Position numbers and translations under genes: made by a program
In this document: positions 1 through 64,000 of the stretch, piece after piece
Position numbering within the stretch: position 1 is the stretch's first letter
Layout of the letters: each line of letters starts with the position of its first letter
Origin: Halorientalis regularis
Lineage (GTDB): Archaea > Halobacteriota > Halobacteria > Halobacteriales > Haloarculaceae
Direction: 5' to 3'
NCBI RefSeq assembly: GCF_023698535.1
Contig: NZ_JALJCL010000015.1
Coordinates: forward strand, 1 to 64,000
DNA length: 64,000 nucleotides
The notes under the pieces: model-generated
Database searches by the model: none
Told to the model about the DNA's origin: nothing
The model's input: the letters and a program-made list of their open reading frames with translations, nothing else

Positions 1-114
<114 letters not shown>

Positions 115-119
115 CTCAA

Positions 120-405
120 AAGACGCATAGCGTATAAAGCCGGAGCCGAAGACGGCAGGGTTTATAAATAACACCTCCTCCGCAACCGCGATGGCGTGGC
201 AGATGCCGAAATACACTCAGACTGACAGCATTGGTCGGCCCACGGCGGCCGCGTAGACAGCACCGGCATATCTGTTTCGCATCCGATGTGAATGCATTCT
301 TATCACGATCATGGGGTAGTAATAAAAGGACGAACATAACCTCACAAAGATTTACATACGTGTTTCGGCCCAAACTCTTTCCCGCGACGGAACCGACGGA
401 GCGGT
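120..405. other. Intergenic stretch after the transposable element
   Basis: No convincing gene is seen. A TATA-like TTTATAAATA lies near 170-180 and an A/T-rich GTAATAAAAGG near 317-328; the second could belong to the promoter of the DUF309 gene that starts at 406. Base composition is lower in G+C than the genes that follow. Confidence 0.4.
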
Positions 406-1020
406 ATGGAGACGGCGCTCCGTGCGGGAATCGCGATCTACAACGCCGGCGACTACCACGAGGCCCACGACGCCTGGGAGGACCGCTGGCTCGCCCTCGA
501 CAGCGGAACCGACGACGAGCGGTTCCTCCACGGGCTCATCCAGTTCACCGCGGCCGTCCACCACGCGACCGAACGCAACTGGGCCGGCGTGACGGGGCTG
601 GCCGAGAGCGCCAGTGACTACCTCGACGGCCTGCCCGAGGAGTACCGCGGCGTCGACGTGGCCGCCGCCCGCGCCTACCTGACCGCGCTCAACGCCGACC
701 CCGAGCGGGTCGAGCGCGCGCCGCCGCTCGAACTCACCCACGAGGGGGACGCGATCACCCCCGACGACCTCGACTTTGCGGAATGTGCGGCCGCCGCCGC
801 GGTCTACGCCGAGGACGGCCCCTTCGACGAGGCTGTGATCGAACAGGGGGTCGCGTACGCCCGCGCCGACCTCGACGACGGCGATGCAACCAGTCCGTTC
901 GTCACCTTCGTCATGGACTTCGCCCGGGACGAGGCCCACCGCGGCATCGTCCACCAGCGGCTCTCCGAACGGGTCGACCGACGACAGCGGCGAGAATCGG
1001 ACGTTGACGGGCTGTTCTAG
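406..1020 (+). CDS. DUF309 family protein
   Basis: 204 residues. Near the N-terminus the sequence YNAGDYHEAHDAWEDRW matches the DUF309 signature (F/YN-x-G-x-Y-x-EAHD-x-WE-x-W), a small all-helical family of unknown biochemical role in archaea and bacteria. A conserved H-x-LIQ-x-AA segment follows (around residues 45-55). It is an acidic, soluble protein with no signal peptide. Its stop overlaps by 4 nt the stop of the opposing azf gene, so the two converge tail to tail. ATG at 406 is the first start before the conserved block. Confidence 0.85.
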   Translation: METALRAGIAIYNAGDYHEAHDAWEDRWLALDSGTDDERFLHGLIQFTAAVHHATERNWAGVTGLAESASDYLDGLPEEYRGVDVAAARAYLTALNADPERVERAPPLELTHEGDAITPDDLDFAECAAAAAVYAEDGPFDEAVIEQGVAYARADLDDGDATSPFVTFVMDFARDEAHRGIVHQRLSERVDRRQRRESDVDGLF

Positions 1021-1796
1021 ACGGTACGCTCGTAGTCGGCGACGTGTTCGTCGCCGTCCCACTCGGCACTGTTGTCCTGTGGCTCGTAGCCCAGGGCCTC
1101 CTTGGCCCGCTCCAGCGAGTAGTACTTCCGGTCGTTGTCCGAGATGCCGTAGACGATCTCGTACTCGTAGTCGGCTTCCAGCGTGCGCTCGTGGAGGTGG
1201 GCACAGTCGGGGTAGGAGAGCCACATCGCCTGGCCGCGCTCGTAGTCGATGGGCGGGTGATCTTCGGTGAGGTTGCCGATGCGGACGTTACAGACTGTGA
1301 TGCCGTGTTCGTCGTGGTAGTACCGCCCGAGAACTTCGCCGGTGGCTTTCGAGACGCCGTAGAGGTTGCCCGGTCGGGGGAGTTCGGTCCCGTCGAGGCG
1401 GTAGTCGTCGTCGGCTCGATACATCTCGGGGGTGCGCTCGTCGGTCTCGAAGGCGCCGACGGCGTGGTTCGAGGAGGCGTAGACGAACCGCTCGACGCCG
1501 GCCTCGACCGCTGCCTCGTACATCTTCTGGGTCCCGTCGATGTTGTTCGAGAGGACGCTCTTCCAGGGTGCGGATGGCCGCGGGTCGCCCGCGAGGTGGA
1601 TGATCGCACCGACGCCGTCGACGGCCTCCCGGACCACCGCCTCGTCGATCACGTCGCCGACGAGGTACTCGTGATCGGGCTCTTCGTCCGGCGGATTGTG
1701 GTACATGAGCCGCCAGTCGTACTGCTCGCCGAGGCCCTGCAGGATCGCCTCGCCGACACGCCCGCCAGCACCCGTGAGCAAAACCGGGTCGTCCAT
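1017..1796 (-). CDS. azf: NAD-dependent glucose-6-phosphate dehydrogenase (Azf), extended SDR family
   Basis: 259 residues, the usual size of haloarchaeal Azf (about 260), which oxidises glucose-6-phosphate with NAD in the haloarchaeal oxidative pentose phosphate pathway. The nucleotide-binding GAGGRVG lies at residues 9-15, the DNNxxG-like NNIDGT at 84-89, and the catalytic Y146-x3-K150 in LYGVSK. The fold is the NAD-dependent epimerase/SDR type with no transmembrane segments. Gene size, the residues GNLYGVSKATGE and the C-terminal WxGDEHV-like tail support Azf over a generic sugar epimerase, though other NAD epimerases share the motifs. Confidence 0.8.
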   Translation of the reverse strand: MDDPVLLTGAGGRVGEAILQGLGEQYDWRLMYHNPPDEEPDHEYLVGDVIDEAVVREAVDGVGAIIHLAGDPRPSAPWKSVLSNNIDGTQKMYEAAVEAGVERFVYASSNHAVGAFETDERTPEMYRADDDYRLDGTELPRPGNLYGVSKATGEVLGRYYHDEHGITVCNVRIGNLTEDHPPIDYERGQAMWLSYPDCAHLHERTLEADYEYEIVYGISDNDRKYYSLERAKEALGYEPQDNSAEWDGDEHVADYERTV

Positions 1797-1907
1797 TCGA
1801 GTAAACCTCAGCGACGGCGCGAGTAAGTAAGATGCGGTTCGGTACCTCTCAAACGAGTAATCAATTACGACTAACGAGTCCAGCGGGGGAACCGCCGTCG
1901 AGTACCC

Positions 1908-2522
1908 TTACTGCACCGGTCGGGCGAAGGCGAGCGTCCCGCTGATGTTGTCGATGTAGACCTGCACCACGTCGCCCTCGCTGGTGCCGGGGACGAAGAT
2001 GCGGTATTTGCCTTTCTCGGCGACGCCGTCGCCTTTCCGGCCCATCCCGGTGATTTTGACCTGGTAGGTCTCGCCCTCTTCCAGGGTCGCGGTGGTGGAC
2101 TGGTTCGAGGATTTCGTCGAGCGCTTGTCGACCGGGCGGAAGGCCCCACAGGCCTCACACCGGAGCATCTGGGTGCGGTCCTCGGTGGTGAGTTTCGTGT
2201 CCGGCAGCCCACACTCCGAACAGATCACGTACTCGTCGGCGTAGGCGTCGAGGACGGCCTCGAAGTCCGCGGCGGAGAAGGTCCCGTTGTAGCGGCTCCG
2301 GTCGCCGTCGAACTGGCCGTTGGTCCCGAACTCCCGCTGGACGTAGCGGTGGACGTGTTCGGGCTCCCGCGAGAGCGCGTCCGCGATGGATTTGAGGTTG
2401 GTCAACCGGGTGAAGGCACCGTCCTCCTGGGCGGCCGGGTCGGGGATCTGGAGTCGCTGCTGGCTCGCTGTCCGCTCGGGCAGGGCGTCGTAGGCCCGGT
2501 CGAGCGCGACGTCATAGTCCAT
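1908..2522 (-). CDS. Translation initiation factor aIF2-beta with C-terminal TRAM domain
   Basis: 204 residues starting at MDYDVALDRAY; the open frame extends about 80 codons further upstream, but that part has no family likeness and overlaps mptD. Residues 1-95 are the eIF2B/eIF5 domain (RYNGTFS). C101, C104, C122 and C125 form the zinc ribbon. Residues 148-204 form a TRAM (RNA-binding OB) domain, GMGRKGDGVAEKGKYRIFVPG. The beta subunit with aIF2-alpha and gamma delivers initiator tRNA to the ribosome. A TRAM fusion at the C-terminus is a known haloarchaeal form. The gene is divergent from mptD, with about 120 bp between the starts. Confidence 0.93.
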   Translation of the reverse strand: MDYDVALDRAYDALPERTASQQRLQIPDPAAQEDGAFTRLTNLKSIADALSREPEHVHRYVQREFGTNGQFDGDRSRYNGTFSAADFEAVLDAYADEYVICSECGLPDTKLTTEDRTQMLRCEACGAFRPVDKRSTKSSNQSTTATLEEGETYQVKITGMGRKGDGVAEKGKYRIFVPGTSEGDVVQVYIDNISGTLAFARPVQ

Positions 2523-2643
2523 ACACTCCGGAATCGGCCGACACCGAAAAGCGTTCCGTGGTCGATCGTGGCGTGGCCCGCGACCGCCAGCCCACCGCCC
2601 GGCTCCCGGAACACACTTCCCCGCGCCGGCCCCCCATTCCGGT

Positions 2644-2991
2644 ATGGAACCGAGCGACGCACAGGCCGCCTGTTTCGAGGCGGGAATCAAGTTCGGCTCG
2701 CTGTACCACCAGTTCGCAGGCACGCCGGTGAGTCCGGACAGCGCCGACTCGCTGGCCCGCGCCATGGCGGAGTCGATCGAGAACCAGCCCCACTGCGAGG
2801 CGGTGACCGTCGAGATCCTGACCGAGGAACTCGAACGCGCCCTCGCGGACGGCCCGGCCGACTACACCGAACTCACGGGCCGATTCCTCGACGTGGAGAT
2901 CCGCATCGACTACGAGGGCCACACCGTTCGGACCCGGATGGAGATGGAAGACGGGTACCCCCTGATGCGACTCGTCGACGTGGACGGCTGA
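2644..2991 (+). CDS. mptD: Archaeal dihydroneopterin aldolase (MptD family)
   Basis: 115 residues matching the archaeal MptD/DUF381 family, which converts 7,8-dihydroneopterin to 6-hydroxymethyl-7,8-dihydropterin in pterin/tetrahydrofolate synthesis and is unrelated in sequence to bacterial FolB. Family landmarks are FEAGIKFGSLYHQFAGTPVS near residues 11-30, QPHCEAVTVEI (47-58) and a C-terminal DGYPLMRL. It is a cytosolic, acidic protein. It is monocistronic, and a histidine kinase gene starts 84 bp downstream on the same strand. Confidence 0.8.
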   Translation: MEPSDAQAACFEAGIKFGSLYHQFAGTPVSPDSADSLARAMAESIENQPHCEAVTVEILTEELERALADGPADYTELTGRFLDVEIRIDYEGHTVRTRMEMEDGYPLMRLVDVDG

Positions 2992-3075
2992 GTGCCCACT
3001 GCCCCACATATCGCCCCGTCGAACCGCACGTAGCTTTTTCACCGTCGATTCCCTGTTTCTGCTGATAACTGTGCA

Positions 3076-5178
3076 ATGGCGGGGCTTCAGCCACTCATCG
3101 TCCCCCTTCTCCTGTTCTCGACGGCGCTGTCTGTCGGGTTGATCGTCGTCGCCCGACAGAGCCGCGAGGAGAGTGGCGTCCGGGAGTTCACGTTCCTGAT
3201 GCTGGCGGCCGCCATCTGGTCGGGGGGCCACGCACTCCAGTTCGCGGCGGGCGACCTCACGTGGATGCTCCTCTGGCGGACCGTGGGCTACGTCGGCCAC
3301 AACCTCGTCCCCGTGGGCTTTCTCGTGTTCATGCTGACGTACACGGGGTACAGCGAGTGGGTGACGCGCCGGACGGTCGCACTGCTGGCGGCCGAACCCC
3401 TGTTCGTGGCCGTCGTCCTCACGCCCACGAATCCCCTCCACAACCTGATCTACGCCGAGGTCGGTGTCGAACAGGTCGGCTCGTTGGCCGTCCTCGCGCG
3501 TTCGTTCGGCCCGTGGTACTGGGTCAACACGACCTACAACTACCTCCTCGTGACCGCGGGTCTCGTCCTCTGTCTCCGGATGGCCCTGGGATCGCGCCAG
3601 CACTACCGCCGGCAGGGGACGGCCCTGCTCGCCGGCGCGGTGCCGGCCTTCGCGGCGAACATCGCCTGGGTGCTCGGCCTGACGCCTGTCGACTACACCC
3701 CGCTGACGCTTGGCTTTCTCGGCCTCGTCTGGAGCATCGCGCTCTTTCGCTACCGGTTGCTCGATCTGGTCCCGGTCGCCCGCGATACCGTCCTCGACAA
3801 CATCCGTGACGGGTACATGGTGCTGGACGACCAGTTCCGGATCGTCGACCTGAATCCCGCGGCCCGTGACGTGCTCGACGACCCCGACGATGCGCTCGGC
3901 CAGCCGGTCGTCGAGGCGTTCCCGGCCTGTGCAGACCTCTTCGACCGCGGCGACTCGGGGACCGAGATCAGAGACGAGATCGTCGTCGAGGACGGCGACT
4001 CGAAACGCTACTTCGACGCCGAGTTGACTACCCTTCGCGACGCCCGTATCACGGGCCGGCTCCTCCTCTTGCGCGACATCACCGGTCGCCGGTCGATCGA
4101 GCAGTGGTACCGCACGCTCACCGAGCGGTCCACCGACATCGTCACCGTCACCGACGCCGAGGGCCGGATCTCCTACCAGAGCCCCTCGGCCGAACGGGTG
4201 CTCGGCTACGACGCCGCCGACCTCGTCGGGACGCCGCTGGTGGAGCTGGTCCACCCCGACGACCGGATGGCCGTCCAGGAACGGTTCCCCGACTGGGGGT
4301 CGACCGAGGAGGCAGCCGTCGAGTACCGCGTCGAGGCCGCCGACGGCACCTGGCGCTGGATCGAGTCCCGCGGCCGGAACCTGCTCGACGATCCCACCGT
4401 CGGCGGCATCGTCGTCAACTCCCGGGAGATCACCGAGCGCAAACACCACGAGCAGGACCTCGAACGGAAAAACGACCGGCTCGACCGCTTCGCGACCCTC
4501 GTCTCCCACGACCTCCGGAACCCCCTGACCGTCATCGACGGCCGTCTGCAGATCGCCAAGGAGACCGGCGACCCCGAACACTTCGCGGCCATCTCCAGTG
4601 CGGTCGAGCGCATGGAACGGCTCATCGACGACATGCTGACGCTGGCCCGCCAGGGCGCGGTCGTCGGCGACCCCGCGGCCGTCGATCCCGTCCCCATCGT
4701 GCAGGACGCCTGGGCACACACCGGCACGGAGTCGGCCACGATCCGCCTCGAACCGCTCCCCGATACCGTCGTCGCCGACCCGGATCGGCTCCGGGAACTG
4801 TTCGAGAACCTGTTCCGTAATGCGGTGGAACACGGTGGACCGACCGTCACCGTCGCCGTCGGTTCGGTCGAGGGACACGCCGACGCGGCCGGCACCCCGC
4901 CGGGGACGACCGGCCTGTACGTCGCCGACGACGGGCCGGGCCTCCCCGACGACGCCGACGTGTTCGCGCACGGATTCACCACGAGCGACGGCGGCACCGG
5001 GTTCGGTCTGAGCATCGTCGCCGACATCGTCGACGCGCACGGCTGGTCGATCACGGGGACCGAGGCCGACGAACTCGGCGGCGCTCGCTTCGAGATCTCC
5101 GACATCGAGACCGAACCCGGTTCGGCGGCGACCGGCGACGCCCCGAATCCCGAGTCCGAACCGTCACAGTCGGGGTGA
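3076..5178 (+). CDS. Membrane-bound sensor histidine kinase (7TM N-terminal domain, two PAS, HisKA, HATPase)
   Basis: 700 residues. Residues 1-230 contain about seven hydrophobic segments of the histidine-kinase N-terminal 7TM type (NTTYNYLLV, RYRLLDLVPVARD at the exit). Two PAS domains follow (about 235-345 and 346-460; YMVLDDQFRIVDLN and DIVTVTDAEGRISYQSPSAERVLGYD). The H-box SHDLRNP places the phospho-acceptor at H478. N-box FRNAVEHG and G-boxes DDGPGLPDD and GTGFGLSIV complete the ATPase. No response regulator lies next to it, so the partner is unknown. The ligand cannot be told from sequence. ATG at 3076 follows mptD by 84 bp. Confidence 0.92.
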   Translation: MAGLQPLIVPLLLFSTALSVGLIVVARQSREESGVREFTFLMLAAAIWSGGHALQFAAGDLTWMLLWRTVGYVGHNLVPVGFLVFMLTYTGYSEWVTRRTVALLAAEPLFVAVVLTPTNPLHNLIYAEVGVEQVGSLAVLARSFGPWYWVNTTYNYLLVTAGLVLCLRMALGSRQHYRRQGTALLAGAVPAFAANIAWVLGLTPVDYTPLTLGFLGLVWSIALFRYRLLDLVPVARDTVLDNIRDGYMVLDDQFRIVDLNPAARDVLDDPDDALGQPVVEAFPACADLFDRGDSGTEIRDEIVVEDGDSKRYFDAELTTLRDARITGRLLLLRDITGRRSIEQWYRTLTERSTDIVTVTDAEGRISYQSPSAERVLGYDAADLVGTPLVELVHPDDRMAVQERFPDWGSTEEAAVEYRVEAADGTWRWIESRGRNLLDDPTVGGIVVNSREITERKHHEQDLERKNDRLDRFATLVSHDLRNPLTVIDGRLQIAKETGDPEHFAAISSAVERMERLIDDMLTLARQGAVVGDPAAVDPVPIVQDAWAHTGTESATIRLEPLPDTVVADPDRLRELFENLFRNAVEHGGPTVTVAVGSVEGHADAAGTPPGTTGLYVADDGPGLPDDADVFAHGFTTSDGGTGFGLSIVADIVDAHGWSITGTEADELGGARFEISDIETEPGSAATGDAPNPESEPSQSG

Positions 5179-5252
5179 CTGCCCGTGCCGGCCCGGTTGC
5201 TGGGCGTGAGAAGCGACGAAAAACGGATGTAGCTGGTGACTGAAACGCCGGT

Positions 5253-6242
5253 ATGTCCCTCCACGCAGTCGACGATGTCGGTGACGCGATCGACGTGACC
5301 CGTGCGTTCCTGTTCCCCGTCGACCGATCCCGGTGGCTCCGCCTCGCGGTCGTGGCGTTCTTCGTCGCCGGCGGGTTCGGCCTGAACGGTCCGACCAACG
5401 TCGGCTCCTCGGTGTCGAGTTCCGGCAGCGGCGTCTCGGAACTACCCGAGACGATCCCGGGAGACGTGCTGGCCATCCTGGCGCTGGTCGCCGCCGTCGT
5501 CGTCGCCGTCCTCGTCGTCCTCGGGGTGATCGGCTCGATCATGGAGTTCGTCTTCGTCGAATCGCTCCGGAGCGAAGCGGTCCACGTCAGACGGTACGGC
5601 CGCCGGTATCTGGGCGCTGGCCTCCGACTCTTTGCCTTCCGACTCGGCGTCTTCCTGCTCGCCGCGGGACTGGTCGCCGCCGTCGTCTACGTCGCCGGCC
5701 CGACCGGCCCCGTGCTGACCTGGACCGACGCACAGATCCTCTCGGCCGTCCTGCTGGTGCTCCCGCTGATCGTACTCCTGTTCCCGCTGGTCGCCCTGAT
5801 CAACGGGTTCACCGTCGACTTCGTGGTCCCCGTCGTCGTCCTGCAGGATCGCTCGATCCTCGGTGGCTGGCGACGCTTCTGGCCGACCCTTCGCAGCGAT
5901 CTCTGGCAGTACGCCGCCTACGTCCTCGTCGCCTTCCTGCTCAACATCGTCGTCGGCCTCGCCGCGGCGACCGTGATCGGTATCGCCGCCGTCGCGCTGG
6001 CCATTCCGTTCCTCCTGGTTGGCCTCGCCGCCTTCTTCGTCGGTGGCGGGACGCTCACGACCGTCGTGATCGCCGTCCTCGTCGTCCTCGGCCTCGTCTA
6101 CGTCGCTCTCGTGCTGGCCGCGGTCGGCCTCGTGCAGGTCCCGCTCCAGACGTTCCTGCGCTACTACACCCTGCTGGTACTGGGGGACACCGACGACGAC
6201 CTCGATCTGATCCCCGACCAGCGAACCGCCGTCCGGAAGTGA
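5253..6242 (+). CDS. Haloarchaeal multi-pass membrane protein (DUF7544-like)
   Basis: 329 residues with about six to seven hydrophobic segments (roughly 27-45, 70-95, 125-150, 160-190, 215-250, 260-300). The N-terminal signature AIDVTRAFLFPVDRSRWLRLAVVAFF and the central GGWRRFWPTLRSDLWQY resemble a haloarchaeal family of uncharacterised integral membrane proteins often labelled DUF7544. No catalytic motif is visible. The gene starts 75 bp after the histidine kinase on the same strand and could be cotranscribed with it, but functional coupling is only a possibility. Confidence 0.65.
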   Translation: MSLHAVDDVGDAIDVTRAFLFPVDRSRWLRLAVVAFFVAGGFGLNGPTNVGSSVSSSGSGVSELPETIPGDVLAILALVAAVVVAVLVVLGVIGSIMEFVFVESLRSEAVHVRRYGRRYLGAGLRLFAFRLGVFLLAAGLVAAVVYVAGPTGPVLTWTDAQILSAVLLVLPLIVLLFPLVALINGFTVDFVVPVVVLQDRSILGGWRRFWPTLRSDLWQYAAYVLVAFLLNIVVGLAAATVIGIAAVALAIPFLLVGLAAFFVGGGTLTTVVIAVLVVLGLVYVALVLAAVGLVQVPLQTFLRYYTLLVLGDTDDDLDLIPDQRTAVRK

Positions 6243-6345
6243 CGGTCCACACGTCGGCCCGCCCGAAACCGGCACATCGCTGTCCTGCGATTACACTTTC
6301 ACTTTCGGGCGGGTTTTTATACCCTTTCCCGCCGAAGCGGACGGT

Positions 6346-6807
6346 ATGGGTCAGACGACTCTGGACGACGACGAACTGTTCGACGAGGCAGCCTCGGAGA
6401 TGCGCGAGGACGTCGAGGAATCGCTCGCGAACGCCCGCGAAGCACTGCCGGAAGGTGACGCCATTTGGGACGTGGACGCCGACAACACGCTCGGCGTTCT
6501 GAACGGCCTGCGGTCGGCGCTGGACCCGGGCGAGGCCGAGGCGCACCTCACCGACGCGAAGAAGTGGTACACGATGGGTGAACGCGCCGACGCCTTCGAG
6601 GACGCCGACGACCTCGCCGAGGAGATCGAGACACTCGACGAGGTCTTCGCGGACATCGCGGACGCACACGAGCAGGTGAGCGACCTCGCCAGCACCGTGC
6701 CGGAACTGCGGGGCGCGCTGGACGACGCCCACGACGCCGCCGAGGAGGACGAGGAAGCCGACGCCGAGGCCGATGCAGACGCCGAGGAAGCCGAAGCCGC
6801 CGACTAG
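6346..6807 (+). CDS. DUF5790 family protein
   Basis: 153 residues, extremely acidic. The start MGQTTLDDDELFDEAASEMREDVE and the central GVLNGLRSALDPGEAEAHLTDAKKWYTMGERADAFEDADDL match the haloarchaea-specific DUF5790 family. The C-terminus is low-complexity Glu/Ala/Asp from about residue 132. It is predicted helical, probably partly coiled coil, with no known function. A clear promoter candidate TTTTTATACCC lies 25-35 bp upstream. Its stop overlaps the stop of the opposing creatininase-family gene by 4 nt. Confidence 0.8.
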   Translation: MGQTTLDDDELFDEAASEMREDVEESLANAREALPEGDAIWDVDADNTLGVLNGLRSALDPGEAEAHLTDAKKWYTMGERADAFEDADDLAEEIETLDEVFADIADAHEQVSDLASTVPELRGALDDAHDAAEEDEEADAEADADAEEAEAAD

Positions 6808-7553
6808 CGGTGATCTGGCAGATCGGACTCGCGGTCCGCCACCCGTGCCAGTAGCGCCGACAGCGCCGCCGCCGCGTCGTCGACCAGTCGCTCGCCCAGG
6901 TCGGCGTCCCCCTCGCTGGGATCGCCGACCGTCCCGTTCTCGCTGAACGCCGCGCTGTCGTAGGCCAGATTCACGCCCTGTTCCCACTCGCCCCAGCCGT
7001 CGGCTCCGTCCGCGGCCGCCTCGTCCAGCCGCTCCTCGTGGACCAGTTCCGGATGGAGATACGCGAGCGCGCTCGTCTCGAGGGGGCCGCCGTGGCCCAT
7101 CGTGACCCCCTCGGAATCGACGGCGTCGAACCAGGTGAACGGAACGGCGTACCCCTTGGTGTGGCGCGTGACGCGGGCCGTGACCTCCCGGAGCGCGGCG
7201 ACGTTGCCGCCGTGGCCGTTGACGAGGACGACCCTCTGCCAGCCGTGGGACTGCAGGCCCTCGACGGTCTCGCGCACGTAGTCACGGAAGGTGTCCTCGC
7301 TCACCCACAGCGTCCCGGTGAACTGGCGGTGTTCCTCGGCGACGCCCACTGGGATCGCGGGCGCGACCACGACCGACTCGCCGGTGTCGGCCTCGTACCG
7401 TTCTGCCCCACGCTCCGCGACGGCCTCGGCGGTGAGGAAATCGGTTCCGAGCGGCGCGTGGGGGCCGTGCTGTTCGGTGCTGCCGACCGGAAGGACCGCG
7501 AGGTCGGCGTCGGCGGCGTCGGCGTCGGTCCAGGTGGCCTCGGCGAGATTCAT
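6804..7553 (-). CDS. Creatininase family amidohydrolase (possibly the ArfB-type formamide hydrolase)
   Basis: 249 residues. Metal ligands of the creatininase fold are visible: E27 and H29 in STEQHGPHAP, D38, H114 in NGHGGN, and E158 in GHGGPLETS. In archaea a member of this family (ArfB) removes the formyl group from a pyrimidine intermediate of riboflavin/F420 synthesis; haloarchaea carry an orthologue, but other paralogues exist, so the exact substrate is not settled. It is cytosolic, and its start is divergent from a small membrane-anchored TRAM-like protein 89 bp away. Confidence 0.75.
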   Translation of the reverse strand: MNLAEATWTDADAADADLAVLPVGSTEQHGPHAPLGTDFLTAEAVAERGAERYEADTGESVVVAPAIPVGVAEEHRQFTGTLWVSEDTFRDYVRETVEGLQSHGWQRVVLVNGHGGNVAALREVTARVTRHTKGYAVPFTWFDAVDSEGVTMGHGGPLETSALAYLHPELVHEERLDEAAADGADGWGEWEQGVNLAYDSAAFSENGTVGDPSEGDADLGERLVDDAAAALSALLARVADRESDLPDHR

Positions 7554-7642
7554 TATCGGACTCCTCGGCCGGCGGGCACGTAAGCGCCCCGGCGGGCGGG
7601 GGAAGCCAACAGGCTAAACCCCTCCCGCTCGCACGAGCGCGT

Positions 7643-7996
7643 ATGGAGTACGTCTGGATTCTCGGCGGCGTCGCGGTCGTCGCCATCGCGCTCGGGTGGA
7701 TCGGGTATCTCTGGCGGTGGCGGTCCGCGGAAGCCCGCGAGTCCAAGCAGGCACACGAGGCCGCCCAGGAGCGGGCCCCGCCGGTCGAACTCGGCGAGAC
7801 CTACGAGTTCGGCATCACCGAGTTCACCGACCACCACTCCGGCGACCGGGTCGCGGTCGGCAAAGTCGAGGGGTTCGTCCTCTTTACTGGGGACGTGCCC
7901 GATTCCACCGACGAGGGCGACGTGATCCGCGCGAAAGTCCTCTCGTTCAACGAGGGCCGGACCTCCGCCGACGCGACGTTCGTCGAGCAGGTCTGA
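7643..7996 (+). CDS. Membrane-anchored small OB/TRAM-like protein
   Basis: 117 residues. Residues 3-26 form one transmembrane helix, followed by a basic/charged linker. The C-terminal half (about 47-115) has the strand pattern GETYEFGITEF-x-GDRVAVGKVEGFVLFTGDVPDSTDEGDVIRAKVLSF, resembling TRAM/OB domains (compare the TRAM of aIF2-beta in this window). A membrane-tethered RNA-binding module is therefore possible, but this rests on pattern likeness only. It is monocistronic; the ABC exporter gene converges from the other side, 16 bp away. Confidence 0.6.
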   Translation: MEYVWILGGVAVVAIALGWIGYLWRWRSAEARESKQAHEAAQERAPPVELGETYEFGITEFTDHHSGDRVAVGKVEGFVLFTGDVPDSTDEGDVIRAKVLSFNEGRTSADATFVEQV

Positions 7997-8012
7997 AAGA
8001 TGGCTCCCCGCC

Positions 8013-9941
8013 TCAGTCGTCGTCCGCGTCCGTTTTCGCCCGCCGCTCCGTCGCGCGTTCGACGAACTCCTCGGGTAACTCCTCGATCTCGCCGGCCTGA
8101 ACCGCCCAGAGGTTGGCGTAGAGGCCGTTCTCGGCCAGCAGTTCCTCGTGCGTGCCGCGCTCGACGATCCGGCCGTCTTCGAGGACGACGATCCGGTCGG
8201 CGTCCTTGATCGTCGAGAGGCGGTGGGCGATGGCGAAGGTGGTGCGGTCCTCGGCGAGGCGGTCCAGCGACCGCTGGATGAGCATCTCCGTCTCGGTGTC
8301 CACGTCGCTGGTCGCCTCGTCCAGCACGAGAATCTCGGGGTCCTTGAGGATCGCCCGCGCGATGGCGATGCGCTGGCGCTGACCGCCCGAGAGCTTGACG
8401 CCGCGCTCGCCCACCTCCGTGTCGTAGCCGTCGGGCAGGTTCGTAATGAACTCGTGAGCCTCGGCGCGTTTCGCGGCCTCGATCACGTCCTCGCGGCCGG
8501 CATCGAAGGTGCCGTACTGGATGTTCTCGGCGACGGTGCCGTAGAACAGGAACGTCTCCTGGCTGACGTAGCCGATGGTCTCCCGGAGGCTGGGGATGGT
8601 CACGTCCCGCACGTCCTGCCCGTCGACGCGAATGGTTCCCTCGTCCACGTCGTACATCCGCATCAGGAGTTTCAACACGGTGGACTTGCCCGCGCCGGTC
8701 GGGCCGACCAGCGCGAACGTCTCGCCGCCGTCGACGGTGAAGGAGACGTCTTCGACGACCGGATCGTCCTCGCTATCGTAGGCGAACGTCACGTCCTCGT
8801 ACTCGACGCGCCCGTCGTCGAGGACGAGTTCCTCGGCGGCGGGGTCTTCGGCGATGCGGGCGGGCGTGTCCATCAGGCCGAAGATGCGCTCGGCGGAGGC
8901 CCGCGCCCGCTGGTACATGTTGATGATCTGTCCGAACTGCGCCATCGGCCAGATGAACCGCTGATTGAGCAGAATGAAGGTGACGAACTCGCCGACGTAC
9001 AGCGGTTCGGTGAAGGCACCGGGCGGGCCGTTGATGACCCAGAAGCCGCCGAGGGCGAAGGTGAGGACGAACCCGACGCCGGAGATGATCCGCAGGCCGG
9101 GGAAGAACTTGATCCGGGTGTCGATGGCGTCCCAGTTGGCGTCGAAGTAGTCCCGCGAGACGTCCTCGACGCGCTCGGACTCGTAGCGCTCGGTATTGGC
9201 ACTCTTGATGACCTGGATACCGCCGAGGTTGTTCTCCAGGCGGGAGTTGACCTGGCCGACGGAGGAGCGAACGTCGGCGTACTTGGGCTGGATGGTCTTG
9301 ATGAACCGGTAGGTGAAGTACGCGATCAGCGGGACCGGCACGAGGGCGATCACGGCGAGTTGCCAGTTGATCCAGAAGAGGATGGCGGCGATCCCGGCCA
9401 CCATGACCGCCAGCCGGAACGCGGAGTTCATCCCGTCGTTGAGGAAGTTCTCCAGCCGGTTCACGTCGTTCGAGAGGATCGACATCATCTCGCCGGTCTG
9501 CTTGTCGGCGAAAAAGTCCATGTCCAGCCGCTGCATCTTGTCGTACGTGTCGGTGCGGATGCCGTGCTGGATGTGCTGGGCGAAGCCGTTCCAGCCGAAG
9601 TTGCGCACCCAGTGGAAGGCCGCCCCGATGAAGAACGCGCCGGCGATCAGCCCCACGGTCAGGAGGAGCTGGGCGTCGCGGGTCGCCGGCAACCACGCGT
9701 CGGGGACCAGCAGCAGGGTGAACGACTTGTCGTTGCGGACGATGGCGTCGACCGCCAGGCCGAGCAACACCGGCGGCAACAGATCGAGAACGCGTGCGAC
9801 GACGCTGCCGAACACGCCCACGCCGAACCACGACAGGTTCTCGCGGCCGTACTCGGCGAACAGCCGGCGCATGGGGTTGTCGGCCCGCTCCCGAGCCTCC
9901 TCGAACGGATCGTCGTCCGTGTCGGCGGCACCGATATCCAT
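8013..9941 (-). CDS. ABC-type exporter, fused permease and ATPase (MDR/MsbA-like)
   Basis: 642 residues from the start MDIGAADTDDDPFEEARERAD; the frame is open about 55 codons upstream, but that part is Arg/Pro-rich shadow sequence. Residues about 50-345 are the six-helix ABC transmembrane domain. The ATPase follows with Walker A GPTGAGKST near 410-418, signature LSGGQRQRIAIARA near 515, Walker B ILVLDEATSDVD near 540 and the H-loop AHRLSTI. Full half-transporter layout indicates a homodimeric exporter of lipid, peptide or drug; the substrate is unknown. No partner gene lies nearby. Confidence 0.9.
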   Translation of the reverse strand: MDIGAADTDDDPFEEARERADNPMRRLFAEYGRENLSWFGVGVFGSVVARVLDLLPPVLLGLAVDAIVRNDKSFTLLLVPDAWLPATRDAQLLLTVGLIAGAFFIGAAFHWVRNFGWNGFAQHIQHGIRTDTYDKMQRLDMDFFADKQTGEMMSILSNDVNRLENFLNDGMNSAFRLAVMVAGIAAILFWINWQLAVIALVPVPLIAYFTYRFIKTIQPKYADVRSSVGQVNSRLENNLGGIQVIKSANTERYESERVEDVSRDYFDANWDAIDTRIKFFPGLRIISGVGFVLTFALGGFWVINGPPGAFTEPLYVGEFVTFILLNQRFIWPMAQFGQIINMYQRARASAERIFGLMDTPARIAEDPAAEELVLDDGRVEYEDVTFAYDSEDDPVVEDVSFTVDGGETFALVGPTGAGKSTVLKLLMRMYDVDEGTIRVDGQDVRDVTIPSLRETIGYVSQETFLFYGTVAENIQYGTFDAGREDVIEAAKRAEAHEFITNLPDGYDTEVGERGVKLSGGQRQRIAIARAILKDPEILVLDEATSDVDTETEMLIQRSLDRLAEDRTTFAIAHRLSTIKDADRIVVLEDGRIVERGTHEELLAENGLYANLWAVQAGEIEELPEEFVERATERRAKTDADDD

Positions 9942-10002
9942 CACCAACGCAACGTGCTGGCTCCGCAAAAGCCCCTCGCTTGGCGACCGCCAGCCCCGAT
10001 AC

Positions 10003-10653
10003 TCAGCCCCCAGCGTCGGGATTCGGGGTCGCGTCCGCGGTCGCGATCCGTGCCGGAATCGCCACCGTATCGCCCACCGCGAGCCCCGTGCGGTTGGCGT
10101 AGCCACGGTTCACTTCCAGCACGTACTGCCCGTACCCTGGATACCCCGTGAGGTCGTCGCCGCTCTCGCCGGGTTCGGTGGGTGCGTGGTGGATGGTCGT
10201 GATCGTGCCGTTCGGGGCGACAAAGAGGATGTCCAGTGAGAAGTCCATGTCCCGCATGACGTAGGTGTGCGTGTCGGGTTCCTCGTAGACGAACAGCATG
10301 CCCTCGCTCTCGTTCAGGCGCTCGGTGTCGCTGAGGCCGGTGATCCGCTCGCTCCGGTTGTCCGCTATCGCCACCGTGACTCGTCCCAGCACTGTCCCGT
10401 TCTCCGCCCGGAGTTCGACCTGTGGTCCCGGCTGGTCGTCCTCCTCGGGCGTGTCGGTTTCGGAGCCCGCGGTGGTCGCAGGCGTTCCTGCGCCAGTCGC
10501 CGTCCCGGCCGGTGAACCCGTCGTTTCGGGTCCGGACTGGTCGGCCGCCGGGGACGTGGCCGTCGGCGTTCCGTCGCCGGGGGTCCCCGCACATCCCGTC
10601 AGGAGGAGCGCGCAGACCACGAGAACGGCCGCGAGCCTCTGTCGTCGTGACAC
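10003..10653 (-). CDS. DUF192 lipoprotein
   Basis: 216 residues from GTG at 10651-10653. The signal peptide ends with lipobox LLTGC (Cys about residue 20), then a Thr/Pro/Gly-rich linker to about residue 75, typical of haloarchaeal surface lipoproteins. The DUF192 domain follows: RITGLSDTERLNESEGMLFVYE, MRDMDFSLDILFV, GTITTIHHAPTEPG, YVLEVNRGYA. DUF192 proteins are small beta-barrels of uncertain function. It is a close paralogue of the next gene upstream in its transcript (start 50 bp beyond), so the two form a tandem duplication. A longer frame beyond the GTG lacks any signal sequence. Confidence 0.85.
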   Translation of the reverse strand: MSRRQRLAAVLVVCALLLTGCAGTPGDGTPTATSPAADQSGPETTGSPAGTATGAGTPATTAGSETDTPEEDDQPGPQVELRAENGTVLGRVTVAIADNRSERITGLSDTERLNESEGMLFVYEEPDTHTYVMRDMDFSLDILFVAPNGTITTIHHAPTEPGESGDDLTGYPGYGQYVLEVNRGYANRTGLAVGDTVAIPARIATADATPNPDAGG

Positions 10654-10702
10654 GCAGGGAACGTCCACGTGTGCCGGAATAAAGCGTGCGGTCGGTGCGA
10701 GA

Positions 10703-11206
10703 TCAGCCCACGGTGTCGGGAATCTCGACGCTGTCGCCCTCGTCGATGCCGGTCGCGTTCGCGTAGCCACGCGGGACTTCGAGGACGTACTTCCCGCGGC
10801 CGCGGTATTTGATGAGTTCGTCGCCGCTCTCCCCGGGTTCGGTGGGGGCGTGGTGGATCGTCGTGATCGTGCCGTCGGGCGCAACGAAGACGATGTCCAG
10901 CGGGACGGACATGTTTCGCATGATGTAGGCGCGTGTCTCGGCGCTCTCGTGGACGAACAGCATCCCTTCGCCGGGGTCGAGGCTGGCGGTCTCGCTGAGG
11001 CCGACGTAGCGTTTGCGGTCGGTGTCGGCGATTCGCACGTCGACGGTTGCGAGCGTCGTTCCGTTGTCGTCCCGGACGGTGACGGTCGCGTTCTCGTAGT
11101 CGCCGGGGTCGAGCGGTGGCGCGAGGACGCCCGACTGGACGACGAGGGCGACGGCGAGGACGAGGAGCAACCCCGCCGTGATCGCGTTGACGGTCCGGGA
11201 CGGCAT
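10703..11206 (-). CDS. DUF192 membrane-anchored protein
   Basis: 167 residues. One N-terminal hydrophobic segment (about 8-28) lacks a lipobox, so this copy is probably anchored by an uncleaved helix. The DUF192 core is VGLSETASLDPGEGMLFVHE, MRNMSVPLDIVFV, TITTIHHAPTEPGESGDEL, YVLEVPRGYANATG. It shares nearly all core motifs with the lipoprotein gene just downstream, showing tandem duplication followed by change of anchoring. ATG at 11206 lies 84 bp from the divergent tRNA-Val. Confidence 0.88.
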   Translation of the reverse strand: MPSRTVNAITAGLLLVLAVALVVQSGVLAPPLDPGDYENATVTVRDDNGTTLATVDVRIADTDRKRYVGLSETASLDPGEGMLFVHESAETRAYIMRNMSVPLDIVFVAPDGTITTIHHAPTEPGESGDELIKYRGRGKYVLEVPRGYANATGIDEGDSVEIPDTVG

Positions 11207-11290
11207 GGTCGAGCGGTGGGTCGTCGGTGGGGTAAGGCTGTCGACCCAGAAAGTAAGCGTTATTCTTCGGCGTGGATTTGGACCGAATGC

Positions 11291-11364
11291 GGGTTCGTGG
11301 TCTAGTCGGTTATGACGCGGCCTTTACAAGGCCGAGATCGGTGGTTCGAATCCGCCCGAACCCA
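11291..11364 (+). tRNA. tRNA-Val (anticodon UAC)
   Basis: A 74-nt cloverleaf: acceptor GGGTTCG pairs with CGAACCC, discriminator A at 11364, D-arm TGGTCTAGTCGGTTATGA, anticodon stem CGGCC/GGCCG with loop TTTACAA giving anticodon TAC, T-arm GGTGG-TTCGAAT-CCGCC. There is no encoded CCA and no intron. Its 3' half is repeated five more times downstream. Confidence 0.95.
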
Positions 11365-12010
11365 CTTGCTGCTGCGAACGACCCGTGAGCAGCAGCAATG
11401 TGTGAGGGCGGTTCGACCCTGCCAGTCGCGCGCAGCGGATGTGAGCACGTCTGGCTCCGGTTCGAATCCGCCCGAACCCACTGCCTCGCGGCACGAACAA
11501 CTCGTGAGCGCCGCGGAAAGCGTTCGGCGGATTCGCGGCCCAGAGGACGAGCGGAGCGAAGTCCTCGCGGTTCGAATCCGCCCGAACCCACTGTTGCTGG
11601 ACGCGAACAACTCGTGAGCGTCGAGCGAGGCGTGAGTGGCGGTCGAACCAGGGAGCGGGAGGTGAGTGAGCGAGAGCGAACGGACGGGAGCGACTGAGGT
11701 TCGAATCCGTCCGAACCCACTGCCTCGCGGCACGAACAACTCGTGAGCGCCGCGGAAAGCGTTCGGTGGATTCGCGGCCCAGAGGACGAGCGGAGCGAAG
11801 TCCTCGCGGTTCGAATCCGCCCGAACCCACTGTTGCTGGACGCGAACAACTCGTGAGCGTCGAGCGAGGCGTGAGTGGCGGTCGAACCAGGGAGCGGGAG
11901 GTGAGTGAGCGAGAGCGAACGGACGGGAGCGACTGAGGTTCGAATCCGCCCGAACCCACTGCCTCGCGGCACGAACAACTCGTGAGCGCCGCGGAAAGCG
12001 TTCGGTGGAT
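11365..12010 (+). repeat. Array of tRNA-Val 3'-end copies with alternating hairpin spacers
   Basis: After the tRNA, the 22-nt T-arm plus acceptor segment recurs at 11459-11480, 11569-11590, 11698-11719 (one base change), 11808-11829 and 11937-11958. Spacings are 116, 110, 129, 110 and 129 bp: an A-B-A-B order with a partial third A, i.e. a 239-bp tandem unit. Each spacer opens with a hairpin around a conserved loop of the form GAAC-(A/G)-AC-(C/T)-CGTGA while the stem sequences differ. It is noncoding; long open frames through it on the minus strand are artefacts of the repeat. Confidence 0.9.
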
Positions 12011-12064
12011 TGAACGAGCGAGCGGTGCGAGCGAGTTTCGCGTGGTCCGAATTCGCCCCGTTTC

Positions 12065-12508
12065 TCAGGGCTTGATCCACCAGAGCAGGTCACGCACCAT
12101 CTGGCGGGCGGTGTCGACGTGAGAGTCGGCCTCGGGGTCGCCGGTGCTGTCGGCGCGCTGGAGCAGGTCGTCGACCTGCTGGGTGCGGTTGCGCACGGTG
12201 GCCTTCGATGGGGTGCCGGTCGAGAGGTCCCGCGAGATGCTTCGGGCTTCGCGGATGCGGTGGTCCTGTTTCTCCGGTTCCTGTTCTTCGACCATGTCGA
12301 GATGCCAGCGCACGTCCCGCATGGCGCGTTCCGTCCGGTCGTCACCGTCCGAGCCGTCGGCCGGCCCGGCGTTCGCGCTCGGGCCGACGCCGGCGTCGGC
12401 GTCCTGTGCGCGCCGGACGCCACGGCCCTCGACCGATCGCTTGTTGCGCTTGGCATTCCTGATCGAGCGGTCCCCGTCTCCCCCCCGGGAGTCCCTCCGA
12501 TCTCTCAT
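12065..12508 (-). CDS. Haloarchaeal hypothetical protein, hydrophilic
   Basis: 147 residues beginning MRDRRDSRGGDGDRS; the frame upstream is open but overlaps the peroxiredoxin region without likeness. The N-terminal 70 residues are charged and disordered-looking. The C-terminal part (about 75-147) is helical: RAMRDVRWHLDMVEEQEP, TVRNRTQQVDDLLQRADSTGDPEAD, ending in LLWWIKP. I do not recognise the family. It lies between the tRNA-Val array and peroxiredoxin, on the same strand as the latter and 61 bp downstream of it, so possible cotranscription. Confidence 0.6.
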   Translation of the reverse strand: MRDRRDSRGGDGDRSIRNAKRNKRSVEGRGVRRAQDADAGVGPSANAGPADGSDGDDRTERAMRDVRWHLDMVEEQEPEKQDHRIREARSISRDLSTGTPSKATVRNRTQQVDDLLQRADSTGDPEADSHVDTARQMVRDLLWWIKP

Positions 12509-12569
12509 CACACCGTCCTGTCTCGTCCATCGCAAAAGGGTTGTCGCTCGAACTGGTTCCGCTGGTAGG

Positions 12570-13061
12570 TTAGCCCTGCGCTGTGGTGGACAGGGATCGC
12601 ACGGCGTCCAGTAGCGGACCGAGGTCAGGGACTTCCGTCGCCTCGGTGGCGACCGCGCGGTACCGGACCGTCCGTGACTCGTCGAGGACGAAAAACGCCC
12701 GTCGCGGGAGGCCGGGCTGGCGGTGCCAGTAGTCGTACTGCACGTCGTAGTTGCGAGTGACGCGGCCGTCAGTGTCGCTGAGCAGCGGAAAGGGGATGTC
12801 GTGGCGGCCGATGAACTCCTCGTGGGCGTAGAGACTGTCCTGTGAGATTCCGAGGACGGAGAACTCGGGCTGGAACTCGAACCACTCCACGTCCCGGAGC
12901 GTACAGAGCTTCTCCTTGCAGAGCGGGCTGAAATCACACGGGTAGAACGCCAGTAATACCCCGCCACCGGCCGCGTAATCACTGAGACGGTACACCCCGC
13001 GTTCGGTCCCGCGCAGGCCCGGGAACTCGAAATCCGGTGCTTGCTCGCCTTCGCCGACCAT
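12570..13061 (-). CDS. Peroxiredoxin (Bcp/AhpC-TSA family)
   Basis: 163 residues from MVGEGEQAPDFEF. The redoxin fold is clear: AFYPCDFSPLCKEKLCTLRD carries the peroxidatic Cys at position 48 with a second Cys at 53, the spacing seen in Bcp-type atypical 2-Cys enzymes; an extra C42 precedes. SVLGISQDS and FPLLSDTDG are further family motifs. It is a thiol peroxidase that detoxifies hydroperoxides in the cytosol. The open frame runs further upstream (toward 13244), but MVGEGEQAPDF is the family start. Confidence 0.9.
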   Translation of the reverse strand: MVGEGEQAPDFEFPGLRGTERGVYRLSDYAAGGGVLLAFYPCDFSPLCKEKLCTLRDVEWFEFQPEFSVLGISQDSLYAHEEFIGRHDIPFPLLSDTDGRVTRNYDVQYDYWHRQPGLPRRAFFVLDESRTVRYRAVATEATEVPDLGPLLDAVRSLSTTAQG

Positions 13062-13216
13062 TTGCCCGGACTGGTGCGTCGCGACGCTTGAACGTCGGGA
13101 CCGATTCGAGCCTGGGAACGGGGCTAACTGCGGTTGCGGTGGCGAGTCCAGTCCGGCCGGGCTTTCGAAATCCTTTTTTCTACCACCCTCAACTGTCGGG
13201 ATGCGCACGACGGCGC

Positions 13217-13290
13217 GCCGCCTTAGCTCAGACTGGGAGAGCACTCGACTGAAGATCGAGCTGTCCCCGGTTCAAATCCGGGAGGCGGCA
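13217..13290 (+). tRNA. tRNA-Phe (anticodon GAA); left attachment site of the integrated element
   Basis: A 74-nt cloverleaf: acceptor GCCGCCT/AGGCGGC, discriminator A at 13290, D-arm GCTCAGACTGGGAGAGC, anticodon stem CTCGA/TCGAG with loop CTGAAGA (anticodon GAA), T-arm CCCGG-TTCAAAT-CCGGG. A TATA-like ATCCTTTTTTCTACC precedes it. The segment from the anticodon stem to the acceptor end reappears at 24361-24444, so the tRNA remains intact on the left of the element. Confidence 0.96.
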
Positions 13291-13746
13291 TACTTGTTGC
13301 GGGTCGAACCACAATCACCGCACAGCGACGTGATTCACCCGATTTCGACGGGAAATCGTCGAGGGATTTGAACCCGTCACAGCACGCGACCTCGCGCTTG
13401 CTTGCGTTTCACGAGATTCGACACGGGCGAGTACGGTAAAAGGTCGGAGACAAGTGGAAGTGGAACCGAAGTCCCCTACGGCGTACACGCATCAAGAGAG
13501 ACGCAGAGACACGCACGCTCTCCGGTTCCGTGGAACCTCCGATACATCACAGGGATGTTCGTCATCTCGACAGAGAGAACGGGGATGACGCGTTTGCTAT
13601 ACAACAGAAGACGAGAGGCGTCACGGGTGTCACAGGTTCAATCGCATTATCGTAGTGACGAACCGCGTTCAATCATCAGCACAAGTCTTCAACTGGCCGA
13701 TAGTCCACCACAGGCAGGTGACTAGAATTTCACATACTGAATCGCC
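13291..13746. other. Left end of the element, no convincing gene
   Basis: It contains an inverted T-arm-like sequence GGGATTTGAACCC at 13363-13375, one copy of the GTCAC-N4-GTCAC motif at 13620-13633, and purine-rich sequence around 13480-13530. A frame of about 107 codons (13402-13725) is open but has no protein-like composition. Integrase-binding arm sites would be expected here. Confidence 0.5.
13620..13633 (+). repeat. Element motif GTCAC-N4-GTCAC, copy 1
   Basis: GTCAC GGGT GTCAC, near the left end of the element and 114 bp upstream of the lipoprotein gene. Two 5-bp direct repeats stand 9 bp apart, just under one helical turn. Four more copies occur in the element. Confidence 0.6.
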
Positions 13747-14163
13747 ATGCTCCGACGAAAATACATCCGTGCTGTTGCGAGCGCCGGAGTTCTCGCAATC
13801 GCCGGATGTGCCAGCGATGACGACGACAGCACAGACGAGCAGGCGACCACGACGCCCACACCAACAGATACGCCGACACCAGAACGTGAAGTGCTCGTTG
13901 ACGAGACGCTGTACTACCGGGAGCGATACCCGTTCGACCTGCAAGCGGGACAGCGACTCGTAGTTTCAGTAGACGTAGAGCGTGGCGGGCCCGTGATTGT
14001 AGACGTAGCGGATGCCGAAGCGGGGGAGTCGTTATTCAGTGACCGCGTCGAGACGGAGGAGACGTTCGAGGTCGATATACAGAGCACCGGGACGCACTAC
14101 GTCACGTTCCAGAACGTCTCAGAGACGACCATCGAAATCACGCTCGTAGAAGCGACCGGCTGA
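13747..14163 (+). CDS. Small lipoprotein, probably Tat-exported
   Basis: 138 residues. The N-terminus MLRRKYIRAVASAGVLAIAGC has a twin-arginine start and a lipobox AGC (Cys at 21), the standard layout of haloarchaeal Tat lipoproteins. An acidic/Thr-Pro linker (24-50) follows. The C-terminal 85 residues are predicted beta-rich, with YYRERYPFDLQAGQRLVVSVDVERGGPV and TGTHYVTFQNVSETTIEITLV, resembling haloarchaeal domains built like Emp24/GOLD or PPC folds. The function is unknown; surface location is likely. It is the first gene inside the element's left end. Confidence 0.75.
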   Translation: MLRRKYIRAVASAGVLAIAGCASDDDDSTDEQATTTPTPTDTPTPEREVLVDETLYYRERYPFDLQAGQRLVVSVDVERGGPVIVDVADAEAGESLFSDRVETEETFEVDIQSTGTHYVTFQNVSETTIEITLVEATG

Positions 14164-14564
14164 CTCTCATTCCCCTTGATTCCGAAATCCCATCGACCGG
14201 CGAAATGAATACTCTCTTTCTCGCTTCGAGGGCGTCTGAGCGACTAGTTGCGGTCATTGCCTCCATGTTCGTTTCGCGGAGACGGGAGCAACCCGCACTG
14301 TTTGTTTATGAATGAACCCCTCCTCAATACGCTCAAACGATTTTTGTCTTTCTTTTGAAGATTTAATCTACTTAGGCGTGTACGTGAATTCGCGGGCTGG
14401 TTTCGTACTCTGATTACTAGACATCCTTATACGCCCTAATATCCAGATACGGCGCGTATTTGGGAAGACGAATAGATACCATATCGTCTCGAACTGTTTC
14501 GCGTGGAATTACGATGTCTGGTTGTCCGTCGAGGTGCTGCCGTTCACTTCCACAGAGGCAAACC
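14164..14564. other. A/T-rich intergenic stretch within the element
   Basis: The centre, about 14330-14420, is notably A/T-rich. On the minus strand a 49-codon frame (14417-14566) is open but shares its start CATG with the plus-strand gene at 14565, so at most one of the two is likely expressed. Nothing else is recognised. Confidence 0.4.
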
Positions 14565-14870
14565 ATGTTCAATGAAATCAATCGAAAACTCGAAGCGTCC
14601 GAAAGTATAGCGGTAATTGAATTTGTTGTTGAAGAAGTGTCGTGGAGTGACGTATTCACTGAAGTCGGAGGGTCTCCTGATAACATATTGTTGCGAGAAG
14701 ATGTTGAGCAATTCATAGAAGACGAAATTGATGCGCTGGATATACCGGGCGATGGCAGACAAGTTGTGGCAGCAGCACAGAAACAGGGTGAGATTGAGTA
14801 TCTGGATGAAGTCGTGTCATCTGATGCAAACTTGCCGTACATCTTCATTCCGCCACTAAAGGAAAAGTAA
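14565..14870 (+). CDS. Hypothetical acidic protein of the element
   Basis: 101 residues from MFNEINRKLEASES. It is acidic and largely helical with segments AVIEFVVEEVSW, REDVEQFIEDEIDALDIP and QVVAAAQKQGEIEYLDEVV. An in-frame start 35 codons upstream (14460) gives a Cys/Arg-rich extension unlike the rest, so ATG 14565 is preferred. I recognise no family. Codon use is A/T-rich compared with the host. An opposing small frame overlaps its start region. Confidence 0.5.
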   Translation: MFNEINRKLEASESIAVIEFVVEEVSWSDVFTEVGGSPDNILLREDVEQFIEDEIDALDIPGDGRQVVAAAQKQGEIEYLDEVVSSDANLPYIFIPPLKEK

Positions 14871-15083
14871 TTTCATCTGTTTTATCCACACGACCGATTT
14901 TTGATGCTGTGTCGTTCGCAATCTACCCCGAATGACTAATCTTATTTAGAATAGTAACTTTGGGTAGTATTTATTGGTTATACCCTCACTGAAATCGAAT
15001 CTCAAACCATAAACATCCATTTTATCTCTCTTATCCACTCTCACGAGATGCTCCTTGCAGTAGAACAAGTATCAGTTATTGCA

Positions 15084-15206
15084 ATGTCAACTACAAGCAT
15101 TGCGGTCGCGGCGGAGACGCGTGACAACCTTCGCGCGTTGAAAACAGGCGGACAGACCTACGACGAAGTGCTCGTTGAACTGATGGAGCACTACGAGGAG
15201 TCGTAA
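15084..15206 (+). CDS. Small antitoxin-like protein (DUF7557/VapB-like, ribbon-helix-helix type)
   Basis: 40 residues: the opening MSTTSIAVAAETRDNLRALK followed by GGQTYDEVLVELMEHY is the pattern of tiny haloarchaeal DNA-binding proteins (I-x-V-x2-ETR-x2-L-x2-LK-x-GGQTYDEVL) that often act as antitoxins. No toxin gene accompanies it. It ends 17 bp before the helicase gene, so it probably shares its transcript and may autoregulate it. An in-frame ATG 12 codons upstream (15048) is possible, but the family normally begins at MST. Confidence 0.65.
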   Translation: MSTTSIAVAAETRDNLRALKTGGQTYDEVLVELMEHYEES

Positions 15207-15223
15207 TTTTCGAGGTAATAAAA

Positions 15224-16600
15224 ATGGAAACCGAGAACTCATCTGACGATACGGCATCCAGCGACCTAGGCGTTTGCACCGACGGTGAGAATACCCAAGG
15301 CCCGGAATACTGGCGACAGCAGTTGGTTGACGCTGACAACAACCGAGAGCGGGCCTACACCGCGAGTAAGTGGATTCGAGCGCGCGGAGATATCGAACCC
15401 GTCGAAGGAAGTCAACTTCGTGCCTACAACGATGACGGGACGTGGAGCGAGGACGGAACGCAGGCGCTCCGAGAGCGACTCGGTCCCATACTAAGAGAGA
15501 ATTGGGGTAGGCGTGTTCTGAATAAAACAAAGGAGCAGTTGCTCGTAGACGGTCTTAGAGACCGTGACGAGTTCGGGATGCCGAGCGGGAAGGTCGCGGT
15601 TGAGAACGGTCTTCTTGACATACAAAACGGCGAACTTCGGGAGATAAGGCCTGATGACCGAGTCCTTTGGAAGTTACCGACTGAGTACGACCCTGAGGCT
15701 GATTGTCCGCGCTTCCGACAGTCATTGAGAGAGTGGTTACCGGACGAAGGGGCCCGCAAGAAGGTTCAGGAGTTCGTCGGTTATGCGCTCGACTTCAACA
15801 ACACGGCATACGAAGTCATGTTGATGCTCGTCGGTCCTACACGAACGGGCAAATCAACGTTTCTCGATGTCATAGACGCTCTTTTCGGAGCGGATAACAC
15901 CACGTCGATGTCGATTCAGTATCTCGCAAACGAGAAGTGGGGGGTTGCAGAACTCGAAGACACACCGCTCAATATCCGTCGTGACCTCGATTCGAGTGAT
16001 ATCCGCAAAGAAGGTGCTGTCAAGGAACTCGCAAGCGGCGAGCCGATGAAAGCGGAGCGTAAGGGACAGGATCCGTATACAATCCGTCCCCAGACGAAAC
16101 ATATGTTCTCCGCGAACCAGGTCCCCGGATGTGACCAAACCGACGACGCATTTTACAATCGTTGGTTGATGGTGAAATTTAACGAGCAGGTGCCCAAGGA
16201 TGACCGGGACGAAAACCTAGACGCGAAGTTAACGACTTCGGAGGAGTTATCCGGGGTTTTGAATTGGGGATTGGAGGGGTATCAACGCCTACAACGTCAG
16301 GGATGCTTCACTGCTGAGCGCAGTCCTGAAGAAACGAGAGCACTCTGGCAAAAGAACGGGGCGTCAATCGAACAGTTCATCCACGAACACGTGGAAACCG
16401 ACCCGAATAAAACAACACCGAAGGAGATGATGTATGCTGCGTATCAAACGTTCGCCGAGGAACATGGCGTCACACCCGAGGACAAAGGCAAGTTAACGAG
16501 GAAACTCACTACGCTTGACGGTGTTGATACCCGCCAACGACGATTTGAAAGCGGGCGCAAGAGAGTGTACGAAGGGGTGAGACTAGCGAATTGGAACTGA
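15224..16600 (+). CDS. SF3 replication helicase, D5/P4-type primase C-terminal family
   Basis: 458 residues. D5_N-like region about 100-190 (VENGLLDIQNGELREI, FVGYALDF), then the SF3 ATPase: Walker A GPTRTGKST with K210, B-motif region around 245-260, and sensor/C motif HMFSANQVPGCDQTDDAFYNRW. The C-terminal 80 residues resemble the winged-helix end found in these proteins (LTRKLTTLDGVDTRQRR). There is no primase (AEP or TOPRIM) domain at the N-terminus, so it must pair with a host or cryptic primase. It probably unwinds the element's origin and starts its replication. Confidence 0.88.
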   Translation: METENSSDDTASSDLGVCTDGENTQGPEYWRQQLVDADNNRERAYTASKWIRARGDIEPVEGSQLRAYNDDGTWSEDGTQALRERLGPILRENWGRRVLNKTKEQLLVDGLRDRDEFGMPSGKVAVENGLLDIQNGELREIRPDDRVLWKLPTEYDPEADCPRFRQSLREWLPDEGARKKVQEFVGYALDFNNTAYEVMLMLVGPTRTGKSTFLDVIDALFGADNTTSMSIQYLANEKWGVAELEDTPLNIRRDLDSSDIRKEGAVKELASGEPMKAERKGQDPYTIRPQTKHMFSANQVPGCDQTDDAFYNRWLMVKFNEQVPKDDRDENLDAKLTTSEELSGVLNWGLEGYQRLQRQGCFTAERSPEETRALWQKNGASIEQFIHEHVETDPNKTTPKEMMYAAYQTFAEEHGVTPEDKGKLTRKLTTLDGVDTRQRRFESGRKRVYEGVRLANWN

Positions 16601-16619
16601 CCTGATAGAATTCTATTTT

Positions 16620-16633
16620 GTCACAGGTGTCAC
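16620..16633 (+). repeat. Element motif GTCAC-N4-GTCAC, copy 2
   Basis: GTCAC AGGT GTCAC, 20 bp after the helicase stop, between the convergent helicase and repressor genes. Confidence 0.6.
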
Positions 16634-16685
16634 GGGCAATTCGACGATAGTCGATTTACATACGCTCAGGTCTCGGAATGACCCC

Positions 16686-16699
16686 GTGACAGTTGTGAC
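16686..16699 (-). repeat. Element motif GTCAC-N4-GTCAC, copy 3 (inverted)
   Basis: Reads GTGAC AGTT GTGAC on the plus strand, facing copy 2 across about 50 bp. It lies just before the stop of the winged-helix gene. Confidence 0.6.
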
Positions 16700-16705
16700 G
16701 GTAAC

Positions 16706-16963
16706 CTACGCGTCCGAAATTTCATCCTTATCAACATCTCCATCGAGAAACCGCTTTCCGAGTGCAGTTATCCGGTAATTCGAAGCATCCGCCCGTTGCA
16801 GAGGTCCCGCGTCCGTCAGTTTACGGCAGCGACGAGAGATGTACTCCTGCGTATAGTCGATGTTTGCAGCGATGACGCTGGGAGAGGCAACAATGTCTTT
16901 CTCGTGAAGGAACTCCAGCACTCGCTCATCCGCCTGCGTCATCCAGTCAACCCGTGGTCGCAT
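16706..16963 (-). CDS. PhiH1-repressor-like winged-helix DNA-binding protein
   Basis: 85 residues. The start MRPRVDWMTQADERVLEFLHEKDIVASPSVIAANIDYTQEY and the wing ISRRCRKLTDAGPLQRADASNYRITALGKRFL match the PhiH1-like repressor family common on haloarchaeal viruses and integrative elements. The recognition helix should lie around residues 39-53. It is divergent from the HhH-GPD gene, with a perfect inverted repeat (17041-17060) between them that is a plausible operator. It likely keeps element genes silent. Confidence 0.85.
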   Translation of the reverse strand: MRPRVDWMTQADERVLEFLHEKDIVASPSVIAANIDYTQEYISRRCRKLTDAGPLQRADASNYRITALGKRFLDGDVDKDEISDA

Positions 16964-17040
16964 TTAGTAGTTGAAATACAGGGTTTGACTGTTTCAGAGG
17001 GTGTCAAAACGTGGTTTTAGACATTATAATTCAGTTCTGT

Positions 17041-17060
17041 AACCACAATTTCTTGTGGTT
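17041..17060. promoter_or_regulatory. Perfect inverted repeat, candidate operator
   Basis: AACCACAA-TTTC-TTGTGGTT, an 8-bp perfect dyad in the divergent intergenic space between the winged-helix repressor (start 16963) and the HhH-GPD gene (start 17095). A TATA-like ACATTATAATTC lies just left of it (about 17020-17035). Position and symmetry suit binding by a dimeric winged-helix protein. Confidence 0.55.
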
Positions 17061-17094
17061 AATGCTAAGTCGATGGAGATGTTCTGCTGAGGTA

Positions 17095-17649
17095 ATGGAC
17101 TTAGGCCGGCGCGTACTCGAACAGCAGGAACCCCTGTACGCGGAGGAAGAAGAGATGTACGAGGGTGAGGTCGCCCGGCTCGAATCGTTGCCGACCGCCT
17201 TCGAAGAGGACGAGTGGACACGCGAGGATTTGGAGTGGGTCATCGAATGGAAGGTTAGGGTGTTCACGAAGCCGACGCTGAAACACCTCGATAAAAACGA
17301 CGACGAAGAGATTCGAGCGCAAATTAACGAAGCAGTTCACGAGTCGAGCATAAGGTCGAAAGTCGAGGCGCTGACCTCCCTGACCGGCATTGGTGTGCCA
17401 GTTGCCTCGGCAATTCTCTTGTTCATCAACCCCGACCGGTTCACTGTCATCGACGAACGGGCATGGAACGTCCTACAGGAAACAGGATACCTCGCGCAAG
17501 AGCTTTCAGACGACCCCACCGTTGACGAGTACTTGCTGTATCTCGGTGCGTGTTGGACGCTTGCCAACGAGTACGACGTGAGTCTCCGAACGCTCGACAG
17601 GGCACTGTGGGTGCTTGATATCGAAGAGGACAGGAACTCCAGCGATTAA
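17095..17649 (+). CDS. HhH-GPD superfamily-like protein
   Basis: 184 residues from MDLGRRVLEQ; an upstream start at 17011 would read through the inverted repeat and gives a hydrophobic, atypical leader. The helix-hairpin-helix motif SLTGIGVPVASAILLF lies at 95-110 and is followed by RFTVIDERAWNVL, where D120 sits where base-excision glycosylases have their catalytic Asp (V-D-T/E-x2-x-R). The usual catalytic Lys of the hairpin is Val/Pro here, so it would be a monofunctional glycosylase or a non-catalytic relative. Possible roles are repair or attack on modified DNA. It is cotranscribed with the next gene (27 bp gap). Confidence 0.6.
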   Translation: MDLGRRVLEQQEPLYAEEEEMYEGEVARLESLPTAFEEDEWTREDLEWVIEWKVRVFTKPTLKHLDKNDDEEIRAQINEAVHESSIRSKVEALTSLTGIGVPVASAILLFINPDRFTVIDERAWNVLQETGYLAQELSDDPTVDEYLLYLGACWTLANEYDVSLRTLDRALWVLDIEEDRNSSD

Positions 17650-17676
17650 ATACTGTCAGGAGAAATACTACAACGT

Positions 17677-18132
17677 ATGGACGACCCCGAGCGGCCCGAA
17701 CGTCCTGGCCCCGACGCCGATGCCGCCGAGATAGCGGAGTGGATGGAGGAGGATTTTGGGCGGGCCGTTGCCGAGGGGATGGCAGACGCGGGTGACGAGG
17801 ACGACCCCGCCGACGAGCACGAGGTCGTCGAGGTAGAGATACTGAATCACGAGCGGGGCGAAGTCGTCGGGACGATAGACACGAACGGGAACCTCGACAC
17901 GGAGAGCGAGGCGCTCAGAAACGTCTCGCAGGAGTATCTCGAAGAGGGGGTTCCCGTGCTCGTGCCCACGACCTACGAGAACGAAGACGGTGAAACAGTT
18001 CACGCGGATGCAGAGGTGATGGTCGAACCAAGAACCACGGGATTCGTTCGGGCATTCGTTGACGAACTGCCGAGCCCGTTCGACTGCGAATCTGAGGCGC
18101 TTACTGACCTGCCTGTTCACGACGAAGAGTAA
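17677..18132 (+). CDS. Hypothetical acidic protein of the element
   Basis: 151 residues, strongly acidic. N-terminal ADAAEIAEWMEEDFGRAVAEGMADAG (about 13-40) is helical; the middle (48-110) is predicted beta-rich (EVVEVEILNHERGEVVGTIDTNGNLD, VPVLVPTTYENEDGE); the C-terminus has VRAFVDELPSPFDCESEALT. No family is recognised. It follows the HhH-GPD gene by 27 bp on the same strand and probably forms a two-gene unit with it. Its composition is G+C-rich, unlike the TBP-methyltransferase block that follows. Confidence 0.55.
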   Translation: MDDPERPERPGPDADAAEIAEWMEEDFGRAVAEGMADAGDEDDPADEHEVVEVEILNHERGEVVGTIDTNGNLDTESEALRNVSQEYLEEGVPVLVPTTYENEDGETVHADAEVMVEPRTTGFVRAFVDELPSPFDCESEALTDLPVHDEE

Positions 18133-18338
18133 CGGAACACCGAATTCCCGGCCAACGTATTCCGAAATGCGAAACTCGTGAGATTCAGAATCTCCTGTTT
18201 TCAGAGCGACCGCTACTATCCGACTAGTTCATTGTCTCGTCAAGAGATGCGTGTCTCTGCGAGTTGAAGTGCAATCCGATGTATCCCTCAGCCCTACGCC
18301 GTGGAACCGCGTCTCGTCGAAGTCTCTTGGTCTGTCTG

Positions 18339-18887
18339 TTAGTCGACGGCAAGGAGGTCCGTCACTTCGTCCCGCAACGCTGCAAACGTCTCTTCCGCTG
18401 CATCGAGGTCTGGGCTACCTGTAATCACGACACAGCCAGAAGCGAAAAGTAGAACAACGCTATTGGCTCCGGGTGGTCGGTAAATCAATCCGGGGAACTG
18501 CTCAGGCTCGTATTCCATCTTTTCGAGGCCAAGACCGATTGCGAGCGCATTGAGATTCAACGATTCACCCAGTTCCGCTGTGCAGACGAGATTCTGAATT
18601 CGGAACCACTCATCATCTGGCTCCGCAATCATCCCGTTGTCGGCAAGAAGGTTGAGAAAGCGTTCCCGTATCGCGTGTGCCTCTTCCTCTGAATCTGCCC
18701 CGGTTACGATGTATTTTCCAGTTCGATAGACGGTGATGAGCGGGGCGTCCTCCCCAAATCGCAGATACATGCCGGGATACTTTTCGGGGTCGTACTCAGC
18801 GATGGAACCGATATCGGTAGCGACTCTCTCTAAATCAAACTCGGCATCCAGCGACCCAGACCCGACGACGTTGACGATTTTGACCAT
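18339..18887 (-). CDS. TATA-binding protein paralogue 1 (element-borne TBP)
   Basis: 182 residues, the full length of archaeal TBP with two imperfect repeats (about 1-90 and 91-182). The second repeat is canonical: LNLNALAIGLGLEKMEYEPEQFPGLIYR and VVLLFASGCVVITG. The first is altered: EYDPEKYPGMYLRF and ITVYRTGKYIVTGA, so both Phe positions that normally kink TATA DNA are Tyr. It is divergent from TBP 2 with a shared repeat in the 137-bp space between. It may direct transcription of selected promoters with a host TFB. Confidence 0.9.
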   Translation of the reverse strand: MVKIVNVVGSGSLDAEFDLERVATDIGSIAEYDPEKYPGMYLRFGEDAPLITVYRTGKYIVTGADSEEEAHAIRERFLNLLADNGMIAEPDDEWFRIQNLVCTAELGESLNLNALAIGLGLEKMEYEPEQFPGLIYRPPGANSVVLLFASGCVVITGSPDLDAAEETFAALRDEVTDLLAVD

Positions 18888-18888
18888 T

Positions 18889-18982
18889 CTATGCGTAGGA
18901 GCGCTTCGTACCGTAACAGTTGTTCCCTCTTGTTACAAACTTATGTTGTTGGCTGTCCGTGACTGTGGTTGCCTATGCGTAG
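18889..18982. promoter_or_regulatory. Paired direct repeat and dyad between the divergent TBP genes
   Basis: CTATGCGTAG occurs at 18889-18898 and again at 18973-18982, one copy next to the start of TBP 1 and the other upstream of TBP 2. Between them lies an inverted repeat GTAACA (18913-18918) with TGTTAC (18931-18936). The layout suggests shared, possibly autoregulatory, control of both TBP genes. Confidence 0.5.
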
Positions 18983-19024
18983 TATCGGAAGAACACTTGT
19001 AATCCACCCCTCAAAGAATCGTAT

Positions 19025-19567
19025 ATGCCTGAATTGAGAAGTGTTGCTGCGGGAGGCGACATACAAACGCAAATAGACCTTGGAAAGTTGTCGCAGGATT
19101 TAGAAGTCCCATCTATCACATATGAGCCGGAGAGCTTCTCAGGCCTACACTTCCAATTTACCGATGATGGTCCAACAATAACATTATTTTCCAATGGCAA
19201 ATTTAGTATTACCGGTGCTCGAGATATTTCAGGAGTGGAAAGTTGTTTTGAGGAATTGATTTCAACGCTAAACGACTCTACGAACGCTGGTGTTTCTAGA
19301 CAAAGTGCAAGCCTCAATATTAGAAGTTTGAGTTACTGGCATGATTATAGACATGAACTTGATTTGGAAAATCTTGAAGATATTTTCGATGAAGATGAGG
19401 CAGAGTATAACCCTGATAATCATCCTGCGCTACTGTATGAACCAGATAAAGGAGGATTATTTATGATTTTCATGTCAGGAAAGATTGGATTGGTAGGAAT
19501 CAAACGAGATGTGGTCGCACAAGAGTTGTTTGATGAATTACTACGCAGGCTCCCGTTTGAGACATGA
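19025..19567 (+). CDS. TATA-binding protein paralogue 2, strongly divergent
   Basis: 180 residues with two TBP repeats, the most divergent of the three. First repeat: YEPESFSGLHFQFTDDGPTITLFSNGKFSITGA; second: LDLENLEDIFDEDEAEYNPDNHPALLYEP and LFMIFMSGKIGLVG. The intercalating FPG motif has become FSG in the first repeat and HPA in the second, while the F of TLFSNG/MIFMSG remains. Altered DNA contacts and promoter choice are expected. It ends 54 bp before the probable restriction endonuclease gene on the same strand, so an operon is likely. Codons are A/T-rich, unlike TBP 1. Confidence 0.8.
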   Translation: MPELRSVAAGGDIQTQIDLGKLSQDLEVPSITYEPESFSGLHFQFTDDGPTITLFSNGKFSITGARDISGVESCFEELISTLNDSTNAGVSRQSASLNIRSLSYWHDYRHELDLENLEDIFDEDEAEYNPDNHPALLYEPDKGGLFMIFMSGKIGLVGIKRDVVAQELFDELLRRLPFET

Positions 19568-19621
19568 ATCCAATTAAGCGATAGCCATCTTTAACTGGGT
19601 AAGGAACCGCGTTCAAGTTGA

Positions 19622-20416
19622 ATGTACGACCGCGAGCGATTACAAAACGTTTTAACTGGAATCAAACGGGATTTTGAGGGTGCGATAGAGGACCCAGATG
19701 ACAATCCGAATTACTCGATGATTCGGAGCCAAGAGCTGATTGGACGTATTCATTCTTTTATAATCGATCAACTAGAGAATAACGGTATTGACCAGTCAAG
19801 AATTCATGAGGATGAAGTAGTTTATGGTTATCCGAAGTCCAAGAGCCAAGATATTCTCGTACACGATTTCGAGAGCAGGCGTCCCATCGTCGGCCCTCAT
19901 ATTAGTATTAATGTGAGGAGTCAGCTAAGCTCAATTGGAAAGAACTATGATACTATATATGAACGTATATTTGCTGAATCAACAAGCCTGCATAATCGGT
20001 TCCCCTACTTGCCGTTGGGTTACTTCTTTTTACTCCCAAAGCGAGGATATGACTCTGATGCAAAGAATGACAATAGAGTAGAACGCAGCGAAGAGTACGA
20101 TATTGAGAAATATATCGACAGCTTCGCTTCTATTTCAGGGCGCGAAGACCCGAATGATGATGTTTGGAAGTATGAAGCTATCTGTCTCCTTATAGTTGAC
20201 TTTTCACAAGACCCCCCGATGATAATGGATGATATCGAGTATTATGTTGAAGAGGGTCTTGTATCAGCAGACTTCGCAGAAACCTATGGCTCTGAGGTCA
20301 TTTCGGTGGATGATTTCTTCGACAAATTAATCCGCGACTACAAACGACGATATGCTCTTGTCCATGACTTCTCATCAGATAGAGATGACCCGAATCAAGA
20401 CCTCAGTGGATATTGA
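19622..20416 (+). CDS. Probable type II restriction endonuclease
   Basis: 264 residues. I do not identify a named family, but the block EVVYGYPKSKSQDILV (65-80) followed by GPHISINVRSQLSSIGKNYDTIYERIFAES (91-120) and FPYLPLGYFFLLP resembles the core of several uncharacterised type II endonucleases. There D77 would be the first acidic residue and N97-x-R99 would stand at the usual E-x-K place, with E38 in the leading helix. The context is the stronger argument: it converges with, and overlaps by 14 nt, an N6-adenine methyltransferase gene. It is cotranscribed with TBP 2. It would cut unmodified DNA; specificity is unknown. Confidence 0.6.
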   Translation: MYDRERLQNVLTGIKRDFEGAIEDPDDNPNYSMIRSQELIGRIHSFIIDQLENNGIDQSRIHEDEVVYGYPKSKSQDILVHDFESRRPIVGPHISINVRSQLSSIGKNYDTIYERIFAESTSLHNRFPYLPLGYFFLLPKRGYDSDAKNDNRVERSEEYDIEKYIDSFASISGREDPNDDVWKYEAICLLIVDFSQDPPMIMDDIEYYVEEGLVSADFAETYGSEVISVDDFFDKLIRDYKRRYALVHDFSSDRDDPNQDLSGY

Positions 20417-22322
20417 TACCGTATTTATCGATTAGAAATTCATCAATCTGATTCTGCTCTTTTTCAGTTCGTAGGAAATCTTTCTCTTCAGAATCTAAAT
20501 CTGGAATGGAGAATGTTCTAATAAAATTCTTCTGATAGCACTGATAGTCGCCTTGAATATCTTTGCTCGTCTTCTTCATATAATAATCCATAACAGTCGA
20601 GTTTAGTACTTTATCCAGAATCTCGATATCTTCTCTTTTAGGGAAAACGGCATATCCATTACAGAATAAGGCTTCTCCATTACTATGGTGCATGAATTGG
20701 GGACCATCACTATAAGTGGGAATATATAATCGTTCACCGGTGAACTCGATGCCTTGCTTACGACCGTACTTGTACCATGGTTCGTAATCGGCACCTCCTC
20801 CTTTTTCTCGGGTCGCCAAGACATCACGGGCGTCTTCAAGATATTCGAATGTCTTAGGATATTGTTTAGATAATCTTTCAGGCGGGATAATATCATATTC
20901 GACACGGTGCCCGTTCATATCAAGCGATACTTGGGTCGAGACTTTCTGATAAGGGAAGATAATCCGCCGTTTATTTTCTTCCAGCTCTTCATCGTCGTCT
21001 ACTGTTGAGATTTTTACCAATTCCCGACAGATATCCGGTTCAATCAAGTATTCATTACCGTCGAGTTCCGTGGTATAGTAGCCGTCATGAGTTGAGTCTG
21101 CAAATACGGTGTACACGTCATCTTTCAGAGTCGCTATTCCGGTATGGATATTCGCAATTTCATCCAAACGACGGTATGATTCAATAATACTAATGTTCTG
21201 ATACTCTTCTTCATCGAGTAAGCGCCATTTCTCCGGATTCAATGAGGAATAATTAATTGATATCGAATCTTGCTCTGAAAGTGAACCGAGTACCGATTCA
21301 TCACGAATTCGGATATATTCCAACTGGCTCTTGCGCTTTTTGTCGAGGAAGGTAATCGCAGTATAGGTTAGAGCGTCCTCGAACAATAGAATCTCACCGA
21401 AATCAACAACTTTTCGAACATACTTATTATCCTGGAGGTATCTCCGGAGTCCCTCGCCAGTCAGTGTTGTAAAATAGTTTAACGGTGTGATGAGGCCAGA
21501 GATACCATCATCGTCTAACAGTCGGATAGACAGCTCTACGAAGGGGATATAGGTATTGAAATTCCCTTCACGTACCGTTTCATACTCGGCAAGAATATGC
21601 TCTTTTGTCTCCGTGGACTGTTGCTGTATCTTCACGTATGGGGGATTCCCGACCACCGCGTCGAAGCCCTGTGACATGAGCATCGGGAACTCCGCTTGCC
21701 AGTCGAGCCGAAGGGAATCCGTCTGCGAAATATTAAATTCGACTTTCTCCGGGTCCTCCCCCTGCGAGACGGCGTACAGGAGGAGAATGACTTTACTCTT
21801 ACGGATATTATCCTCAATTATATCGACTCCGTAGATGTTCTCTTGCAAAACCTCCACGGCTGACTTGTTCGTGCTGCGGTGTATTCGCTTCGTAGCTTCG
21901 AGAAGAAACGCACCGCCCCCACACGCAGGGTCGCAGACGGTATCATCACCAGAGACCGTCTCCTCCACGATGTACTCCACGATGGCCTCGGGCGTGTAGT
22001 AGACCCCGTTCAACTGACGGTCCTCCTCGTTTACAGATAACTCAAAGACACGCAGTATATCGACAAGTGATGGTGACTCCCGATTAAGTATTGACTTGGA
22101 AATTTTTCTGGCTTCCTGCGTCGAAACTTCTTCAGTATGCCTACGCAGGAAGCGATTAGAGGTATTTTGCATATTTACTGAATCTAGGTATGCTTTGGTA
22201 AGTCCTGATTCAATTTTTTCTAATCCGAACTCCTGGAGTCCGTTCAGAACCCGCTGCTTAGAGATATCAGCGGTATCCTCTTGAGTCAAATTCGCCATAT
22301 CAAGAGTAGTGCTCCCGACCAT
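20403..22322 (-). CDS. N6-adenine DNA methyltransferase (TaqI/Eco57I-like)
   Basis: 639 residues. SAM motif I VCDPACGGGAFLLEA is at 129-143, preceded by GVYYTPEAIVEYIV; catalytic motif IV NPPY is at 226-229. The second half (about 390-600) is a TaqI-like target-recognition region with WYKYGRKQGIEFTGERLYIP and FCNGYAVFP. No nuclease motif is evident, so it is a stand-alone methyltransferase that would protect sites cut by the converging endonuclease. Start may be ATG at 22322 or, with a GGAG upstream, the Met 8 codons further in. TBP 3 lies 60 bp upstream on the same strand. Confidence 0.88.
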   Translation of the reverse strand: MVGSTTLDMANLTQEDTADISKQRVLNGLQEFGLEKIESGLTKAYLDSVNMQNTSNRFLRRHTEEVSTQEARKISKSILNRESPSLVDILRVFELSVNEEDRQLNGVYYTPEAIVEYIVEETVSGDDTVCDPACGGGAFLLEATKRIHRSTNKSAVEVLQENIYGVDIIEDNIRKSKVILLLYAVSQGEDPEKVEFNISQTDSLRLDWQAEFPMLMSQGFDAVVGNPPYVKIQQQSTETKEHILAEYETVREGNFNTYIPFVELSIRLLDDDGISGLITPLNYFTTLTGEGLRRYLQDNKYVRKVVDFGEILLFEDALTYTAITFLDKKRKSQLEYIRIRDESVLGSLSEQDSISINYSSLNPEKWRLLDEEEYQNISIIESYRRLDEIANIHTGIATLKDDVYTVFADSTHDGYYTTELDGNEYLIEPDICRELVKISTVDDDEELEENKRRIIFPYQKVSTQVSLDMNGHRVEYDIIPPERLSKQYPKTFEYLEDARDVLATREKGGGADYEPWYKYGRKQGIEFTGERLYIPTYSDGPQFMHHSNGEALFCNGYAVFPKREDIEILDKVLNSTVMDYYMKKTSKDIQGDYQCYQKNFIRTFSIPDLDSEEKDFLRTEKEQNQIDEFLIDKYGINIH

Positions 22323-22382
22323 ACCTAAACGTAGTCCTTCGTCCTCATGCTGTACAATAATTAGGTCACACTCTGAGTGAGC

Positions 22383-22910
22383 TCATGAAAGACGCCCCTC
22401 TAAGCGTTCAAACGCTCTCTTTGCCTCTTGTGACGTTTTAACACCTGTAATAACGACTTTTCCGTTCGCAAAAATAACAAATGTCGTTGAGAATTCAGAG
22501 GGACGGAATACTAACCCGGGGAATTGTTCTGGTTCGTACTCCGTGTTTTCAAACCCCAATTCAATACAGAGTGCTGCGAGGTCAAAGGACCGTCCTAGGT
22601 CTGCGGTTGAGACAACATTTGAAATATCAAAGTGAGTGTCTATGTTGTCGATTCCCAGGCTATTCATAAGCCCGAGCAATCTCTGATGGGAGTCATGAAT
22701 CTCCTCTTCCGACTTCGCACCGGTAATATGAAAACTCCCTGAACGGTATAGTGCCACTGTCGGCGTATTTTCATCGAATTTAAAATATAGCCCGGGGGAG
22801 CTTTCTGACCCAAACGGAGTTACATATTCTTTCAAGTCCCTCCGAAGCGTGGACAAATCCAACTCCATATCTAAATCACCTGCTCCAACGACCTGCACTG
22901 TCTCTACCAT
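22383..22910 (-). CDS. TATA-binding protein paralogue 3
   Basis: 175 residues, two TBP repeats. First: FGSESSPGLYFKFDENTPTVALYRSGSFHITGA; second: FDLAALCIELGFENTEYEPEQFPGLVFRP and FVIFANGKVVITG. As in TBP 1 the second repeat keeps its Phe pair while the first has Ser and Tyr in place of the intercalating Phe residues. It sits directly upstream of the methyltransferase gene in the same direction (60 bp), mirroring the TBP 2-endonuclease pair. It is intermediate in divergence between TBP 1 and TBP 2. Confidence 0.88.
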   Translation of the reverse strand: MVETVQVVGAGDLDMELDLSTLRRDLKEYVTPFGSESSPGLYFKFDENTPTVALYRSGSFHITGAKSEEEIHDSHQRLLGLMNSLGIDNIDTHFDISNVVSTADLGRSFDLAALCIELGFENTEYEPEQFPGLVFRPSEFSTTFVIFANGKVVITGVKTSQEAKRAFERLEGRLS

Positions 22911-23194
22911 TTATTTACTCTGTTGTCGACTATCTCTCTTGAAGTCCATGGATGCGCTTGTACCCTGGGAGAAGACTAAGAAAACTCAAACTCACAGCGG
23001 GCCCGCACTTCTTGCATCCTTCATCCCCGCTCGCACGCAAGTGAGGAATATTATGTGACGCCTCAGAGTGTACTCTAATCGATGAAAACGAACGACTGTC
23101 CTCTCTCAGCAGGTAGCAGACGCGATTCTCTGACGTTCGTACACTTCTCCTCGCAGATGTATGGATAGAAAGCTGGCCTCGGCACTCAGATACC

Positions 23195-23208
23195 GTCACA
23201 GATGTCAC
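23195..23208 (+). repeat. Element motif GTCAC-N4-GTCAC, copy 4
   Basis: GTCAC AGAT GTCAC, upstream of TBP 3 and about 90 bp downstream of the integrase stop. Confidence 0.6.
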
Positions 23209-23275
23209 ATATATTCTGATTTCGACGACCCGTACTCCTCTCCATACACCCGCAACGAAAACTCAAAAATAACCT

Positions 23276-23289
23276 GTGACACCTGTGAC
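23276..23289 (-). repeat. Element motif GTCAC-N4-GTCAC, copy 5 (inverted)
   Basis: Reads GTGAC ACCT GTGAC on the plus strand, 8 bp from the integrase stop, facing copy 4 across about 70 bp in the same opposed arrangement as copies 2 and 3. Confidence 0.6.
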
Positions 23290-23296
23290 GGTGGGT

Positions 23297-24316
23297 TCAG
23301 GTATCGTCAAGATACGCGCGCCGTTGTTCCATCTTCACCTGTTCGGAACGTTTGTCGTAGTGTTTGTCCAGCACGTCCATCCCCACGTTCATACGGTCAC
23401 TCACGACCTTCTCGGGGACGTCCTCGGACAAGTGGTGCGTGATTGACCCACGACGGATGTCGTGAGGACTCACGTTCGAGGGGCACTTACTGTAGTGTCC
23501 GTAATCGGTCGCCTCGCACTCATCGGGGTCACGACCCACAGGACAATCACCACCGTAGAAGCACGGACGAGTGACGAGATACACCGCGTCCCGAATTGAC
23601 GACGCCTGCATCCGACCGTTTTCCGTCGTCAGCACCGGTTCACGCCCGTAGTCGTCAGTCACGTCATGACGGTTGTGGTCAATCCAGTCATCGATTACAC
23701 GACACGTCTCCGCGGTCAACGCGACGAGACGCTCCCCCTCCTCGCCGTTCTTTAGGGGCGTGCCCATGTCGGGACGGTGTTCGAGAAGGAGTGATTTGTT
23801 TTCGCCGTCGTAGTCGTCAACGTCGAGTGACCGCAGTGCCCCGAGACGCATCCCCGTTTGCCAGAGGATTTCGAGAATAACGTGCGGGCGAGAGGCATAT
23901 TTGAAGCGTCGCAGGTACGAGAGCAGTTCGTCTGCATCTTCACCGTCGAGAATACCGTTCGCCTGTTCGTCATGCTTCTTCAACACCGGCATCACAATTT
24001 TGTCGTGTAATCCTTTGGTGACGGCATCGACGGATTCGCACCATCGAATGAAGACACGAAGAGCGTCGAGGTTGCCTTCGAGCGTGATGGGTTTGAGGTC
24101 GCCGTCGTCACGACGCCACGTTTTGAACTGTTGCAGTTTCCGTCCGGTGAGGTCGTTCATGTTGTCGAGACCTTCAACGTTCTCACACCACCGGATGAAG
24201 TGCTTGAGACGGTAGTGATACCCGTCGAGGGTGCTTTGCGACACTTCGTGTTTCCGCGCGTTGAGGTACATCTCCTTCGCCTCAGCGGGTGAGATAGGTT
24301 CGAGCGTTTCGTTCAT
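23297..24316 (-). CDS. Tyrosine recombinase (integrase) of the element
   Basis: 339 residues. N-terminal SAM-like core-binding domain about 15-110. In the catalytic domain R157 (TGMRLGALRSL), H285 and R288 (SPHDIRRG) and nucleophile Y320 (LDKHYDKR) are visible; the second basic residue lies around 190-197. A stretch with four cysteines (252, 258, 266, 278) between catalytic motifs could bind zinc, a feature seen in some haloarchaeal integrases. The start codon lies only 45 bp from the right copy of the tRNA-Phe end, the standard place for a tRNA-targeting integrase. Confidence 0.92.
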   Translation of the reverse strand: MNETLEPISPAEAKEMYLNARKHEVSQSTLDGYHYRLKHFIRWCENVEGLDNMNDLTGRKLQQFKTWRRDDGDLKPITLEGNLDALRVFIRWCESVDAVTKGLHDKIVMPVLKKHDEQANGILDGEDADELLSYLRRFKYASRPHVILEILWQTGMRLGALRSLDVDDYDGENKSLLLEHRPDMGTPLKNGEEGERLVALTAETCRVIDDWIDHNRHDVTDDYGREPVLTTENGRMQASSIRDAVYLVTRPCFYGGDCPVGRDPDECEATDYGHYSKCPSNVSPHDIRRGSITHHLSEDVPEKVVSDRMNVGMDVLDKHYDKRSEQVKMEQRRAYLDDT

Positions 24317-24360
24317 GATTGAGTACGAAACGCAGGCAGAGACGCAGTATCGTCGTGCGT

Positions 24361-24444
24361 TCGAGCTGTCCCCGGTCCCCGCGAGCGCAGCGAGCGGGGA
24401 AGCGAGACGCCAGTCTCGCGCTTTTCAAATCCGGGAGGCGGCAT
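24361..24444 (+). repeat. Right attachment site (attR), tRNA-Phe 3' end interrupted by a 48-nt hairpin insert
   Basis: TCGAGCTGTCCCCGGT (24361-24376) equals the tRNA from anticodon stem into T-stem; the match resumes at 24425 with TCAAATCCGGGAGGCGGCAT. The intervening 48 nt (24377-24424) form two hairpins: CCCCGC/GCGGGG and GCGAGAC/GTCTCGC. The interruption lies at the T-loop. The left copy in tRNA-Phe is uninterrupted. Confidence 0.88.
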
Positions 24445-24620
24445 CCCACATTCACTTGGACAACAGGCGACGGACAGAAACGCCTGACGGCGGTTATCCG
24501 TCCAGTTGCCTACGTTGATTCGGCAGCGAGTTCACCCGTGTCCCGATCCCTCCAGGTGTGGCGTCGGAGAGCAACTACCGTCACGGATAAACACTTGACA
24601 GGTGGGGGCGTGTTTGGGGT
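24445..24620. other. Host DNA immediately right of the element
   Basis: No gene is seen. This would be the original trailer of tRNA-Phe before integration. An A/T-richer patch near 24590 may hold the promoter of the following gene. Confidence 0.4.
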
Positions 24621-24998
24621 ATGGATACCGAACGGGCGGTCCGCAAGTTCGTCCACGACTACGGTGAAACGTTCTCGGACGGCGACCCCGAAGCCGTCGC
24701 TGCGAACTTCCACGAGCCGGCGTTACTGGTGGCGGAGTCGGTTCGGACGCTCGAAACTCGGGATGCCGTCGAGGACATCTTCGCGGCCATTCTCGACTCG
24801 CTGGCGGAGCGGGGGTACGCCTATTCGGAGGCCGAGGCGGTCGATGTCGAGGTCGTCGCCGACGACCGAGCCCGCGGCCGGGTCCGCTGGGTGCGGTACA
24901 CGGCCGACGACGAGGTCCTCGAACGTCTCGTCACGACTCACGTCTTCCGGCGGACCGGAGACGGCTGGAAGATGGTCGTTCTCCTGCCACACGATTGA
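24621..24998 (+). CDS. NTF2-like (SnoaL/DUF4440-type) protein
   Basis: 125 residues. The pattern VRKFVHDYGETFSDGDPEAVAANFHEPALLV, then RDAVEDIFAAILDSLAERGY, and the terminal HVFRRTGDGWKMVVLLPHD is that of the cone-shaped NTF2-like fold with helix-helix-strand start and a final W-K-x-V strand. Members bind or transform small hydrophobic ligands, but no substrate can be named. It is cytosolic, monocistronic and of host composition. Confidence 0.7.
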   Translation: MDTERAVRKFVHDYGETFSDGDPEAVAANFHEPALLVAESVRTLETRDAVEDIFAAILDSLAERGYAYSEAEAVDVEVVADDRARGRVRWVRYTADDEVLERLVTTHVFRRTGDGWKMVVLLPHD

Positions 24999-25192
24999 GC
25001 GCCACGCCCCTGCTCCGGGGAAAGCCCTCTCGTGGCCGATACCGCGAGCGCCGATGAACACTAGATCGCGGCACGTCTCCGGAGCGACCCACTGTGAGAT
25101 ACAGGACGTAGCCGCCACGAACCCGACACCGATTTTACATGTAACAAATGTAGTTAGATTCATATAACAGCTCGAGAGAACGTGTAGACACG

Positions 25193-25525
25193 ATGGCTGG
25201 ACACGCACAAGTCACGGACGCGTCGGCCTTCAGCAAAAAGTCGCACGGAAAACAGGTCCTGTTTTCGATCCTTACGCTCGGGCTGTATACGATCTACTGG
25301 ACCTACTCGACTGCCAAGCAACTGGACAAGGGGACGAACCAGAGCTTGACCCCGATCCTCGCGATCATTCCGTTCGCGAACCTGATCTCGCTCTGGCAGA
25401 TCTCGAGTGCCGCGGAGGCGATCACCGACCAGGGCAAGACGGTGCGTTTCGTCCTGTTCCTGTTCTTCGCGCCCCTGTCGTGGTACTGGGTGCAGGCCGG
25501 CCTGAACGACGCGGCAGCGAACTGA
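25193..25525 (+). CDS. DUF4234-like small membrane protein
   Basis: 110 residues with three hydrophobic stretches (about 25-42, 56-73, 83-102). SHGKQVLFSILTLGLYTIYWTY is the characteristic start of DUF4234-type proteins (basic residue then V-x4-LTLGIY-x-IYW), and the second half repeats it loosely. Function is unknown. A TATA-like TTAGATTCATATAAC lies 25-45 bp upstream. Confidence 0.7.
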   Translation: MAGHAQVTDASAFSKKSHGKQVLFSILTLGLYTIYWTYSTAKQLDKGTNQSLTPILAIIPFANLISLWQISSAAEAITDQGKTVRFVLFLFFAPLSWYWVQAGLNDAAAN

Positions 25526-25608
25526 CCGCGATGTCGGTCGCGGCGTTTTTCGGAACTGGCTGCGGTCGGGCGTCGCACTGCGGTCGTCGCCGGACGGGAC
25601 GACGCGAG

Positions 25609-25923
25609 CTAAGGCTCGCCCCGTTCGACCAGTTCTCGGGCGATGGTCAGCGCCGCACCGACGTGCTGGACGGCGTCATCGTTGTCGAGGTCGCCGGCGC
25701 CTTCGAGGAGGCGAACGACCTGTCGGGCGCGCTTCGTGACGACGGCGCCGGGGGCCGAGCCGTCCGCAACGTCGGCTGCTGCGGCCTGTGCTTCGCCGAG
25801 CCAGCGGTTCGCCGTCGGGTCGATGGGTAACTCCTCGGTCGCTGCGAGGTGTGCGTGGAGGGCGGCGGCGAGTTCCGCGCGGTCCATCGTGGCTGGTTCG
25901 CCGGTGTCGAACTCGTCGGCCAT
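25609..25923 (-). CDS. Haloarchaeal hypothetical protein, helical
   Basis: 104 residues from MADEFDTGEPATMDRAEL; the open frame extends 31 codons upstream without likeness to coding sequence. Segments ELAAALHAHLAATEELPIDPTANRWLGEAQAAAADVADG and VVTKRARQVVRLLEGAGDLDNDDAVQHVGAALTIARELV predict an all-helical bundle. I do not recognise a named family. It is divergent from the PRC-barrel-like gene. Confidence 0.55.
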   Translation of the reverse strand: MADEFDTGEPATMDRAELAAALHAHLAATEELPIDPTANRWLGEAQAAAADVADGSAPGAVVTKRARQVVRLLEGAGDLDNDDAVQHVGAALTIARELVERGEP

Positions 25924-26025
25924 ATCCGTCCATGGAGTGCCAGCGTCGTAGGAACTCCGCGAACCCGTGTGGGGTCGCCGGAACCCGTAGCTATTTGCGA
26001 CCCACCTCACACCCACCGGACGAGG

Positions 26026-26271
26026 ATGACCGTCCTATCAACGGAAGACGAGGGAAAGTTCCTCATGGACGTCGAGGGTGAACAGATCGGCATCGTGACC
26101 GAAGTCGACCCGGACGAACAGATCGCCTACGTCGAACCGGACCCGGAAATCGGCGAGGCCGTGGTCCAGGGACTGGGCTTTGGCGACGCCGACGCGGACG
26201 ACATCGAACTGCCCGCCGACGCCGTCGAGACCGTGACCGACTCGGAACTCCGCGTTACGGTCGATCTCTGA
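26026..26271 (+). CDS. Small PRC-barrel-like protein
   Basis: 81 residues from ATG at 26026: FLMDVEGEQIGIVTEVDPDEQIAYVEPDP is the beta-barrel opening (G-x2-IG-x-V-x-E-V) of PRC-barrel-like domains found in many small haloarchaeal proteins; the last third ELPADAVETVTDSELRVTVDL completes the fold. Roles proposed for the superfamily include RNA processing and photosystem assembly, none transferable here. Strongly acidic. Confidence 0.65.
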   Translation: MTVLSTEDEGKFLMDVEGEQIGIVTEVDPDEQIAYVEPDPEIGEAVVQGLGFGDADADDIELPADAVETVTDSELRVTVDL

Positions 26272-26393
26272 GACCGGCCGCCGAAGGCTCTCGAACCGCT
26301 CTTCTTTGCCCGCTGACCGTAGATACCCTCGAAGGAACCCATGGGGGGTGTCTCGCAAGGGTTATATGTCCCCCGCGCTTCCGGACGAAGGCA

Positions 26394-26588
26394 ATGGCAA
26401 ACGGTACGGTTGATTTCTTCAACGACACAGGCGGTTACGGTTTCATCGACACAGAGGATGCGGACGAGGACGTGTTCTTCCACATGGAAGACGTCGGCGG
26501 CCCGGACCTCGAAGAGGGACAGGAAGTCGAATTCGACATCGAACAGGCAGAGAAGGGTCCGCGGGCGACCAACGTCACCCGCCTGTAA
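26394..26588 (+). CDS. Cold-shock protein (CspA family)
   Basis: 64 residues, single cold-shock domain. RNP1-like GGYGFIDTED (12-22) and RNP2-like DVFFHMEDV (26-34) are present; the start is MANGTVDFFNDTGGYGF, and the usual K/W in the first strand is replaced by acidic residues, as normal in haloarchaea. It binds single-stranded nucleic acid and acts as an RNA chaperone. A TATA-like GGGTTATATGTCC lies 25-35 bp before the ATG, so transcripts are nearly leaderless. Confidence 0.95.
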   Translation: MANGTVDFFNDTGGYGFIDTEDADEDVFFHMEDVGGPDLEEGQEVEFDIEQAEKGPRATNVTRL

Positions 26589-26642
26589 TCGGTCGAGTTG
26601 CGTTCTTTCATTTATTAGCCTCGTAGCGACTGCGTCGGCTTC

Positions 26643-27395
26643 TCAGCTATCCGCGGCCGTCAGCGGTGCCTCCGCCCGGTAGACCAGCCCCATCCGGAGC
26701 CCGGTCGGATCGGTCGGCGGATCGGCGGGGAGCGTGCGGATCGAGCCCGGGCCCGGGCGTGCGGTGTAGCCGAGTGCGACGGCGTCGAGGACGGCGGCGA
26801 CGGTGACGGCGTGGCCTGCGGTGGCCTCGGCCGCGCTCTGGACGACGGGCGGCGCGTCGCGGTCGAAGGTTGCCAGCGCGCGCATCCGCTCGGCGTAGCC
26901 CGCGGCCGTCGCGGGATCTTCGGCCAGCGTCGTTCCGGCGAACGCGCGAAAGCAGACTTCTGGGTGGGCCTCGGCGATCACCGGCCGCGCGTCCGAGACT
27001 TCCTGCAGGAGGTCGTCGAGCGCGACGATGGCGTCGCTGCGCTCGAACGCCGCCCGCGAGAGGTCGCGCCCGGTCTTGCGTTCGGTCACCCGGGCCGCCG
27101 CTGGATACCGGCGCTTTCGCGCGGCTTCCCTGACCGGCGGATCGGTGACCGCCTCGGCACGGGGGCCGAGGACTGTCCGGGCCGCCTGCTCGGGTGCTCG
27201 CGGCGTCTCGCCCTCCTCGTGGAGCCCGACGGGAACGTCGACGAGGATCGACTCGGCCACGTCCTCGTACTGGGCCCAGACGCTCCCGACTTCCGGGAAC
27301 ACGTCGGCGTGGTCGAACCCGTCGGCAGCGAAGGCGGTCGCCAGCCACTCACCGTCGCTGTAGACGACGCCGAGGTACAGGGGCGCGTCGCTCAT
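26643..27395 (-). CDS. DUF429 family protein (predicted RNase H-fold nuclease)
   Basis: 250 residues from MSDAPLYLGVVYSDGEWLATAF; upstream open sequence overlaps the cupin promoter and is ignored. DUF429 landmarks: SILVDVPVGLHEEGE (about 50-65), RKRRYPAAARVTERKTGRDLSRAAF, IAEAHPEVCFRAFAG, then DAVALGYTA near 220. The family has an RNase H-like fold and is predicted to be a nuclease, without proven substrate. It is divergent from the cupin gene. Confidence 0.8.
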   Translation of the reverse strand: MSDAPLYLGVVYSDGEWLATAFAADGFDHADVFPEVGSVWAQYEDVAESILVDVPVGLHEEGETPRAPEQAARTVLGPRAEAVTDPPVREAARKRRYPAAARVTERKTGRDLSRAAFERSDAIVALDDLLQEVSDARPVIAEAHPEVCFRAFAGTTLAEDPATAAGYAERMRALATFDRDAPPVVQSAAEATAGHAVTVAAVLDAVALGYTARPGPGSIRTLPADPPTDPTGLRMGLVYRAEAPLTAADS

Positions 27396-27521
27396 CGTTC
27401 GAACCGAGGAGCTGCGCAGCCAAAAATCACGGGGCAGCGTCTGACGCGCGTCATTTCGGCTGGCAACCGCGTGCCATCCGGAACCGAAGGCTACTCTGCC
27501 CGCCGCGGTGAATCGGCGAGC

Positions 27522-27866
27522 ATGGAACGTGTCGACTTCGACGCGGCCGAAACGTACGAACCGGACGAGGGCTGGCGACGGGTCGCGCTGGCCGGCAGCG
27601 ACGACGCCAGTCTGGAGTGGTTCGAGAAGCCACCGGGCCACTCCTCGCCGATGCACGACCACGAGAACGGCCAGGTCTGTCTCGTCCTCGCCGGCGAACT
27701 CACCGTCTACACCGAGGACGACGAGGCGACGCTGGGCCAGTACGACTCCGTCTCTCTGGAGCCCTGGGAGTCCCACCGGGTCGAGAACACCGGCGACGAG
27801 ACCGCCGTGGGCCTGGACGTCTTCACGCCCGGGCGCTCCTTCGACTTCTGGACCGACCGGGAGTAG
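27522..27866 (+). CDS. Small single-domain cupin protein
   Basis: 114 residues. Cupin motif 1: SSPMHDHENGQVCLVLAGELTVY (H-x-H-x3-4-Q/E-x-G); motif 2: LEPWESHRVENTGDETAVGLDVF (P-x3-H-x3-N). The metal ligands His-His and the second-motif His are present; the usual Glu of motif 1 appears as Gln. Members bind metal and small ligands or act as isomerases/dioxygenases; no specific reaction can be assigned. It is cytosolic. Confidence 0.8.
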   Translation: MERVDFDAAETYEPDEGWRRVALAGSDDASLEWFEKPPGHSSPMHDHENGQVCLVLAGELTVYTEDDEATLGQYDSVSLEPWESHRVENTGDETAVGLDVFTPGRSFDFWTDRE

Positions 27867-27920
27867 TCACCCGGACTTCGTCAGCTGCGTCAGGGGCACC
27901 AGCCGGTGCTGGACGGTCGG

Positions 27921-28043
27921 TTACGCGTAGCCCGTGAATTCGCCGTGTTCGCCGCCGTAGACCTCGACTTTCTGCTGGAGGACGTGGGGATCGCCCTGCT
28001 TGTTCCTGCTGATGTCGATGGACTGCCAGGCGTCCTCCAGCAT
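27921..28043 (-). pseudogene. Small frame or 3' remnant of an unidentified gene
   Basis: A 40-codon frame MLEDAWQSIDIS...GEFTGYA ends at TAA 27921-27923 and looks protein-like (Trp, Tyr, Gly and amphipathic spacing typical of a real C-terminus). The same frame is open upstream toward the aldo/keto reductase stop (28114), including a Cys and CAERPHEG, but no start with a promoter is seen. It may be the tail of a gene whose front was lost when the neighbouring DNA changed. I cannot name the family. Confidence 0.35.
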
Positions 28044-28113
28044 ACCTTCGTGTGGTCGCTCTGCACAGGTATCGTTGCCGCCGCGTCGGCCGCTCGTCCG
28101 ACGGACGATATCC

Positions 28114-28965
28114 TCACTCGTTCAGGCGAGTGATCTCCTCCTCGGTGAGTTCGAGTTCGGTTGCGGCCACGTTCTCCTCGAGGTGGGCGACGCTGGAGGT
28201 CCCGGGAATCGGGAGCGTGGCCGGTGAGTGCTGGAGGTGCCAGGCGAGCGTGACCTGTTCGGGGGTGGCGTCGTGTGCGTCGGCGACCTCGGCGATCACG
28301 TCGACCTTCTCGTCCATGTCGCCGGCCCCGAGCGGGAACCACGGGATGAAACCGATGCCGTACTCCTCGCAGGCGTCGAGGACGCGGTCCGAGCCCCGGT
28401 CGGCCTCCTTGTCTCCGGGATTGTAGCGGTTCTGGACGGTCGCCACGTCCACGATGTCGCGGGCGGTCTCCAGTTGCTCGACGGAGACGTTGCTCAGGCC
28501 GACGTGGGCGATCAGTCCCTCGTCTTTCAGTTCGGCGAAGGTCTCGACGGAGTCCTCGAAGGGCGTGTCGGGGTCGGGGCGGTGGAACTGGTAGAGGTCG
28601 ATAGTGTCGACGCCCAGCCGGTCGCGGCTCACGAGGACCTGATTGCGGATGTAGTCGGGGTCGCCGTGGGGCAGCCAGTCGCCCTCGCGGTTGCGGAGCA
28701 GGCCGGCCTTGGTAGCCACGACCATCTCGTCGGCGATGCCGGCTTCGCGGATGAGCCGTTCGCTCACGCCCGGGCCGTACGAGTCCGCCGTATCGACGAA
28801 ATCGACGCCGAGGTCGGCCGCGCGCTGGAGGACCGCGCGGGCACCGTCTTCGTCCGCCGGTGGCCCGACGATGTCGGGACCACAGAGCCGCATCGCGCCA
28901 AAGCCCAGTCGGTGGACGGTCAACTCGCCGCCGATGTCGAACGTGTCGCTCCGGTTGTCGACCAT
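28114..28965 (-). CDS. Aldo/keto reductase
   Basis: 283 residues from MVDNRSDTFDIGGELTVHRLGFGAMRL. The AKR active-site set is present: D56-Y61 region (FVDTADSYGPG), K85 of ATKAG, and H116-like YQFHRPDPDTP. Near the C-terminus the NADPH phosphate-binding IPGTSSVAHLEENVAA is clear. It reduces aldehydes or ketones with NADPH; closest to the YakC/Tas-like branch (no gene symbol assigned). Divergence from neighbours is ordinary host GC. The zinc-ribbon gene lies 38 bp upstream on the same strand. Confidence 0.9.
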   Translation of the reverse strand: MVDNRSDTFDIGGELTVHRLGFGAMRLCGPDIVGPPADEDGARAVLQRAADLGVDFVDTADSYGPGVSERLIREAGIADEMVVATKAGLLRNREGDWLPHGDPDYIRNQVLVSRDRLGVDTIDLYQFHRPDPDTPFEDSVETFAELKDEGLIAHVGLSNVSVEQLETARDIVDVATVQNRYNPGDKEADRGSDRVLDACEEYGIGFIPWFPLGAGDMDEKVDVIAEVADAHDATPEQVTLAWHLQHSPATLPIPGTSSVAHLEENVAATELELTEEEITRLNE

Positions 28966-29003
28966 GGCATCCCTGCGGGCGCGACCGGCAAAGGTGTTAG
29001 CCG

Positions 29004-29168
29004 TCAGTCTTCGCGGCCGACGAAGACGGTCTTGAGCCGGCGGCCACAGTTCGGACAGCACAGCGACTGCCACTTCGTCGGGTCGAGGTCGCCCATCGTC
29101 TTCGTTCGGATGGCGTCCTCGCGGGTCACGTCCCGCTCGCAGGTGTCACAGTGGAGGTCGTCCGTCAT
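29004..29168 (-). CDS. Small zinc-ribbon protein
   Basis: 54 residues from MTDDLHCDTCERDVTREDAI; the longer open frame adds an unlikely Arg/Pro leader. Two CxxC pairs, C7-x2-C10 and C35-x2-C38 (LCCPNCGRR), form a probable zinc ribbon. Such mini zinc-finger proteins are abundant in haloarchaea and mostly uncharacterised; some regulate transcription or biofilm traits. It may share a transcript with the downstream aldo/keto reductase. Confidence 0.7.
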   Translation of the reverse strand: MTDDLHCDTCERDVTREDAIRTKTMGDLDPTKWQSLCCPNCGRRLKTVFVGRED

Positions 29169-29209
29169 CACCGCCGTTACGGACGGGACGACAAAACGGA
29201 TTCCGGGTG

Positions 29210-29731
29210 CTACGCGCCCGTCCGGTCCGGGCCGGTCCACTCGTAGATAATCTCGGATCGCTTGCCGTTCTCGGTCGTCCACACGATGCGGACGGCTGCT
29301 TCCCCGAGATCGAGGTGCTGACTGCCGGTCACCGGCGACCCGCTACGCGTCGTGAACGCTGTCCGGTCGAGGACGAGCGTCTCCGAGGCGGTGAACGACT
29401 CTCCCACCTGCCGTTCGAGTGCGTTCCCACCGTACGCCAGTGGCGTCCCGCGCTCGGTCGTGGCGTCCTGTATCCTGAGTTCGACCTCGTCGGTCGGCAC
29501 TGGGTCGCCGCTCTCGTGGGTGATCCGGAGCGTCTGGCCGTCGCCGGTGGCACTGTCGTTGTACACTGTCGACGACGAGAACGACGGCCCCGCCTCCTGG
29601 AGGCTGCCACCGTACTGGAACAGGTAGACGCCGACGCCCCCGACGAGCAGCGCCGTGACGCCGATCAACAACACGACGCCGACGACCTCACTGACCCCTC
29701 TGTCGCCTTCGAACCACGTCCCCCGACTCAT
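29210..29731 (-). CDS. Archaeal type IV pilin (DUF1628-type N-terminus)
   Basis: 173 residues from MSRGTWFEGDRGVSEVVGVVLLIGVTALLVGGVGVYLF. The prepilin signature is DRGVSEVVGVVLL, processed by the PibD peptidase just before or within this block, followed by a hydrophobic assembly helix (about 13-36). The rest is an extracellular beta-domain with VELRIQDATTERGTPLA and a final IIYEW. It is predicted to be a pilus or pilin-like surface subunit. A strong TATA (TTTATATAAA near 29835-29845) lies about 105 bp upstream. Confidence 0.85.
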   Translation of the reverse strand: MSRGTWFEGDRGVSEVVGVVLLIGVTALLVGGVGVYLFQYGGSLQEAGPSFSSSTVYNDSATGDGQTLRITHESGDPVPTDEVELRIQDATTERGTPLAYGGNALERQVGESFTASETLVLDRTAFTTRSGSPVTGSQHLDLGEAAVRIVWTTENGKRSEIIYEWTGPDRTGA

Positions 29732-29914
29732 GCCAGTTGATTTCGGTTGGTCTGACTTAATGTATCGTTCCGTTTCGAGCAACAAAGTTGTCTGTCGCCC
29801 GTTCGGCCAGTCGTACGTCCCGATAGATGAATACGTTTATATAAAATGAACGACCATGATAGAATACGGCGGCCACGGGGTGTGGGGAACACCTGTCCGT
29901 CGCCGAGGACAACC

Positions 29915-30043
29915 ATGACACGACGCTACACCGACGCCGAGAACACGGGTGCGCCGGTCGTTCCGTTGCTGTCGGAACGACGTGAAATCGCCGGCGAGGA
30001 TCACGACGAGCAAGTACTCAGCCACCGCAGCCAGCGCGTATAG
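29915..30043 (+). CDS. Possible small protein, low support
   Basis: A 42-codon frame MTRRYTDAENTGAPVVPLLSE...; the composition is plausible for a haloarchaeal small protein, and the A/T-rich TATA near 29835 is about 50 bp upstream of a reasonable start site. No family is recognised, and the frame could equally be chance. The surrounding 29732-30134 holds no other gene candidate. Confidence 0.25.
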   Translation: MTRRYTDAENTGAPVVPLLSERREIAGEDHDEQVLSHRSQRV

Positions 30044-30134
30044 CGTCTCTTTTTCGGCACGAACCGGTGACCGACAGCGCCCGCTCTCGATCCGGTGATG
30101 GCTATATGTTCCTGGAGCACGACATACGGTGACG

Positions 30135-32225
30135 ATGTCCGAAGGGCCGGCGGGACTGGATGGGTTGGTGGCGGCCGTCGCCGAAGCCGCAGGCGACCGG
30201 TCCCGCCCCGACTGGCTGGCGACGGCCACCGACGACGCGACGGTTCGGGAGCGACTCGCGACCCTCGGCCGGGCGGCCGCGGACGACGGGGCGGCCGACG
30301 CCTACCAGCGGTCGCTCCCGGCCGAGCGCCGGCGCGCGGACGGCCACTTCGTCACCGATCCGGCGGTCGCGGCGGCGTGCTGTCGCTGGGCGATCCAGCC
30401 CCGGCCGGACGACAGCCTGCCGCGAGTCCTCGACCCTGCCGTCGGGAGCGGCGTCTTCCCCGTCGCGGCGACCCGCCGCCTCGCCGCCCTCGCCCCGGAG
30501 TCGACACCGGCCGACCGACTCGAACGGATCGTCGGCGTCGACACCGACCCGGTCCCGCTGGCGCTGGCCGCCAACCGATTACTGGCGGCCGCCGACCCCG
30601 GCCCCGACGCCCGATGTCGGCTCTACGAGTCCGATTTCTTCGCGGTCGACCCCGGTCCCGACCGCACCAGCACCGTGACCGACGACCGCCTCGTCGCCGG
30701 GCAGTTCGACGCGGTCGTCGGCAACCCGCCCTACGTCCGGCAGGAGACGACCGACATCGACCGCGCTCGCGACCACCTGGCCGCGTTCGGTCCCGACGGC
30801 CAGCGACCCTATCTGGACGGCGACCGCGCGCTGAGCCGCCGCAGCGACGCCTACGTCTACTTCGTCACCCACGCCACTCGATTCCTCCGCGAGGGGGGCC
30901 GCCTGGCCGTCGTCGTTCCGAACAAGTGGCTCACCACTCGGTACGGCGCGTCCTTCCAGCGGTTCCTCTTCGACCACTACCGACTCGCCGCCGTCGTCGG
31001 TTTCGGCGCGGCGGTGTTCGACGACGCCTTCGTCGACGCCGTCTTGCTCCTGGCCGAGCGGTGTCCCGACCCCGAGCGCCGCCGGTCGACGCCCGTCCGC
31101 TTCTGCCGACTGGACGAGCAGGTGTCGGTCGACCGGTTGCTCGACCTGATCGACGCCGACTCGACACCGCCCGACGACGGGCTCAAGGCCCACGCGACCG
31201 AGGCGTATCGGCGCGTCACGGTCCGACAGGGGCGGCTGGCCGACCGCGAGTCGGCGAAACTCGCGGCGTATCTGGACGCCCCCGAGCCGTTCATCCGCCT
31301 GCTGTCGAACCCGTCGCTCGTCCCGCTGTCCGACCGTTGTACCGTCAGTCGGGGCGTGATGACCGGCGCGAACGACTTCTTCTTCCTCGACGCCGACGGC
31401 TGGGCCACCGAGGTCGACGACCGCTTCCTCGAACCCGCCATCAAGAGCATCCGCGACGTGGACGGCCCCCGCGTCACCGTCGCCGACACCGACCGGTACC
31501 TGCTCGACGTACACGAGTACGTCCGCGAGGTTCGGGCCGACCGGGACGACGAACCGGACGACGGCCTCGACGCCGCAGTCGTCCGCGCGCTCGACCGGGA
31601 CGGGTACGACGCGCTGGCCGACTACGTGGCCTGGGGCGAACGCCAGGGCTTCGCCTCGCGCCGGTCGTGTGCCAGCCGCCGTGTCTGGTTCGACCTCGGC
31701 CCGCTGTCGGCCCCCGCAGTGTTCGTCCCGAAGTTCTTCGACCGTCGCGTGCCCGTCGTCGCCAACCCCGACGGCCTGCTGGCGAGCAACGCCGTCGACT
31801 GCCTCTGGGTCGACGGGCCGGGCGATTCGGGGAACACCGGCCAGCCTGTCGACGAGACGACGCCCGAACGGGCCACGCTCGGGGTCCTCAACGCGACCGT
31901 GACCGCGGGGATTCTGGAGTGCTGGGGCCGCAGCGAGGGCGGCGGCGCGCTCCAGGTGATGACCTACGAACTGGCGTCGCTCCCGATCCCCGATCCGCTG
32001 GCGATGGCCCCCGACACCCGACGCGAGGTCGCCGCGGCTGCCGACGCGTTGCTGGCTGGCGAGGACGGAGCCCGCGACCGACTGGATCGGCTCGTCCTCG
32101 ACGCCATCGACGCGGACCTCGGAGTCGAAGCGTGTCGACGGCACAGAACGGCGATGGTCGAGCGCCGTGCCGGGACGAGCGACAGCACGGCCGCCCCACT
32201 CACCCGCGACTCAGGCCAGCGGTAG
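30135..32225 (+). CDS. Orphan N6-adenine DNA methyltransferase (Eco57I/TaqI-like)
   Basis: 696 residues from ATG 30135 (a GTG two codons upstream is less likely). SAM motif I region VLDPAVGSGVFPVAA, with GHFVTDPAVAAACCRW preceding; catalytic motif IV NPPY at about residues 197-200; DAYVYFVTHATRFLREGGRLAVVVPNKW (motifs V-VI). C-terminal half is a TaqI-like target-recognition domain ending YELASLPIPDPLAM. No endonuclease gene lies beside it, and its base composition is host-like, so it is probably a resident epigenetic or anti-restriction methyltransferase. Its stop overlaps the stop of the opposing GST gene. Confidence 0.88.
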   Translation: MSEGPAGLDGLVAAVAEAAGDRSRPDWLATATDDATVRERLATLGRAAADDGAADAYQRSLPAERRRADGHFVTDPAVAAACCRWAIQPRPDDSLPRVLDPAVGSGVFPVAATRRLAALAPESTPADRLERIVGVDTDPVPLALAANRLLAAADPGPDARCRLYESDFFAVDPGPDRTSTVTDDRLVAGQFDAVVGNPPYVRQETTDIDRARDHLAAFGPDGQRPYLDGDRALSRRSDAYVYFVTHATRFLREGGRLAVVVPNKWLTTRYGASFQRFLFDHYRLAAVVGFGAAVFDDAFVDAVLLLAERCPDPERRRSTPVRFCRLDEQVSVDRLLDLIDADSTPPDDGLKAHATEAYRRVTVRQGRLADRESAKLAAYLDAPEPFIRLLSNPSLVPLSDRCTVSRGVMTGANDFFFLDADGWATEVDDRFLEPAIKSIRDVDGPRVTVADTDRYLLDVHEYVREVRADRDDEPDDGLDAAVVRALDRDGYDALADYVAWGERQGFASRRSCASRRVWFDLGPLSAPAVFVPKFFDRRVPVVANPDGLLASNAVDCLWVDGPGDSGNTGQPVDETTPERATLGVLNATVTAGILECWGRSEGGGALQVMTYELASLPIPDPLAMAPDTRREVAAAADALLAGEDGARDRLDRLVLDAIDADLGVEACRRHRTAMVERRAGTSDSTAAPLTRDSGQR

Positions 32226-33257
32226 CAGGTCCTCGGGCGGACTGCCACCCATCTCGTCGCGGTCGTGGTCGGCCTCGAAGTCGATGTCGGGACCGGCCGC
32301 GATGATCCCCGACGGGTTCACGTCCGGATGGGTCGTGTAGTAGTGCTCCGTGATGTGGTCCATGTTCACCGTCTCTGCGACGCTGGGCGTCTGGTAGAGG
32401 TCCCGCAGGTACGGCCAGAGGTTGTCGTACTCGTGGATGTGCTGGCGGTTACACATGAAGTGGGTGTGGTACACCTGATCGAACCGGACCAGCGTGGTGA
32501 ACATGCAGATGTCGGCCTCGGTCAGCCGGTCGCCCGCGAGGTAGCGCTGGTCTCCGAGGACGGAATCCCAGTGATCGAGCGCGGCGAACAGCTCCTCGAC
32601 CGCCTCGTCGTAGGCCGACTGACTGCTGGCGAACCCGGCCCGGTAGACGCCGTTGTTGATCGGCTCGTAGATCTCGTCGATGATCTCGTCGATCTCGTCC
32701 TGGTACCCTTCGGGGTAGAGGTCCACGTCGCGCCCGGCAACACCGTCGGACGAGTCCGACGAGCCGCCACTCGCTTCGCTCGCGGCGACCCCGTGCATCT
32801 CGGTGTCGAGCATCCGCAGGATCTCCTCGGACTCGTTGTTGACGATGGTGTCTTGCTTCTTGTCCCACAGCACAGGGACCGTCACCCGGCAGGTCGCGTC
32901 GGGATCGGCCGCGACGTAGGCCTCCCGCAGGTAGTCGAATCCGTTGATCGAGTCCGCCGTACAGCCCGCCTTCTCGGGCGTGAACTGCCACCCGCCCTCG
33001 TCGCGGTAGGGGTCGACCACGTCGACCGTGATGGCGTCTTCCAGCCCCTTCAGCGCGCGGACCAGCAGCGTCCGGTGGGCCCACGGGCAAGCATAGGAGA
33101 CGTAGAGGTGGTACCGGCCGGCCTCGGCGGGGAACTGCGCGTCGGGATCGTCTTCGATCCGGTCCCGGAACGTGGTCTCCTGGCGCTCGAACTCGCCGTC
33201 CTCGTTGGTCGTTTCGTACGCGTCGGTGCGCCACTCGCCGTCGACGAGCTTGTTCAT
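32211..33257 (-). CDS. Glutathionyl-hydroquinone reductase-like GST (Xi class)
   Basis: 348 residues from MNKLVDGEWRTDAYETTNEDG. Catalytic Cys at 57 in YACPWAHRT; the N-terminal thioredoxin-like part runs to about 175; the helical domain has SQSAYDEAVEELFAALDHWDSVLGDQRYLAGDRLTEADI, and the Xi-class YHTHFMCNRQHI. The enzyme reduces thiol-quinone conjugates. Haloarchaea use gamma-glutamylcysteine instead of glutathione, so the real thiol probably differs. Around residues 150-175 a Ser/Gly/Asp-rich insert coincides with palindromic DNA (32736-32795), suggesting a mini-insertion. Confidence 0.88.
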   Translation of the reverse strand: MNKLVDGEWRTDAYETTNEDGEFERQETTFRDRIEDDPDAQFPAEAGRYHLYVSYACPWAHRTLLVRALKGLEDAITVDVVDPYRDEGGWQFTPEKAGCTADSINGFDYLREAYVAADPDATCRVTVPVLWDKKQDTIVNNESEEILRMLDTEMHGVAASEASGGSSDSSDGVAGRDVDLYPEGYQDEIDEIIDEIYEPINNGVYRAGFASSQSAYDEAVEELFAALDHWDSVLGDQRYLAGDRLTEADICMFTTLVRFDQVYHTHFMCNRQHIHEYDNLWPYLRDLYQTPSVAETVNMDHITEHYYTTHPDVNPSGIIAAGPDIDFEADHDRDEMGGSPPEDLLPLA

Positions 33258-33340
33258 CGTACGCCAACCATTGGGGTTCCGGGCGTAAAAACAGGGTAGT
33301 ATGATAGGTGTAACCGGCTGTCCGCGCCCGAACCGTGCGA

Positions 33341-33550
33341 TCACTTGGGCGCCGGGTGACAGTTGGGGTTCTGCTCGGCGACCACGTCGGCCCCGTTCTC
33401 ACAGCCCGGCACTGGCTGGCCAGCCGGATTGTGAGCGGCGGCTTCGCCCGCGGCCCCGACGGTCAGGAGTACGGCCAGCATGGCCGCGAGCAGGACCTTC
33501 TGTGAGTGCCGTGCGACGGTGTCGAACGCCAGGTCTTGGATCGGTGTCAT
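33341..33550 (-). CDS. Small secreted or membrane-tethered protein
   Basis: 69 residues. Hydrophobic stretch about 18-38 ([22 protein letters not shown]) resembles a signal peptide with an AxA cleavage site. The mature part is about 32 residues with two Cys ([18 protein letters not shown]) that may form a disulphide. An A/T-rich promoter candidate TTATTTAAG lies 35-45 bp upstream (33580-33590). No function is known. Confidence 0.55.
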
Positions 33551-33802
33551 CCACTCGGCCGGTCCCCTCTTAATTTCTTAAATAATACGTTCGAACAGAA
33601 CGCCTGCTGGATTCAGCACGTGAGGTCGCTACCGCAATCGGCGGCCAGAACCGCTCGGCACGGGTGCGTCACGCTCTCGCGACCGCGACGGAGCGGGGTC
33701 CGGAGGGCCGAAACCGACCCGGACACCGGACCCGTCGCGTGCCCTGGTCCAGTTCGACGGGTTTTTGTACGCGCTTGGCTTCGATTTCGCCAAGAGATAC
33801 CT

Positions 33803-34333
33803 ATGTCGGACAAGCCTGCCTCGATGTACCGGCAAATCGACAAGCCGTCGTACACTCGCCGTGAGTACATCACCGGAATCCCCGGTTCCAAGGTTGCACA
33901 GCATCAGATGGGCGACAAAACCACCGAGTCCGAGGACTACCCCGTCCAGATTAGCCTCATCGTCGAAGAAGAGGTCCAGATCCGGCACGGGTCGCTGGAG
34001 GCCTCCCGACTGTCGGCCAACCGGCACCTGATCCAGGAACTCGGCGAGAAAAACTACAAGATGGTCCTGCGGAAGTTCCCCCACCAGGTCATCCGGGAGA
34101 ACAAACAGGCGACCGGGGCCGGTGCGGACCGTGTTTCGGACGGAATGCGCCAGGCCTTCGGGAAGATCGTCGGCACCGCCGCCCGCATCGACAAGGGCGA
34201 GCGCCTGTTCACCGCCTACTGCGACGTAGACCAGGCAGAGGAAGTCAAGGAAGCCTTCCGCCGCGCCTACAACAAGATCTCGCCGCCGTGCCGGATCAAG
34301 GTCGAACGCGGCGAAGAACTGCTGATCGCCTAA
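33803..34333 (+). CDS. rpl10e: 50S ribosomal protein L10e (uL16)
   Basis: 176 residues beginning [28 protein letters not shown], the conserved archaeal L10e start. Core motifs [23 protein letters not shown] and the C-terminal [19 protein letters not shown] are present. It belongs to the large subunit and contacts the tRNA-binding centre. A longer open frame upstream (from 33506) is not family-like. GTTTTTGTACGC about 40 bp upstream may include the promoter. Confidence 0.97.
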
Positions 34334-34600
34334 GCCCTCGCGACCGCTGGCGCGGTCGCTCGCCCTTAGAAGTCCGCCAGGCGGGGACCCGCAAGGGGTC
34401 TTCCGCGCGTCGCGAGATACGCGACGCGCGGTTTCTGCCCGGCGCACTCGTGCATTCGAGCACGAGCGCGCCGTGCGTTGACGTACTCGTAGGCAGGCCT
34501 GCCCTTCCCCGGGTCGCGTGTCCCGCGCGATGCGCGGGCCACGCTCCCGGCCGAACGCCCGTCCGCAGAGTCTTCGCTCGTCGAAACTGATCAGTGAGCT
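34334..34600 (+). other. Hairpin-dense noncoding stretch after rpl10e, possible structured RNA
   Basis: Several perfect dyads stand within 200 bp: GCGACCGC/GCGGTCGC near 34340-34360, CGCGCGTCGCG/CGCGACGCGCG (11 bp, about 34404-34432), GCGCACTCGTGC with GAGCACGAGCGCGC (34441-34473), GCAGGCCTGC (34493-34502) and CCCGCGC/GCGCGGG (34521-34540). No reading frame is convincing. Either a structured RNA or a cluster of palindromic repeats; no family is recognised. Confidence 0.45.
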
Positions 34601-34649
34601 GTGAGCCGTCGACCGATCCAGACGGCATCGAGTGCCGTGAGAACGACCG

Positions 34650-35081
34650 TCACTCCTCGTCGGCCACTCTGATCGTCAACACGGGCACGTCCGAGGACCG
34701 GACGACTTTCTCCGTGACGCTGCCGAGCAGGTACCGGTCCAGCCCGCGCCGGCCGTGGGTGCCCATCACGATCATGTCCGCGGCCACCTCGTCGGCGTAG
34801 TCGATGATCTCCCGGTAGGGGTTGCCCTCGCGCACCCCGCTCTCGGCGACGAGCCCGGCGTCGGTGATCCGGTCGACCGCGTCCGCGACGACCTGCTCGC
34901 CTGTCGTCCGGAGCGACTCGACGGTCGTCCCCTCGACTGCACCACCGCCCAGGGCCGTCGTGTTGGCCACGAACAGGACGTGTATTCCGGCGTCGTGTGC
35001 CTCGGCCTGTTCGAGCGCGTGGTCCAGTGCGACCGCCGCCCCGTCGCTCCCGTCGGTCGGAAAGAGTATCTCGTCGTACAT
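34650..35081 (-). CDS. Universal stress protein (UspA family)
   Basis: 143 residues, single Usp domain. Start YDEILFPTDGSDGAAVALDHALEQA; ATP-binding motif G-x2-G-x9-G-S/T appears as GTHGRRGLDRYLLGSVTEKVV; final strand VPVLTIR. It is a soluble nucleotide-binding stress protein; the exact role is unknown. Monocistronic. Confidence 0.93.
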   Translation of the reverse strand: MYDEILFPTDGSDGAAVALDHALEQAEAHDAGIHVLFVANTTALGGGAVEGTTVESLRTTGEQVVADAVDRITDAGLVAESGVREGNPYREIIDYADEVAADMIVMGTHGRRGLDRYLLGSVTEKVVRSSDVPVLTIRVADEE

Positions 35082-35160
35082 ACCACACCGTCCCGCCGCC
35101 GTCTACTTAGTATTGCGCCGACCTCTCGGGAACTGAGAACCGGCGGACTCTCCGCCCGCC

Positions 35161-35775
35161 CTACTCGTGAGCGCGGAGAATCGCCTCGTAGTAGGGCATC
35201 ATCACGTCCTTGCCCTGTTCGAGGTGGTCCTCCGACCGGTAGTCGTGGTGTTCGACCGCCAGCGCGTACCGGGTCGCTTCGGGGCCAAACCCGGACTGGC
35301 CGTAGCGGGGTTTACGCGGGTACTCCGGGTCGCCCATCGCCACACGCAGTTCCAGCAGCTTGGCGTGCATGATCGGCGTCCAGTAGTCGCCGCCGGTCTT
35401 GTGTCGCCGCCAGGCCGTCGCCGACAGGTCTGCGTAGTCCTCGTCGATGCCGAGCAGGCGCGCCCGCTCGGCGAAGTTCTCGTGGACCGGGTCCCAGTCG
35501 GCCGCGTCGAGCGTCTCCCGGTCGAACTCCCCGTCGGTCTGGTGTGTGTCTTCGACCTCGTCTTTCTTCCAGAGGGCGTTGACGTACGCCACCGCGGCCC
35601 GGCGCGCCGTCGCGTCGTCGACGTGCTGGAACTGGCTACCGTCGACTGCCGCGAACGCCTTCACCGCCGCCATCCGGTCGCGCTGGTCGTGCGCGACGAA
35701 CCCGTCCCAGACCCGCTCCGCGAGGAATTCGGCGTGGTCGGTCACCGTCTCCCGGGTCTCCTGTTGGGTACTCAT
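35161..35775 (-). CDS. Haloarchaeal hypothetical protein
   Basis: 204 residues from MSTQQETRETVTDHAEFLAERVW; the frame upstream is open but Arg/Trp-rich and unlikely. Soluble, mixed alpha. Notable motifs are KKDEVEDTHQTDGEFDRETLDAADWDPVHENFAERARLLGIDEDYADL, WRRHKTGGDYWTPIMHAKLLELRVAMGDPEYPRKP and a terminal MMPYYEAILRAHE. I do not recognise a named domain. The gene is divergent from the ATP-grasp gene across about 230 bp, which contain an A/T-rich TATA-like TAATATATTAAAC near 35920-35933. Confidence 0.6.
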   Translation of the reverse strand: MSTQQETRETVTDHAEFLAERVWDGFVAHDQRDRMAAVKAFAAVDGSQFQHVDDATARRAAVAYVNALWKKDEVEDTHQTDGEFDRETLDAADWDPVHENFAERARLLGIDEDYADLSATAWRRHKTGGDYWTPIMHAKLLELRVAMGDPEYPRKPRYGQSGFGPEATRYALAVEHHDYRSEDHLEQGKDVMMPYYEAILRAHE

Positions 35776-36008
35776 CGCTCCGACCGACCTCCACCGTCGC
35801 CACCATCCATCGTTCGCCCTCCGTCTCCACTCGACCGCCCCCACCGATATCCACCCAGTAAACTCGCCAACATCCTTGCAATCTGCACTTTCCAACTATA
35901 ATTACACATTCGCCAGGGCTAATATATTAAACGACATCCGTCCCCCGTCGTACCCGTTCGACGGCCACGAACGGCGGACTTTAGTCCGCGTGGTCCGAGA
36001 GAACGACC

Positions 36009-36875
36009 ATGCTCCGGCTGGCGGTCGCGACCGATGCGGAAACGTACGAACGGTTGCAAGACCCCCTCGAACAGCGGGGGATCGAGGTCGCGGCCGTCGC
36101 CACCACCGAACGGACACTCCCGCTCACCGACGCCGACTTCGACGAGTTCGATGGGTTCGACGCCGGGTTCGTCTACCCGCCCCGCATCATGGAGGGCGGT
36201 GTCGCCGACGCACTGCTGGGGGTCCCGTGGGTCAACGACCGCGACGCGATCCTCACTTCCCGGAACAAGGCCGACGTGATCGCCCGCCTCGACCGGGCTG
36301 GCATTCCGGTCCCCGAGACCGTCGCCGTCTCGAACCCGGTCGACCGGGCGGACCTCGTGGCGGCCTTCGAGCGGTTCGACGCGCCGGTCGTCGTCAAACC
36401 AAACTCCGCCACCCGCGGCGTCGGCGTCGCCAAGGCCCACGATCTCGACTCCTTTTTAGGCATCGCCGACTACCTCGATCTAGTCCACGACTACCGCGCG
36501 ACCGGCGACCAGTCCTTTCTGGTCCAGGAGTACCTCCCCGACGCCCGGGACTATCGGGTCATGCTCGTCGACGGCGAGTACGTGGGCGCGGTCGAGCGCC
36601 GCCTCCCCGCGGACGCCCTCGAAGCGGGGCAGTGGAAACACAACGTCCACCGCGGGGCCGAGGCGACCGGCGTCGATCTCTCGCCGGAGTTGCGCGCGCT
36701 GGCCGAAGGCGTCGCCGAGGCACTCGACATCCCCTGGCTCGGCGTCGATCTGCTGGTCACCGACGACCGGGCCGTCGTCACCGAGACCAACGCCCGGCCG
36801 ACCGTCGACAGCGCGACGAAATACGAACCCGGTTTCTTCGACGATCTGGCGGCGCTGATCCGTGAGACCGTCTGA
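36009..36875 (+). CDS. RimK-type ATP-grasp ligase
   Basis: 288 residues. ATP-grasp signatures: NKADVIARLDRAGIPVPETV (about 86-106), VVVKPNSATRGVGVAKAH (125-142), FLVQEYLPDARDYRVMLVDGEYVGAVER, and metal-binding TETNARPTVDSATKYEP near the end. It belongs to the RimK/LysX/MptN group, which adds amino acids (often glutamate) to protein, lysine-carrier or cofactor acceptors; the acceptor here is not evident. It is cytosolic and followed by a membrane protein gene on the same strand with its own TATA. Confidence 0.85.
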   Translation: MLRLAVATDAETYERLQDPLEQRGIEVAAVATTERTLPLTDADFDEFDGFDAGFVYPPRIMEGGVADALLGVPWVNDRDAILTSRNKADVIARLDRAGIPVPETVAVSNPVDRADLVAAFERFDAPVVVKPNSATRGVGVAKAHDLDSFLGIADYLDLVHDYRATGDQSFLVQEYLPDARDYRVMLVDGEYVGAVERRLPADALEAGQWKHNVHRGAEATGVDLSPELRALAEGVAEALDIPWLGVDLLVTDDRAVVTETNARPTVDSATKYEPGFFDDLAALIRETV

Positions 36876-36943
36876 CACAGGACACACGACCGTTCGACAC
36901 GACACCAAAGTATATTACCCCGGATAAGTAACGACCGGGAAAC

Positions 36944-37309
36944 ATGGCCAAAACCCAGCGGAACGACCTGAGCCGTCCGTTTCTCGTCCTCGGGTTCGCC
37001 CTCGCCGTTGGTGTGGCGGCCGGAACCGTCCGGTACGCGACCCCCTCGCTCCAGCGGGCGGAGACGCTCGCCTTCGGCTGGTTGCTGGTCGCGTTCACGT
37101 TCACCTACAGCTACCGGCCGCTCCGGGAGTCGGTGTACGGGCGGCTGGTGAGTTCACTCTTTATTATGCTGTTCGCCACGTTCTTCTACCTGCGCGGGAG
37201 CCGCGGTCCGCTGGTCCCCTTCGGCCTGTTCGCGCTGGCGCTGGCGGCGTTCTGTTATCAGCTCTACCGGCTCGGCGACGACGGCGGCCGGCGCAGTCAG
37301 CTCTCCTGA
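36944..37309 (+). CDS. Small four-helix membrane protein, haloarchaeal
   Basis: 121 residues. Four hydrophobic segments about 12-30, 40-56, 66-84 and 88-106 with short loops, N-terminus basic (MAKTQRNDLSR). No recognised domain. A good promoter AAGTATATTACCCC lies 32-45 bp upstream. Its end faces the Hsp20 gene with only 4 bp between. Confidence 0.65.
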   Translation: MAKTQRNDLSRPFLVLGFALAVGVAAGTVRYATPSLQRAETLAFGWLLVAFTFTYSYRPLRESVYGRLVSSLFIMLFATFFYLRGSRGPLVPFGLFALALAAFCYQLYRLGDDGGRRSQLS

Positions 37310-37313
37310 GAAG

Positions 37314-37700
37314 TCAGAGGTCGATGTCGGCGGAGTCGCCGGCGCGGTCGAAGGTGACTTCGAGGACGCCGTTGTTGTAGGTGGCGCTCGCGGAGTGTTC
37401 GTCGACGGTCGCGGGCAGGCGGATCCGCTCCTCGTAGTCCCGGCGGTCGGAGGCGGCCGCGACGGTCAGCACGTCGCCGTCGCACCTGAGGTCGATGGCG
37501 TCTTTCTCGACGCCGGGGAGGTCCGCGACGACCCGGAGCTGGTCGTCCGCCTCGAACACGTCCAGGTGCAGATCCGAGCCGAAGCCGGCGGAGCCGCTCC
37601 GGTCGATGTGGACGTCGTCGCCCATCATCTCGTTCATTACCCGCTCGATCTCGCGAAGAATGTCGTCGATGGGGTCGTGGTCGTCGCGGTCGTTATTCAT
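37314..37700 (-). CDS. Small heat-shock protein (Hsp20/alpha-crystallin)
   Basis: 128 residues from MNNDRDDHDPIDDILREIERVMNEM. The alpha-crystallin domain covers about 40-125: LHLDVFEADDQLRVVADLPGVEKDAIDLRCDGDVLTVAA, FRLPATVDEHSASATYNNGVLEVTF with the final strand G-V-L-E-V. No I-x-I tail is seen. It is an ATP-independent holdase chaperone. A 16-codon upstream frame is not used because MNNDRDD is the family start. Confidence 0.9.
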   Translation of the reverse strand: MNNDRDDHDPIDDILREIERVMNEMMGDDVHIDRSGSAGFGSDLHLDVFEADDQLRVVADLPGVEKDAIDLRCDGDVLTVAAASDRRDYEERIRLPATVDEHSASATYNNGVLEVTFDRAGDSADIDL

Positions 37701-37772
37701 ACCTGTCGGTAAGGCGTGGTCGCCGGAAAAGGTTTCTGTCCCTGTCACTCCTCGAATCCCGAGGGGGTCGCG

Positions 37773-38798
37773 TTAGCGGCCCAGGCCCATCCCGAGGGCC
37801 TCGTTCGTCCGCTCGATGCTCTCGCGCCGGTCGGCGGTCCCCAGCACGGCCCGGATCGCGTCGACGTTTTCCGGCACCACGTCGGACTCCTGGTGGATCG
37901 CCTGGAACAGGTAGAGTTCGTCGCCACCTTCGACGGTGATCGACTCGCCCCAGATGGCGTTCTCCCACACGTCACCCCGGGGCCGACCCGAATCGAGCGC
38001 GAACTCCTTGAGTTTGCCCGACCCGTCGATCCCCATGTGGTCGGGGATGACGAACAGCCGTGACTCGCCCTCCAGGAGTTCGCGGACTGTCTCGGTGTCG
38101 GTCTCGTCGGTCAACTCGACGTTGACGCTGTGGGTGTGGGTCAGCGTCGCGGGCACCTTCATCCCGAGCGTGTCGATGTCCAGATCCGGGAAGATGGTGT
38201 TCACGTCCGGGCCGTGGTGGGAGGGAATCGTCACCGGGTCCGGCAGCGTGTCGTTGATCGGGCCACGCGAGGACTGGGCCGGGTCGCCGCCCCGGCGGAC
38301 CAGCGTCGCGCGCACCTTCTCGACGCCGTACTCGTCCTCCAGTGCGGCGATGAGTCGGGAGAGCCCGGTCGTGTTACAGGAGACGACGCGCGTGTGGCCG
38401 GCCCCCTCGGCCTCGGCGAAGTTCGAGCGGGCGTTGAAACTCACGTCCACCAAGTCGGCGTCCTCGCCGCCCTGGTAGAGCGCGGGCGTGTCGTACTCCT
38501 GGTACATCGCCTTGTTCTCCGCGCCGATGCCCGAGGGCGTGGTGTCGACGACGATCTCGCTGTCCTGGACGAGTTCCTCGACCTCGCCGGCCAGTTCGAT
38601 GCCGGCTTCGTCGAACTGCCCGACCCGCTCGGGGACGGCGGCGTACAGCGGGAAGTCGTTGGCGACGGCCTGCTCGGCCTCGAAGTTCGGCCGCGTCTTG
38701 GCGACGCCGACGACTTCCATGTCCGGCTGGGCGCGGACGGCGTCCGCGACCCGCTTCCCGATGGTCCCGTACCCGTTGATTCCGACCTCGATTGTCAT
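37773..38798 (-). CDS. gap: Archaeal type II glyceraldehyde-3-phosphate dehydrogenase
   Basis: 341 residues, the usual length of phosphorylating archaeal type II GAPDH. Nucleotide-binding [16 protein letters not shown] at 6-21, catalytic C141 in [38 protein letters not shown] and HTHSVNVEL are family landmarks. It interconverts glyceraldehyde-3-phosphate and 1,3-bisphosphoglycerate; in haloarchaea the type II enzyme is mostly associated with gluconeogenesis. It is monocistronic, with stop 73 bp beyond the Hsp20 start. Confidence 0.96.
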
Positions 38799-38920
38799 AT
38801 ACGGGGATGCCGTAGCGACCGGGATAACCGTTTCGAGGTTCCACGACGGGGATTCACTCGTCTCCGAATACCGTCTCGTCGCGAGCAGGAACTAAGTCGA
38901 GCGACCGACTGGGATCGGGT

Positions 38921-39760
38921 ATGGCGGTGTCGTGGAGCGTCGACCCGGCGAACTCGCGGCTCGTCCGGGGACTCCTCTATCTCGCCTACGGCAGTTTCGG
39001 CGGCGTCTTGGTGTTCGCAGGTGTGGCGGTACTGGTCGCGTTCGGGCCGGACCTGGACCGTCCGTTCCGTGACTGGCGGGACATGCTGCCGGTCGTGGTC
39101 GGGCTGTTGTTGCTCGCCCTCGTCCGGTACCGCTCGTTCGCGGTGCTCCGCACCGAGGACACCGCGTCCGACGACCTGCTTGCGGCCTTCGCCGAGCATC
39201 GACGACCGTCCCTGCTCGTCGTCGTGTCGGTCTGCTGTGGCGCGCTCTTCGTGCTCGCGCTCCGACTCGGCCACTGGGGCGGACTCGCGTACATCTTGTT
39301 CGGGTTCGGCTGTTTCGTGGGCGCCCAGGTGCCGAGCGCCGACGGCGAGATCGACCCCGAGGCCGGGACGCGTACCCACCGACAGCGGACGGCCCAGATC
39401 GATCACGTGACGGGCCTGCGACGGCTCGACTTCGGGCCGTACGCGCTGGTCTGGCTCTCGTATCAGCGGGGTCGGTCGACGAGTACGTCGCCGCGTCTGG
39501 TGGTGGCTCCTGCCAGCATCGTCGACCGACTCGACGAAGCAGTCGCCGCCACCGACACGGTGTCGCCCGGCGAGGTGAACACGACGACCAGGCGCGTCCT
39601 GATCGGCGGCGGCCTGTTCTGGTACCTGCTGGCCGGCGGGTTCGTCCTCGCGCTCCGGGCCGAAGGTGGCCAGGCCGCCCGGATCGCACCGGTCCTGGTG
39701 CTGGTCCTCGGATCGTTCGGGACGATGTTCCTGTGGGCCGCCTACGTCGAGACCGGGTGA
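38921..39760 (+). CDS. Hypothetical membrane protein
   Basis: 279 residues with hydrophobic segments about 17-42, 55-75, 98-122 near the N-terminal half and two near the C-terminus (about 225-245, 255-273), separated by a soluble loop containing THRQRTAQIDHVTGLRRLDFGPYALVWLSYQRGR. No known domain is recognised. Start at ATG 38921 is preceded by a short A/T-poor leader. Host composition. Confidence 0.6.
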   Translation: MAVSWSVDPANSRLVRGLLYLAYGSFGGVLVFAGVAVLVAFGPDLDRPFRDWRDMLPVVVGLLLLALVRYRSFAVLRTEDTASDDLLAAFAEHRRPSLLVVVSVCCGALFVLALRLGHWGGLAYILFGFGCFVGAQVPSADGEIDPEAGTRTHRQRTAQIDHVTGLRRLDFGPYALVWLSYQRGRSTSTSPRLVVAPASIVDRLDEAVAATDTVSPGEVNTTTRRVLIGGGLFWYLLAGGFVLALRAEGGQAARIAPVLVLVLGSFGTMFLWAAYVETG

Positions 39761-39804
39761 GGGCAGGGACAACACCTATTCCGTCCCCGTGCCCATCTCG
39801 GGAC

Positions 39805-40761
39805 ATGACACACAAGCGGCTCCGGGAGCCGGCCGAGACGGCCGTCCGGAAGTGCATGCGCCTCCAGTCGACCGAGTCCTGCCTGATCGTCACCGACCAC
39901 GAGCGCCAGCCAATCGGCGAAGCCCTCTACGAGGTGGCCAACGAGCGCACCGACGACGCGAGTATCGTCCGCTACCCGCCCGGTGACCAGCACGGCGAAG
40001 AGCCGCCCGCCGCCGTCGCCGCCGCCATGCAGGCGGCGGACGTGGTACTGGTCCCGACGAAAAAGAGCCTGACTCACACCAAGGCCCGCTCGGACGCCAC
40101 CGCGGCCGGGGCCCGCGTCGCCACGCTCCCCGGCATCACCGAGGAGGTGTTCGTCACTGGTCTCGACGCCGACTACGCCGACATCAAGCGACACTGCAAG
40201 GACCTGTACGCCCAGGTCTCCGGCGCGGAGACCGTCCGCGTCCAGACCAAACGCGGCACGGACATCGTGTTCCGCCCCGGCGACCGGGAGTGGCGACAGG
40301 ACACCGGCATCGTCCACGATCCCGACTCGATGTCGAACCTCCCGGCCGGCGAGGTGTTCGTGAGTCCGGAGACGGCCGACGGCACCTTCGTCGTCGACGG
40401 GACGATGATGCCCCACGGCCTGCTGGAAGACGGTCACGTCCTCGAATTCGAGGTCGAGGACGGTACCGTCACCGAGGTCAGCGACGACGGCGTGCGCGAG
40501 GAACTGGACGCCGCCGCCGAGGAGGTCGGCCAGGACGCCTACAACCTCGCGGAACTGGGCATCGGCACCAACGTCGGCGTCACCGAACTGATCGGCTCCG
40601 TCCTCCTGGACGAGAAGGCCGCCGGCACCGTCCACATCGCCATCGGCGACGACCACGCCATCGGCGGCGACGTGGAGGCCCCGATCCATCTGGACGGGAT
40701 CGTCCGGGATCCGAAGGTCTTCGTCGACGGGGAGCAGATCGACCTGCCGTCGGGCGTCTGA
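39805..40761 (+). CDS. Aminopeptidase of the M29-like family
   Basis: 318 residues from MTHKRLREPAETAVRKCMRLQSTESCLIV. The C-terminal metal-binding region NLAELGIGTNVGVTELIGSVLLDEKAAGTVHIAIGDDHAIGGDVEAPIHLDGIV carries the Glu/His/Asp ligands expected of M29 aminopeptidases; in the middle MSNLPAGEVFVSPE fits. It cleaves N-terminal residues from peptides in the cytosol. The family also includes 2,5-dihydroxypyridine dioxygenases, so peptidase activity is likely rather than certain. Confidence 0.82.
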   Translation: MTHKRLREPAETAVRKCMRLQSTESCLIVTDHERQPIGEALYEVANERTDDASIVRYPPGDQHGEEPPAAVAAAMQAADVVLVPTKKSLTHTKARSDATAAGARVATLPGITEEVFVTGLDADYADIKRHCKDLYAQVSGAETVRVQTKRGTDIVFRPGDREWRQDTGIVHDPDSMSNLPAGEVFVSPETADGTFVVDGTMMPHGLLEDGHVLEFEVEDGTVTEVSDDGVREELDAAAEEVGQDAYNLAELGIGTNVGVTELIGSVLLDEKAAGTVHIAIGDDHAIGGDVEAPIHLDGIVRDPKVFVDGEQIDLPSGV

Positions 40762-40777
40762 TCGACGAGATTCCCAG

Positions 40778-41068
40778 TCACAGCAGTGGCCCGGTGAGCG
40801 ACTGGCCGTTCAGCACCGTCGATAGCACTCCCATACCGAGTAGCGTGTACCCCATCGGCCGGAGGAACTCGCTCGATTCGTCACCGTTCAACTCGTCGAG
40901 TTCGCCGGCCAGCGACCGCAACGCCAGGAACCCCGTGGCGAGAAACAACAGTCCGTCGAGCCAGACCGATTCCAGGCCCCCGCTCGTCCGGAGTGACTCG
41001 AGGACCCCCACCCCGTAGCCGAGGGCCATGAGCCCGAACCCGGCACCGTAGACGTACCGCAGTTCCAT
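40778..41068 (-). CDS. Small membrane protein, haloarchaeal
   Basis: 96 residues from MELRYVYGAGFGLMALGYGVGVLESLR. Hydrophobic segments at about 8-24 and 38-54 and a third near 75-90; a charged loop GELDELNGDESSEFLRP lies between. The N-terminal start is short because the longer frame upstream overlaps the zinc-finger gene on the other strand. Family and function are unknown. Confidence 0.55.
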   Translation of the reverse strand: MELRYVYGAGFGLMALGYGVGVLESLRTSGGLESVWLDGLLFLATGFLALRSLAGELDELNGDESSEFLRPMGYTLLGMGVLSTVLNGQSLTGPLL

Positions 41069-41210
41069 ACCACGGCTACAGGGGATCGTACCGAATGGGT
41101 CGGGGCTGGGGCAACACTGTCCGGCGATGTCGTCCGGGAGACCGAGCGAACGGCCGGCACACGCCCCGCCGGTCAGCGGCCTTTTACGTGCGCGTCGAGT
41201 ACCACGGCGT

Positions 41211-41864
41211 ATGAGTACGGAAGCCGGGGACAGGGTTGGAATCGCCTGTCCGGCCTGTTCGCCGCAGTTCGAGACGGTCCACGAGGTCCTGTCGACGGGC
41301 GGCGGCGACGCGACGCTACGGTGTACCGAGTGTGAACACGTCCACAAGGAGAGCCTGCCCGAAGAGCGCACCGCGACGCTGGACGTGGTCATCTCCCAGG
41401 ACGGGGAGTCGTTCTCCGCACAGATCGAGGCGCCCGCCGACGCCGACCTCGCGACCGGCGAGGAGTTCGTCGCCGAGACCGACGCCGCGGTGATGACCGT
41501 CCGGATCACGAGCCTGGAACTCGACGACGGGCGCGTCGAGTCCGCTCCCGTGACCGACGTGGACACCGTCTGGACGCGTGCCGTGGGCAACGTCAGCGTC
41601 AACGTGACCAAACACCCCAAGGACGGCAGGCGGGAGAACACCGAGTCCACCAAAGTGCAGGTGCCCGGCGACCACGACTTCGTCGTCGGCGAGACCGAGG
41701 AACTCGGGGACCTGGAGTTCACCGTCGAAGGCATCCACGTCCGGGACGACGCCGAGGGGTACGAGTTCGACAAACTCGACTACGAGGGCGACACCGTCGC
41801 CGCCAAGGACGTGAAACGGCTCTACGTCCGCGACGAGACGTCGACCGCCTGGTCGGCCTGGTAA
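41211..41864 (+). CDS. HVO_0476-type zinc-finger protein
   Basis: 217 residues from ATG 41211. N-terminal zinc ribbon IACPACSPQFETVHEVL...LRCTECEHVH with two CxxC pairs. The remainder (about 55-215) is beta-rich, with EEFVAETDAAVMTVRITSLEL and VVGETEELGDLEFTVEGIHVR, probably a two-lobed barrel. This is a conserved archaeal family of unknown function. It is followed within 1 bp by the isoaspartyl methyltransferase gene, so the two are cotranscribed. Confidence 0.82.
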   Translation: MSTEAGDRVGIACPACSPQFETVHEVLSTGGGDATLRCTECEHVHKESLPEERTATLDVVISQDGESFSAQIEAPADADLATGEEFVAETDAAVMTVRITSLELDDGRVESAPVTDVDTVWTRAVGNVSVNVTKHPKDGRRENTESTKVQVPGDHDFVVGETEELGDLEFTVEGIHVRDDAEGYEFDKLDYEGDTVAAKDVKRLYVRDETSTAWSAW

Positions 41865-41865
41865 C

Positions 41866-42492
41866 ATGGACTGGGCGGCCCGACGCGAGGCGATGGTCGA
41901 CGCGCTCGAAGCCGAGGGGCGCGTGGACGACCCGGCCACGCTCGCCGCCCTCCGTGCCGTCCCGCGCCACGAGTTCGTCACCGAGCGCAAGCGCGATTCG
42001 GCGTACGCGGACACGCCGCTCCCTATCGGCGACGGCCAGACCATCAGCGCACCCCACATGGTCGCGATCATGACCGACCTGTTGGATCTGTCGCCAGGCG
42101 ACCGCGTCCTCGAAATCGGCACCGGATGTGGCTACCACGCCGCCGTCACCGCCGAGATCGTCGGCCCCGAGGGCGTTTTCTCCGTCGAGTACCACGACTC
42201 GCTGGCCGAGCAGGCCCGCGAGCGCCTCGACCGACTCGGCTACGGCGGCGTCTCGGTGCGGGCCGGCGACGGGAAGCAGGGCTGGCCCGACCACGCGCCC
42301 TACGACCGGGCCTATCTCACCTGTGCCGCGCCCGACTTTCCCGAAGCCGTCGTCGGGCAGGTCCGGCCGGGTGGCGTCCTGCTCTCGCCGCTTGGAACGG
42401 CCCGCCAGACACTCGTCCGCGCCCGCAAGCGCGAGGACGGCTCTCTGGACCGCGAGGACCACGGCGGCGTGCGGTTCGTCGAGATGCAGTAG
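41866..42492 (+). CDS. pcm: Protein-L-isoaspartate O-methyltransferase 1
   Basis: 208 residues. PCMT signature GQTISAPHMVAIMTDLL, SAM motif I VLEIGTGCGYHAAVTAEIVG, and the post-motif VPRHEFVTERKRDSAYADTPLPIG. It repairs isoaspartyl damage in proteins by carboxyl methylation. It starts 1 bp after the zinc-finger gene and is followed 76 bp later by a second, divergent family member. Confidence 0.92.
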   Translation: MDWAARREAMVDALEAEGRVDDPATLAALRAVPRHEFVTERKRDSAYADTPLPIGDGQTISAPHMVAIMTDLLDLSPGDRVLEIGTGCGYHAAVTAEIVGPEGVFSVEYHDSLAEQARERLDRLGYGGVSVRAGDGKQGWPDHAPYDRAYLTCAAPDFPEAVVGQVRPGGVLLSPLGTARQTLVRARKREDGSLDREDHGGVRFVEMQ

Positions 42493-42568
42493 TGGATTGT
42501 CCGCCGCTTGACGTACCGCCCCGTCGACAGCCGGGCCATTCAATAGCCTCCACGCGAACCTTGCGACA

Positions 42569-43333
42569 ATGGATCCCGCGGTACTGCGCGACGACATGGT
42601 CGACAGCCTCGAACACGAGAGCAAGGGCTGTGTCCACAGCGACGCCGTCAGCGTCGCCATGCGGGCGGTGCCTCGCCACGAGTTCGTCGCCGACGAACGC
42701 GGTGCCTACGCCGACCGCCCCTTCGAGCGGTTCGGCACCCGCGTACTCGCACCGAGCACTGCCGCGCGCCTGCTCGAAGCGCTCGCGCCCGACCCCGACG
42801 ACTCCGTCCTCGTGGTCGGCGCGGGCGTGGGCTACACGGCCGCCGTGATCGCCGAGATCGTCGGCGACCGAAACGTGCAGGCCATCGACATCACCCGCCG
42901 GGTTGTCTACGACGCCCGCGAGAACCTCGCTAGCGCGGGCTACGGCGGCGTCCTCGTGGACTGCCGGGACGGCGCGGACGGCCTCCCCGAGTACGCTCCC
43001 TACGACCGCATCCTGCTGGAGGCCGCCGCGGTCTCGCCGCCGCGGGCGCTGGTCGACCAGCTGGCCGAGGACGGCCGGCTAGTCATGCCGCTTGGCACTC
43101 ACCAGCAGAGCCTCGCCGTCGTCGAGGGCGGCGAGGTTACGGACCGCCTCGGTGGCGTCGCCTTCAGTCCCATGCTCGTCGAGGGCGAGCAGGCCGACAC
43201 GCCCGAGCGCAACCGGACCCGTCGGGAGGACCGGGAGTACGCACGCCGGGACGCTCGTCGTCGCCGCGGCTGGGAGCAGTCCTGGATCGACTGGGACGAG
43301 GGCGCGGACGCCGGCCGCTCCTACGAGGACTGA
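42569..43333 (+). CDS. PCMT-family methyltransferase 2 (paralogue)
   Basis: 254 residues. The PCMT fold is retained: RAVPRHEFVADERGAYADRPFERFGTRVLAPSTAARLLEAL and motif I VLVVGAGVGYTAAVIAEIVG, but GQTISAP of true PCMTs is replaced by GTRVLAPST, so substrate choice probably differs. A basic tail RREDREYARRDARRRRGWEQSWIDWDEG (about 215-245) is unique to this copy and could bind nucleic acid or protein. Tandem position suggests duplication and divergence. Its end overlaps the stop of the opposing gene by 13 nt. Confidence 0.8.
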   Translation: MDPAVLRDDMVDSLEHESKGCVHSDAVSVAMRAVPRHEFVADERGAYADRPFERFGTRVLAPSTAARLLEALAPDPDDSVLVVGAGVGYTAAVIAEIVGDRNVQAIDITRRVVYDARENLASAGYGGVLVDCRDGADGLPEYAPYDRILLEAAAVSPPRALVDQLAEDGRLVMPLGTHQQSLAVVEGGEVTDRLGGVAFSPMLVEGEQADTPERNRTRREDREYARRDARRRRGWEQSWIDWDEGADAGRSYED

Positions 43334-43779
43334 CCGCCCCCCGAGACGACCAGTACCTTCGTGTTCTCCCGGTCGTCCGTGTACCCGCCGCCGGCTGGCG
43401 GTTTCACGTCGAGCGTGACCGTCCCCTCGTCCTGATTCGGCCCGAGACTCGGCGAGAGCGACAGCGTCGCCGTCCCGTTCGGGCCGGTCTTCGCCGGCTG
43501 GATCTCCGACAGCGTCGCGGTGCCGTCCTTCGCGACGACGGTGGCGTTCGATACCGACTCGCCCTCCGGCGTGACCACCGTGACCGTGACCTCGCTGTCG
43601 CCCTCGGGAATCACCTCCGGTTGGGGTTTCACGTCGAGTTCGGTGACGCCCAGCGCGGTGAGACCCCCGATCGTGTTCATCATGACGCTGAGACTCGCGA
43701 TGCCCACTACGAGGGCGATGACGAGTCGCACCGGCAGCCCCTCGATCGCCCGTTCGTCGCTCGTGAAACGCTCGAACAT
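43321..43779 (-). CDS. Membrane-anchored haloarchaeal protein with Ig-like domain (DUF7382-like)
   Basis: 152 residues. N-terminal DERAIEGLPVRLVIALVVGIASLSVMMNTI (about 8-37) resembles an archaellin/pilin-like type III signal helix. The extracellular part is an Ig or carboxypeptidase-regulatory-like fold: EGDSEVTVTVVTPEGESVSNATVVAKDG and TLSLSPSLG. Probably a surface or pilus-associated protein. Its stop overlaps the stop of the PCMT paralogue. Confidence 0.7.
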   Translation of the reverse strand: MFERFTSDERAIEGLPVRLVIALVVGIASLSVMMNTIGGLTALGVTELDVKPQPEVIPEGDSEVTVTVVTPEGESVSNATVVAKDGTATLSEIQPAKTGPNGTATLSLSPSLGPNQDEGTVTLDVKPPAGGGYTDDRENTKVLVVSGGGQSS

Positions 43780-43854
43780 GGACCGGACTGGTCGCGGTCT
43801 CGTACTTGAACCCTCGGGCGACTGGGGTCCCGCCGTGGCCGGATCGCAGGCGAC

Positions 43855-44040
43855 TCAGTTCACGTTCGGTGCCCGGAGCGCGAGCGCGAGGCCGCCCAGC
43901 GCGAGAACGGCGGCGAAGGCGAACGCGGTCGCGTACTGCTCGGTCGCGCCGATGAGCGCGCCGGTGATCAGCGGGGCCGAGAACGCGCCCGCGATGCCCG
44001 CCGTACCGAGGAAGGAGAGGGCTGTCCCCGAGAGGTCCGC
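43855..44040 (-). pseudogene. MFS transporter remnant, C-terminal end only
   Basis: A frame ending at TGA 43855-43857 encodes about 60 residues: ADLSGTALSFLGTAGIAGAFSAPLITGALIG and AFAFAAVLALGGLALALRAP, clearly the last two helices of a major facilitator transporter. No start and no front part exist; upstream the frame meets a stop at 44053-44055. The 5' end stops at the same place where the next remnant begins, indicating a single deletion. Confidence 0.8.
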
Positions 44041-44512
44041 CGTCGACGCCGTCTACCGGCAAACGGTGTCGTCACTTGGCGACGGCGTCTGTCCCCGCTG
44101 TCGCGGTCGCGTGACGGTCGACGCGACGACCGACGGCTGGTCGCGGGACCAGGGGCCCCGATCGCTGACCTATGGGTTCGAGTACGCGTGTCGCGACTGC
44201 GGCGGCAGGTGGACGACCACGGTGGGCGAGACGGTCCTCGACCACCCCGCCGTCGCGGCCTTCTACCACGACCACGGCGTCGACCTCCGCGACTCCCACG
44301 TCTGGGAGCTAGAGTTCGCGGCGACCGATCACGACACCCGCGTTCGCTCGCGCGACCCGCTCCGGCTCGAGCTCCGACCCCGGTGCGGTAACGACGAACT
44401 CGTCCTGGTCGTCGCCGACGACGGGTCGGTCGTCCGGAACTCCCGCCACACCAAGTTCACGGCCCGGGATACCTGGTTCGACCGGCCGGCCGCCGACGCC
44501 GGGAGAAACTGA
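44036..44512 (+). pseudogene. Transcriptional regulator remnant, C-terminal metal-binding part only
   Basis: An open frame to TGA 44510-44512 with about 155 residues: AVDAVYRQTVSSLGDGVCPRCRGRVTV, YACRDCGGRWTTTVGE, AAFYHDHGVDL, HTKFTARDTWF. The C-x2-C pair set and the layout match the C-terminal half of haloarchaeal ArsR-like regulators of the DUF7351 type, but the N-terminal winged helix and start codon are missing. It faces away from the MFS remnant with the junction at about 44036-44055. Confidence 0.75.
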
Positions 44513-44553
44513 GTTCTCCCGGGACTTACCGTCCTCCGCGGCCAAGGATACCT

Positions 44554-45702
44554 ATGCGATTTCAGCTGACCGAGTCTCAGCGCGCGCTCCGCGACGAAGT
44601 CCGGGAGTTCGCGGCGACCGAGATCGACCCCGTTGCCGCCGACCTCGACCGGGACGCGGCCTATCCCGAGCAAATCCTCGCCGAACTCGGCGAGCGTGGT
44701 ATCACCGGCCTGACCCTGCCTGAGAAGTACGGCGGTCGCGGCGAGGGCCTCGTCGAACTCGCCGTCGTAATCGAGGAACTGGCGGCCGGACAGATGGCCT
44801 TGGCGAGCGCCGTCGGGCTCAACCTCGGCGTCGCCACCGTGATCGAACGCTTCGGGAGCGATCGCCAGCGCGAGCGCTGGGTGCCGGAGATGGCGGCGTT
44901 CGAGACCGTCGGCGCGCTCGGCCTCAGCGAGGCCGACGCCGGCAGCGACAAACTGGCGATGGAGACCACCGCCGAACGCGAGGGCGACGGATGGGTCCTG
45001 GACGGCCACAAGCAGTGGGTGACGAACTTCCCGAACGCCGACGTGGTGCTCACCTACGCGAAGACGGGGCCCGATGCGGACGCACCCCACAACGTCAGTG
45101 CCTTCCTCGTCCCGGCCGAGGCGTTCGAGGTCGACCGGTACTGGGAGAAACTGGGTGCCAACAGCGTGAAGTCGCCGCGAGTGACGCTCTCGGACGTTCG
45201 CGTGCCCGACGACGCGATGGTCGGCGAGCAGGGGGAGGCCTACGTCCAGCGCGGGACCGTCAACACCGGCGTGAACGTCCCGGCGCGAGCGGTCGGGATC
45301 GCCCGCGCCGCGCTCGAGGACACCGTCGCCTACACCACCGAACGCGAGCAGTTCGACCACCCGATCGGCGACTTTCAGGGCGTGCGCTGGCGACTCGGCG
45401 AGATGGCCGAGCGGGTCGACACGAGTCGCCTGCTCACGCTCCGGGCGGCCGACCGCGCCGACCGCGGGCTCACGGTCGACCGCGCGTTCCCGATGGCGAA
45501 GATCCACGCCACCGAGGCCGCGGTGGAGAACGCCAACGAGGCGATGCAACTCCACGGCGGCGTCGGCTACACGCGCGAACACGACGCCGAGCGGTACCTC
45601 CGTGACGCCCGCCTGCTGACCCTCGCCGGCGGGCCCAACGAGGGGCACCGGGACTCGCTGGCCGACGCCGTCGTCGCCGGGGAAACCGAAACCACCGAGT
45701 AG
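44554..45702 (+). CDS. Acyl-CoA dehydrogenase
   Basis: 382 residues, standard length. Domain order: helical N-terminal (LTESQRALRDEVREFAATEI), central beta domain (LGLSEADAGSDKLAMETTAERE, GHKQWVTNFPNADVVLTYAKT), C-terminal helical domain (YTTEREQFDHPIGDFQ, MQLHGGVGYTREHDAERYLRDAR). The FAD site is intact; catalytic Glu is expected in LAGGPNEGHRDSLAD. It starts fatty-acid or branched-chain acyl-CoA beta-oxidation. Starts 41 bp after the regulator remnant, so it may have been its former neighbour. Confidence 0.94.
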   Translation: MRFQLTESQRALRDEVREFAATEIDPVAADLDRDAAYPEQILAELGERGITGLTLPEKYGGRGEGLVELAVVIEELAAGQMALASAVGLNLGVATVIERFGSDRQRERWVPEMAAFETVGALGLSEADAGSDKLAMETTAEREGDGWVLDGHKQWVTNFPNADVVLTYAKTGPDADAPHNVSAFLVPAEAFEVDRYWEKLGANSVKSPRVTLSDVRVPDDAMVGEQGEAYVQRGTVNTGVNVPARAVGIARAALEDTVAYTTEREQFDHPIGDFQGVRWRLGEMAERVDTSRLLTLRAADRADRGLTVDRAFPMAKIHATEAAVENANEAMQLHGGVGYTREHDAERYLRDARLLTLAGGPNEGHRDSLADAVVAGETETTE

Positions 45703-45725
45703 CCGCTGGGACTCGCTCCGGACGA

Positions 45726-46142
45726 ATGAGCGACGGGACGGCCGCGGACGCCGACGGGTCGACACACGCGCTGGCACGCGTCGAACCGCTCGCCCTGATC
45801 GCCGTCGGCGGGTTCGTCGGCGCGGTCGCCCGCCACGCCGTCGCGCTCGCGCTCCCGGCGACCCCGCTGCCGTGGGGGACGCTCGCCGCCAACGTCGCCG
45901 GGAGTTTCGCGCTGGGCGTCCTGCTGTACGAGGCCCACCTCGCGGACGCCCTGAGCCCCGAGACGCGGCTGGTACTGGGAACCGGCTTCCTCTCCTCGTT
46001 CACCACCTACAGCACCTTCGCCGTCGAGAGTGCGGGGCTAGACCCCCGACTGCTGGTCGCCAACGTCGCCGCCAATTACGCGCTCGCCTTTCTGGCCGTC
46101 CTCCTCGGGCGCTTCGTCGCCCGGGTGATCTCCCGATGGTGA
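45726..46142 (+). CDS. crcB: Fluoride ion channel subunit (CrcB family) 1
   Basis: 138 residues with four transmembrane helices. Family motifs: GGFVGAVARHAVAL, NVAGSFALGVLLYE, and the pore motif GTGFLSSFTTYSTFAVE. Fluc/CrcB channels export fluoride as dual-topology dimers; haloarchaea often encode two subunits. Its stop TGA (46140-46142) overlaps the ATG of the second copy (46136), implying translational coupling and heterodimer assembly. No fluoride riboswitch is visible upstream. Confidence 0.93.
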   Translation: MSDGTAADADGSTHALARVEPLALIAVGGFVGAVARHAVALALPATPLPWGTLAANVAGSFALGVLLYEAHLADALSPETRLVLGTGFLSSFTTYSTFAVESAGLDPRLLVANVAANYALAFLAVLLGRFVARVISRW

Positions 46143-46486
46143 GTCCGACACTGCTCGTCGGTGTCGGGGGCGTCCTCGGGGCGCTGGCCCGGCACTTGCT
46201 TGGCGAGCGCATCGACACCCGGACGGCCGACACGCTCGCGGTGAACGTCTGCGGGAGTTTCCTGCTGGGCCTGCTGGTCGCCGTGCCGGTCGCTGACTCC
46301 GTCCTCCTGCTGTTCGGGACGGGCTTCTGTGGTGCCTTCACGACTTTCTCGACGTTCGCGTTCGAGACGGTACGGCTGTACGAGACCGGCGAGCGACGGC
46401 GGGCCGTGGCGACAGCAGTGCTGAATCTCGCCGGTGCGCTGGGTGCGGTGGCGCTGGGGGCCGTCCTCGCGGGCGCGGCGGGCTGA
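46136..46486 (+). CDS. crcB: Fluoride ion channel subunit (CrcB family) 2
   Basis: 116 residues, four transmembrane helices. Motifs GGVLGALARHLLGERI, NVCGSFLLGLLVAVP, GTGFCGAFTTFSTFAFE. It is shorter than the partner at both ends. Overlapping start with the first crcB points to a heteromeric channel with opposed membrane topology. Confidence 0.93.
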   Translation: MVSPTLLVGVGGVLGALARHLLGERIDTRTADTLAVNVCGSFLLGLLVAVPVADSVLLLFGTGFCGAFTTFSTFAFETVRLYETGERRRAVATAVLNLAGALGAVALGAVLAGAAG

Positions 46487-46501
46487 GTACTGGGGACGCG
46501 G

Positions 46502-48391
46502 TCACTCCTCGGCGGAGAGCGAGGAGACGTGATCGGAGAGGTCAGAGACGGCGCGTTGCTGGCGTTCGGTCTCGGCGACGATGTCCTCGACGGTGCGCTC
46601 GACGGTCTCGGCGCTCTCTCTGGCCTCGTCGACGGTCGCCAGCACCTCCTCGACGGTCGCGGCCTGTTCGTCGTTGGCGTCCGCGACCTCGCCGATCCCG
46701 TCGGCGGCCGCCTCGACCCCCTCCGAAATCTCCTGGAGCGAGGCCACGGCCTCTTGGATGCGCTCGTCGGCGACCTGGATGCGCTCGTGGCTCCGCTGAA
46801 CCTCCTCGACGGTCTCGGCGGTCTGGGCCTGGACGGCCTCGATCTGTTCCGAGATGTCCTGCGTGTGGTGCTGGGTCTCGTCGGCGAGTTCCTTGACCTC
46901 GTCGGCGACGACCGCGAAGCCCTCGCCGGCCTCGCCCGCCCGCGCGGCCTCGATGTTGGCGTTGAGCGCGAGGATGTTCGTCTGTTCGGCGATGTCGGCG
47001 ATTACGTCCGTCACCGCCTCGATCTCGTCCATGTACTCCTCGAGCTCGTTGACCGTCTCGACGAGTTCCCGGCTGGTCTCCAGCACGTCGTCGGTCCGCT
47101 CGCGGGCGGCCCGGCCGGCCGCCTCCCCCTCGTCGGCCTCTTCGAGCGCCTCGTCGGCCGCCGTCGAGACCTGGTTCGCGCTCGACGCCACCTCCTCCAT
47201 CGTCGCGCTGAAGTCCTCCATCTCCTCGGCGACCCGGGAGAGCGCGTCGGTCTGGTCGCTCACCTGCCGGTCGATCTCGTCGGCGGCCTCGGCGGCGGTC
47301 CGGATCGAGTCGGCGAGGTCGGCGGTCCCGTCGCCGACCCGGCCGATCAGCTCCTCGAAGTCGTCGATCATCTCGTTGACCTCCCGGACGATCCGCAGGA
47401 GGTCGTCGTCGAGGTGGTCGCCGTCGTCCTCGAACTCGGCGCGGGCGGTGAAGTCGCCGTCCGACAGCGCCTCAAGCGTCGTACACACCTCCTCGACGAG
47501 CCCCGACAGCGCCTCCTGCCGGTTGATCGCCTCGGACTGGTCCTCGACGAGTTCGAGGACGCCCTGCAGTTCGCCGCCCTCCTCGAAGATGGGCATCGCC
47601 TGGAAGGAGATGTGCTGCTCGGTGCCGTCGGCTTTCTTCATCAGGCTCCGGTCCTCGTAGACGATCCGGTCGCCGAAGGCGTAGCTGTCGTCGATGCGGT
47701 CCACGTCGTACTCCTCGTGGGCGGTCCGGGGCGACTCGACGACCTTGTCCGCGAGCGTGTCGTGGCGCCGCCCGTCGGAGTAGGTCGCCGCCGCGATGCT
47801 CTCCCGGCAGTCCTCGCCCAACTCGGCCGTCTCGTCGAGGTCGAGCTGGTCCGCCGTCGCCTGGTTGTACCCGATCACCGTGTGGTCGGCGTCGATGAGG
47901 AACGTCGAGTAGGGCACGGCGTCCAGCAGGTCGTGGAGGCCGATCCCCGGGACCGGCCCGTCGGTCGCGGCCGCCGCGTCGAGCCCGCCCGCGAGTCCCC
48001 CGAGCGCGACGCCGAGGTCCCGCTTGAGCGCGGCCGCGGCCTCGTCGCCACCGTCCACGTCGGCGAAAGCCCGTTCGACCAGCCGGTCGACGAGCGGCTC
48101 GTGGGCCCCGACCAGCGTCGCCGGGTCGACACCGCCGTCGAGCAGGTCCGCGAGGGCCTCGGCCCGGCGGTCCCGCTCGTCGTCGCCGTCGGCCCAGGCC
48201 TCCGCCGACAGCGCGGCCGCGACTTCGTCCGCCCGTTCGTCGTCGAGCGCGTCGTCGGTCGCCCCCGCGACCGCGGTCGGATCGACGCCGACCGCCGTGA
48301 CCCCGTCGATCGCGTCCGACCGGTCACCGGCGCTTCCGTCCCCCGGTTCGGCCGCCAGAGACAGTAACGCGGACAGCGGTTTCCGTGTCAT
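46502..48391 (-). CDS. Soluble methyl-accepting signal transducer with PAS sensor
   Basis: 629 residues, very acidic. No transmembrane helix is seen. Residues about 150-275 form a PAS domain (FLIDADHTVIGYNQATADQLDLDETA; DGTEQHISFQAMPIFEEGGELQGVLELVED). A HAMP-like linker follows, then the MCP coiled coil with the highly conserved hairpin EQTNILALNANIEAARAGEAGEGFAVVADEVKELA near 455-490. It relays a cytoplasmic or redox signal to CheA/CheW. The N-terminal 150 residues are haloarchaea-type without a named domain. Confidence 0.92.
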   Translation of the reverse strand: MTRKPLSALLSLAAEPGDGSAGDRSDAIDGVTAVGVDPTAVAGATDDALDDERADEVAAALSAEAWADGDDERDRRAEALADLLDGGVDPATLVGAHEPLVDRLVERAFADVDGGDEAAAALKRDLGVALGGLAGGLDAAAATDGPVPGIGLHDLLDAVPYSTFLIDADHTVIGYNQATADQLDLDETAELGEDCRESIAAATYSDGRRHDTLADKVVESPRTAHEEYDVDRIDDSYAFGDRIVYEDRSLMKKADGTEQHISFQAMPIFEEGGELQGVLELVEDQSEAINRQEALSGLVEEVCTTLEALSDGDFTARAEFEDDGDHLDDDLLRIVREVNEMIDDFEELIGRVGDGTADLADSIRTAAEAADEIDRQVSDQTDALSRVAEEMEDFSATMEEVASSANQVSTAADEALEEADEGEAAGRAARERTDDVLETSRELVETVNELEEYMDEIEAVTDVIADIAEQTNILALNANIEAARAGEAGEGFAVVADEVKELADETQHHTQDISEQIEAVQAQTAETVEEVQRSHERIQVADERIQEAVASLQEISEGVEAAADGIGEVADANDEQAATVEEVLATVDEARESAETVERTVEDIVAETERQQRAVSDLSDHVSSLSAEE

Positions 48392-48499
48392 ATCCTGTCG
48401 AATCCCCGGGTCTGCATTGAATGATGGGGCTGGTTATCAGGACTGATATTCGATGTCGCATGGCAAAGGTATACCTCCGTTCGCGCCGGGGGTCGAGGC

Positions 48500-49477
48500 A
48501 TGCGACTCGCCAGTTTCGCGGTCGAGACGCCCGTCGGACCGGCCCGACGGGTCGGTGTCGAACACGAGGGGGAACTGCTCGACGTGAACGCCGGCTACGC
48601 GCACGTCCTCGCGATGGACGGCGAGGCCGCGCCCGTCGACCTCGCCGAGACCGTCGCGCCCCCGTCGATGATCGACTTCCTCCGGCGCGGCCAACGCGCC
48701 TTCGACGCCGCCGAGGAGGTGCTGGAGTGGGTGCCCGACGCCGACGCCGACACCGGCCCCGGCGGCGCGCGCCTGCGGTACGAACCGAGTGAGGTCGACC
48801 TGCTGGCCCCGGTTCCCCGCCCCAACTCCCTGCGGGACTTCATGGCCTTCGAGGAACACGTCGCGAACACGATGGGCGAGGTGCCGGACGTGTGGTACGA
48901 CCGCCCGGTCTGTTACAAGGGCAACGCCGACCAGGTCGTCGGCGACGGCGACGTGGTCGAGTGGCCGGCCTACTCGAACCTCTGGGATATCGAACTGGAG
49001 ATCGGCGCGGTGATCGGCCGGCGGGGCACCGGCGTCGACGCCGACGAGGCCGAGGAGTACGTCGCCGGCTACACCCTGTTCAACGACTTCTCGGCCCGCG
49101 ACGAGCAGGGCGAGGAGATGGACGCCAACCTCGGTCCCGCCCGCGGGAAGGACTTCGCCAACGCCTTGGGCCCGTACCTGGTGACCCCCGACGAACTCGA
49201 TCTCCCGAACGCCGACTTCGCCATCGAGGTCACCGACGAGGACGGCGAGACCGAGACCTGGTCGGAGGGGACCGTCGGCGAGATGGAACACTCCTGGGGC
49301 GAGATCCTCGAACACACCTCGGAAGCGGAGACCCTCTACCCGGGCGACGTGCTGGGCAGCGGCACCGTCGGCACGGGCTGTGGGCTGGAGATCGGCGAGT
49401 TCCTCGACGACGGCGACACCGTCGCCATCTCCATCGAGGGGCTGGGCACGCTGGAAAACAGCGTGGTCGAATCCTGA
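48500..49477 (+). CDS. Fumarylacetoacetate hydrolase family protein
   Basis: 325 residues. FAH core: RDFMAFEEHVANTMG, YKGNADQVVGDGDVVEWPAYSNLWDIELEIGAVIGRRG with metal-binding E-x-E, YTLFNDFSARDEQ, GKDFANALGPYLVTPDEL and GTGCGLEIGEFLDDGDTVAISIEGLG. It hydrolyses C-C bonds in beta-diketo acids or related aromatic-catabolism products; the exact substrate is unknown. Divergent from the transducer across about 108 bp. Confidence 0.9.
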   Translation: MRLASFAVETPVGPARRVGVEHEGELLDVNAGYAHVLAMDGEAAPVDLAETVAPPSMIDFLRRGQRAFDAAEEVLEWVPDADADTGPGGARLRYEPSEVDLLAPVPRPNSLRDFMAFEEHVANTMGEVPDVWYDRPVCYKGNADQVVGDGDVVEWPAYSNLWDIELEIGAVIGRRGTGVDADEAEEYVAGYTLFNDFSARDEQGEEMDANLGPARGKDFANALGPYLVTPDELDLPNADFAIEVTDEDGETETWSEGTVGEMEHSWGEILEHTSEAETLYPGDVLGSGTVGTGCGLEIGEFLDDGDTVAISIEGLGTLENSVVES

Positions 49478-49531
49478 CTGGCTGTCGACCGCCATCTGAG
49501 GATTCAAACACCTGGCAGCCAAACGGCCGCC

Positions 49532-50632
49532 ATGGACCCAGAGGACCTCCGTGCCGAGATTCCCGCCGTCGACGACACCGTCTACCTGAACACGGGCGCG
49601 AGCGGCCCCAGTCCGCGTCCGGTGGTCGAGGCTGCGACCGACTTTCTGGAGCGCCACGAGTACGAGGCCCACGCCGCCGGCGAGCCGTACGGCATGGCCT
49701 ACGACGAAATCGGGGCGGCTCGCGACCACGTCGCCGAGTTCGTGGGCGCAGACCCCGCCGATCTGGCCCTGACCAACAGCACGGCCGACGGCATCTCCCG
49801 GATCGCCGCCGCCGTCGACTTCGAACCCGGCGAGACGGTGGCCTACACGGACCTCGAACACCCGGCCGGCATCCTCCCGTGGGAGCGGGCCGCCGACGTG
49901 GCCGGTCTCGACACTCGCGTCCTCGACACCGAGCGCGGCCGCGTCGAGATGGACGCCGTGAAAGAGACCGTCGACGAGGCCAGCCTGCTCTGTGTCAGTT
50001 CGCTCTCCTGGAACTACGGGACCCAGCTGCCGGTCGCCGAGATCGTCGACGTGGCCCACGACGCCGGCACCCGGGTCGTCGTCGACGCGGTCCAGTCGCC
50101 CGGCCAGCACCCCGTCGACGTGGCCGAGTGGGGTGCCGACGCCGTCGCGGGTGCCGGCCACAAGTGGTTGCTCGGCCTCTGGGGTGCGGGCTTCCTGTAC
50201 GTCGATTCGGAGTTCGCCGCCGAACTGGAGCCGCGACGTGCCAGCTACCGCAGCGTCGACGACCCGAGCGCCCCCGGCTGTGACCTCTCGGCCGGCGCAC
50301 AGCAACTGGAGATCGGGACTGTCTCGCCCGCGCCCCACGTCGCGCTCGGGACGGCTATCGACCGGATTCGGGCCGTGGGCCTCGACACCGTGGGCGACCG
50401 GCTCGAGCGGCTCACCGATCGGCTCAAGAAGGGACTGGGAGAGCGGCTTCTTTCGCCCCGCGAATACGAGTCCGGCCTCGTCACCTTCCGCGCCGACGAC
50501 CCCGAGGAGTTGGTCGAGCGCCTGGGCGAGGACGGGGTCGTTATCCGGTCGTTGCCCGACGGGACGGTCCGGGCGTCGATCCACGTGTTCAACACGGCCG
50601 CCGACGTGGACCGGCTCCTCGGGGCGCTCTGA
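49532..50632 (+). CDS. Class V aminotransferase / cysteine desulfurase-like enzyme
   Basis: 366 residues. PLP lysine at K211 in GAGHKWLLG; NTGASGPSPRPVVEAATDFL at the start; SFAxDPADLALTNSTADGISRI; VVVDAVQSPGQHPVDV before the lysine. It is the NifS/Csd-related fold but lacks an obvious C-terminal Cys loop, so desulfurase activity is doubtful; aminotransferase or isopenicillin epimerase-like roles are alternatives. It starts 54 bp after the FAH gene on the same strand. Confidence 0.87.
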   Translation: MDPEDLRAEIPAVDDTVYLNTGASGPSPRPVVEAATDFLERHEYEAHAAGEPYGMAYDEIGAARDHVAEFVGADPADLALTNSTADGISRIAAAVDFEPGETVAYTDLEHPAGILPWERAADVAGLDTRVLDTERGRVEMDAVKETVDEASLLCVSSLSWNYGTQLPVAEIVDVAHDAGTRVVVDAVQSPGQHPVDVAEWGADAVAGAGHKWLLGLWGAGFLYVDSEFAAELEPRRASYRSVDDPSAPGCDLSAGAQQLEIGTVSPAPHVALGTAIDRIRAVGLDTVGDRLERLTDRLKKGLGERLLSPREYESGLVTFRADDPEELVERLGEDGVVIRSLPDGTVRASIHVFNTAADVDRLLGAL

Positions 50633-50758
50633 CTGGGTGATCGGATCTGATAATTCGTACCGAATGTTTAATTCCCTCCTGACGCTGGATCAGGTAGAGC
50701 GTACCGGCGGGCGACTCGCGGGGCACGCGGGGGTGGCCTGCCGGCCACGATATTCACT

Positions 50759-53700
50759 ATGGCATCTGACGCGGAGACGGCTTCACGCGAACGGGCACGC
50801 ACAGCGGTTGCCCTCCTGGCCATCGCCGGGTTCGTTCTGGTCGCCCTCGTCCTGCCGGCGGTGGGAGCCGACGCACCCGGGGGGTCGTTACTGCCCGGCA
50901 ACGCCTCCGGCGAGGCGGGATCGGCCGACGGGAGCGGCGCACTCGGCGATGTCCTCGCCGGTCGAGCCGGCGGGTCCGCGGGCGGTGGTGCCGGCGGACA
51001 GGCTTCGCTGGTCGACGGGCTCTTGGGCTCGCTATCGGGGGCCGGCGGGTCGCCCGACTCGGGAGCCGGCAAACAGACCCCCGGTACGGGCGGTGGAAGC
51101 GGCTTCGGCGCGCTCAACCCGGGCCAGCGGACCGGTGTGGGGTCGCAGGGGTCGCCGCTGTCGGACAGCCTCCGGAGCCAGTCCGCCGAACCGCACTTCC
51201 TCGTCCGGAGTTCCGCCGCCACCTACTGGCGGACCGGGGCCTACGCACGGTACACTGGAACCGGCTGGACCGGCCAGGGACGGACGACTCGCGCCGACTG
51301 GCCCCGTAACCCGGGGGTCGCCGCGGACGACCGGCGGACGATCACCCAGCAGTATCGTCTGCTCCAGTCGGCCTCGGCGCTCCCGGCGGCCTGGGAACCG
51401 GTCGACGTGGACGGCCCACGCACCGAGAACGTCCGGATGACCGGCGAAGGCGGCCTGCAGTACAGGGGCGACCGACTCCCGGCGAACTCGACCTACACGG
51501 TGACCAGCGCGGCACCGCCCCGGGACCCCGCCCGACTCCGGACCGCTGGGACCGACTACCCCAACTCGATTCGGGAGCGGTACACCGCCCTCCCCGACTC
51601 GACGCCCGACCGCCTCCGGTCGTTCACCGACGACCTGACGGCCGACACGGAGTCGCCCTACGGCGCGGCCGTCGCCATCGAGCGCTGGCTCGAGGCCAAC
51701 AAGGAGTACTCCCTGAACGCCAGCCACGAGGGCGGGAACGTGGCCGACCAGTTCGTCTTCGAGATGGACCGGGGCTACTGCGAGTACTTCGCCAGCACGA
51801 TGGCGGTCATGCTCCGGACCCAGGACATCCCGGCGCGGTACGTCGTGGGGTACTCGACGGGCGAACCGCGCGCCAACGGGACGTACCTCGTGCGCGCGAT
51901 GAACGCCCACGCCTGGGTCGAGGTGTACATGCCCGACGCGGGCTGGGTGCGCTTTGACCCCACGCCGGGCCGGAGCCGACTGGCCAGCGAGTTCCGCGCC
52001 TACCAGCGCGCCGCCGAGAACGGCAACGCCGAGGCCGCCACCCGCCGGTTCCTCGAATCCGCCAGCCGCGAGGACGGCGGTAACCCCTTCCGCCGGAACG
52101 ATGGCAGGGGGTCGCCCGGCGGCCAGCCGCCGCCCGACGCGCAGTCCGGGACCGGCGACGGTGGCAACGGGACCGACGCGAACGCCACCGAGTTCGCACA
52201 GACGTACAACCACACCGAGTCGGGGAGTCCGGGCGAGTCCTTCGACGTGGACGGCGCGTCGAGCGTGCAGGTGTCGCTGGTGTCCGATCCCGTCCCCGGC
52301 CAGTCCGTCGCCGTCCGCGTCGAGCGCGACGGTGAACCGCTGGCCGATGTGGCGGTCGCATTCAACGACCGACGAGTCGGCACCACCAACGTCTCGGGGC
52401 TGGTCACCGGCACGGTCCCCTTCTCGGCGACACTGGAGGTGACGGTCACGGTCCCCAGCGAGACCGCTGTGTCCGCGGGCAGCGCCGCGCTCGCCCTCGG
52501 AGGGACGACGGGGAGTCCCCGCCAGCGCGTCGCGAACAACGAGACGAACACGACCCGCTCGTTCGACGTACCGACTGACATCGCTGTGGGGATCGACGGC
52601 GACCCCGGCCCCGGCGAGACGGTGACGGTCAACGCGACCATCGCCGGCCGCCCGGTCGCCGGGGCAAACGTGTCGGCCAACGGGACGACCGCCGGCCGGA
52701 CCGACGCCGACGGCCGCCTCGACGTGTCCCTCCCGGTGAGCGAACACGCGTCGGTTCGGGTCGAACGCGGCGAGGCCGCGGGCAACCGGACGCTCGAACT
52801 CGCCAACCTCAGCGTCGATGTGTCGGGCTTTGCCCTCCCCGGACTCGCGGTCACCGTCTCGGTCACCGACGGGGGTGAGCCGGTTTCGGGCACGACGGTC
52901 AGCGTCGGCGAATCGACCGCCAAGACCGGCGCGGACGGGACGGCCAGCGTCTCGCTCCCACTCGCGACCGGGGCCACGGTGACCGTCGAGACACCTGCCG
53001 GCCTCACCGAGACCAAGTCCGTCCAGATGCGGTTCCTGACGGCCGCCCTCGTCTCCCTCTTCGCGCTCGCGGTCCTGACCGGGGCGTCCCTGCTCCGCAA
53101 GCGCGCGGTCGCGGCCGGCCGGTCGTTGCGTGAACAGGTCCGGGTCGCGCTCCACTGGCTCTCTGGCGCGTTCGTCTCTGCACTGGTCGCACTCGCCGTC
53201 CGCGGCGAGGCGCTCCTGGCCGCACTGCCCGCCGTCCTGCGTCGGGTGCGCGAGGCACTCACGACGCTGGCGCACGAACTCGCGGCCGCCGTCCGCGCCC
53301 GTCGGTTCGACTTCGGCCGCCTCCCCGGGCCGCAGGCTCTCCTCGCCCGACTGCTGGCTGCGCTCCGGGGGCTGTTCGCCGGCGTTCGCGACTCGCTGCC
53401 CGGCGGTGAAGGGGCGGTCGAACCCGACGAGTCGGCCGTGACGACAACTGACACGACGCCGGACGAACCGGCGGCCCGCGAACGGGTCCGGCGCGCCTGG
53501 CGGGAGTTCCGCACGCAGGTGCCCGTCGCCGATCACCGGACGAAGACACCCGGCGAACTCGCCCGGGCGGGTGTCGATGCTGGCTTTCCCCGAACCGCCG
53601 TGTGGACGCTCCGGGACGCGATCCGGGACGTGGAGTACGGCCGGCGCGACCCCACCGAGTACGTCGACGACGTGGACGACGCCCGGCGAGAACTGCCGCC

Positions 53701-53800
53701 AGCACCCGACGACGAGCCCGAGAGTGCGACGGCGACCGATGGTGGAGCGCCGGGTGACGCGAGTGACGCGAGCGACCCCGACGGAGGTGACCGGTCGTGA
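50759..53800 (+). CDS. Large transglutaminase-like membrane protein (TgpA/DUF3488 and DUF4129 type)
   Basis: 1013 residues. One N-terminal hydrophobic segment (about 15-38). The transglutaminase core has catalytic C341 (RGYCEYFAS), H384 (NAHAWVE) and D400 (VRFDPTPG). Ig-like repeats about 495-760 (DGEPLADVAVAFNDRRVG and VSGTTVSVGESTAKTGADG) are followed by a helix about 765-785 and a C-terminal DUF4129-like segment (ARERVRRAWREF, PGELARAGVDAGFPRTAVWTLRDAIRDVEYG). It probably acts on the cell surface. First gene of a four-gene run with DUF58 and a MoxR gene converging at its end. Confidence 0.86.
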   Translation: MASDAETASRERARTAVALLAIAGFVLVALVLPAVGADAPGGSLLPGNASGEAGSADGSGALGDVLAGRAGGSAGGGAGGQASLVDGLLGSLSGAGGSPDSGAGKQTPGTGGGSGFGALNPGQRTGVGSQGSPLSDSLRSQSAEPHFLVRSSAATYWRTGAYARYTGTGWTGQGRTTRADWPRNPGVAADDRRTITQQYRLLQSASALPAAWEPVDVDGPRTENVRMTGEGGLQYRGDRLPANSTYTVTSAAPPRDPARLRTAGTDYPNSIRERYTALPDSTPDRLRSFTDDLTADTESPYGAAVAIERWLEANKEYSLNASHEGGNVADQFVFEMDRGYCEYFASTMAVMLRTQDIPARYVVGYSTGEPRANGTYLVRAMNAHAWVEVYMPDAGWVRFDPTPGRSRLASEFRAYQRAAENGNAEAATRRFLESASREDGGNPFRRNDGRGSPGGQPPPDAQSGTGDGGNGTDANATEFAQTYNHTESGSPGESFDVDGASSVQVSLVSDPVPGQSVAVRVERDGEPLADVAVAFNDRRVGTTNVSGLVTGTVPFSATLEVTVTVPSETAVSAGSAALALGGTTGSPRQRVANNETNTTRSFDVPTDIAVGIDGDPGPGETVTVNATIAGRPVAGANVSANGTTAGRTDADGRLDVSLPVSEHASVRVERGEAAGNRTLELANLSVDVSGFALPGLAVTVSVTDGGEPVSGTTVSVGESTAKTGADGTASVSLPLATGATVTVETPAGLTETKSVQMRFLTAALVSLFALAVLTGASLLRKRAVAAGRSLREQVRVALHWLSGAFVSALVALAVRGEALLAALPAVLRRVREALTTLAHELAAAVRARRFDFGRLPGPQALLARLLAALRGLFAGVRDSLPGGEGAVEPDESAVTTTDTTPDEPAARERVRRAWREFRTQVPVADHRTKTPGELARAGVDAGFPRTAVWTLRDAIRDVEYGRRDPTEYVDDVDDARRELPPAPDDEPESATATDGGAPGDASDASDPDGGDRS

Positions 53801-54513
53801 TCTCCCGGACGCGCCTCCTGGTCGGTGCGGCCGGGGTCGCCTTGCTCACTGCGGCCACACTCGTCCTCGCCCCCGGCCTCCTGCCGGTCCCGCGTTCGCA
53901 GTTGACGGCCGCGATGGACGCGCTGACCGGGACGGTCGGGCTGGCCGGCCTCGCGGTCGTCGCCGGGCTGATCGCCGTCGTCCAGGGGCTCTGGTCCTCG
54001 ACGGCGGCGTCACGCCCGCCGCCCCTCCCCGTGGACGGCGACCCCACAGCGCGGGACGTGCCCGGCCCGGTCGTCGGCGAGACCTTCGACGAGCGACTCG
54101 CGGCGGCCCAGCAGGTCGACGGTCGCTCGGCCGACAGCGAGGCGGTCGTCCGCGAGGACCTCCGCCGGTTGGCGACGGACACGTACCAGCGCACCCACCG
54201 ATGTGACTGGGAGACGGCCGCCCGCGCCGTGGAGACGGGAGCCTGGACCGACGACCCCGCCGCCGCGGCCTTCGTCGGGGGTGCCGACGCGCCCGACGTG
54301 CCGCTCCGGCTCTGGTTCAACGATATGCTCAGCGAACACGGTGCCTTCCACCGCCAGACGATCCGGACGTTCCGGGCGATCTACGCGCTCGAAGCCGCGA
54401 CCGACGGTGATGTCGAACAGGCGACCGAGCGGACCTGGACGGCCGACGAGACGACCCCCGAAGCGGCCCCCGAGCGGGGCGGCGCGGGTCAGGACGGGGT
54501 GACCGACGCGTGA
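53797..54513 (+). CDS. Membrane protein of the transglutaminase-DUF58 operon (DUF7269-like)
   Basis: 238 residues. N-terminal hydrophobic segments about 5-24 and 40-60 (LAGLAVVAGLIAVVQGLW); the rest is soluble with DERLAAAQQVDGRSADSEAVVREDLRRLATDTYQR. It overlaps the preceding stop by 4 nt (ATG in GTGATCTC context) and the following DUF58 start by a TGATG junction, so translation is coupled. The family occurs in haloarchaea with DUF58-MoxR modules; function unknown. Confidence 0.75.
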   Translation: MISRTRLLVGAAGVALLTAATLVLAPGLLPVPRSQLTAAMDALTGTVGLAGLAVVAGLIAVVQGLWSSTAASRPPPLPVDGDPTARDVPGPVVGETFDERLAAAQQVDGRSADSEAVVREDLRRLATDTYQRTHRCDWETAARAVETGAWTDDPAAAAFVGGADAPDVPLRLWFNDMLSEHGAFHRQTIRTFRAIYALEAATDGDVEQATERTWTADETTPEAAPERGGAGQDGVTDA

Positions 54514-55895
54514 TGCGAGTCGCCCGCTGGCACGGCGCGCTGGTCGGCGCGCTCTTCGCCAGTGCTCTCGGCCTCTACGTCGGCGACCACGCCTTCTTCC
54601 TGGTCGCGACCATCCCGCTCGCGTACGTCGTCTACGGCCACGTCACCGGTCTCGGGCCGCCGTCACTGGCCATCGAGCGGACGTTCGACGACGAGCAGGT
54701 CGACCCCGGCGATACGGTGACCGTCGAACTCACCGTCGAGAACACCGGCGACCGGCCGATCCCCGACCTCCGGCTGGTCGACGGCGTTCCCGAAGACGTG
54801 GCGGTCGCCGACGGGTCGCCGGCTGGGGCCGTCGCGCTCCGTCCGGACGAGTCGGCTACCGTCTCCTACGCGGTCCGTCCGCCGCGGGGGGCCCACGAGT
54901 TTGGGACCGTCGCGGTCCGGGGCCGCAGTCTCGCCGGGACCGTCACGGGGACGACGACGCTCGCACCCGACGGCGACGAGACCCTTCGCTGTACGACGCT
55001 CCTCGACGAGTTCCCGTTGCAGGACCTGACGACACCGTTCGCCGGCCAGGCCCCGACCGACACCGGCGGCGACGGCATCGAGTTCCACTCGATCCGGGAG
55101 TACCGGCGGGGCGATCCACTCTCGCACGTCGACTGGCGTCGCCTGGCTCGGACGGGCGAACTCGCGACCGTGACGCACCGACAGGAGCGGGCCGCCGCCG
55201 TCGTGTTCGTCGTCGACGACCGACCGGCCGCCCGCTGTCAGCCGCCCCAGGGCGGTCCGTCGGCGCTCGATTACGTCCTCTATGCCGCCTCGCAGGGGCT
55301 GGTGACGCTCACGGCGGAGGGCCACCGGGTCGGCGTCACGACGCTCTCGCCGGGCAACGACCGCGACTGGGTCTCGCCGGGCCGGGGGGCCGCCACCGAG
55401 TCGGCCGCGAACGCCCTCTTCGACCGGGTGCAGGGCGACGGCGCGGACCCGGCCGCGACCGACGCCGCGCGGACGCTCGTGGCTACCGACGGTGCCGGCA
55501 CGGAGGCCACTCAGGCGGGGACCGAGAACGCGTCCGACGCGTCCAGCGCGACCGCCGACTCCGAGGCCACGGCGCTGGGGCTCCGACTCGCGGAGCGGTT
55601 GCCCGCGCACGCGCAGGTCGTTTTCTGTACGCCGCTGGTCGACGACGTGCCGGTCGACGTGGTCGAGACGCTGCTGTCGAACCGGCACGCCGTGACCGTC
55701 CTCAGCCCGAACGTCACCGGGGCCGGCGACGGCCACCATCCCACGCCGGGACAGGCGGTGGTCGACGTCCAGCGCCGGCTTCGGCTGACCGACCTCGAAC
55801 GACTGGGCGTCTCGGCCACCGACTGGCAACCCGGGACACCGCTCCAGGTCGCGCTCGCGGACGTGCTGACGACCACGCGCGGGTGGGACCGATGA
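54513..55895 (+). CDS. DUF58 domain protein
   Basis: 460 residues from ATG 54513. Two hydrophobic segments near the N-terminus (about 8-40), then an Ig-like domain (VTVELTVENTGDRPIPDLRLVDGVP) and the DUF58 motif FHSIREYRRGDPLSHVDWRRLARTGELATVTH with the VWA-like VVFVVDD following. DUF58 proteins work with MoxR AAA ATPases in metal insertion or envelope maturation. Its stop overlaps the ATGA start of the next gene. Confidence 0.9.
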   Translation: MRVARWHGALVGALFASALGLYVGDHAFFLVATIPLAYVVYGHVTGLGPPSLAIERTFDDEQVDPGDTVTVELTVENTGDRPIPDLRLVDGVPEDVAVADGSPAGAVALRPDESATVSYAVRPPRGAHEFGTVAVRGRSLAGTVTGTTTLAPDGDETLRCTTLLDEFPLQDLTTPFAGQAPTDTGGDGIEFHSIREYRRGDPLSHVDWRRLARTGELATVTHRQERAAAVVFVVDDRPAARCQPPQGGPSALDYVLYAASQGLVTLTAEGHRVGVTTLSPGNDRDWVSPGRGAATESAANALFDRVQGDGADPAATDAARTLVATDGAGTEATQAGTENASDASSATADSEATALGLRLAERLPAHAQVVFCTPLVDDVPVDVVETLLSNRHAVTVLSPNVTGAGDGHHPTPGQAVVDVQRRLRLTDLERLGVSATDWQPGTPLQVALADVLTTTRGWDR

Positions 55896-57541
55896 GCGAC
55901 GAGCGAGCCACCGACGGTGGTTCCCGCGCTCGCGACGAGGCGGTGTTGCCCCGCCTCGGAACCGGCGACGGGGTGGTCGCGACGCTCGCTGAGACCGCTG
56001 CGGGGATACAGCTCTCGGCCCTCTCCGGTGGTGTCGTCGCCGTCCTCGCCGCGCTGGTCGTCGGCTGGCAGTTGCTCGGCGTTCGGCTCACGGTAGTCTC
56101 GTCCGTGTCGGGCGTGCTGCTGGCGGCCGGGCTGTACGCGCTCCGGAGCGAGCGCGTCTCGGTCCTGTTCGCCGCCGGCGCGCTCCTGACCCCGGCGTCG
56201 ATGGGGCTGGTCATCGCGCTCGGCATCGGCGTCGCGTTCGGACTCGACGTGGGCCAACCCGCGGGCCACCTCGCGAGTGTGACCGTCCTCCTGCTCGTCG
56301 GGAGTGGCTTCGGTGCGGTGCTGACCGCCGTCCCCCTCGACGAGGGGACGGTTCTGGCGGGGGCGTTCATGCGATTCGTCGGCATGCTCGTCCCGCTGAC
56401 CGTCGCGCAGGTCGTCGTCGTCGCCATCGCCGCCTGGGAGTCCGTGGTCCGCTCGCTGGCCCGACTGGTCGTCGACAGCCCCGAGCCACTGCTCGCGCTC
56501 GGGCGCGCGCTGCTGGCTCCGACCGGCAGCGTGGCCCTGTTGACCCTCCTGCTGTACGGTCTCCTACTGCTCTTTCTGTTCCGGCTGGTCCTGCGGTCGA
56601 TCCCCATCGTGAAACTGTTCCCGCCGCGCCAGCGCCCGATGGCGACGGCCAGACTCGACCGACTCGTGGGTCGGCTTGGGTGGGCCCTGCTGGCGGCAAC
56701 CGGTGGGGCTATCGTCCTGTTCGCCGTCGCGGTCGTCGCCGGCGTGGCCACGCCCGCGGCACTCGCCGACCGGTTCGGAGCGGTCGCGACGCCCGCCGTC
56801 TGGCTGTTGACGACCGTCTGGGTTCGCGCCCTGTTCGTCCTGGCCATCGGTGCGATGGCGGCCATCCTCGTCAGCGAGCGTCTCCGTCGCCGCGTCCGCC
56901 GCCTCTCCGAGGCCGACCTGCTCCGGCAGGGGACCCCGCCGCTGGGCGCGTTCGTGACCGCATTCCTCTTCGGCGTGGTCGCCGACCTGCTGCTCAGCAG
57001 CGAGGAACTGCTCGCGCGCGCGCCGGCGAGCGTCCGCCCCACCGTCGAGTCGCTGCTGGGCGGGGGCGTCGTCACGGCCGTGCTGGTCGTCGCGTTCGGC
57101 GCACTCATCCTCGCCGGGGTCGCCTTCGTCTCCCTGTCCCTGCTGGTGAGTTCGCCGATCCTCCCCGAGCGGGCGCTCGGCCCCACTATCGCCAGTGCCG
57201 CCGTGTTCGCGCTGGCCCTGCTCCTCGTCCTCTTCGGTGGCTCGTCGCTGGTCGCCTTCCTCGCAGTCGCGGCCGCGCTGGTCGTCTGGGACACCGGCGA
57301 GTTCGCGACCGGTCTCCGCGAAGAACTACCGAGCAGTGCGGCGACGACGCGGGGCGAACTCGTCCACGTCGGCGCGAGTCTGGTCGTCGGCCTGCTGGCG
57401 GTCGTCGGTGCTCTCCTGCTCGCACTGCTGGTCGCCAGCGACCTGCTCGTGCCGTCGGTCCCGGACACCACGCTCGCGGCCGGCGCGGTGATCCTCGCCT
57501 TCGGCACGACTATCGTCCTGCTGTCGTCGCTCCGGGAGTAA
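55892..57541 (+). CDS. Multi-pass membrane protein (DUF7519-like)
   Basis: 549 residues from ATG 55892. About 12 or more transmembrane segments spread throughout (AALVVGWQLLGVRLTVVSSVSGVLLAAGLYAL, GLVIALGIGVAFGLD, VAQVVVVAIAAWESV, LLTLLLYGLLLLFLF, and others). The only obvious soluble part is the N-terminus (about 1-40). It lies in the haloarchaeal transglutaminase-DUF58 operon and abuts the convergent MoxR gene by zero base pairs. Transport role is possible but unproved. Confidence 0.75.
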   Translation: MSDERATDGGSRARDEAVLPRLGTGDGVVATLAETAAGIQLSALSGGVVAVLAALVVGWQLLGVRLTVVSSVSGVLLAAGLYALRSERVSVLFAAGALLTPASMGLVIALGIGVAFGLDVGQPAGHLASVTVLLLVGSGFGAVLTAVPLDEGTVLAGAFMRFVGMLVPLTVAQVVVVAIAAWESVVRSLARLVVDSPEPLLALGRALLAPTGSVALLTLLLYGLLLLFLFRLVLRSIPIVKLFPPRQRPMATARLDRLVGRLGWALLAATGGAIVLFAVAVVAGVATPAALADRFGAVATPAVWLLTTVWVRALFVLAIGAMAAILVSERLRRRVRRLSEADLLRQGTPPLGAFVTAFLFGVVADLLLSSEELLARAPASVRPTVESLLGGGVVTAVLVVAFGALILAGVAFVSLSLLVSSPILPERALGPTIASAAVFALALLLVLFGGSSLVAFLAVAAALVVWDTGEFATGLREELPSSAATTRGELVHVGASLVVGLLAVVGALLLALLVASDLLVPSVPDTTLAAGAVILAFGTTIVLLSSLRE

Positions 57542-58495
57542 TCAGTCTTCGACGGTCGGCACCGGTACCCGGTCCAGCACGTCCTGTAACACCGCGCGCT
57601 TCGAGACCGAGCGGACGCTCGATTCGGCGGTCAACACGAGTCGGTGAGCGAACACCGCATCGGCCACCTGCTTCACGTCGTCGGGCACCACGTAGTCCCG
57701 GCCGGCGATGGTCGCGTACGCGCGGACGGCCTCGAACAGCCGCTGGATGCCCCGGGGTGAGACGCCCACCTCCACACGCTCGTCCGTCCGCGTCGCCCGA
57801 CCGAGATCGACCACGTACTCCCGCACTTTCCGCTGGACGGTCACCGACTCGGGAACCTCCTGTAGCTCCCGGACCGTCTCCGGATCGGCCACCGGCCCGA
57901 CGCTCGGTGCCTGCGCGGTGCGGCTCGCCCGCCGATCCAGCAGTTCGAGTTCGCCGTCCCGCTCGGGGTACCCCATCGAACTCTTGATCATGAACCGGTC
58001 GCGCTGGGCCTCCGGCAGGGCGAACGTCCCCTCCTGTTCGACGGGATTCTGGGTCGCCATGACGAAGAACGGTTCCGGGAGCTGGTAGGTCTCGCCGTCG
58101 ACCGTGACCTGACGTTCCTCCATCGCCTCAAGCAGGGCGGCCTGGGTTTTGGGCGGCGCGCGATTGATCTCGTCCGCGAGGACGACGTTGGCGAAGATCG
58201 GCCCCTCCGCGAACTCGAAGCTCCCGTCGCCCTCGTTGTAGACGTTCGTCCCCGTCACGTCCGAGGGGAGGAGGTCGGGCGTGAACTGCACGCGCGAGAA
58301 ATCGAGGCCCAGCGCCGTCGCGAGACTGCGCGCCGTGAGCGTCTTCCCCACGCCCGGCACGTCCTCGAACAGGACGTGTCCCCGTGCCAGAATCCCCGTC
58401 AACACCCGCTCCAGAAACGTCCGGTCCGTGATGACCGCCGACTGTACCCCGTCGAGTACCGCCGTACACTCCTCGGCGGCATCTCTCACGTCCAT
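57542..58495 (-). CDS. moxR: MoxR-family AAA+ ATPase
   Basis: 317 residues. Walker A DVPGVGKT with K51, Walker B LADEINRAPPKTQAALLEAMEE, the MoxR signature QNPVEQEGTFALPEAQRDRFM and the C-terminal AAA lid 2 (SPRGIQRLFEAVRAYA). MoxR ATPases act as chaperones that mature partner proteins, typically with DUF58 and VWA proteins. It is convergent with the DUF58 operon, which is likely its functional partner, although on the other strand. Confidence 0.96.
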   Translation of the reverse strand: MDVRDAAEECTAVLDGVQSAVITDRTFLERVLTGILARGHVLFEDVPGVGKTLTARSLATALGLDFSRVQFTPDLLPSDVTGTNVYNEGDGSFEFAEGPIFANVVLADEINRAPPKTQAALLEAMEERQVTVDGETYQLPEPFFVMATQNPVEQEGTFALPEAQRDRFMIKSSMGYPERDGELELLDRRASRTAQAPSVGPVADPETVRELQEVPESVTVQRKVREYVVDLGRATRTDERVEVGVSPRGIQRLFEAVRAYATIAGRDYVVPDDVKQVADAVFAHRLVLTAESSVRSVSKRAVLQDVLDRVPVPTVED

Positions 58496-58564
58496 GCTGT
58501 TACCTGTAAACTCGCCCCCATGAATGTTCGTGCTGTGTCCGGACGCCGGTTACCGGACCCGCGC

Positions 58565-58915
58565 TCACGATTCGTCGACGGCGACCTCGTCGTCGCGGCC
58601 TCCGTCCGCTCCGATATCGCCCATTCGAACCTCGTCGTCACGGACGCGCTCCAGCCGACCGACCAACTCGTCGATACCCTCGTTGACACGTTCGAGTCGC
58701 TCGCCGATGTCCTCGGCCGGCACTGCACCCTCCGGCGTCGGCTCGATGAACCCGTCGTTCTCCAGCATCCGCATCGAGTACCGCACCTTGTGCTCGGGGA
58801 CATCCGTCCGATCCGATAGCTTGACGATCCCGATCGGTCCGTCCGCGATAACCGCCTGCAGGATCGTCAGATCTCGGCGCTCCTTCTCCACTTGGTTCCT
58901 GAGTCGCTCGTCCAT
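58565..58915 (-). CDS. Haloarchaeal winged-helix regulator
   Basis: 116 residues. HTH: LTILQAVIADGPIGIVKLSDRTDVPEHKVRYSMRMLENDGFIEPTPEG (about 14-64). A C-terminal coiled-coil-like stretch GERLERVNEGIDELVGRLERV probably mediates dimerisation. Common haloarchaeal family of small regulators. It starts about 70 bp upstream of the moxR start on the same strand, so it may regulate or be cotranscribed with moxR. Confidence 0.82.
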   Translation of the reverse strand: MDERLRNQVEKERRDLTILQAVIADGPIGIVKLSDRTDVPEHKVRYSMRMLENDGFIEPTPEGAVPAEDIGERLERVNEGIDELVGRLERVRDDEVRMGDIGADGGRDDEVAVDES

Positions 58916-59123
58916 ACTGGGGTGTCTTCACAGGGGTACCCACGCGCGACATATAATTCTTGTATCTCTCTCGAACCCGGAACGTCACTGTCTGACACAC
59001 TTGCTGGACCGACCGACGGCGGGTGACCCGGCGCTCCTCACTCCGTTCGGAGCGCCCGCCGCTCACGGCTCGCTTCGCTCACCGCTCGCAATTCCGGAGA
59101 TTCTTCGCTCCGCTCGAATCTCC
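58916..59123. other. Intergenic stretch with short palindromes
   Basis: A/T-rich promoter-like ACATATAATTC near 58948-58960 and several hairpins of the GCTCGCTTCGCTC kind around 59035-59100 (GCGCTCC/GGAGCGC, AGATTC/GAATCT). No gene. Confidence 0.45.
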
Positions 59124-59804
59124 CTACTCGTCCACCGGCGTCCGCCGCAACTCGTCGATCTGGTCGCGTAGCGCCCCCAGCTCCGACTCCAGTTCCTCCC
59201 GGCGGTCGATCAGCGCGCTCAACTCCTCGGTGTTGACCGGCTGGTCGCTCTCCAGCGCCACGTCCAGGGCGTCCGTCGTCGCCCGCACCAGAAAGTGTGC
59301 GATCTGGAGAACCTCTTCCGGCGATTCGCGGCCCTCGTACAGCTCCATCTCGCCCGACAGGGGTGTGTACTCGACCAGCGGCACCTCCTCCTCACCCTGA
59401 TAGGTCGTCGCCGTACTCAGGCTCGTCACCGGATTGTGTCGCTCTTTGGTCTGTTCCGAGCGGACGATGCTGAACTCGTCGGCCAGGTTTCCGTAGGTCT
59501 CTTTCAGGTCCCGGAGCTTCTGGCCCGTCTCCACGTCCATCTGGGCCTCCACGTCCGCGAAGAACTGCGCCGACCCCCCGAGACTCAACGCGACCGCGAA
59601 GAACGCTCCCTGTGAGTGCTCGGCGAACTCGCGCAACCGCTCGCGGACCGTCGCGTGTCGCCCCTCGGCCGCCAGCTTCTGCAGATCGTCGAGAAACGCG
59701 CGCGTCCCGGCCTCCTGCTGGAGGTAGTCCTCGACCAGCGCCTTCGGCATCTCCCGAGGCGCGTCGTCCCGGCTGTTCATACCCGACGTATCGTCGCCCG
59801 CCAC
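59124..59804 (-). CDS. Haloarchaeal hypothetical protein with C-terminal coiled coil
   Basis: 226 residues. Middle part RERLREFAEHSQGAFFAVALSLGGSAQFFADVEAQMDVETGQKLRDLKETYGNLADEFSIV; the C-terminus EELSALIDRREELESELGALRDQIDELRR (about 190-220) is a clear coiled coil. No known domain. The start may be Met 1 (59804) or Met 9; a Ser/Asp-rich leader precedes the conserved region. Host composition. Confidence 0.55.
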   Translation of the reverse strand: MAGDDTSGMNSRDDAPREMPKALVEDYLQQEAGTRAFLDDLQKLAAEGRHATVRERLREFAEHSQGAFFAVALSLGGSAQFFADVEAQMDVETGQKLRDLKETYGNLADEFSIVRSEQTKERHNPVTSLSTATTYQGEEEVPLVEYTPLSGEMELYEGRESPEEVLQIAHFLVRATTDALDVALESDQPVNTEELSALIDRREELESELGALRDQIDELRRTPVDE

Positions 59805-59884
59805 TATACGCTTTGGCCCGTGTTCTCAGTCGTGGGAACCGGGTGGGTGTTCGACGACGGTTGTGGCCTCGGCCGTCATTGCTG

Positions 59885-60298
59885 TCAGGGAAGTGCGGAC
59901 TCGAACCTGAATGCAGCGGCGTCGTTGACGCTCGGGTGGTCGATCTCTGGCTCCGTAACTCTGAGATAGGTGTTCTTTCGTCCCGCCTTCGATTCCGGAA
60001 CCCAGTACAACTGATCGGTGTCTCGACATCGGACGGCGAACGCGTCGATGGCGTCTCCGTAGTCTCTCGCCACAACGCTACCGTCGACGGTAGTTTTACT
60101 GGCTGTCTTGAACCGAACACACTCGTCCTCGATCCAGCCTGTTTTGCACTGTACTCGGTGAAGCGTCGATCCCGCGTCAACGATCAGGTCGTAGCTGTCG
60201 TTGTCCCCGAACGGGATCGAGACGCTGTATCCGCGGGCGATCAGCGCGTGGATGATCTGCGCTTCGGTCGTGTCTCCCGTGTCCTTCGTGTTACCCAT
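59885..60298 (-). CDS. PD-(D/E)XK nuclease (group I intron-type endonuclease family, PDDEXK_5-like)
   Basis: 137 residues. Active-site layout: N-terminal helix TEAQIIHALIARGYSVSIPFG with E12, D37 in NDSYDLIVD and Q50-x-K52 in RVQCKTGW. This is the pattern of PF11645-type nucleases, related to Holliday-junction resolvases and intron-encoded endonucleases. It lies just beyond duplicated tRNA-Asp 3'-end sequence, a place where tRNA-targeting elements insert, so it may be the survivor of one. Base composition is slightly lower in GC than neighbours. Confidence 0.8.
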   Translation of the reverse strand: MGNTKDTGDTTEAQIIHALIARGYSVSIPFGDNDSYDLIVDAGSTLHRVQCKTGWIEDECVRFKTASKTTVDGSVVARDYGDAIDAFAVRCRDTDQLYWVPESKAGRKNTYLRVTEPEIDHPSVNDAAAFRFESALP

Positions 60299-60574
60299 CC
60301 GCCAGCAGTTGCTTCGGGTTCTTCATTTCAACCCTCGGACGACACTGTGAGAACACGCGACCCGGTTCTCGGCGAATCAGTTCACAGCAGAAGAGTCCGG
60401 AGTGGGAGTGCGCGGTTCGGCCGCACACGCCGACCGACTTCGTCGGTCGGAATTTGAACCGGGTGACGACTCGCTTCGCTCGTCTTCCAGGGTTCAAATC
60501 CCTTGCCGTATTCTCGGCTCACGGATGCGAGAACACGCTACGCGGTTCTCACGGGACAGTTCGCCGAAGAAGTA
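60299..60574. repeat. Degenerate duplication of the tRNA-Asp 3' end and trailer, with large dyads
   Basis: The block 60529-60590 (trailer hairpin plus tRNA end) has a second, degenerate copy at about 60349-60410, 180 bp away: shared GAGAACACGC, GGTTCTC, CAGTTC, AGAAG and CCGGAG-GGGA. Between them lie a dyad CGACCGAC/GTCGGTCG (60431-60449) and ATTTGAACC (60452-60460) opposed to GGTTCAAAT (60491-60499), each half resembling a tRNA T-arm. No gene. Confidence 0.6.
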
Positions 60575-60647
60575 CGCCCGGAGCGGGATTTGAACCCGCG
60601 TCACGACCGTGACAGGGTCGTATGATGGGCCACTACACCATCCGGGC
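60575..60647 (-). tRNA. tRNA-Asp (anticodon GUC)
   Basis: 73 nt on the minus strand: acceptor GCCCGGA/TCCGGGC, discriminator G (complement of C at 60575), D-arm TGGTGTAGTGGCCCATCA, anticodon stem CGACC/GGTCG with loop CTGTCAC (GTC), T-arm GCGGG-TTCAAAT-CCCGC. No intron. A weak duplicated 3' end lies downstream. Confidence 0.95.
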
Positions 60648-60938
60648 GAACGCATCTTGTCGTATCCGGGTAGCAGTATTAAGGCTTTCCAATGCGACCC
60701 GCGTCGTCATCCGTTCCCACGACCCATCGCCGCCCGACGGCATGTGAGCAAGACACAATAACCCAAACTCCTATGTGCGCAGTTCTCCTATTATGTGGTG
60801 AGCACGCTCGCGCCGTCACCGACGGCGGGAGGTCGCATAGCGGCGCTCGGCGGATTTTGGCAAGTCTTAAATGGCACCCACCGCAAAGAAACTGTAGTAT
60901 CTCGTGACAGCAACCTTCTCCAGCCAGCCAGGCCACAC
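60648..60938. other. Promoter region between tRNA-Asp and rpoH
   Basis: It holds the divergent promoters of tRNA-Asp (TATA-like around 60675) and the RNA polymerase operon (AAGTCTTAAATGG near 60863-60877, about 60 bp before the rpoH ATG). No gene. Confidence 0.5.
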
Positions 60939-61166
60939 ATGGTAGACGTAAGCGAACACGAACTCGTACCGGATCACAGCGTCCTCGACGACGAGGACCT
61001 CGAGGACGTGCTACAGGAGTACAACATCGACCGAACAGACCTGCCGAAGATCAAGCGTGCGGACCCGGCCCTTCCCGACGAGGCCGACGTGGGCGACGTC
61101 ATCGAGATCGTCCGCGACTCCCGCACCACGGATCAGGCAGTCGTATACCGTCTCGTGGTGGAATAA
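60939..61166 (+). CDS. rpoH: DNA-directed RNA polymerase subunit H (Rpb5 C-terminal homologue)
   Basis: 75 residues from [16 protein letters not shown]. The archaeal Rpb5-like core is clear: [41 protein letters not shown]. It sits at the polymerase jaw. First gene of the rpoH-rpoB''-rpoB' operon; its TAA abuts the rpoB'' ATG directly. Confidence 0.97.
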
Positions 61167-62732
61167 ATGAAAATCGACGACAGACGCGCGATTTCGCGTG
61201 AGTACTTTTCGAGAGAACGGCTCGCAGAACACCACTTCCGGTCGTTCAACGCCTTCCTCGACCGGGGGATGCAGGAGGTCGTCGACGAGAAGGCGACCAT
61301 CGAAACCGACATCGGCGACAAGGAGGGTGAGGAGCCAGTCTACGTCGAACTCGGCGACGTGCGCGTCGTCACGCCCCGCGTTCGGGAGGCCGACGGGAGC
61401 GAGGAGCTGCTCTATCCCCAGGAGGCTCGCCTCCGGAACATCACCTACGCCGCGCCGGTGTTCATGGAGATGCGGATCATCAAGGGTGGCGACGAGGAAG
61501 AGGAACACGTCGTCGACCAGACCGAGACCAAGATCGGCCGCATGCCGATCATGGTCGGGTCGAACAAGTGTAACATCTCCGGGTTCACCGACAACGAACT
61601 GATCGACATCGGCGAGGACCCGGCCGACCCCGGCGGCTACTTCTGTGTCAACGGCTCCGAGCGGGTCCTGATGACCAGCGAGGACCTCGCACCCAACAAG
61701 ATCCTCGCGGAGTACGACACGAAGTACGGCGACGAGATTCAGGTCGCCAAGACCTTCTCCCAGCGCCGTGGCTACCGTGCGCTCGTCCTCTGTGAACGGA
61801 CCCGCGACGGTATCCTCGAAGTCTCCTTCCCGTCGGTCTCGGGCAGCATCAATTTCGTCACGCTCGTACGCGCGCTCGGTCTGGAGTCGGACGAGGAGAT
61901 CGTCCACCGGGTCAGCGACGACCCCGAGATCGTGAAGTTCATGCTCGAGAACCTGGAGGCCGCCGAGGTCCAGACGACCGAGGAGGCCATCGAGACGCTC
62001 GGGAAACGCGTCGCGAGCGGCCAGGGCAAGAACTACCAGCTCAAACGCGCAAACTACGTCATCGACCGGTACCTCCTGCCCCACCTCCACGAGGACGGGG
62101 TTGACGAGGAGGAAGTCCGGATCAACAAGGCGTACTATCTCTGCCGGATGGCCGAGGCCTGCTTCGAGCTGGCGCTGGGCCGGCGCGAATCCGACGACAA
62201 GGACCACTACGCCAACAAGCGCCTCAAAGTCTCGGGCGACCTGATGAAGGACCTGTTCCGAACGGCGCTGAACAAGCTGGCACGCGACGTGAAGTACCAG
62301 CTGGAACGTGCGAACATGCGGAACCGGCAGTTGTCGGTGTCGACGGTCGTCCGCTCGGACGTGCTGACCGAGCGGCTCGAGCATCCCATCGCGACGGGCA
62401 ACTGGGTGGGCGGCCGCTCCGGCGTGTCCCAACTCGTGGACCGGACGGACTACATGGGGGTTCTCTCCCACCTGCGCCGCCTGCGCTCGCCGCTCTCGCG
62501 CAGTCAGCCCCACTTCGAGGCGCGTGACCTGCACGCGACCCAGTGGGGGCGGATCTGCCCCTCCGAGACCCCGGAGGGCCCCAACTGTGGGCTGGTGAAG
62601 AACTTCGCCCAGGCCATGGAGCTGTCACAGAACATCGAGGACGAACAGGAACTGAAACACGAACTCGCGTCGATGGGCGTCGAAGGCATTCCGGGCATCG
62701 AGTCCATCGAACAGCAGCCAGCGGACGACTAA
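61167..62732 (+). CDS. rpoB'': DNA-directed RNA polymerase subunit B''
   Basis: 521 residues, the N-terminal half of the split beta subunit normal in haloarchaea (and several other euryarchaea). Landmarks: protrusion/lobe start REYFSRERLAEHHFRSFNAFLDRG, FCVNGSERVLMTSEDLAPNK, and fork region DLHATQWGRICPSETPEGPNCGLVKNFA. It forms part of the catalytic core with B' and A subunits. It immediately follows rpoH with no gap. The start MKIDDRRAISREYF is the family start. Confidence 0.97.
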   Translation: MKIDDRRAISREYFSRERLAEHHFRSFNAFLDRGMQEVVDEKATIETDIGDKEGEEPVYVELGDVRVVTPRVREADGSEELLYPQEARLRNITYAAPVFMEMRIIKGGDEEEEHVVDQTETKIGRMPIMVGSNKCNISGFTDNELIDIGEDPADPGGYFCVNGSERVLMTSEDLAPNKILAEYDTKYGDEIQVAKTFSQRRGYRALVLCERTRDGILEVSFPSVSGSINFVTLVRALGLESDEEIVHRVSDDPEIVKFMLENLEAAEVQTTEEAIETLGKRVASGQGKNYQLKRANYVIDRYLLPHLHEDGVDEEEVRINKAYYLCRMAEACFELALGRRESDDKDHYANKRLKVSGDLMKDLFRTALNKLARDVKYQLERANMRNRQLSVSTVVRSDVLTERLEHPIATGNWVGGRSGVSQLVDRTDYMGVLSHLRRLRSPLSRSQPHFEARDLHATQWGRICPSETPEGPNCGLVKNFAQAMELSQNIEDEQELKHELASMGVEGIPGIESIEQQPADD

Positions 62733-62733
62733 T

Positions 62734-62820
62734 ATGAGTACGCCCAGACATTCCGGCTCGCTTCGCTTCGCGGGCTGTGACTGGTCACCTCATGCTCAAT
62801 ATCGGAGGTATTTCACATGA
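62734..62820 (+). CDS. Possible 28-residue leader peptide between rpoB'' and rpoB'
   Basis: An ATG one base after the rpoB'' stop opens a 28-codon frame whose TGA (62818-62820) overlaps the rpoB' ATG (62817-62819), the typical ATGA coupling junction. The peptide [20 protein letters not shown] is Arg/His-rich, unlike haloarchaeal proteins, so the frame may be chance. The 84-bp spacer includes a GCTCGCTTCGCTTCGCGGGC hairpin-type sequence like other small palindromic inserts in the window, plus the rpoB' Shine-Dalgarno GGAGGT at 62804-62809. Confidence 0.3.
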
Positions 62821-64000
62821 GTCAAGGACGAGACGCGAAAGTATACGTCAACGGCAGTCTGGTCGGGACACATCCCGAACCGGAGAAGCTCGCAGAGGAT
62901 ATTCGACAGGCCCGACGGCGGGGCGACGTCAGCGAGATGGTCAACGTCTCGGTGAAAGATCGCACCGACGAGGTCATCGTCAACGCCGACGCCGGCCGGG
63001 CGCGCCGCCCGCTGATCGTCGTCGAAGACGGCGAACCCCTCATCTCCGACGAGGAGGTCGCCGCGGTCAAGGCCGGTGAACTCGGGTTCGACGAACTCGT
63101 CGACCGGGGCTACATCGAGTTCATCGACGCCGAGGAGGAGGAAGACATCCTCGTCGCCGTCGACGAGGACGACGTGACCGAGGATCACACCCACCTCGAA
63201 GTGGACCCCCAGCTGATCTTCGGGATCGGTGCAGGGATGATTCCCTACCCCGAACACAACGCCAGCCCGCGGATTACGATGGGATCGGGGATGATCAAGC
63301 AGTCGCTGGGGCTGCCCAGCGCGAACTACCGGATTCGGCCGGACACGCGCCAGCACCTCCTGCACTACCCCCAGTTGTCGATGGTCAAGACCCAGACCAC
63401 CGAACAGATCGGCTACGACGACCGACCCGCGGCCCAGAACTTCGTCGTCGCCGTGATGAGCTACGAGGGGTTCAACATCGAGGACGCACTCGTGCTCAAC
63501 GGCGGTTCGGTGGACCGGTCGCTGGCCCGCTCTCACTTCTTCCGGACCTACGAAGGCGAGGAACGCCGCTATCCCGGCGGCCAGGAGGACCGCTTCGAGG
63601 TCCCGGAAGACGACATACGCGGCGCACGCGGTGAAGAAGCGTACACGCACCTCGACGAGGACGGACTCGTGAATCCCGAAACCGAGGTCGGCGAGAACGA
63701 CGTGTTGCTGGGCAAAACCTCGCCGCCTCGCTTTTTGGAAGAACCGGACGACATGGGCGGACTCAGCCCGCAGAAGCGCCGGGAGACCTCCGTCACGATG
63801 CGCTCCGGTGAGTCCGGGGTTGTCGACACCGTCACGCTCATGGAGGGCGAGGACGGCTCGAAACTCTCGAAGGTCAAGGTGCGCGACGAGCGGATCCCCG
63901 AACTCGGGGACAAGTTCGCGTCACGACACGGCCAGAAGGGTGTCGTCGGCCACATCGCACCCCAGGAAGACATGCCCTTCACCGAACAGGGCGTGGTGCC
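62817..64000 (+). CDS. rpoB': DNA-directed RNA polymerase subunit B' (partial, runs off the window)
   Basis: The first 394 codons are visible. Start [22 protein letters not shown] is the haloarchaeal B' start, with GGAGGT 8 nt upstream of the ATG. The hybrid-binding and wall regions are seen: [58 protein letters not shown], and [15 protein letters not shown] near the right edge. Catalytic-core subunit of RNA polymerase. Confidence 0.97.

What the first reader, a model, noticed from the sequence alone, without database searches (positions are those of the whole stretch)
18339..22910. TBP-paired restriction-modification cassette: three element-borne TATA-binding proteins around a probable endonuclease and an N6-methyltransferase
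Three full-length TBP paralogues cluster within 4.6 kb on an integrated element. TBP 2 sits 54 bp upstream of the probable endonuclease gene, and TBP 3 sits 60 bp upstream of the methyltransferase gene; the endonuclease and methyltransferase genes converge with a 14-nt overlap. The layout is TBP2-R facing M-TBP3, with TBP 1 divergent from TBP 2. Bacterial R-M systems often use a C-protein to delay endonuclease expression. My inference is that dedicated basal factors do this job here, for example by separate TBP-dependent promoters for R and M. The seen part is the gene order, the TBP folds and the methyltransferase motifs; the endonuclease call is an inference from context and a loose motif match.
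Basis: partly seen in the sequence, partly recalled or inferred. Interest (0 to 1): 0.92.

Follow-up and report, generated by a model that had tools for sequence, protein, structure and literature searches.

The report
TATA-binding proteins dedicated to DNA defence
In salt-loving archaea a distinct class of altered TATA-binding proteins (the general 'start transcription here' factor) sits beside DNA-methylating defence systems, and in this restriction-modification cassette one of them occupies the slot where bacterial relatives carry their controller protein, which suggests that a basal transcription factor has become a dedicated defence regulator.

Summary
In detail: three TBP genes surround a convergent endonuclease/methyltransferase pair on an 11.2-kb element integrated at tRNA-Phe. 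R is a real Type II endonuclease: PADLOC REase_II E=1e-36, PD-(D/E)XK model closest to PspGI (Z 10.7), and 46 of 51 homologous loci carry the same M family beside R, mostly convergent. In 40 of 50 testable relatives an HTH controller lies immediately upstream of R. The window has TBP2 in that slot.

The pairing recurs. TbpC-like TBPs from 391 haloarchaeal genomes have a DNA methyltransferase within about 6 kb in 78 of 86 loci (Type I, IIG, BREX, DISARM-like), against 0 of 36 ordinary TBPs. Two haloviruses carry it too. This class has lost the N-half intercalating Phe pair (mostly YYFF; controls FFFF 36/36) but keeps the C-half EPEQF stirrup in 99/99. TBP1 belongs to the element backbone; TBP2 and TBP3 travel with R and M.

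Best explanation: dedicated TBPs act as C-protein-like regulators of defence genes (confidence 0.6). Association, slot and signature are shown; regulation is inferred. I found no earlier report, though bacterial TOTE/TALON systems carry TBPs.

The parts
13217..13291 (+). tRNA-Phe gene and left attachment repeat (13271-13291)
   Evidence: ARAGORN; 21-nt exact repeat TTCAAATCCGGGAGGCGGCAT at 13271 and 24424
15224..16600 (+). P4-family primase/helicase of the integrated element
   Evidence: NCBIfam primase_Cterm 1.2e-55
17011..17649 (+). element backbone ORF (212 aa, weak OGG/DNA-glycosylase-like match)
   Evidence: homologues beside TbpC-like TBPs in L075 and L116; weak Pfam OGG 0.11
17677..18132 (+). 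element backbone ORF (151 aa)
   Evidence: homologues in L075, L116, L131, L134
18339..18887 (-). TBP1, TbpC-like (intercalating positions YYFF), element backbone
   Evidence: Pfam TBP 1.5e-42; 273 bits to TbpC-like profile; 90% identical to TBP of L116
18889..18987 (.). two copies of CTATGCGTAG (18889 and 18973) in the TBP1/TBP2 divergent promoter region; possible operator
   Evidence: not found at other TbpC loci apart from near matches
19025..19567 (+). TBP2, divergent TBP (FFHF; degenerate C half), 54 nt upstream of R, in the slot of an HTH controller
   Evidence: Pfam TBP 1.7e-25; residue pattern; slot comparison
19622..20416 (+). R: Type II restriction endonuclease, PD-(D/E)XK fold
   Evidence: PADLOC REase_II 1.3e-36; model vs PspGI Z 10.7; paired with M in 46/51 loci
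20403..22322 (-). M: Eco57I-class N6-adenine DNA methyltransferase, convergent with R
   Evidence: Pfam Eco57I 2e-31, PADLOC MTase_II 5.8e-137; CamA and M.BseCI nearest solved
22324..22334 (.). degenerate copy CCTAAACGTAG abutting the M start
22383..22910 (-). TBP3, TbpC-like (SYFF), 60 nt upstream of M, same strand
   Evidence: Pfam TBP 1.4e-38; 248 bits to TbpC-like profile
23297..24316 (-). tyrosine integrase
   Evidence: Pfam Phage_integrase 2.6e-10; NCBIfam XerC 4.2e-18
24424..24444 (+). right attachment repeat of the element
   Evidence: exact 21-nt copy of the tRNA-Phe 3' end

Best explanation
The cassette is a Type II R-M system (R convergent with M) whose usual helix-turn-helix controller has been replaced by TATA-binding-protein paralogues. 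TBP2 leads the R gene, TBP3 leads the M gene, and TBP1, part of the element backbone, faces TBP2 across a shared promoter region. It is one case of a general haloarchaeal class of TBPs (TbpC-like) attached to methylation-based defence systems. Most likely working: these TBPs keep the TFB-docking C-half stirrup but have an altered DNA-intercalating N half (in TBP2, an altered C half), so they assemble pre-initiation complexes on, or block, a small set of promoters of their own system. This sets the timing and ratio of M and R (or other effectors) after entry into a new cell, as C proteins do in bacteria, and makes expression less dependent on the host's own TBP set. Shown: gene order, homologies, recurrence, residue pattern and the controller slot. 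Inferred: TFB docking, promoter selectivity, direction (activation or repression) and timing.
For: R-M identity. Controller slot: 40 of 50 testable homologous loci have an HTH gene immediately upstream of R (38 Xre/Cro, 2 archaeal winged HTH); the window has TBP2 there. Recurrence: methyltransferase within about 6 kb in 78/86 TbpC-like loci vs 0/36 ordinary TBP loci; 42 of 45 clusters at 70% identity; two haloviruses. Function-like signature: EPEQF stirrup invariant in 99/99 while the N-half Phe pair is replaced, mostly by Tyr-Tyr. From general knowledge of TBP-TFIIB/TFB complexes, not tested here, that stirrup contacts TFB. TBPs with 90% identity accompany unrelated enzymes (window Type II, L116 Type I), which fits a regulator better than a fitted subunit. 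TBP tree clusters by system type, 38 changes vs 79 shuffled.
Against: No expression or binding data. In many systems the TBP is the last gene of the operon (after methyltransferase or helicase, with 4-nt overlaps), unusual for a C protein. The R-M family has only one haloarchaeal copy, so the slot comparison rests on one case; four of six other archaeal copies (L180-L185) have neither HTH nor TBP in the slot by this search. The CTATGCGTAG motif is not shared with other loci. A tbpC knockout in NRC-1 had no apparent phenotype (PMC2121645).
Confidence: 0.6

Rival explanations
1. The TBPs are structural or DNA-sensing subunits of the defence complexes, in the manner suggested by TBP-containing bacterial conflict systems: they bend or recognise incoming DNA for the methyltransferase, helicase or nuclease rather than start transcription.
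For: TBP is often the last gene of the operon, overlapping the helicase or methyltransferase gene by 4 nt; some systems have one TBP per large enzyme (methyltransferase, TBP, about 3-kb gene, TBP in L063, L066, L078, L085, L130). TOTE and TALON systems contain TBPs (PMC12458937), and a TBP-like domain binds hybrids in RNase HIII (cited in PMC3710099).
Against: Nearly identical TBP1-type proteins serve unrelated enzyme sets; the EPEQF stirrup is invariant; bacterial relatives of this R-M work with an HTH regulator in that slot and no TBP.
Confidence: 0.2
2. The TBPs act beyond their own operon: they bind or block viral or host promoters during infection (transcription-level immunity or host shut-off), and the link to methylation systems reflects co-location in defence islands.
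For: Loss of half of the intercalating Phe set could give a dominant-negative TBP; two TBPs per locus are common; haloviruses themselves carry the genes beside R-M genes.
Against: Specific adjacency to the methyltransferase (44 of 78 loci within 300 nt) rather than anywhere in the island; labels by system type cluster on the TBP tree.
Confidence: 0.12
3. Passengers: accessory TBPs are common on haloarchaeal plasmids and islands, and so are methyltransferases; the co-occurrence has no functional meaning and the TBPs are decaying.
For: TBP paralogues are abundant on haloarchaeal plasmids; published authors thought tbpC possibly nonfunctional (PMC4230888).
Against: The control loci, many of them on small contigs or plasmids, show no methyltransferase (0/36). 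The class has its own conserved residue signature and lies outside the control clade. Operonic overlaps recur.
Confidence: 0.05

Closest known systems
Type II R-M systems with an HTH controller (C) protein, e.g. Kpn2I (PMC6237814)
   Same: R and M genes with a small regulatory gene immediately upstream of R; in relatives of this very R-M family that gene is an Xre/Cro HTH
   Different: Here the slot holds a TATA-binding protein, M has its own upstream TBP, and a third TBP lies divergent
TbpC-like TBP paralogues of haloarchaea (tbpC of Halobacterium NRC-1; PMC4230888, PMC2121645)
   Same: Loss of the N-half intercalating Phe pair, dispensable in the laboratory, plasmid-borne; window TBP1 and TBP3 score with this class
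   Different: The published work gives no link to defence; TBP2 is degenerate in the other half and lies far from the class
TOTE and TALON conflict systems (PMC12458937)
   Same: TBP encoded within a defence locus
   Different: Those are bacterial, with TPR-cold-shock, OB or NERD-nuclease and helicase genes; none of these domains was found in the ten element proteins scanned
BREX with a dedicated regulator (BrxR; PMC9122589)
   Same: A dedicated DNA-binding regulator gene beside a methyltransferase defence operon
   Different: BrxR is a WYL-domain protein; in haloarchaeal BREX-5 loci a TBP sits divergently at pglX

Membership tests
Type II restriction-modification system | separate nuclease-fold R gene | tested here: met
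   PADLOC REase_II 1.3e-36; PD-(D/E)XK-type neighbours at Z up to 10.7; cleavage not testable
Type II restriction-modification system | cognate DNA methyltransferase paired with R | tested here: met
   homologue of M in 46 of 51 loci with an R homologue
Type II restriction-modification system | cleavage and methylation of the same site | not testable with these tools
   needs enzyme assay or SMRT data
C-protein-controlled R-M | small HTH controller gene upstream of R | tested here: not met
   slot holds TBP2; relatives have an HTH. It may work like one without being one
C-protein-controlled R-M | controller regulates R (and its own) transcription | not testable with these tools
   no expression data
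TATA-binding protein | two TBP repeats | tested here: met
   Pfam PF00352, two stretches in each of the three
TATA-binding protein | four intercalating Phe | tested here: not met
   TBP1 YYFF, TBP2 FFHF, TBP3 SYFF; ordinary haloarchaeal TBPs FFFF 36/36
TbpC-like TBP class | score with the class profile and loss of the N-half Phe pair | tested here: met
   TBP1 and TBP3 met (273 and 248 bits); TBP2 not (100 bits, FFHF)
TOTE/TALON conflict system | TPR-cold-shock, OB and associated effector genes beside the TBP | tested here: not met
   none among the ten element proteins scanned

The most novel reading that the evidence does not exclude
Haloarchaea have evolved a class of general transcription factors, TbpC-like TBPs with a rebuilt DNA-binding half, that serves as the promoter-selective controller of mobile methylation-based immunity (R-M, BREX, DISARM-like) and replaces the helix-turn-helix controllers that the same systems use in other organisms.
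Probability: 0.5. Interest if true: 0.92.

Novelty: new variant of a known kind. Interest (0 to 1): 0.86.

Why it matters
The tbpC paralogue of the model archaeon Halobacterium NRC-1 has had no known role. The association found here gives it a concrete, testable one and explains why such genes cluster on plasmids and mobile elements. It would also show that a basal transcription factor can be turned into a dedicated immunity switch, and it provides a natural comparison in which one R-M family uses an HTH controller in bacteria, a winged HTH in some archaea and a TBP in a haloarchaeon. Practically, a TBP with the EPEQF stirrup but a YYFF pattern becomes a marker for finding new haloarchaeal defence systems.

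Tried and rejected
R homologues in 391 haloarchaeal genomes: only the window's own, so recurrence had to be tested for TBP with methylation-based systems in general. R homologues in viral contigs: none confirmed. R has no solved relative by sequence. Foldseek alone gave no hit below 1e-3, so the fold claim rests on the VIA-align Z plus PADLOC and gene pairing. The first methyltransferase screen missed Type I HsdM; after adding HsdM/IIG seeds taken from the loci themselves the count was 78/86 with controls still 0. Of the 8 negatives, L102 carries a PglZ gene (L093 has a near-identical ORF), L126 a PLD-SNF2 helicase and L120 a helicase; L131 is a 3-kb contig. The CTAN4TAG motif is not shared with other TbpC loci beyond two near matches, so it is kept only as a local lead. 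TbpC-like TBPs outside haloarchaea: none of 101 other genomes of the phylum reaches 188 bits (best 173). Complementary degeneration of paired TBPs (YYFF with FFSP or FFHF) is seen in 3 of 14 two-TBP loci only: noted, not used as support.

Full report
WHAT IS THERE. Pfam confirms two TBP repeats in all three TBPs. They lie on an integrated element: a 21-nt repeat of the tRNA-Phe 3' end at 13271-13291 and 24424-24444 bounds 11.2 kb with a P4-type primase and a tyrosine integrase. GC content splits the element: TBP2, R, M and TBP3 are at 0.41-0.46, while TBP1 (0.54) resembles primase and integrase. TBP1's nearest relatives, L116 (90% identical) and L131, lie beside the same backbone ORFs, and L116 carries Type I cargo instead. 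So TBP1 travels with the element; TBP2 and TBP3 travel with R and M.

THE ENDONUCLEASE IS REAL. The 264-aa protein matches PADLOC REase_II at 1.3e-36. An AlphaFold2 model on 27 homologues (pLDDT 84) aligns best with PspGI (Z 10.7, 187 residues, rmsd 4.7) and BbvCI B2 (Z 10.2), followed by NucC, BstEII, PfoI, AgeI and Bse634I, which to my knowledge share the PD-(D/E)XK fold. Homologues found in genome contigs (mostly Bacteroidota, with several non-halophilic archaea) have a homologue of the window's M in 46 of 51 loci, mostly convergent with small overlaps as here. M is an Eco57I-class N6-adenine methyltransferase, nearest solved structures CamA and M.BseCI.

THE CONTROLLER SLOT. In 40 of 50 testable homologous loci a small HTH gene lies immediately upstream of R on the same strand, usually with overlapping frames: 38 of Xre/Cro type and, in Methanoperedens and a Woesearchaeote, a MarR/HVO_A0261-like winged HTH. 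The window has TBP2 there. This is the strongest single indication that a TBP stands in for a C protein. Cautions: it is one haloarchaeal copy; bacteria lack TBPs anyway; and of the six non-haloarchaeal archaeal loci (L180-L185) four have neither HTH nor TBP in the slot by this search.

RECURRENCE. Plasmid TBPs closest to TBP3 were read first, chosen by similarity to TBP3 and not by context: all 11 annotated loci opened have a DNA methyltransferase gene in the stretch, beside the TBP or in the same operon or defence island. Examples: tbpC of NRC-1 follows a methyltransferase and a helicase gene; in a BREX locus the TBP lies between the methyltransferase and PglZ; in BREX-5 it is divergent from pglX. 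A profile of 13 such TBPs (A1) run on 391 haloarchaeal genomes gave about 90 hits at 188 bits or more, then a plateau at 182 and below. Loci around 86 of the former and 34 of the latter (plus two ordinary TBPs of the own genome) were fetched. DNA methyltransferases lie within about 6 kb in 78/86 versus 0/36, HsdR in 16/86 versus 0/36 (Fisher 1.6e-23). After clustering at 70% identity 42 of 45 clusters remain positive; the controls are less diverse (5 clusters at 70%, 12 at 85%), so the p-value overstates independence. Several of the 8 negatives carry other defence genes: PglZ, PLD-SNF2 helicase, helicase. The reverse comparison, about 22 of the roughly 150 best Eco57I methyltransferases with a TbpC-like gene within 8 kb, was read by hand. 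Tailed haloviruses have the pairing too: HRTV-9 (IIG enzyme, then TBP) and HJTV-2 (TBP, winged HTH, N4 methyltransferase, Eco29kI-like nuclease). The own genome has a second case: DrmD- and DrmMI-like genes, two TBP-like genes, then a DruE-like helicase.

THE TBP CLASS. At the four intercalating-Phe positions ordinary TBPs are FFFF in 36/36; the others are YYFF in 75 and variants in the rest. The C-half stirrup EPEQF is invariant in 99/99 and 36/36. Published TbpC-like paralogues have the same N-half loss and were called possibly nonfunctional (PMC4230888); a tbpC knockout had no apparent phenotype (PMC2121645). On a tree the ordinary TBPs form one group (SH-aLRT 99) and system types are clustered on the rest (38 changes vs 79 shuffled; near-copies contribute). 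None of 101 non-haloarchaeal genomes of the phylum reaches the class score. TBP2 is different: N half EPESF, C half NPDNH. Two other two-TBP loci (L078, L130) likewise pair a YYFF with an FFSP TBP.

LOCAL REGULATORY SEQUENCE. CTATGCGTAG occurs twice in the 137-nt TBP1/TBP2 gap (18889, 18973) and a degenerate copy abuts the M start (22324); three of nine two-mismatch matches in 64 kb fall in the 251 nt of cassette gaps. It is not shared with other TbpC loci beyond two near matches. A lead only.

MECHANISM. Shown: gene order, R-M identity, slot, recurrence, residue signature. Inferred: the intact C-half stirrup still recruits TFB while the altered half changes promoter choice or strength, giving each mobile defence system its own basal factor, by activation or by competition with host TBP. 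The subunit view (TOTE-like) remains open because in many systems the TBP is the last gene of the operon. I give regulation 0.6, subunit 0.2, action on host or virus promoters 0.12, passenger 0.05.

NOVELTY. Searches of open-licence papers found no report of the association; a survey of archaeal R-M systems does not mention TBP or C proteins (PMC10609329) and a BREX survey does not mention TBP (PMC12839542). TBPs are known in bacterial TOTE/TALON systems (PMC12458937). Subscription literature was not searchable, so priority cannot be claimed with certainty.

Noticed in passing
L040 (G000:C33:309000-325000), 542-14210: The same genome has a second TBP-bearing defence locus: DrmD-like and DrmMI-like genes, two TBP-like genes (one with a single clear repeat), then a DruE-like helicase, a DISARM/Druantia-like hybrid.
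   Followed up: partly
L226 (HRTV-9) 235-4531; L227 (HJTV-2) 3965-7242: Tailed haloviruses carry R-M genes with an adjacent TBP gene (IIG enzyme then TBP; TBP, winged HTH, N4 methyltransferase, Eco29kI-like nuclease).
   Followed up: partly
L063, L066, L078, L085, L130: Repeated layout methyltransferase, TBP, about 3-kb gene, TBP; in L078 and L130 the first TBP has a degenerate C half (FFSP) and the second a degenerate N half (YYFF), complementary as in window TBP2 and TBP1.
   Followed up: partly
L197, L207, L211, L214, L220: Bacteroidota relatives of the R-M system carry two tandem R genes beside one M, which may point to a heterodimeric or asymmetric-site enzyme.
   Followed up: no
window 17011-18132; L075, L116, L131, L134: Element backbone ORFs (212 aa and 151 aa) recur beside TbpC-like TBPs with different restriction cargo: a mobile platform that swaps defence systems.
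   Followed up: partly
L052 5868-5985, L053 5863-5985 and the L084 TBP upstream region: Divergent BREX-5 pglX/TBP promoter regions of different hosts share short blocks (AATGTTGC, CACCAGA), candidates for a TBP-specific promoter element.
   Followed up: no
window 981-1077: ARAGORN calls a 97-nt tRNA with CTA anticodon (tRNA-Pyl), unexpected here; possibly an intron-containing or mis-called tRNA.
   Followed up: no
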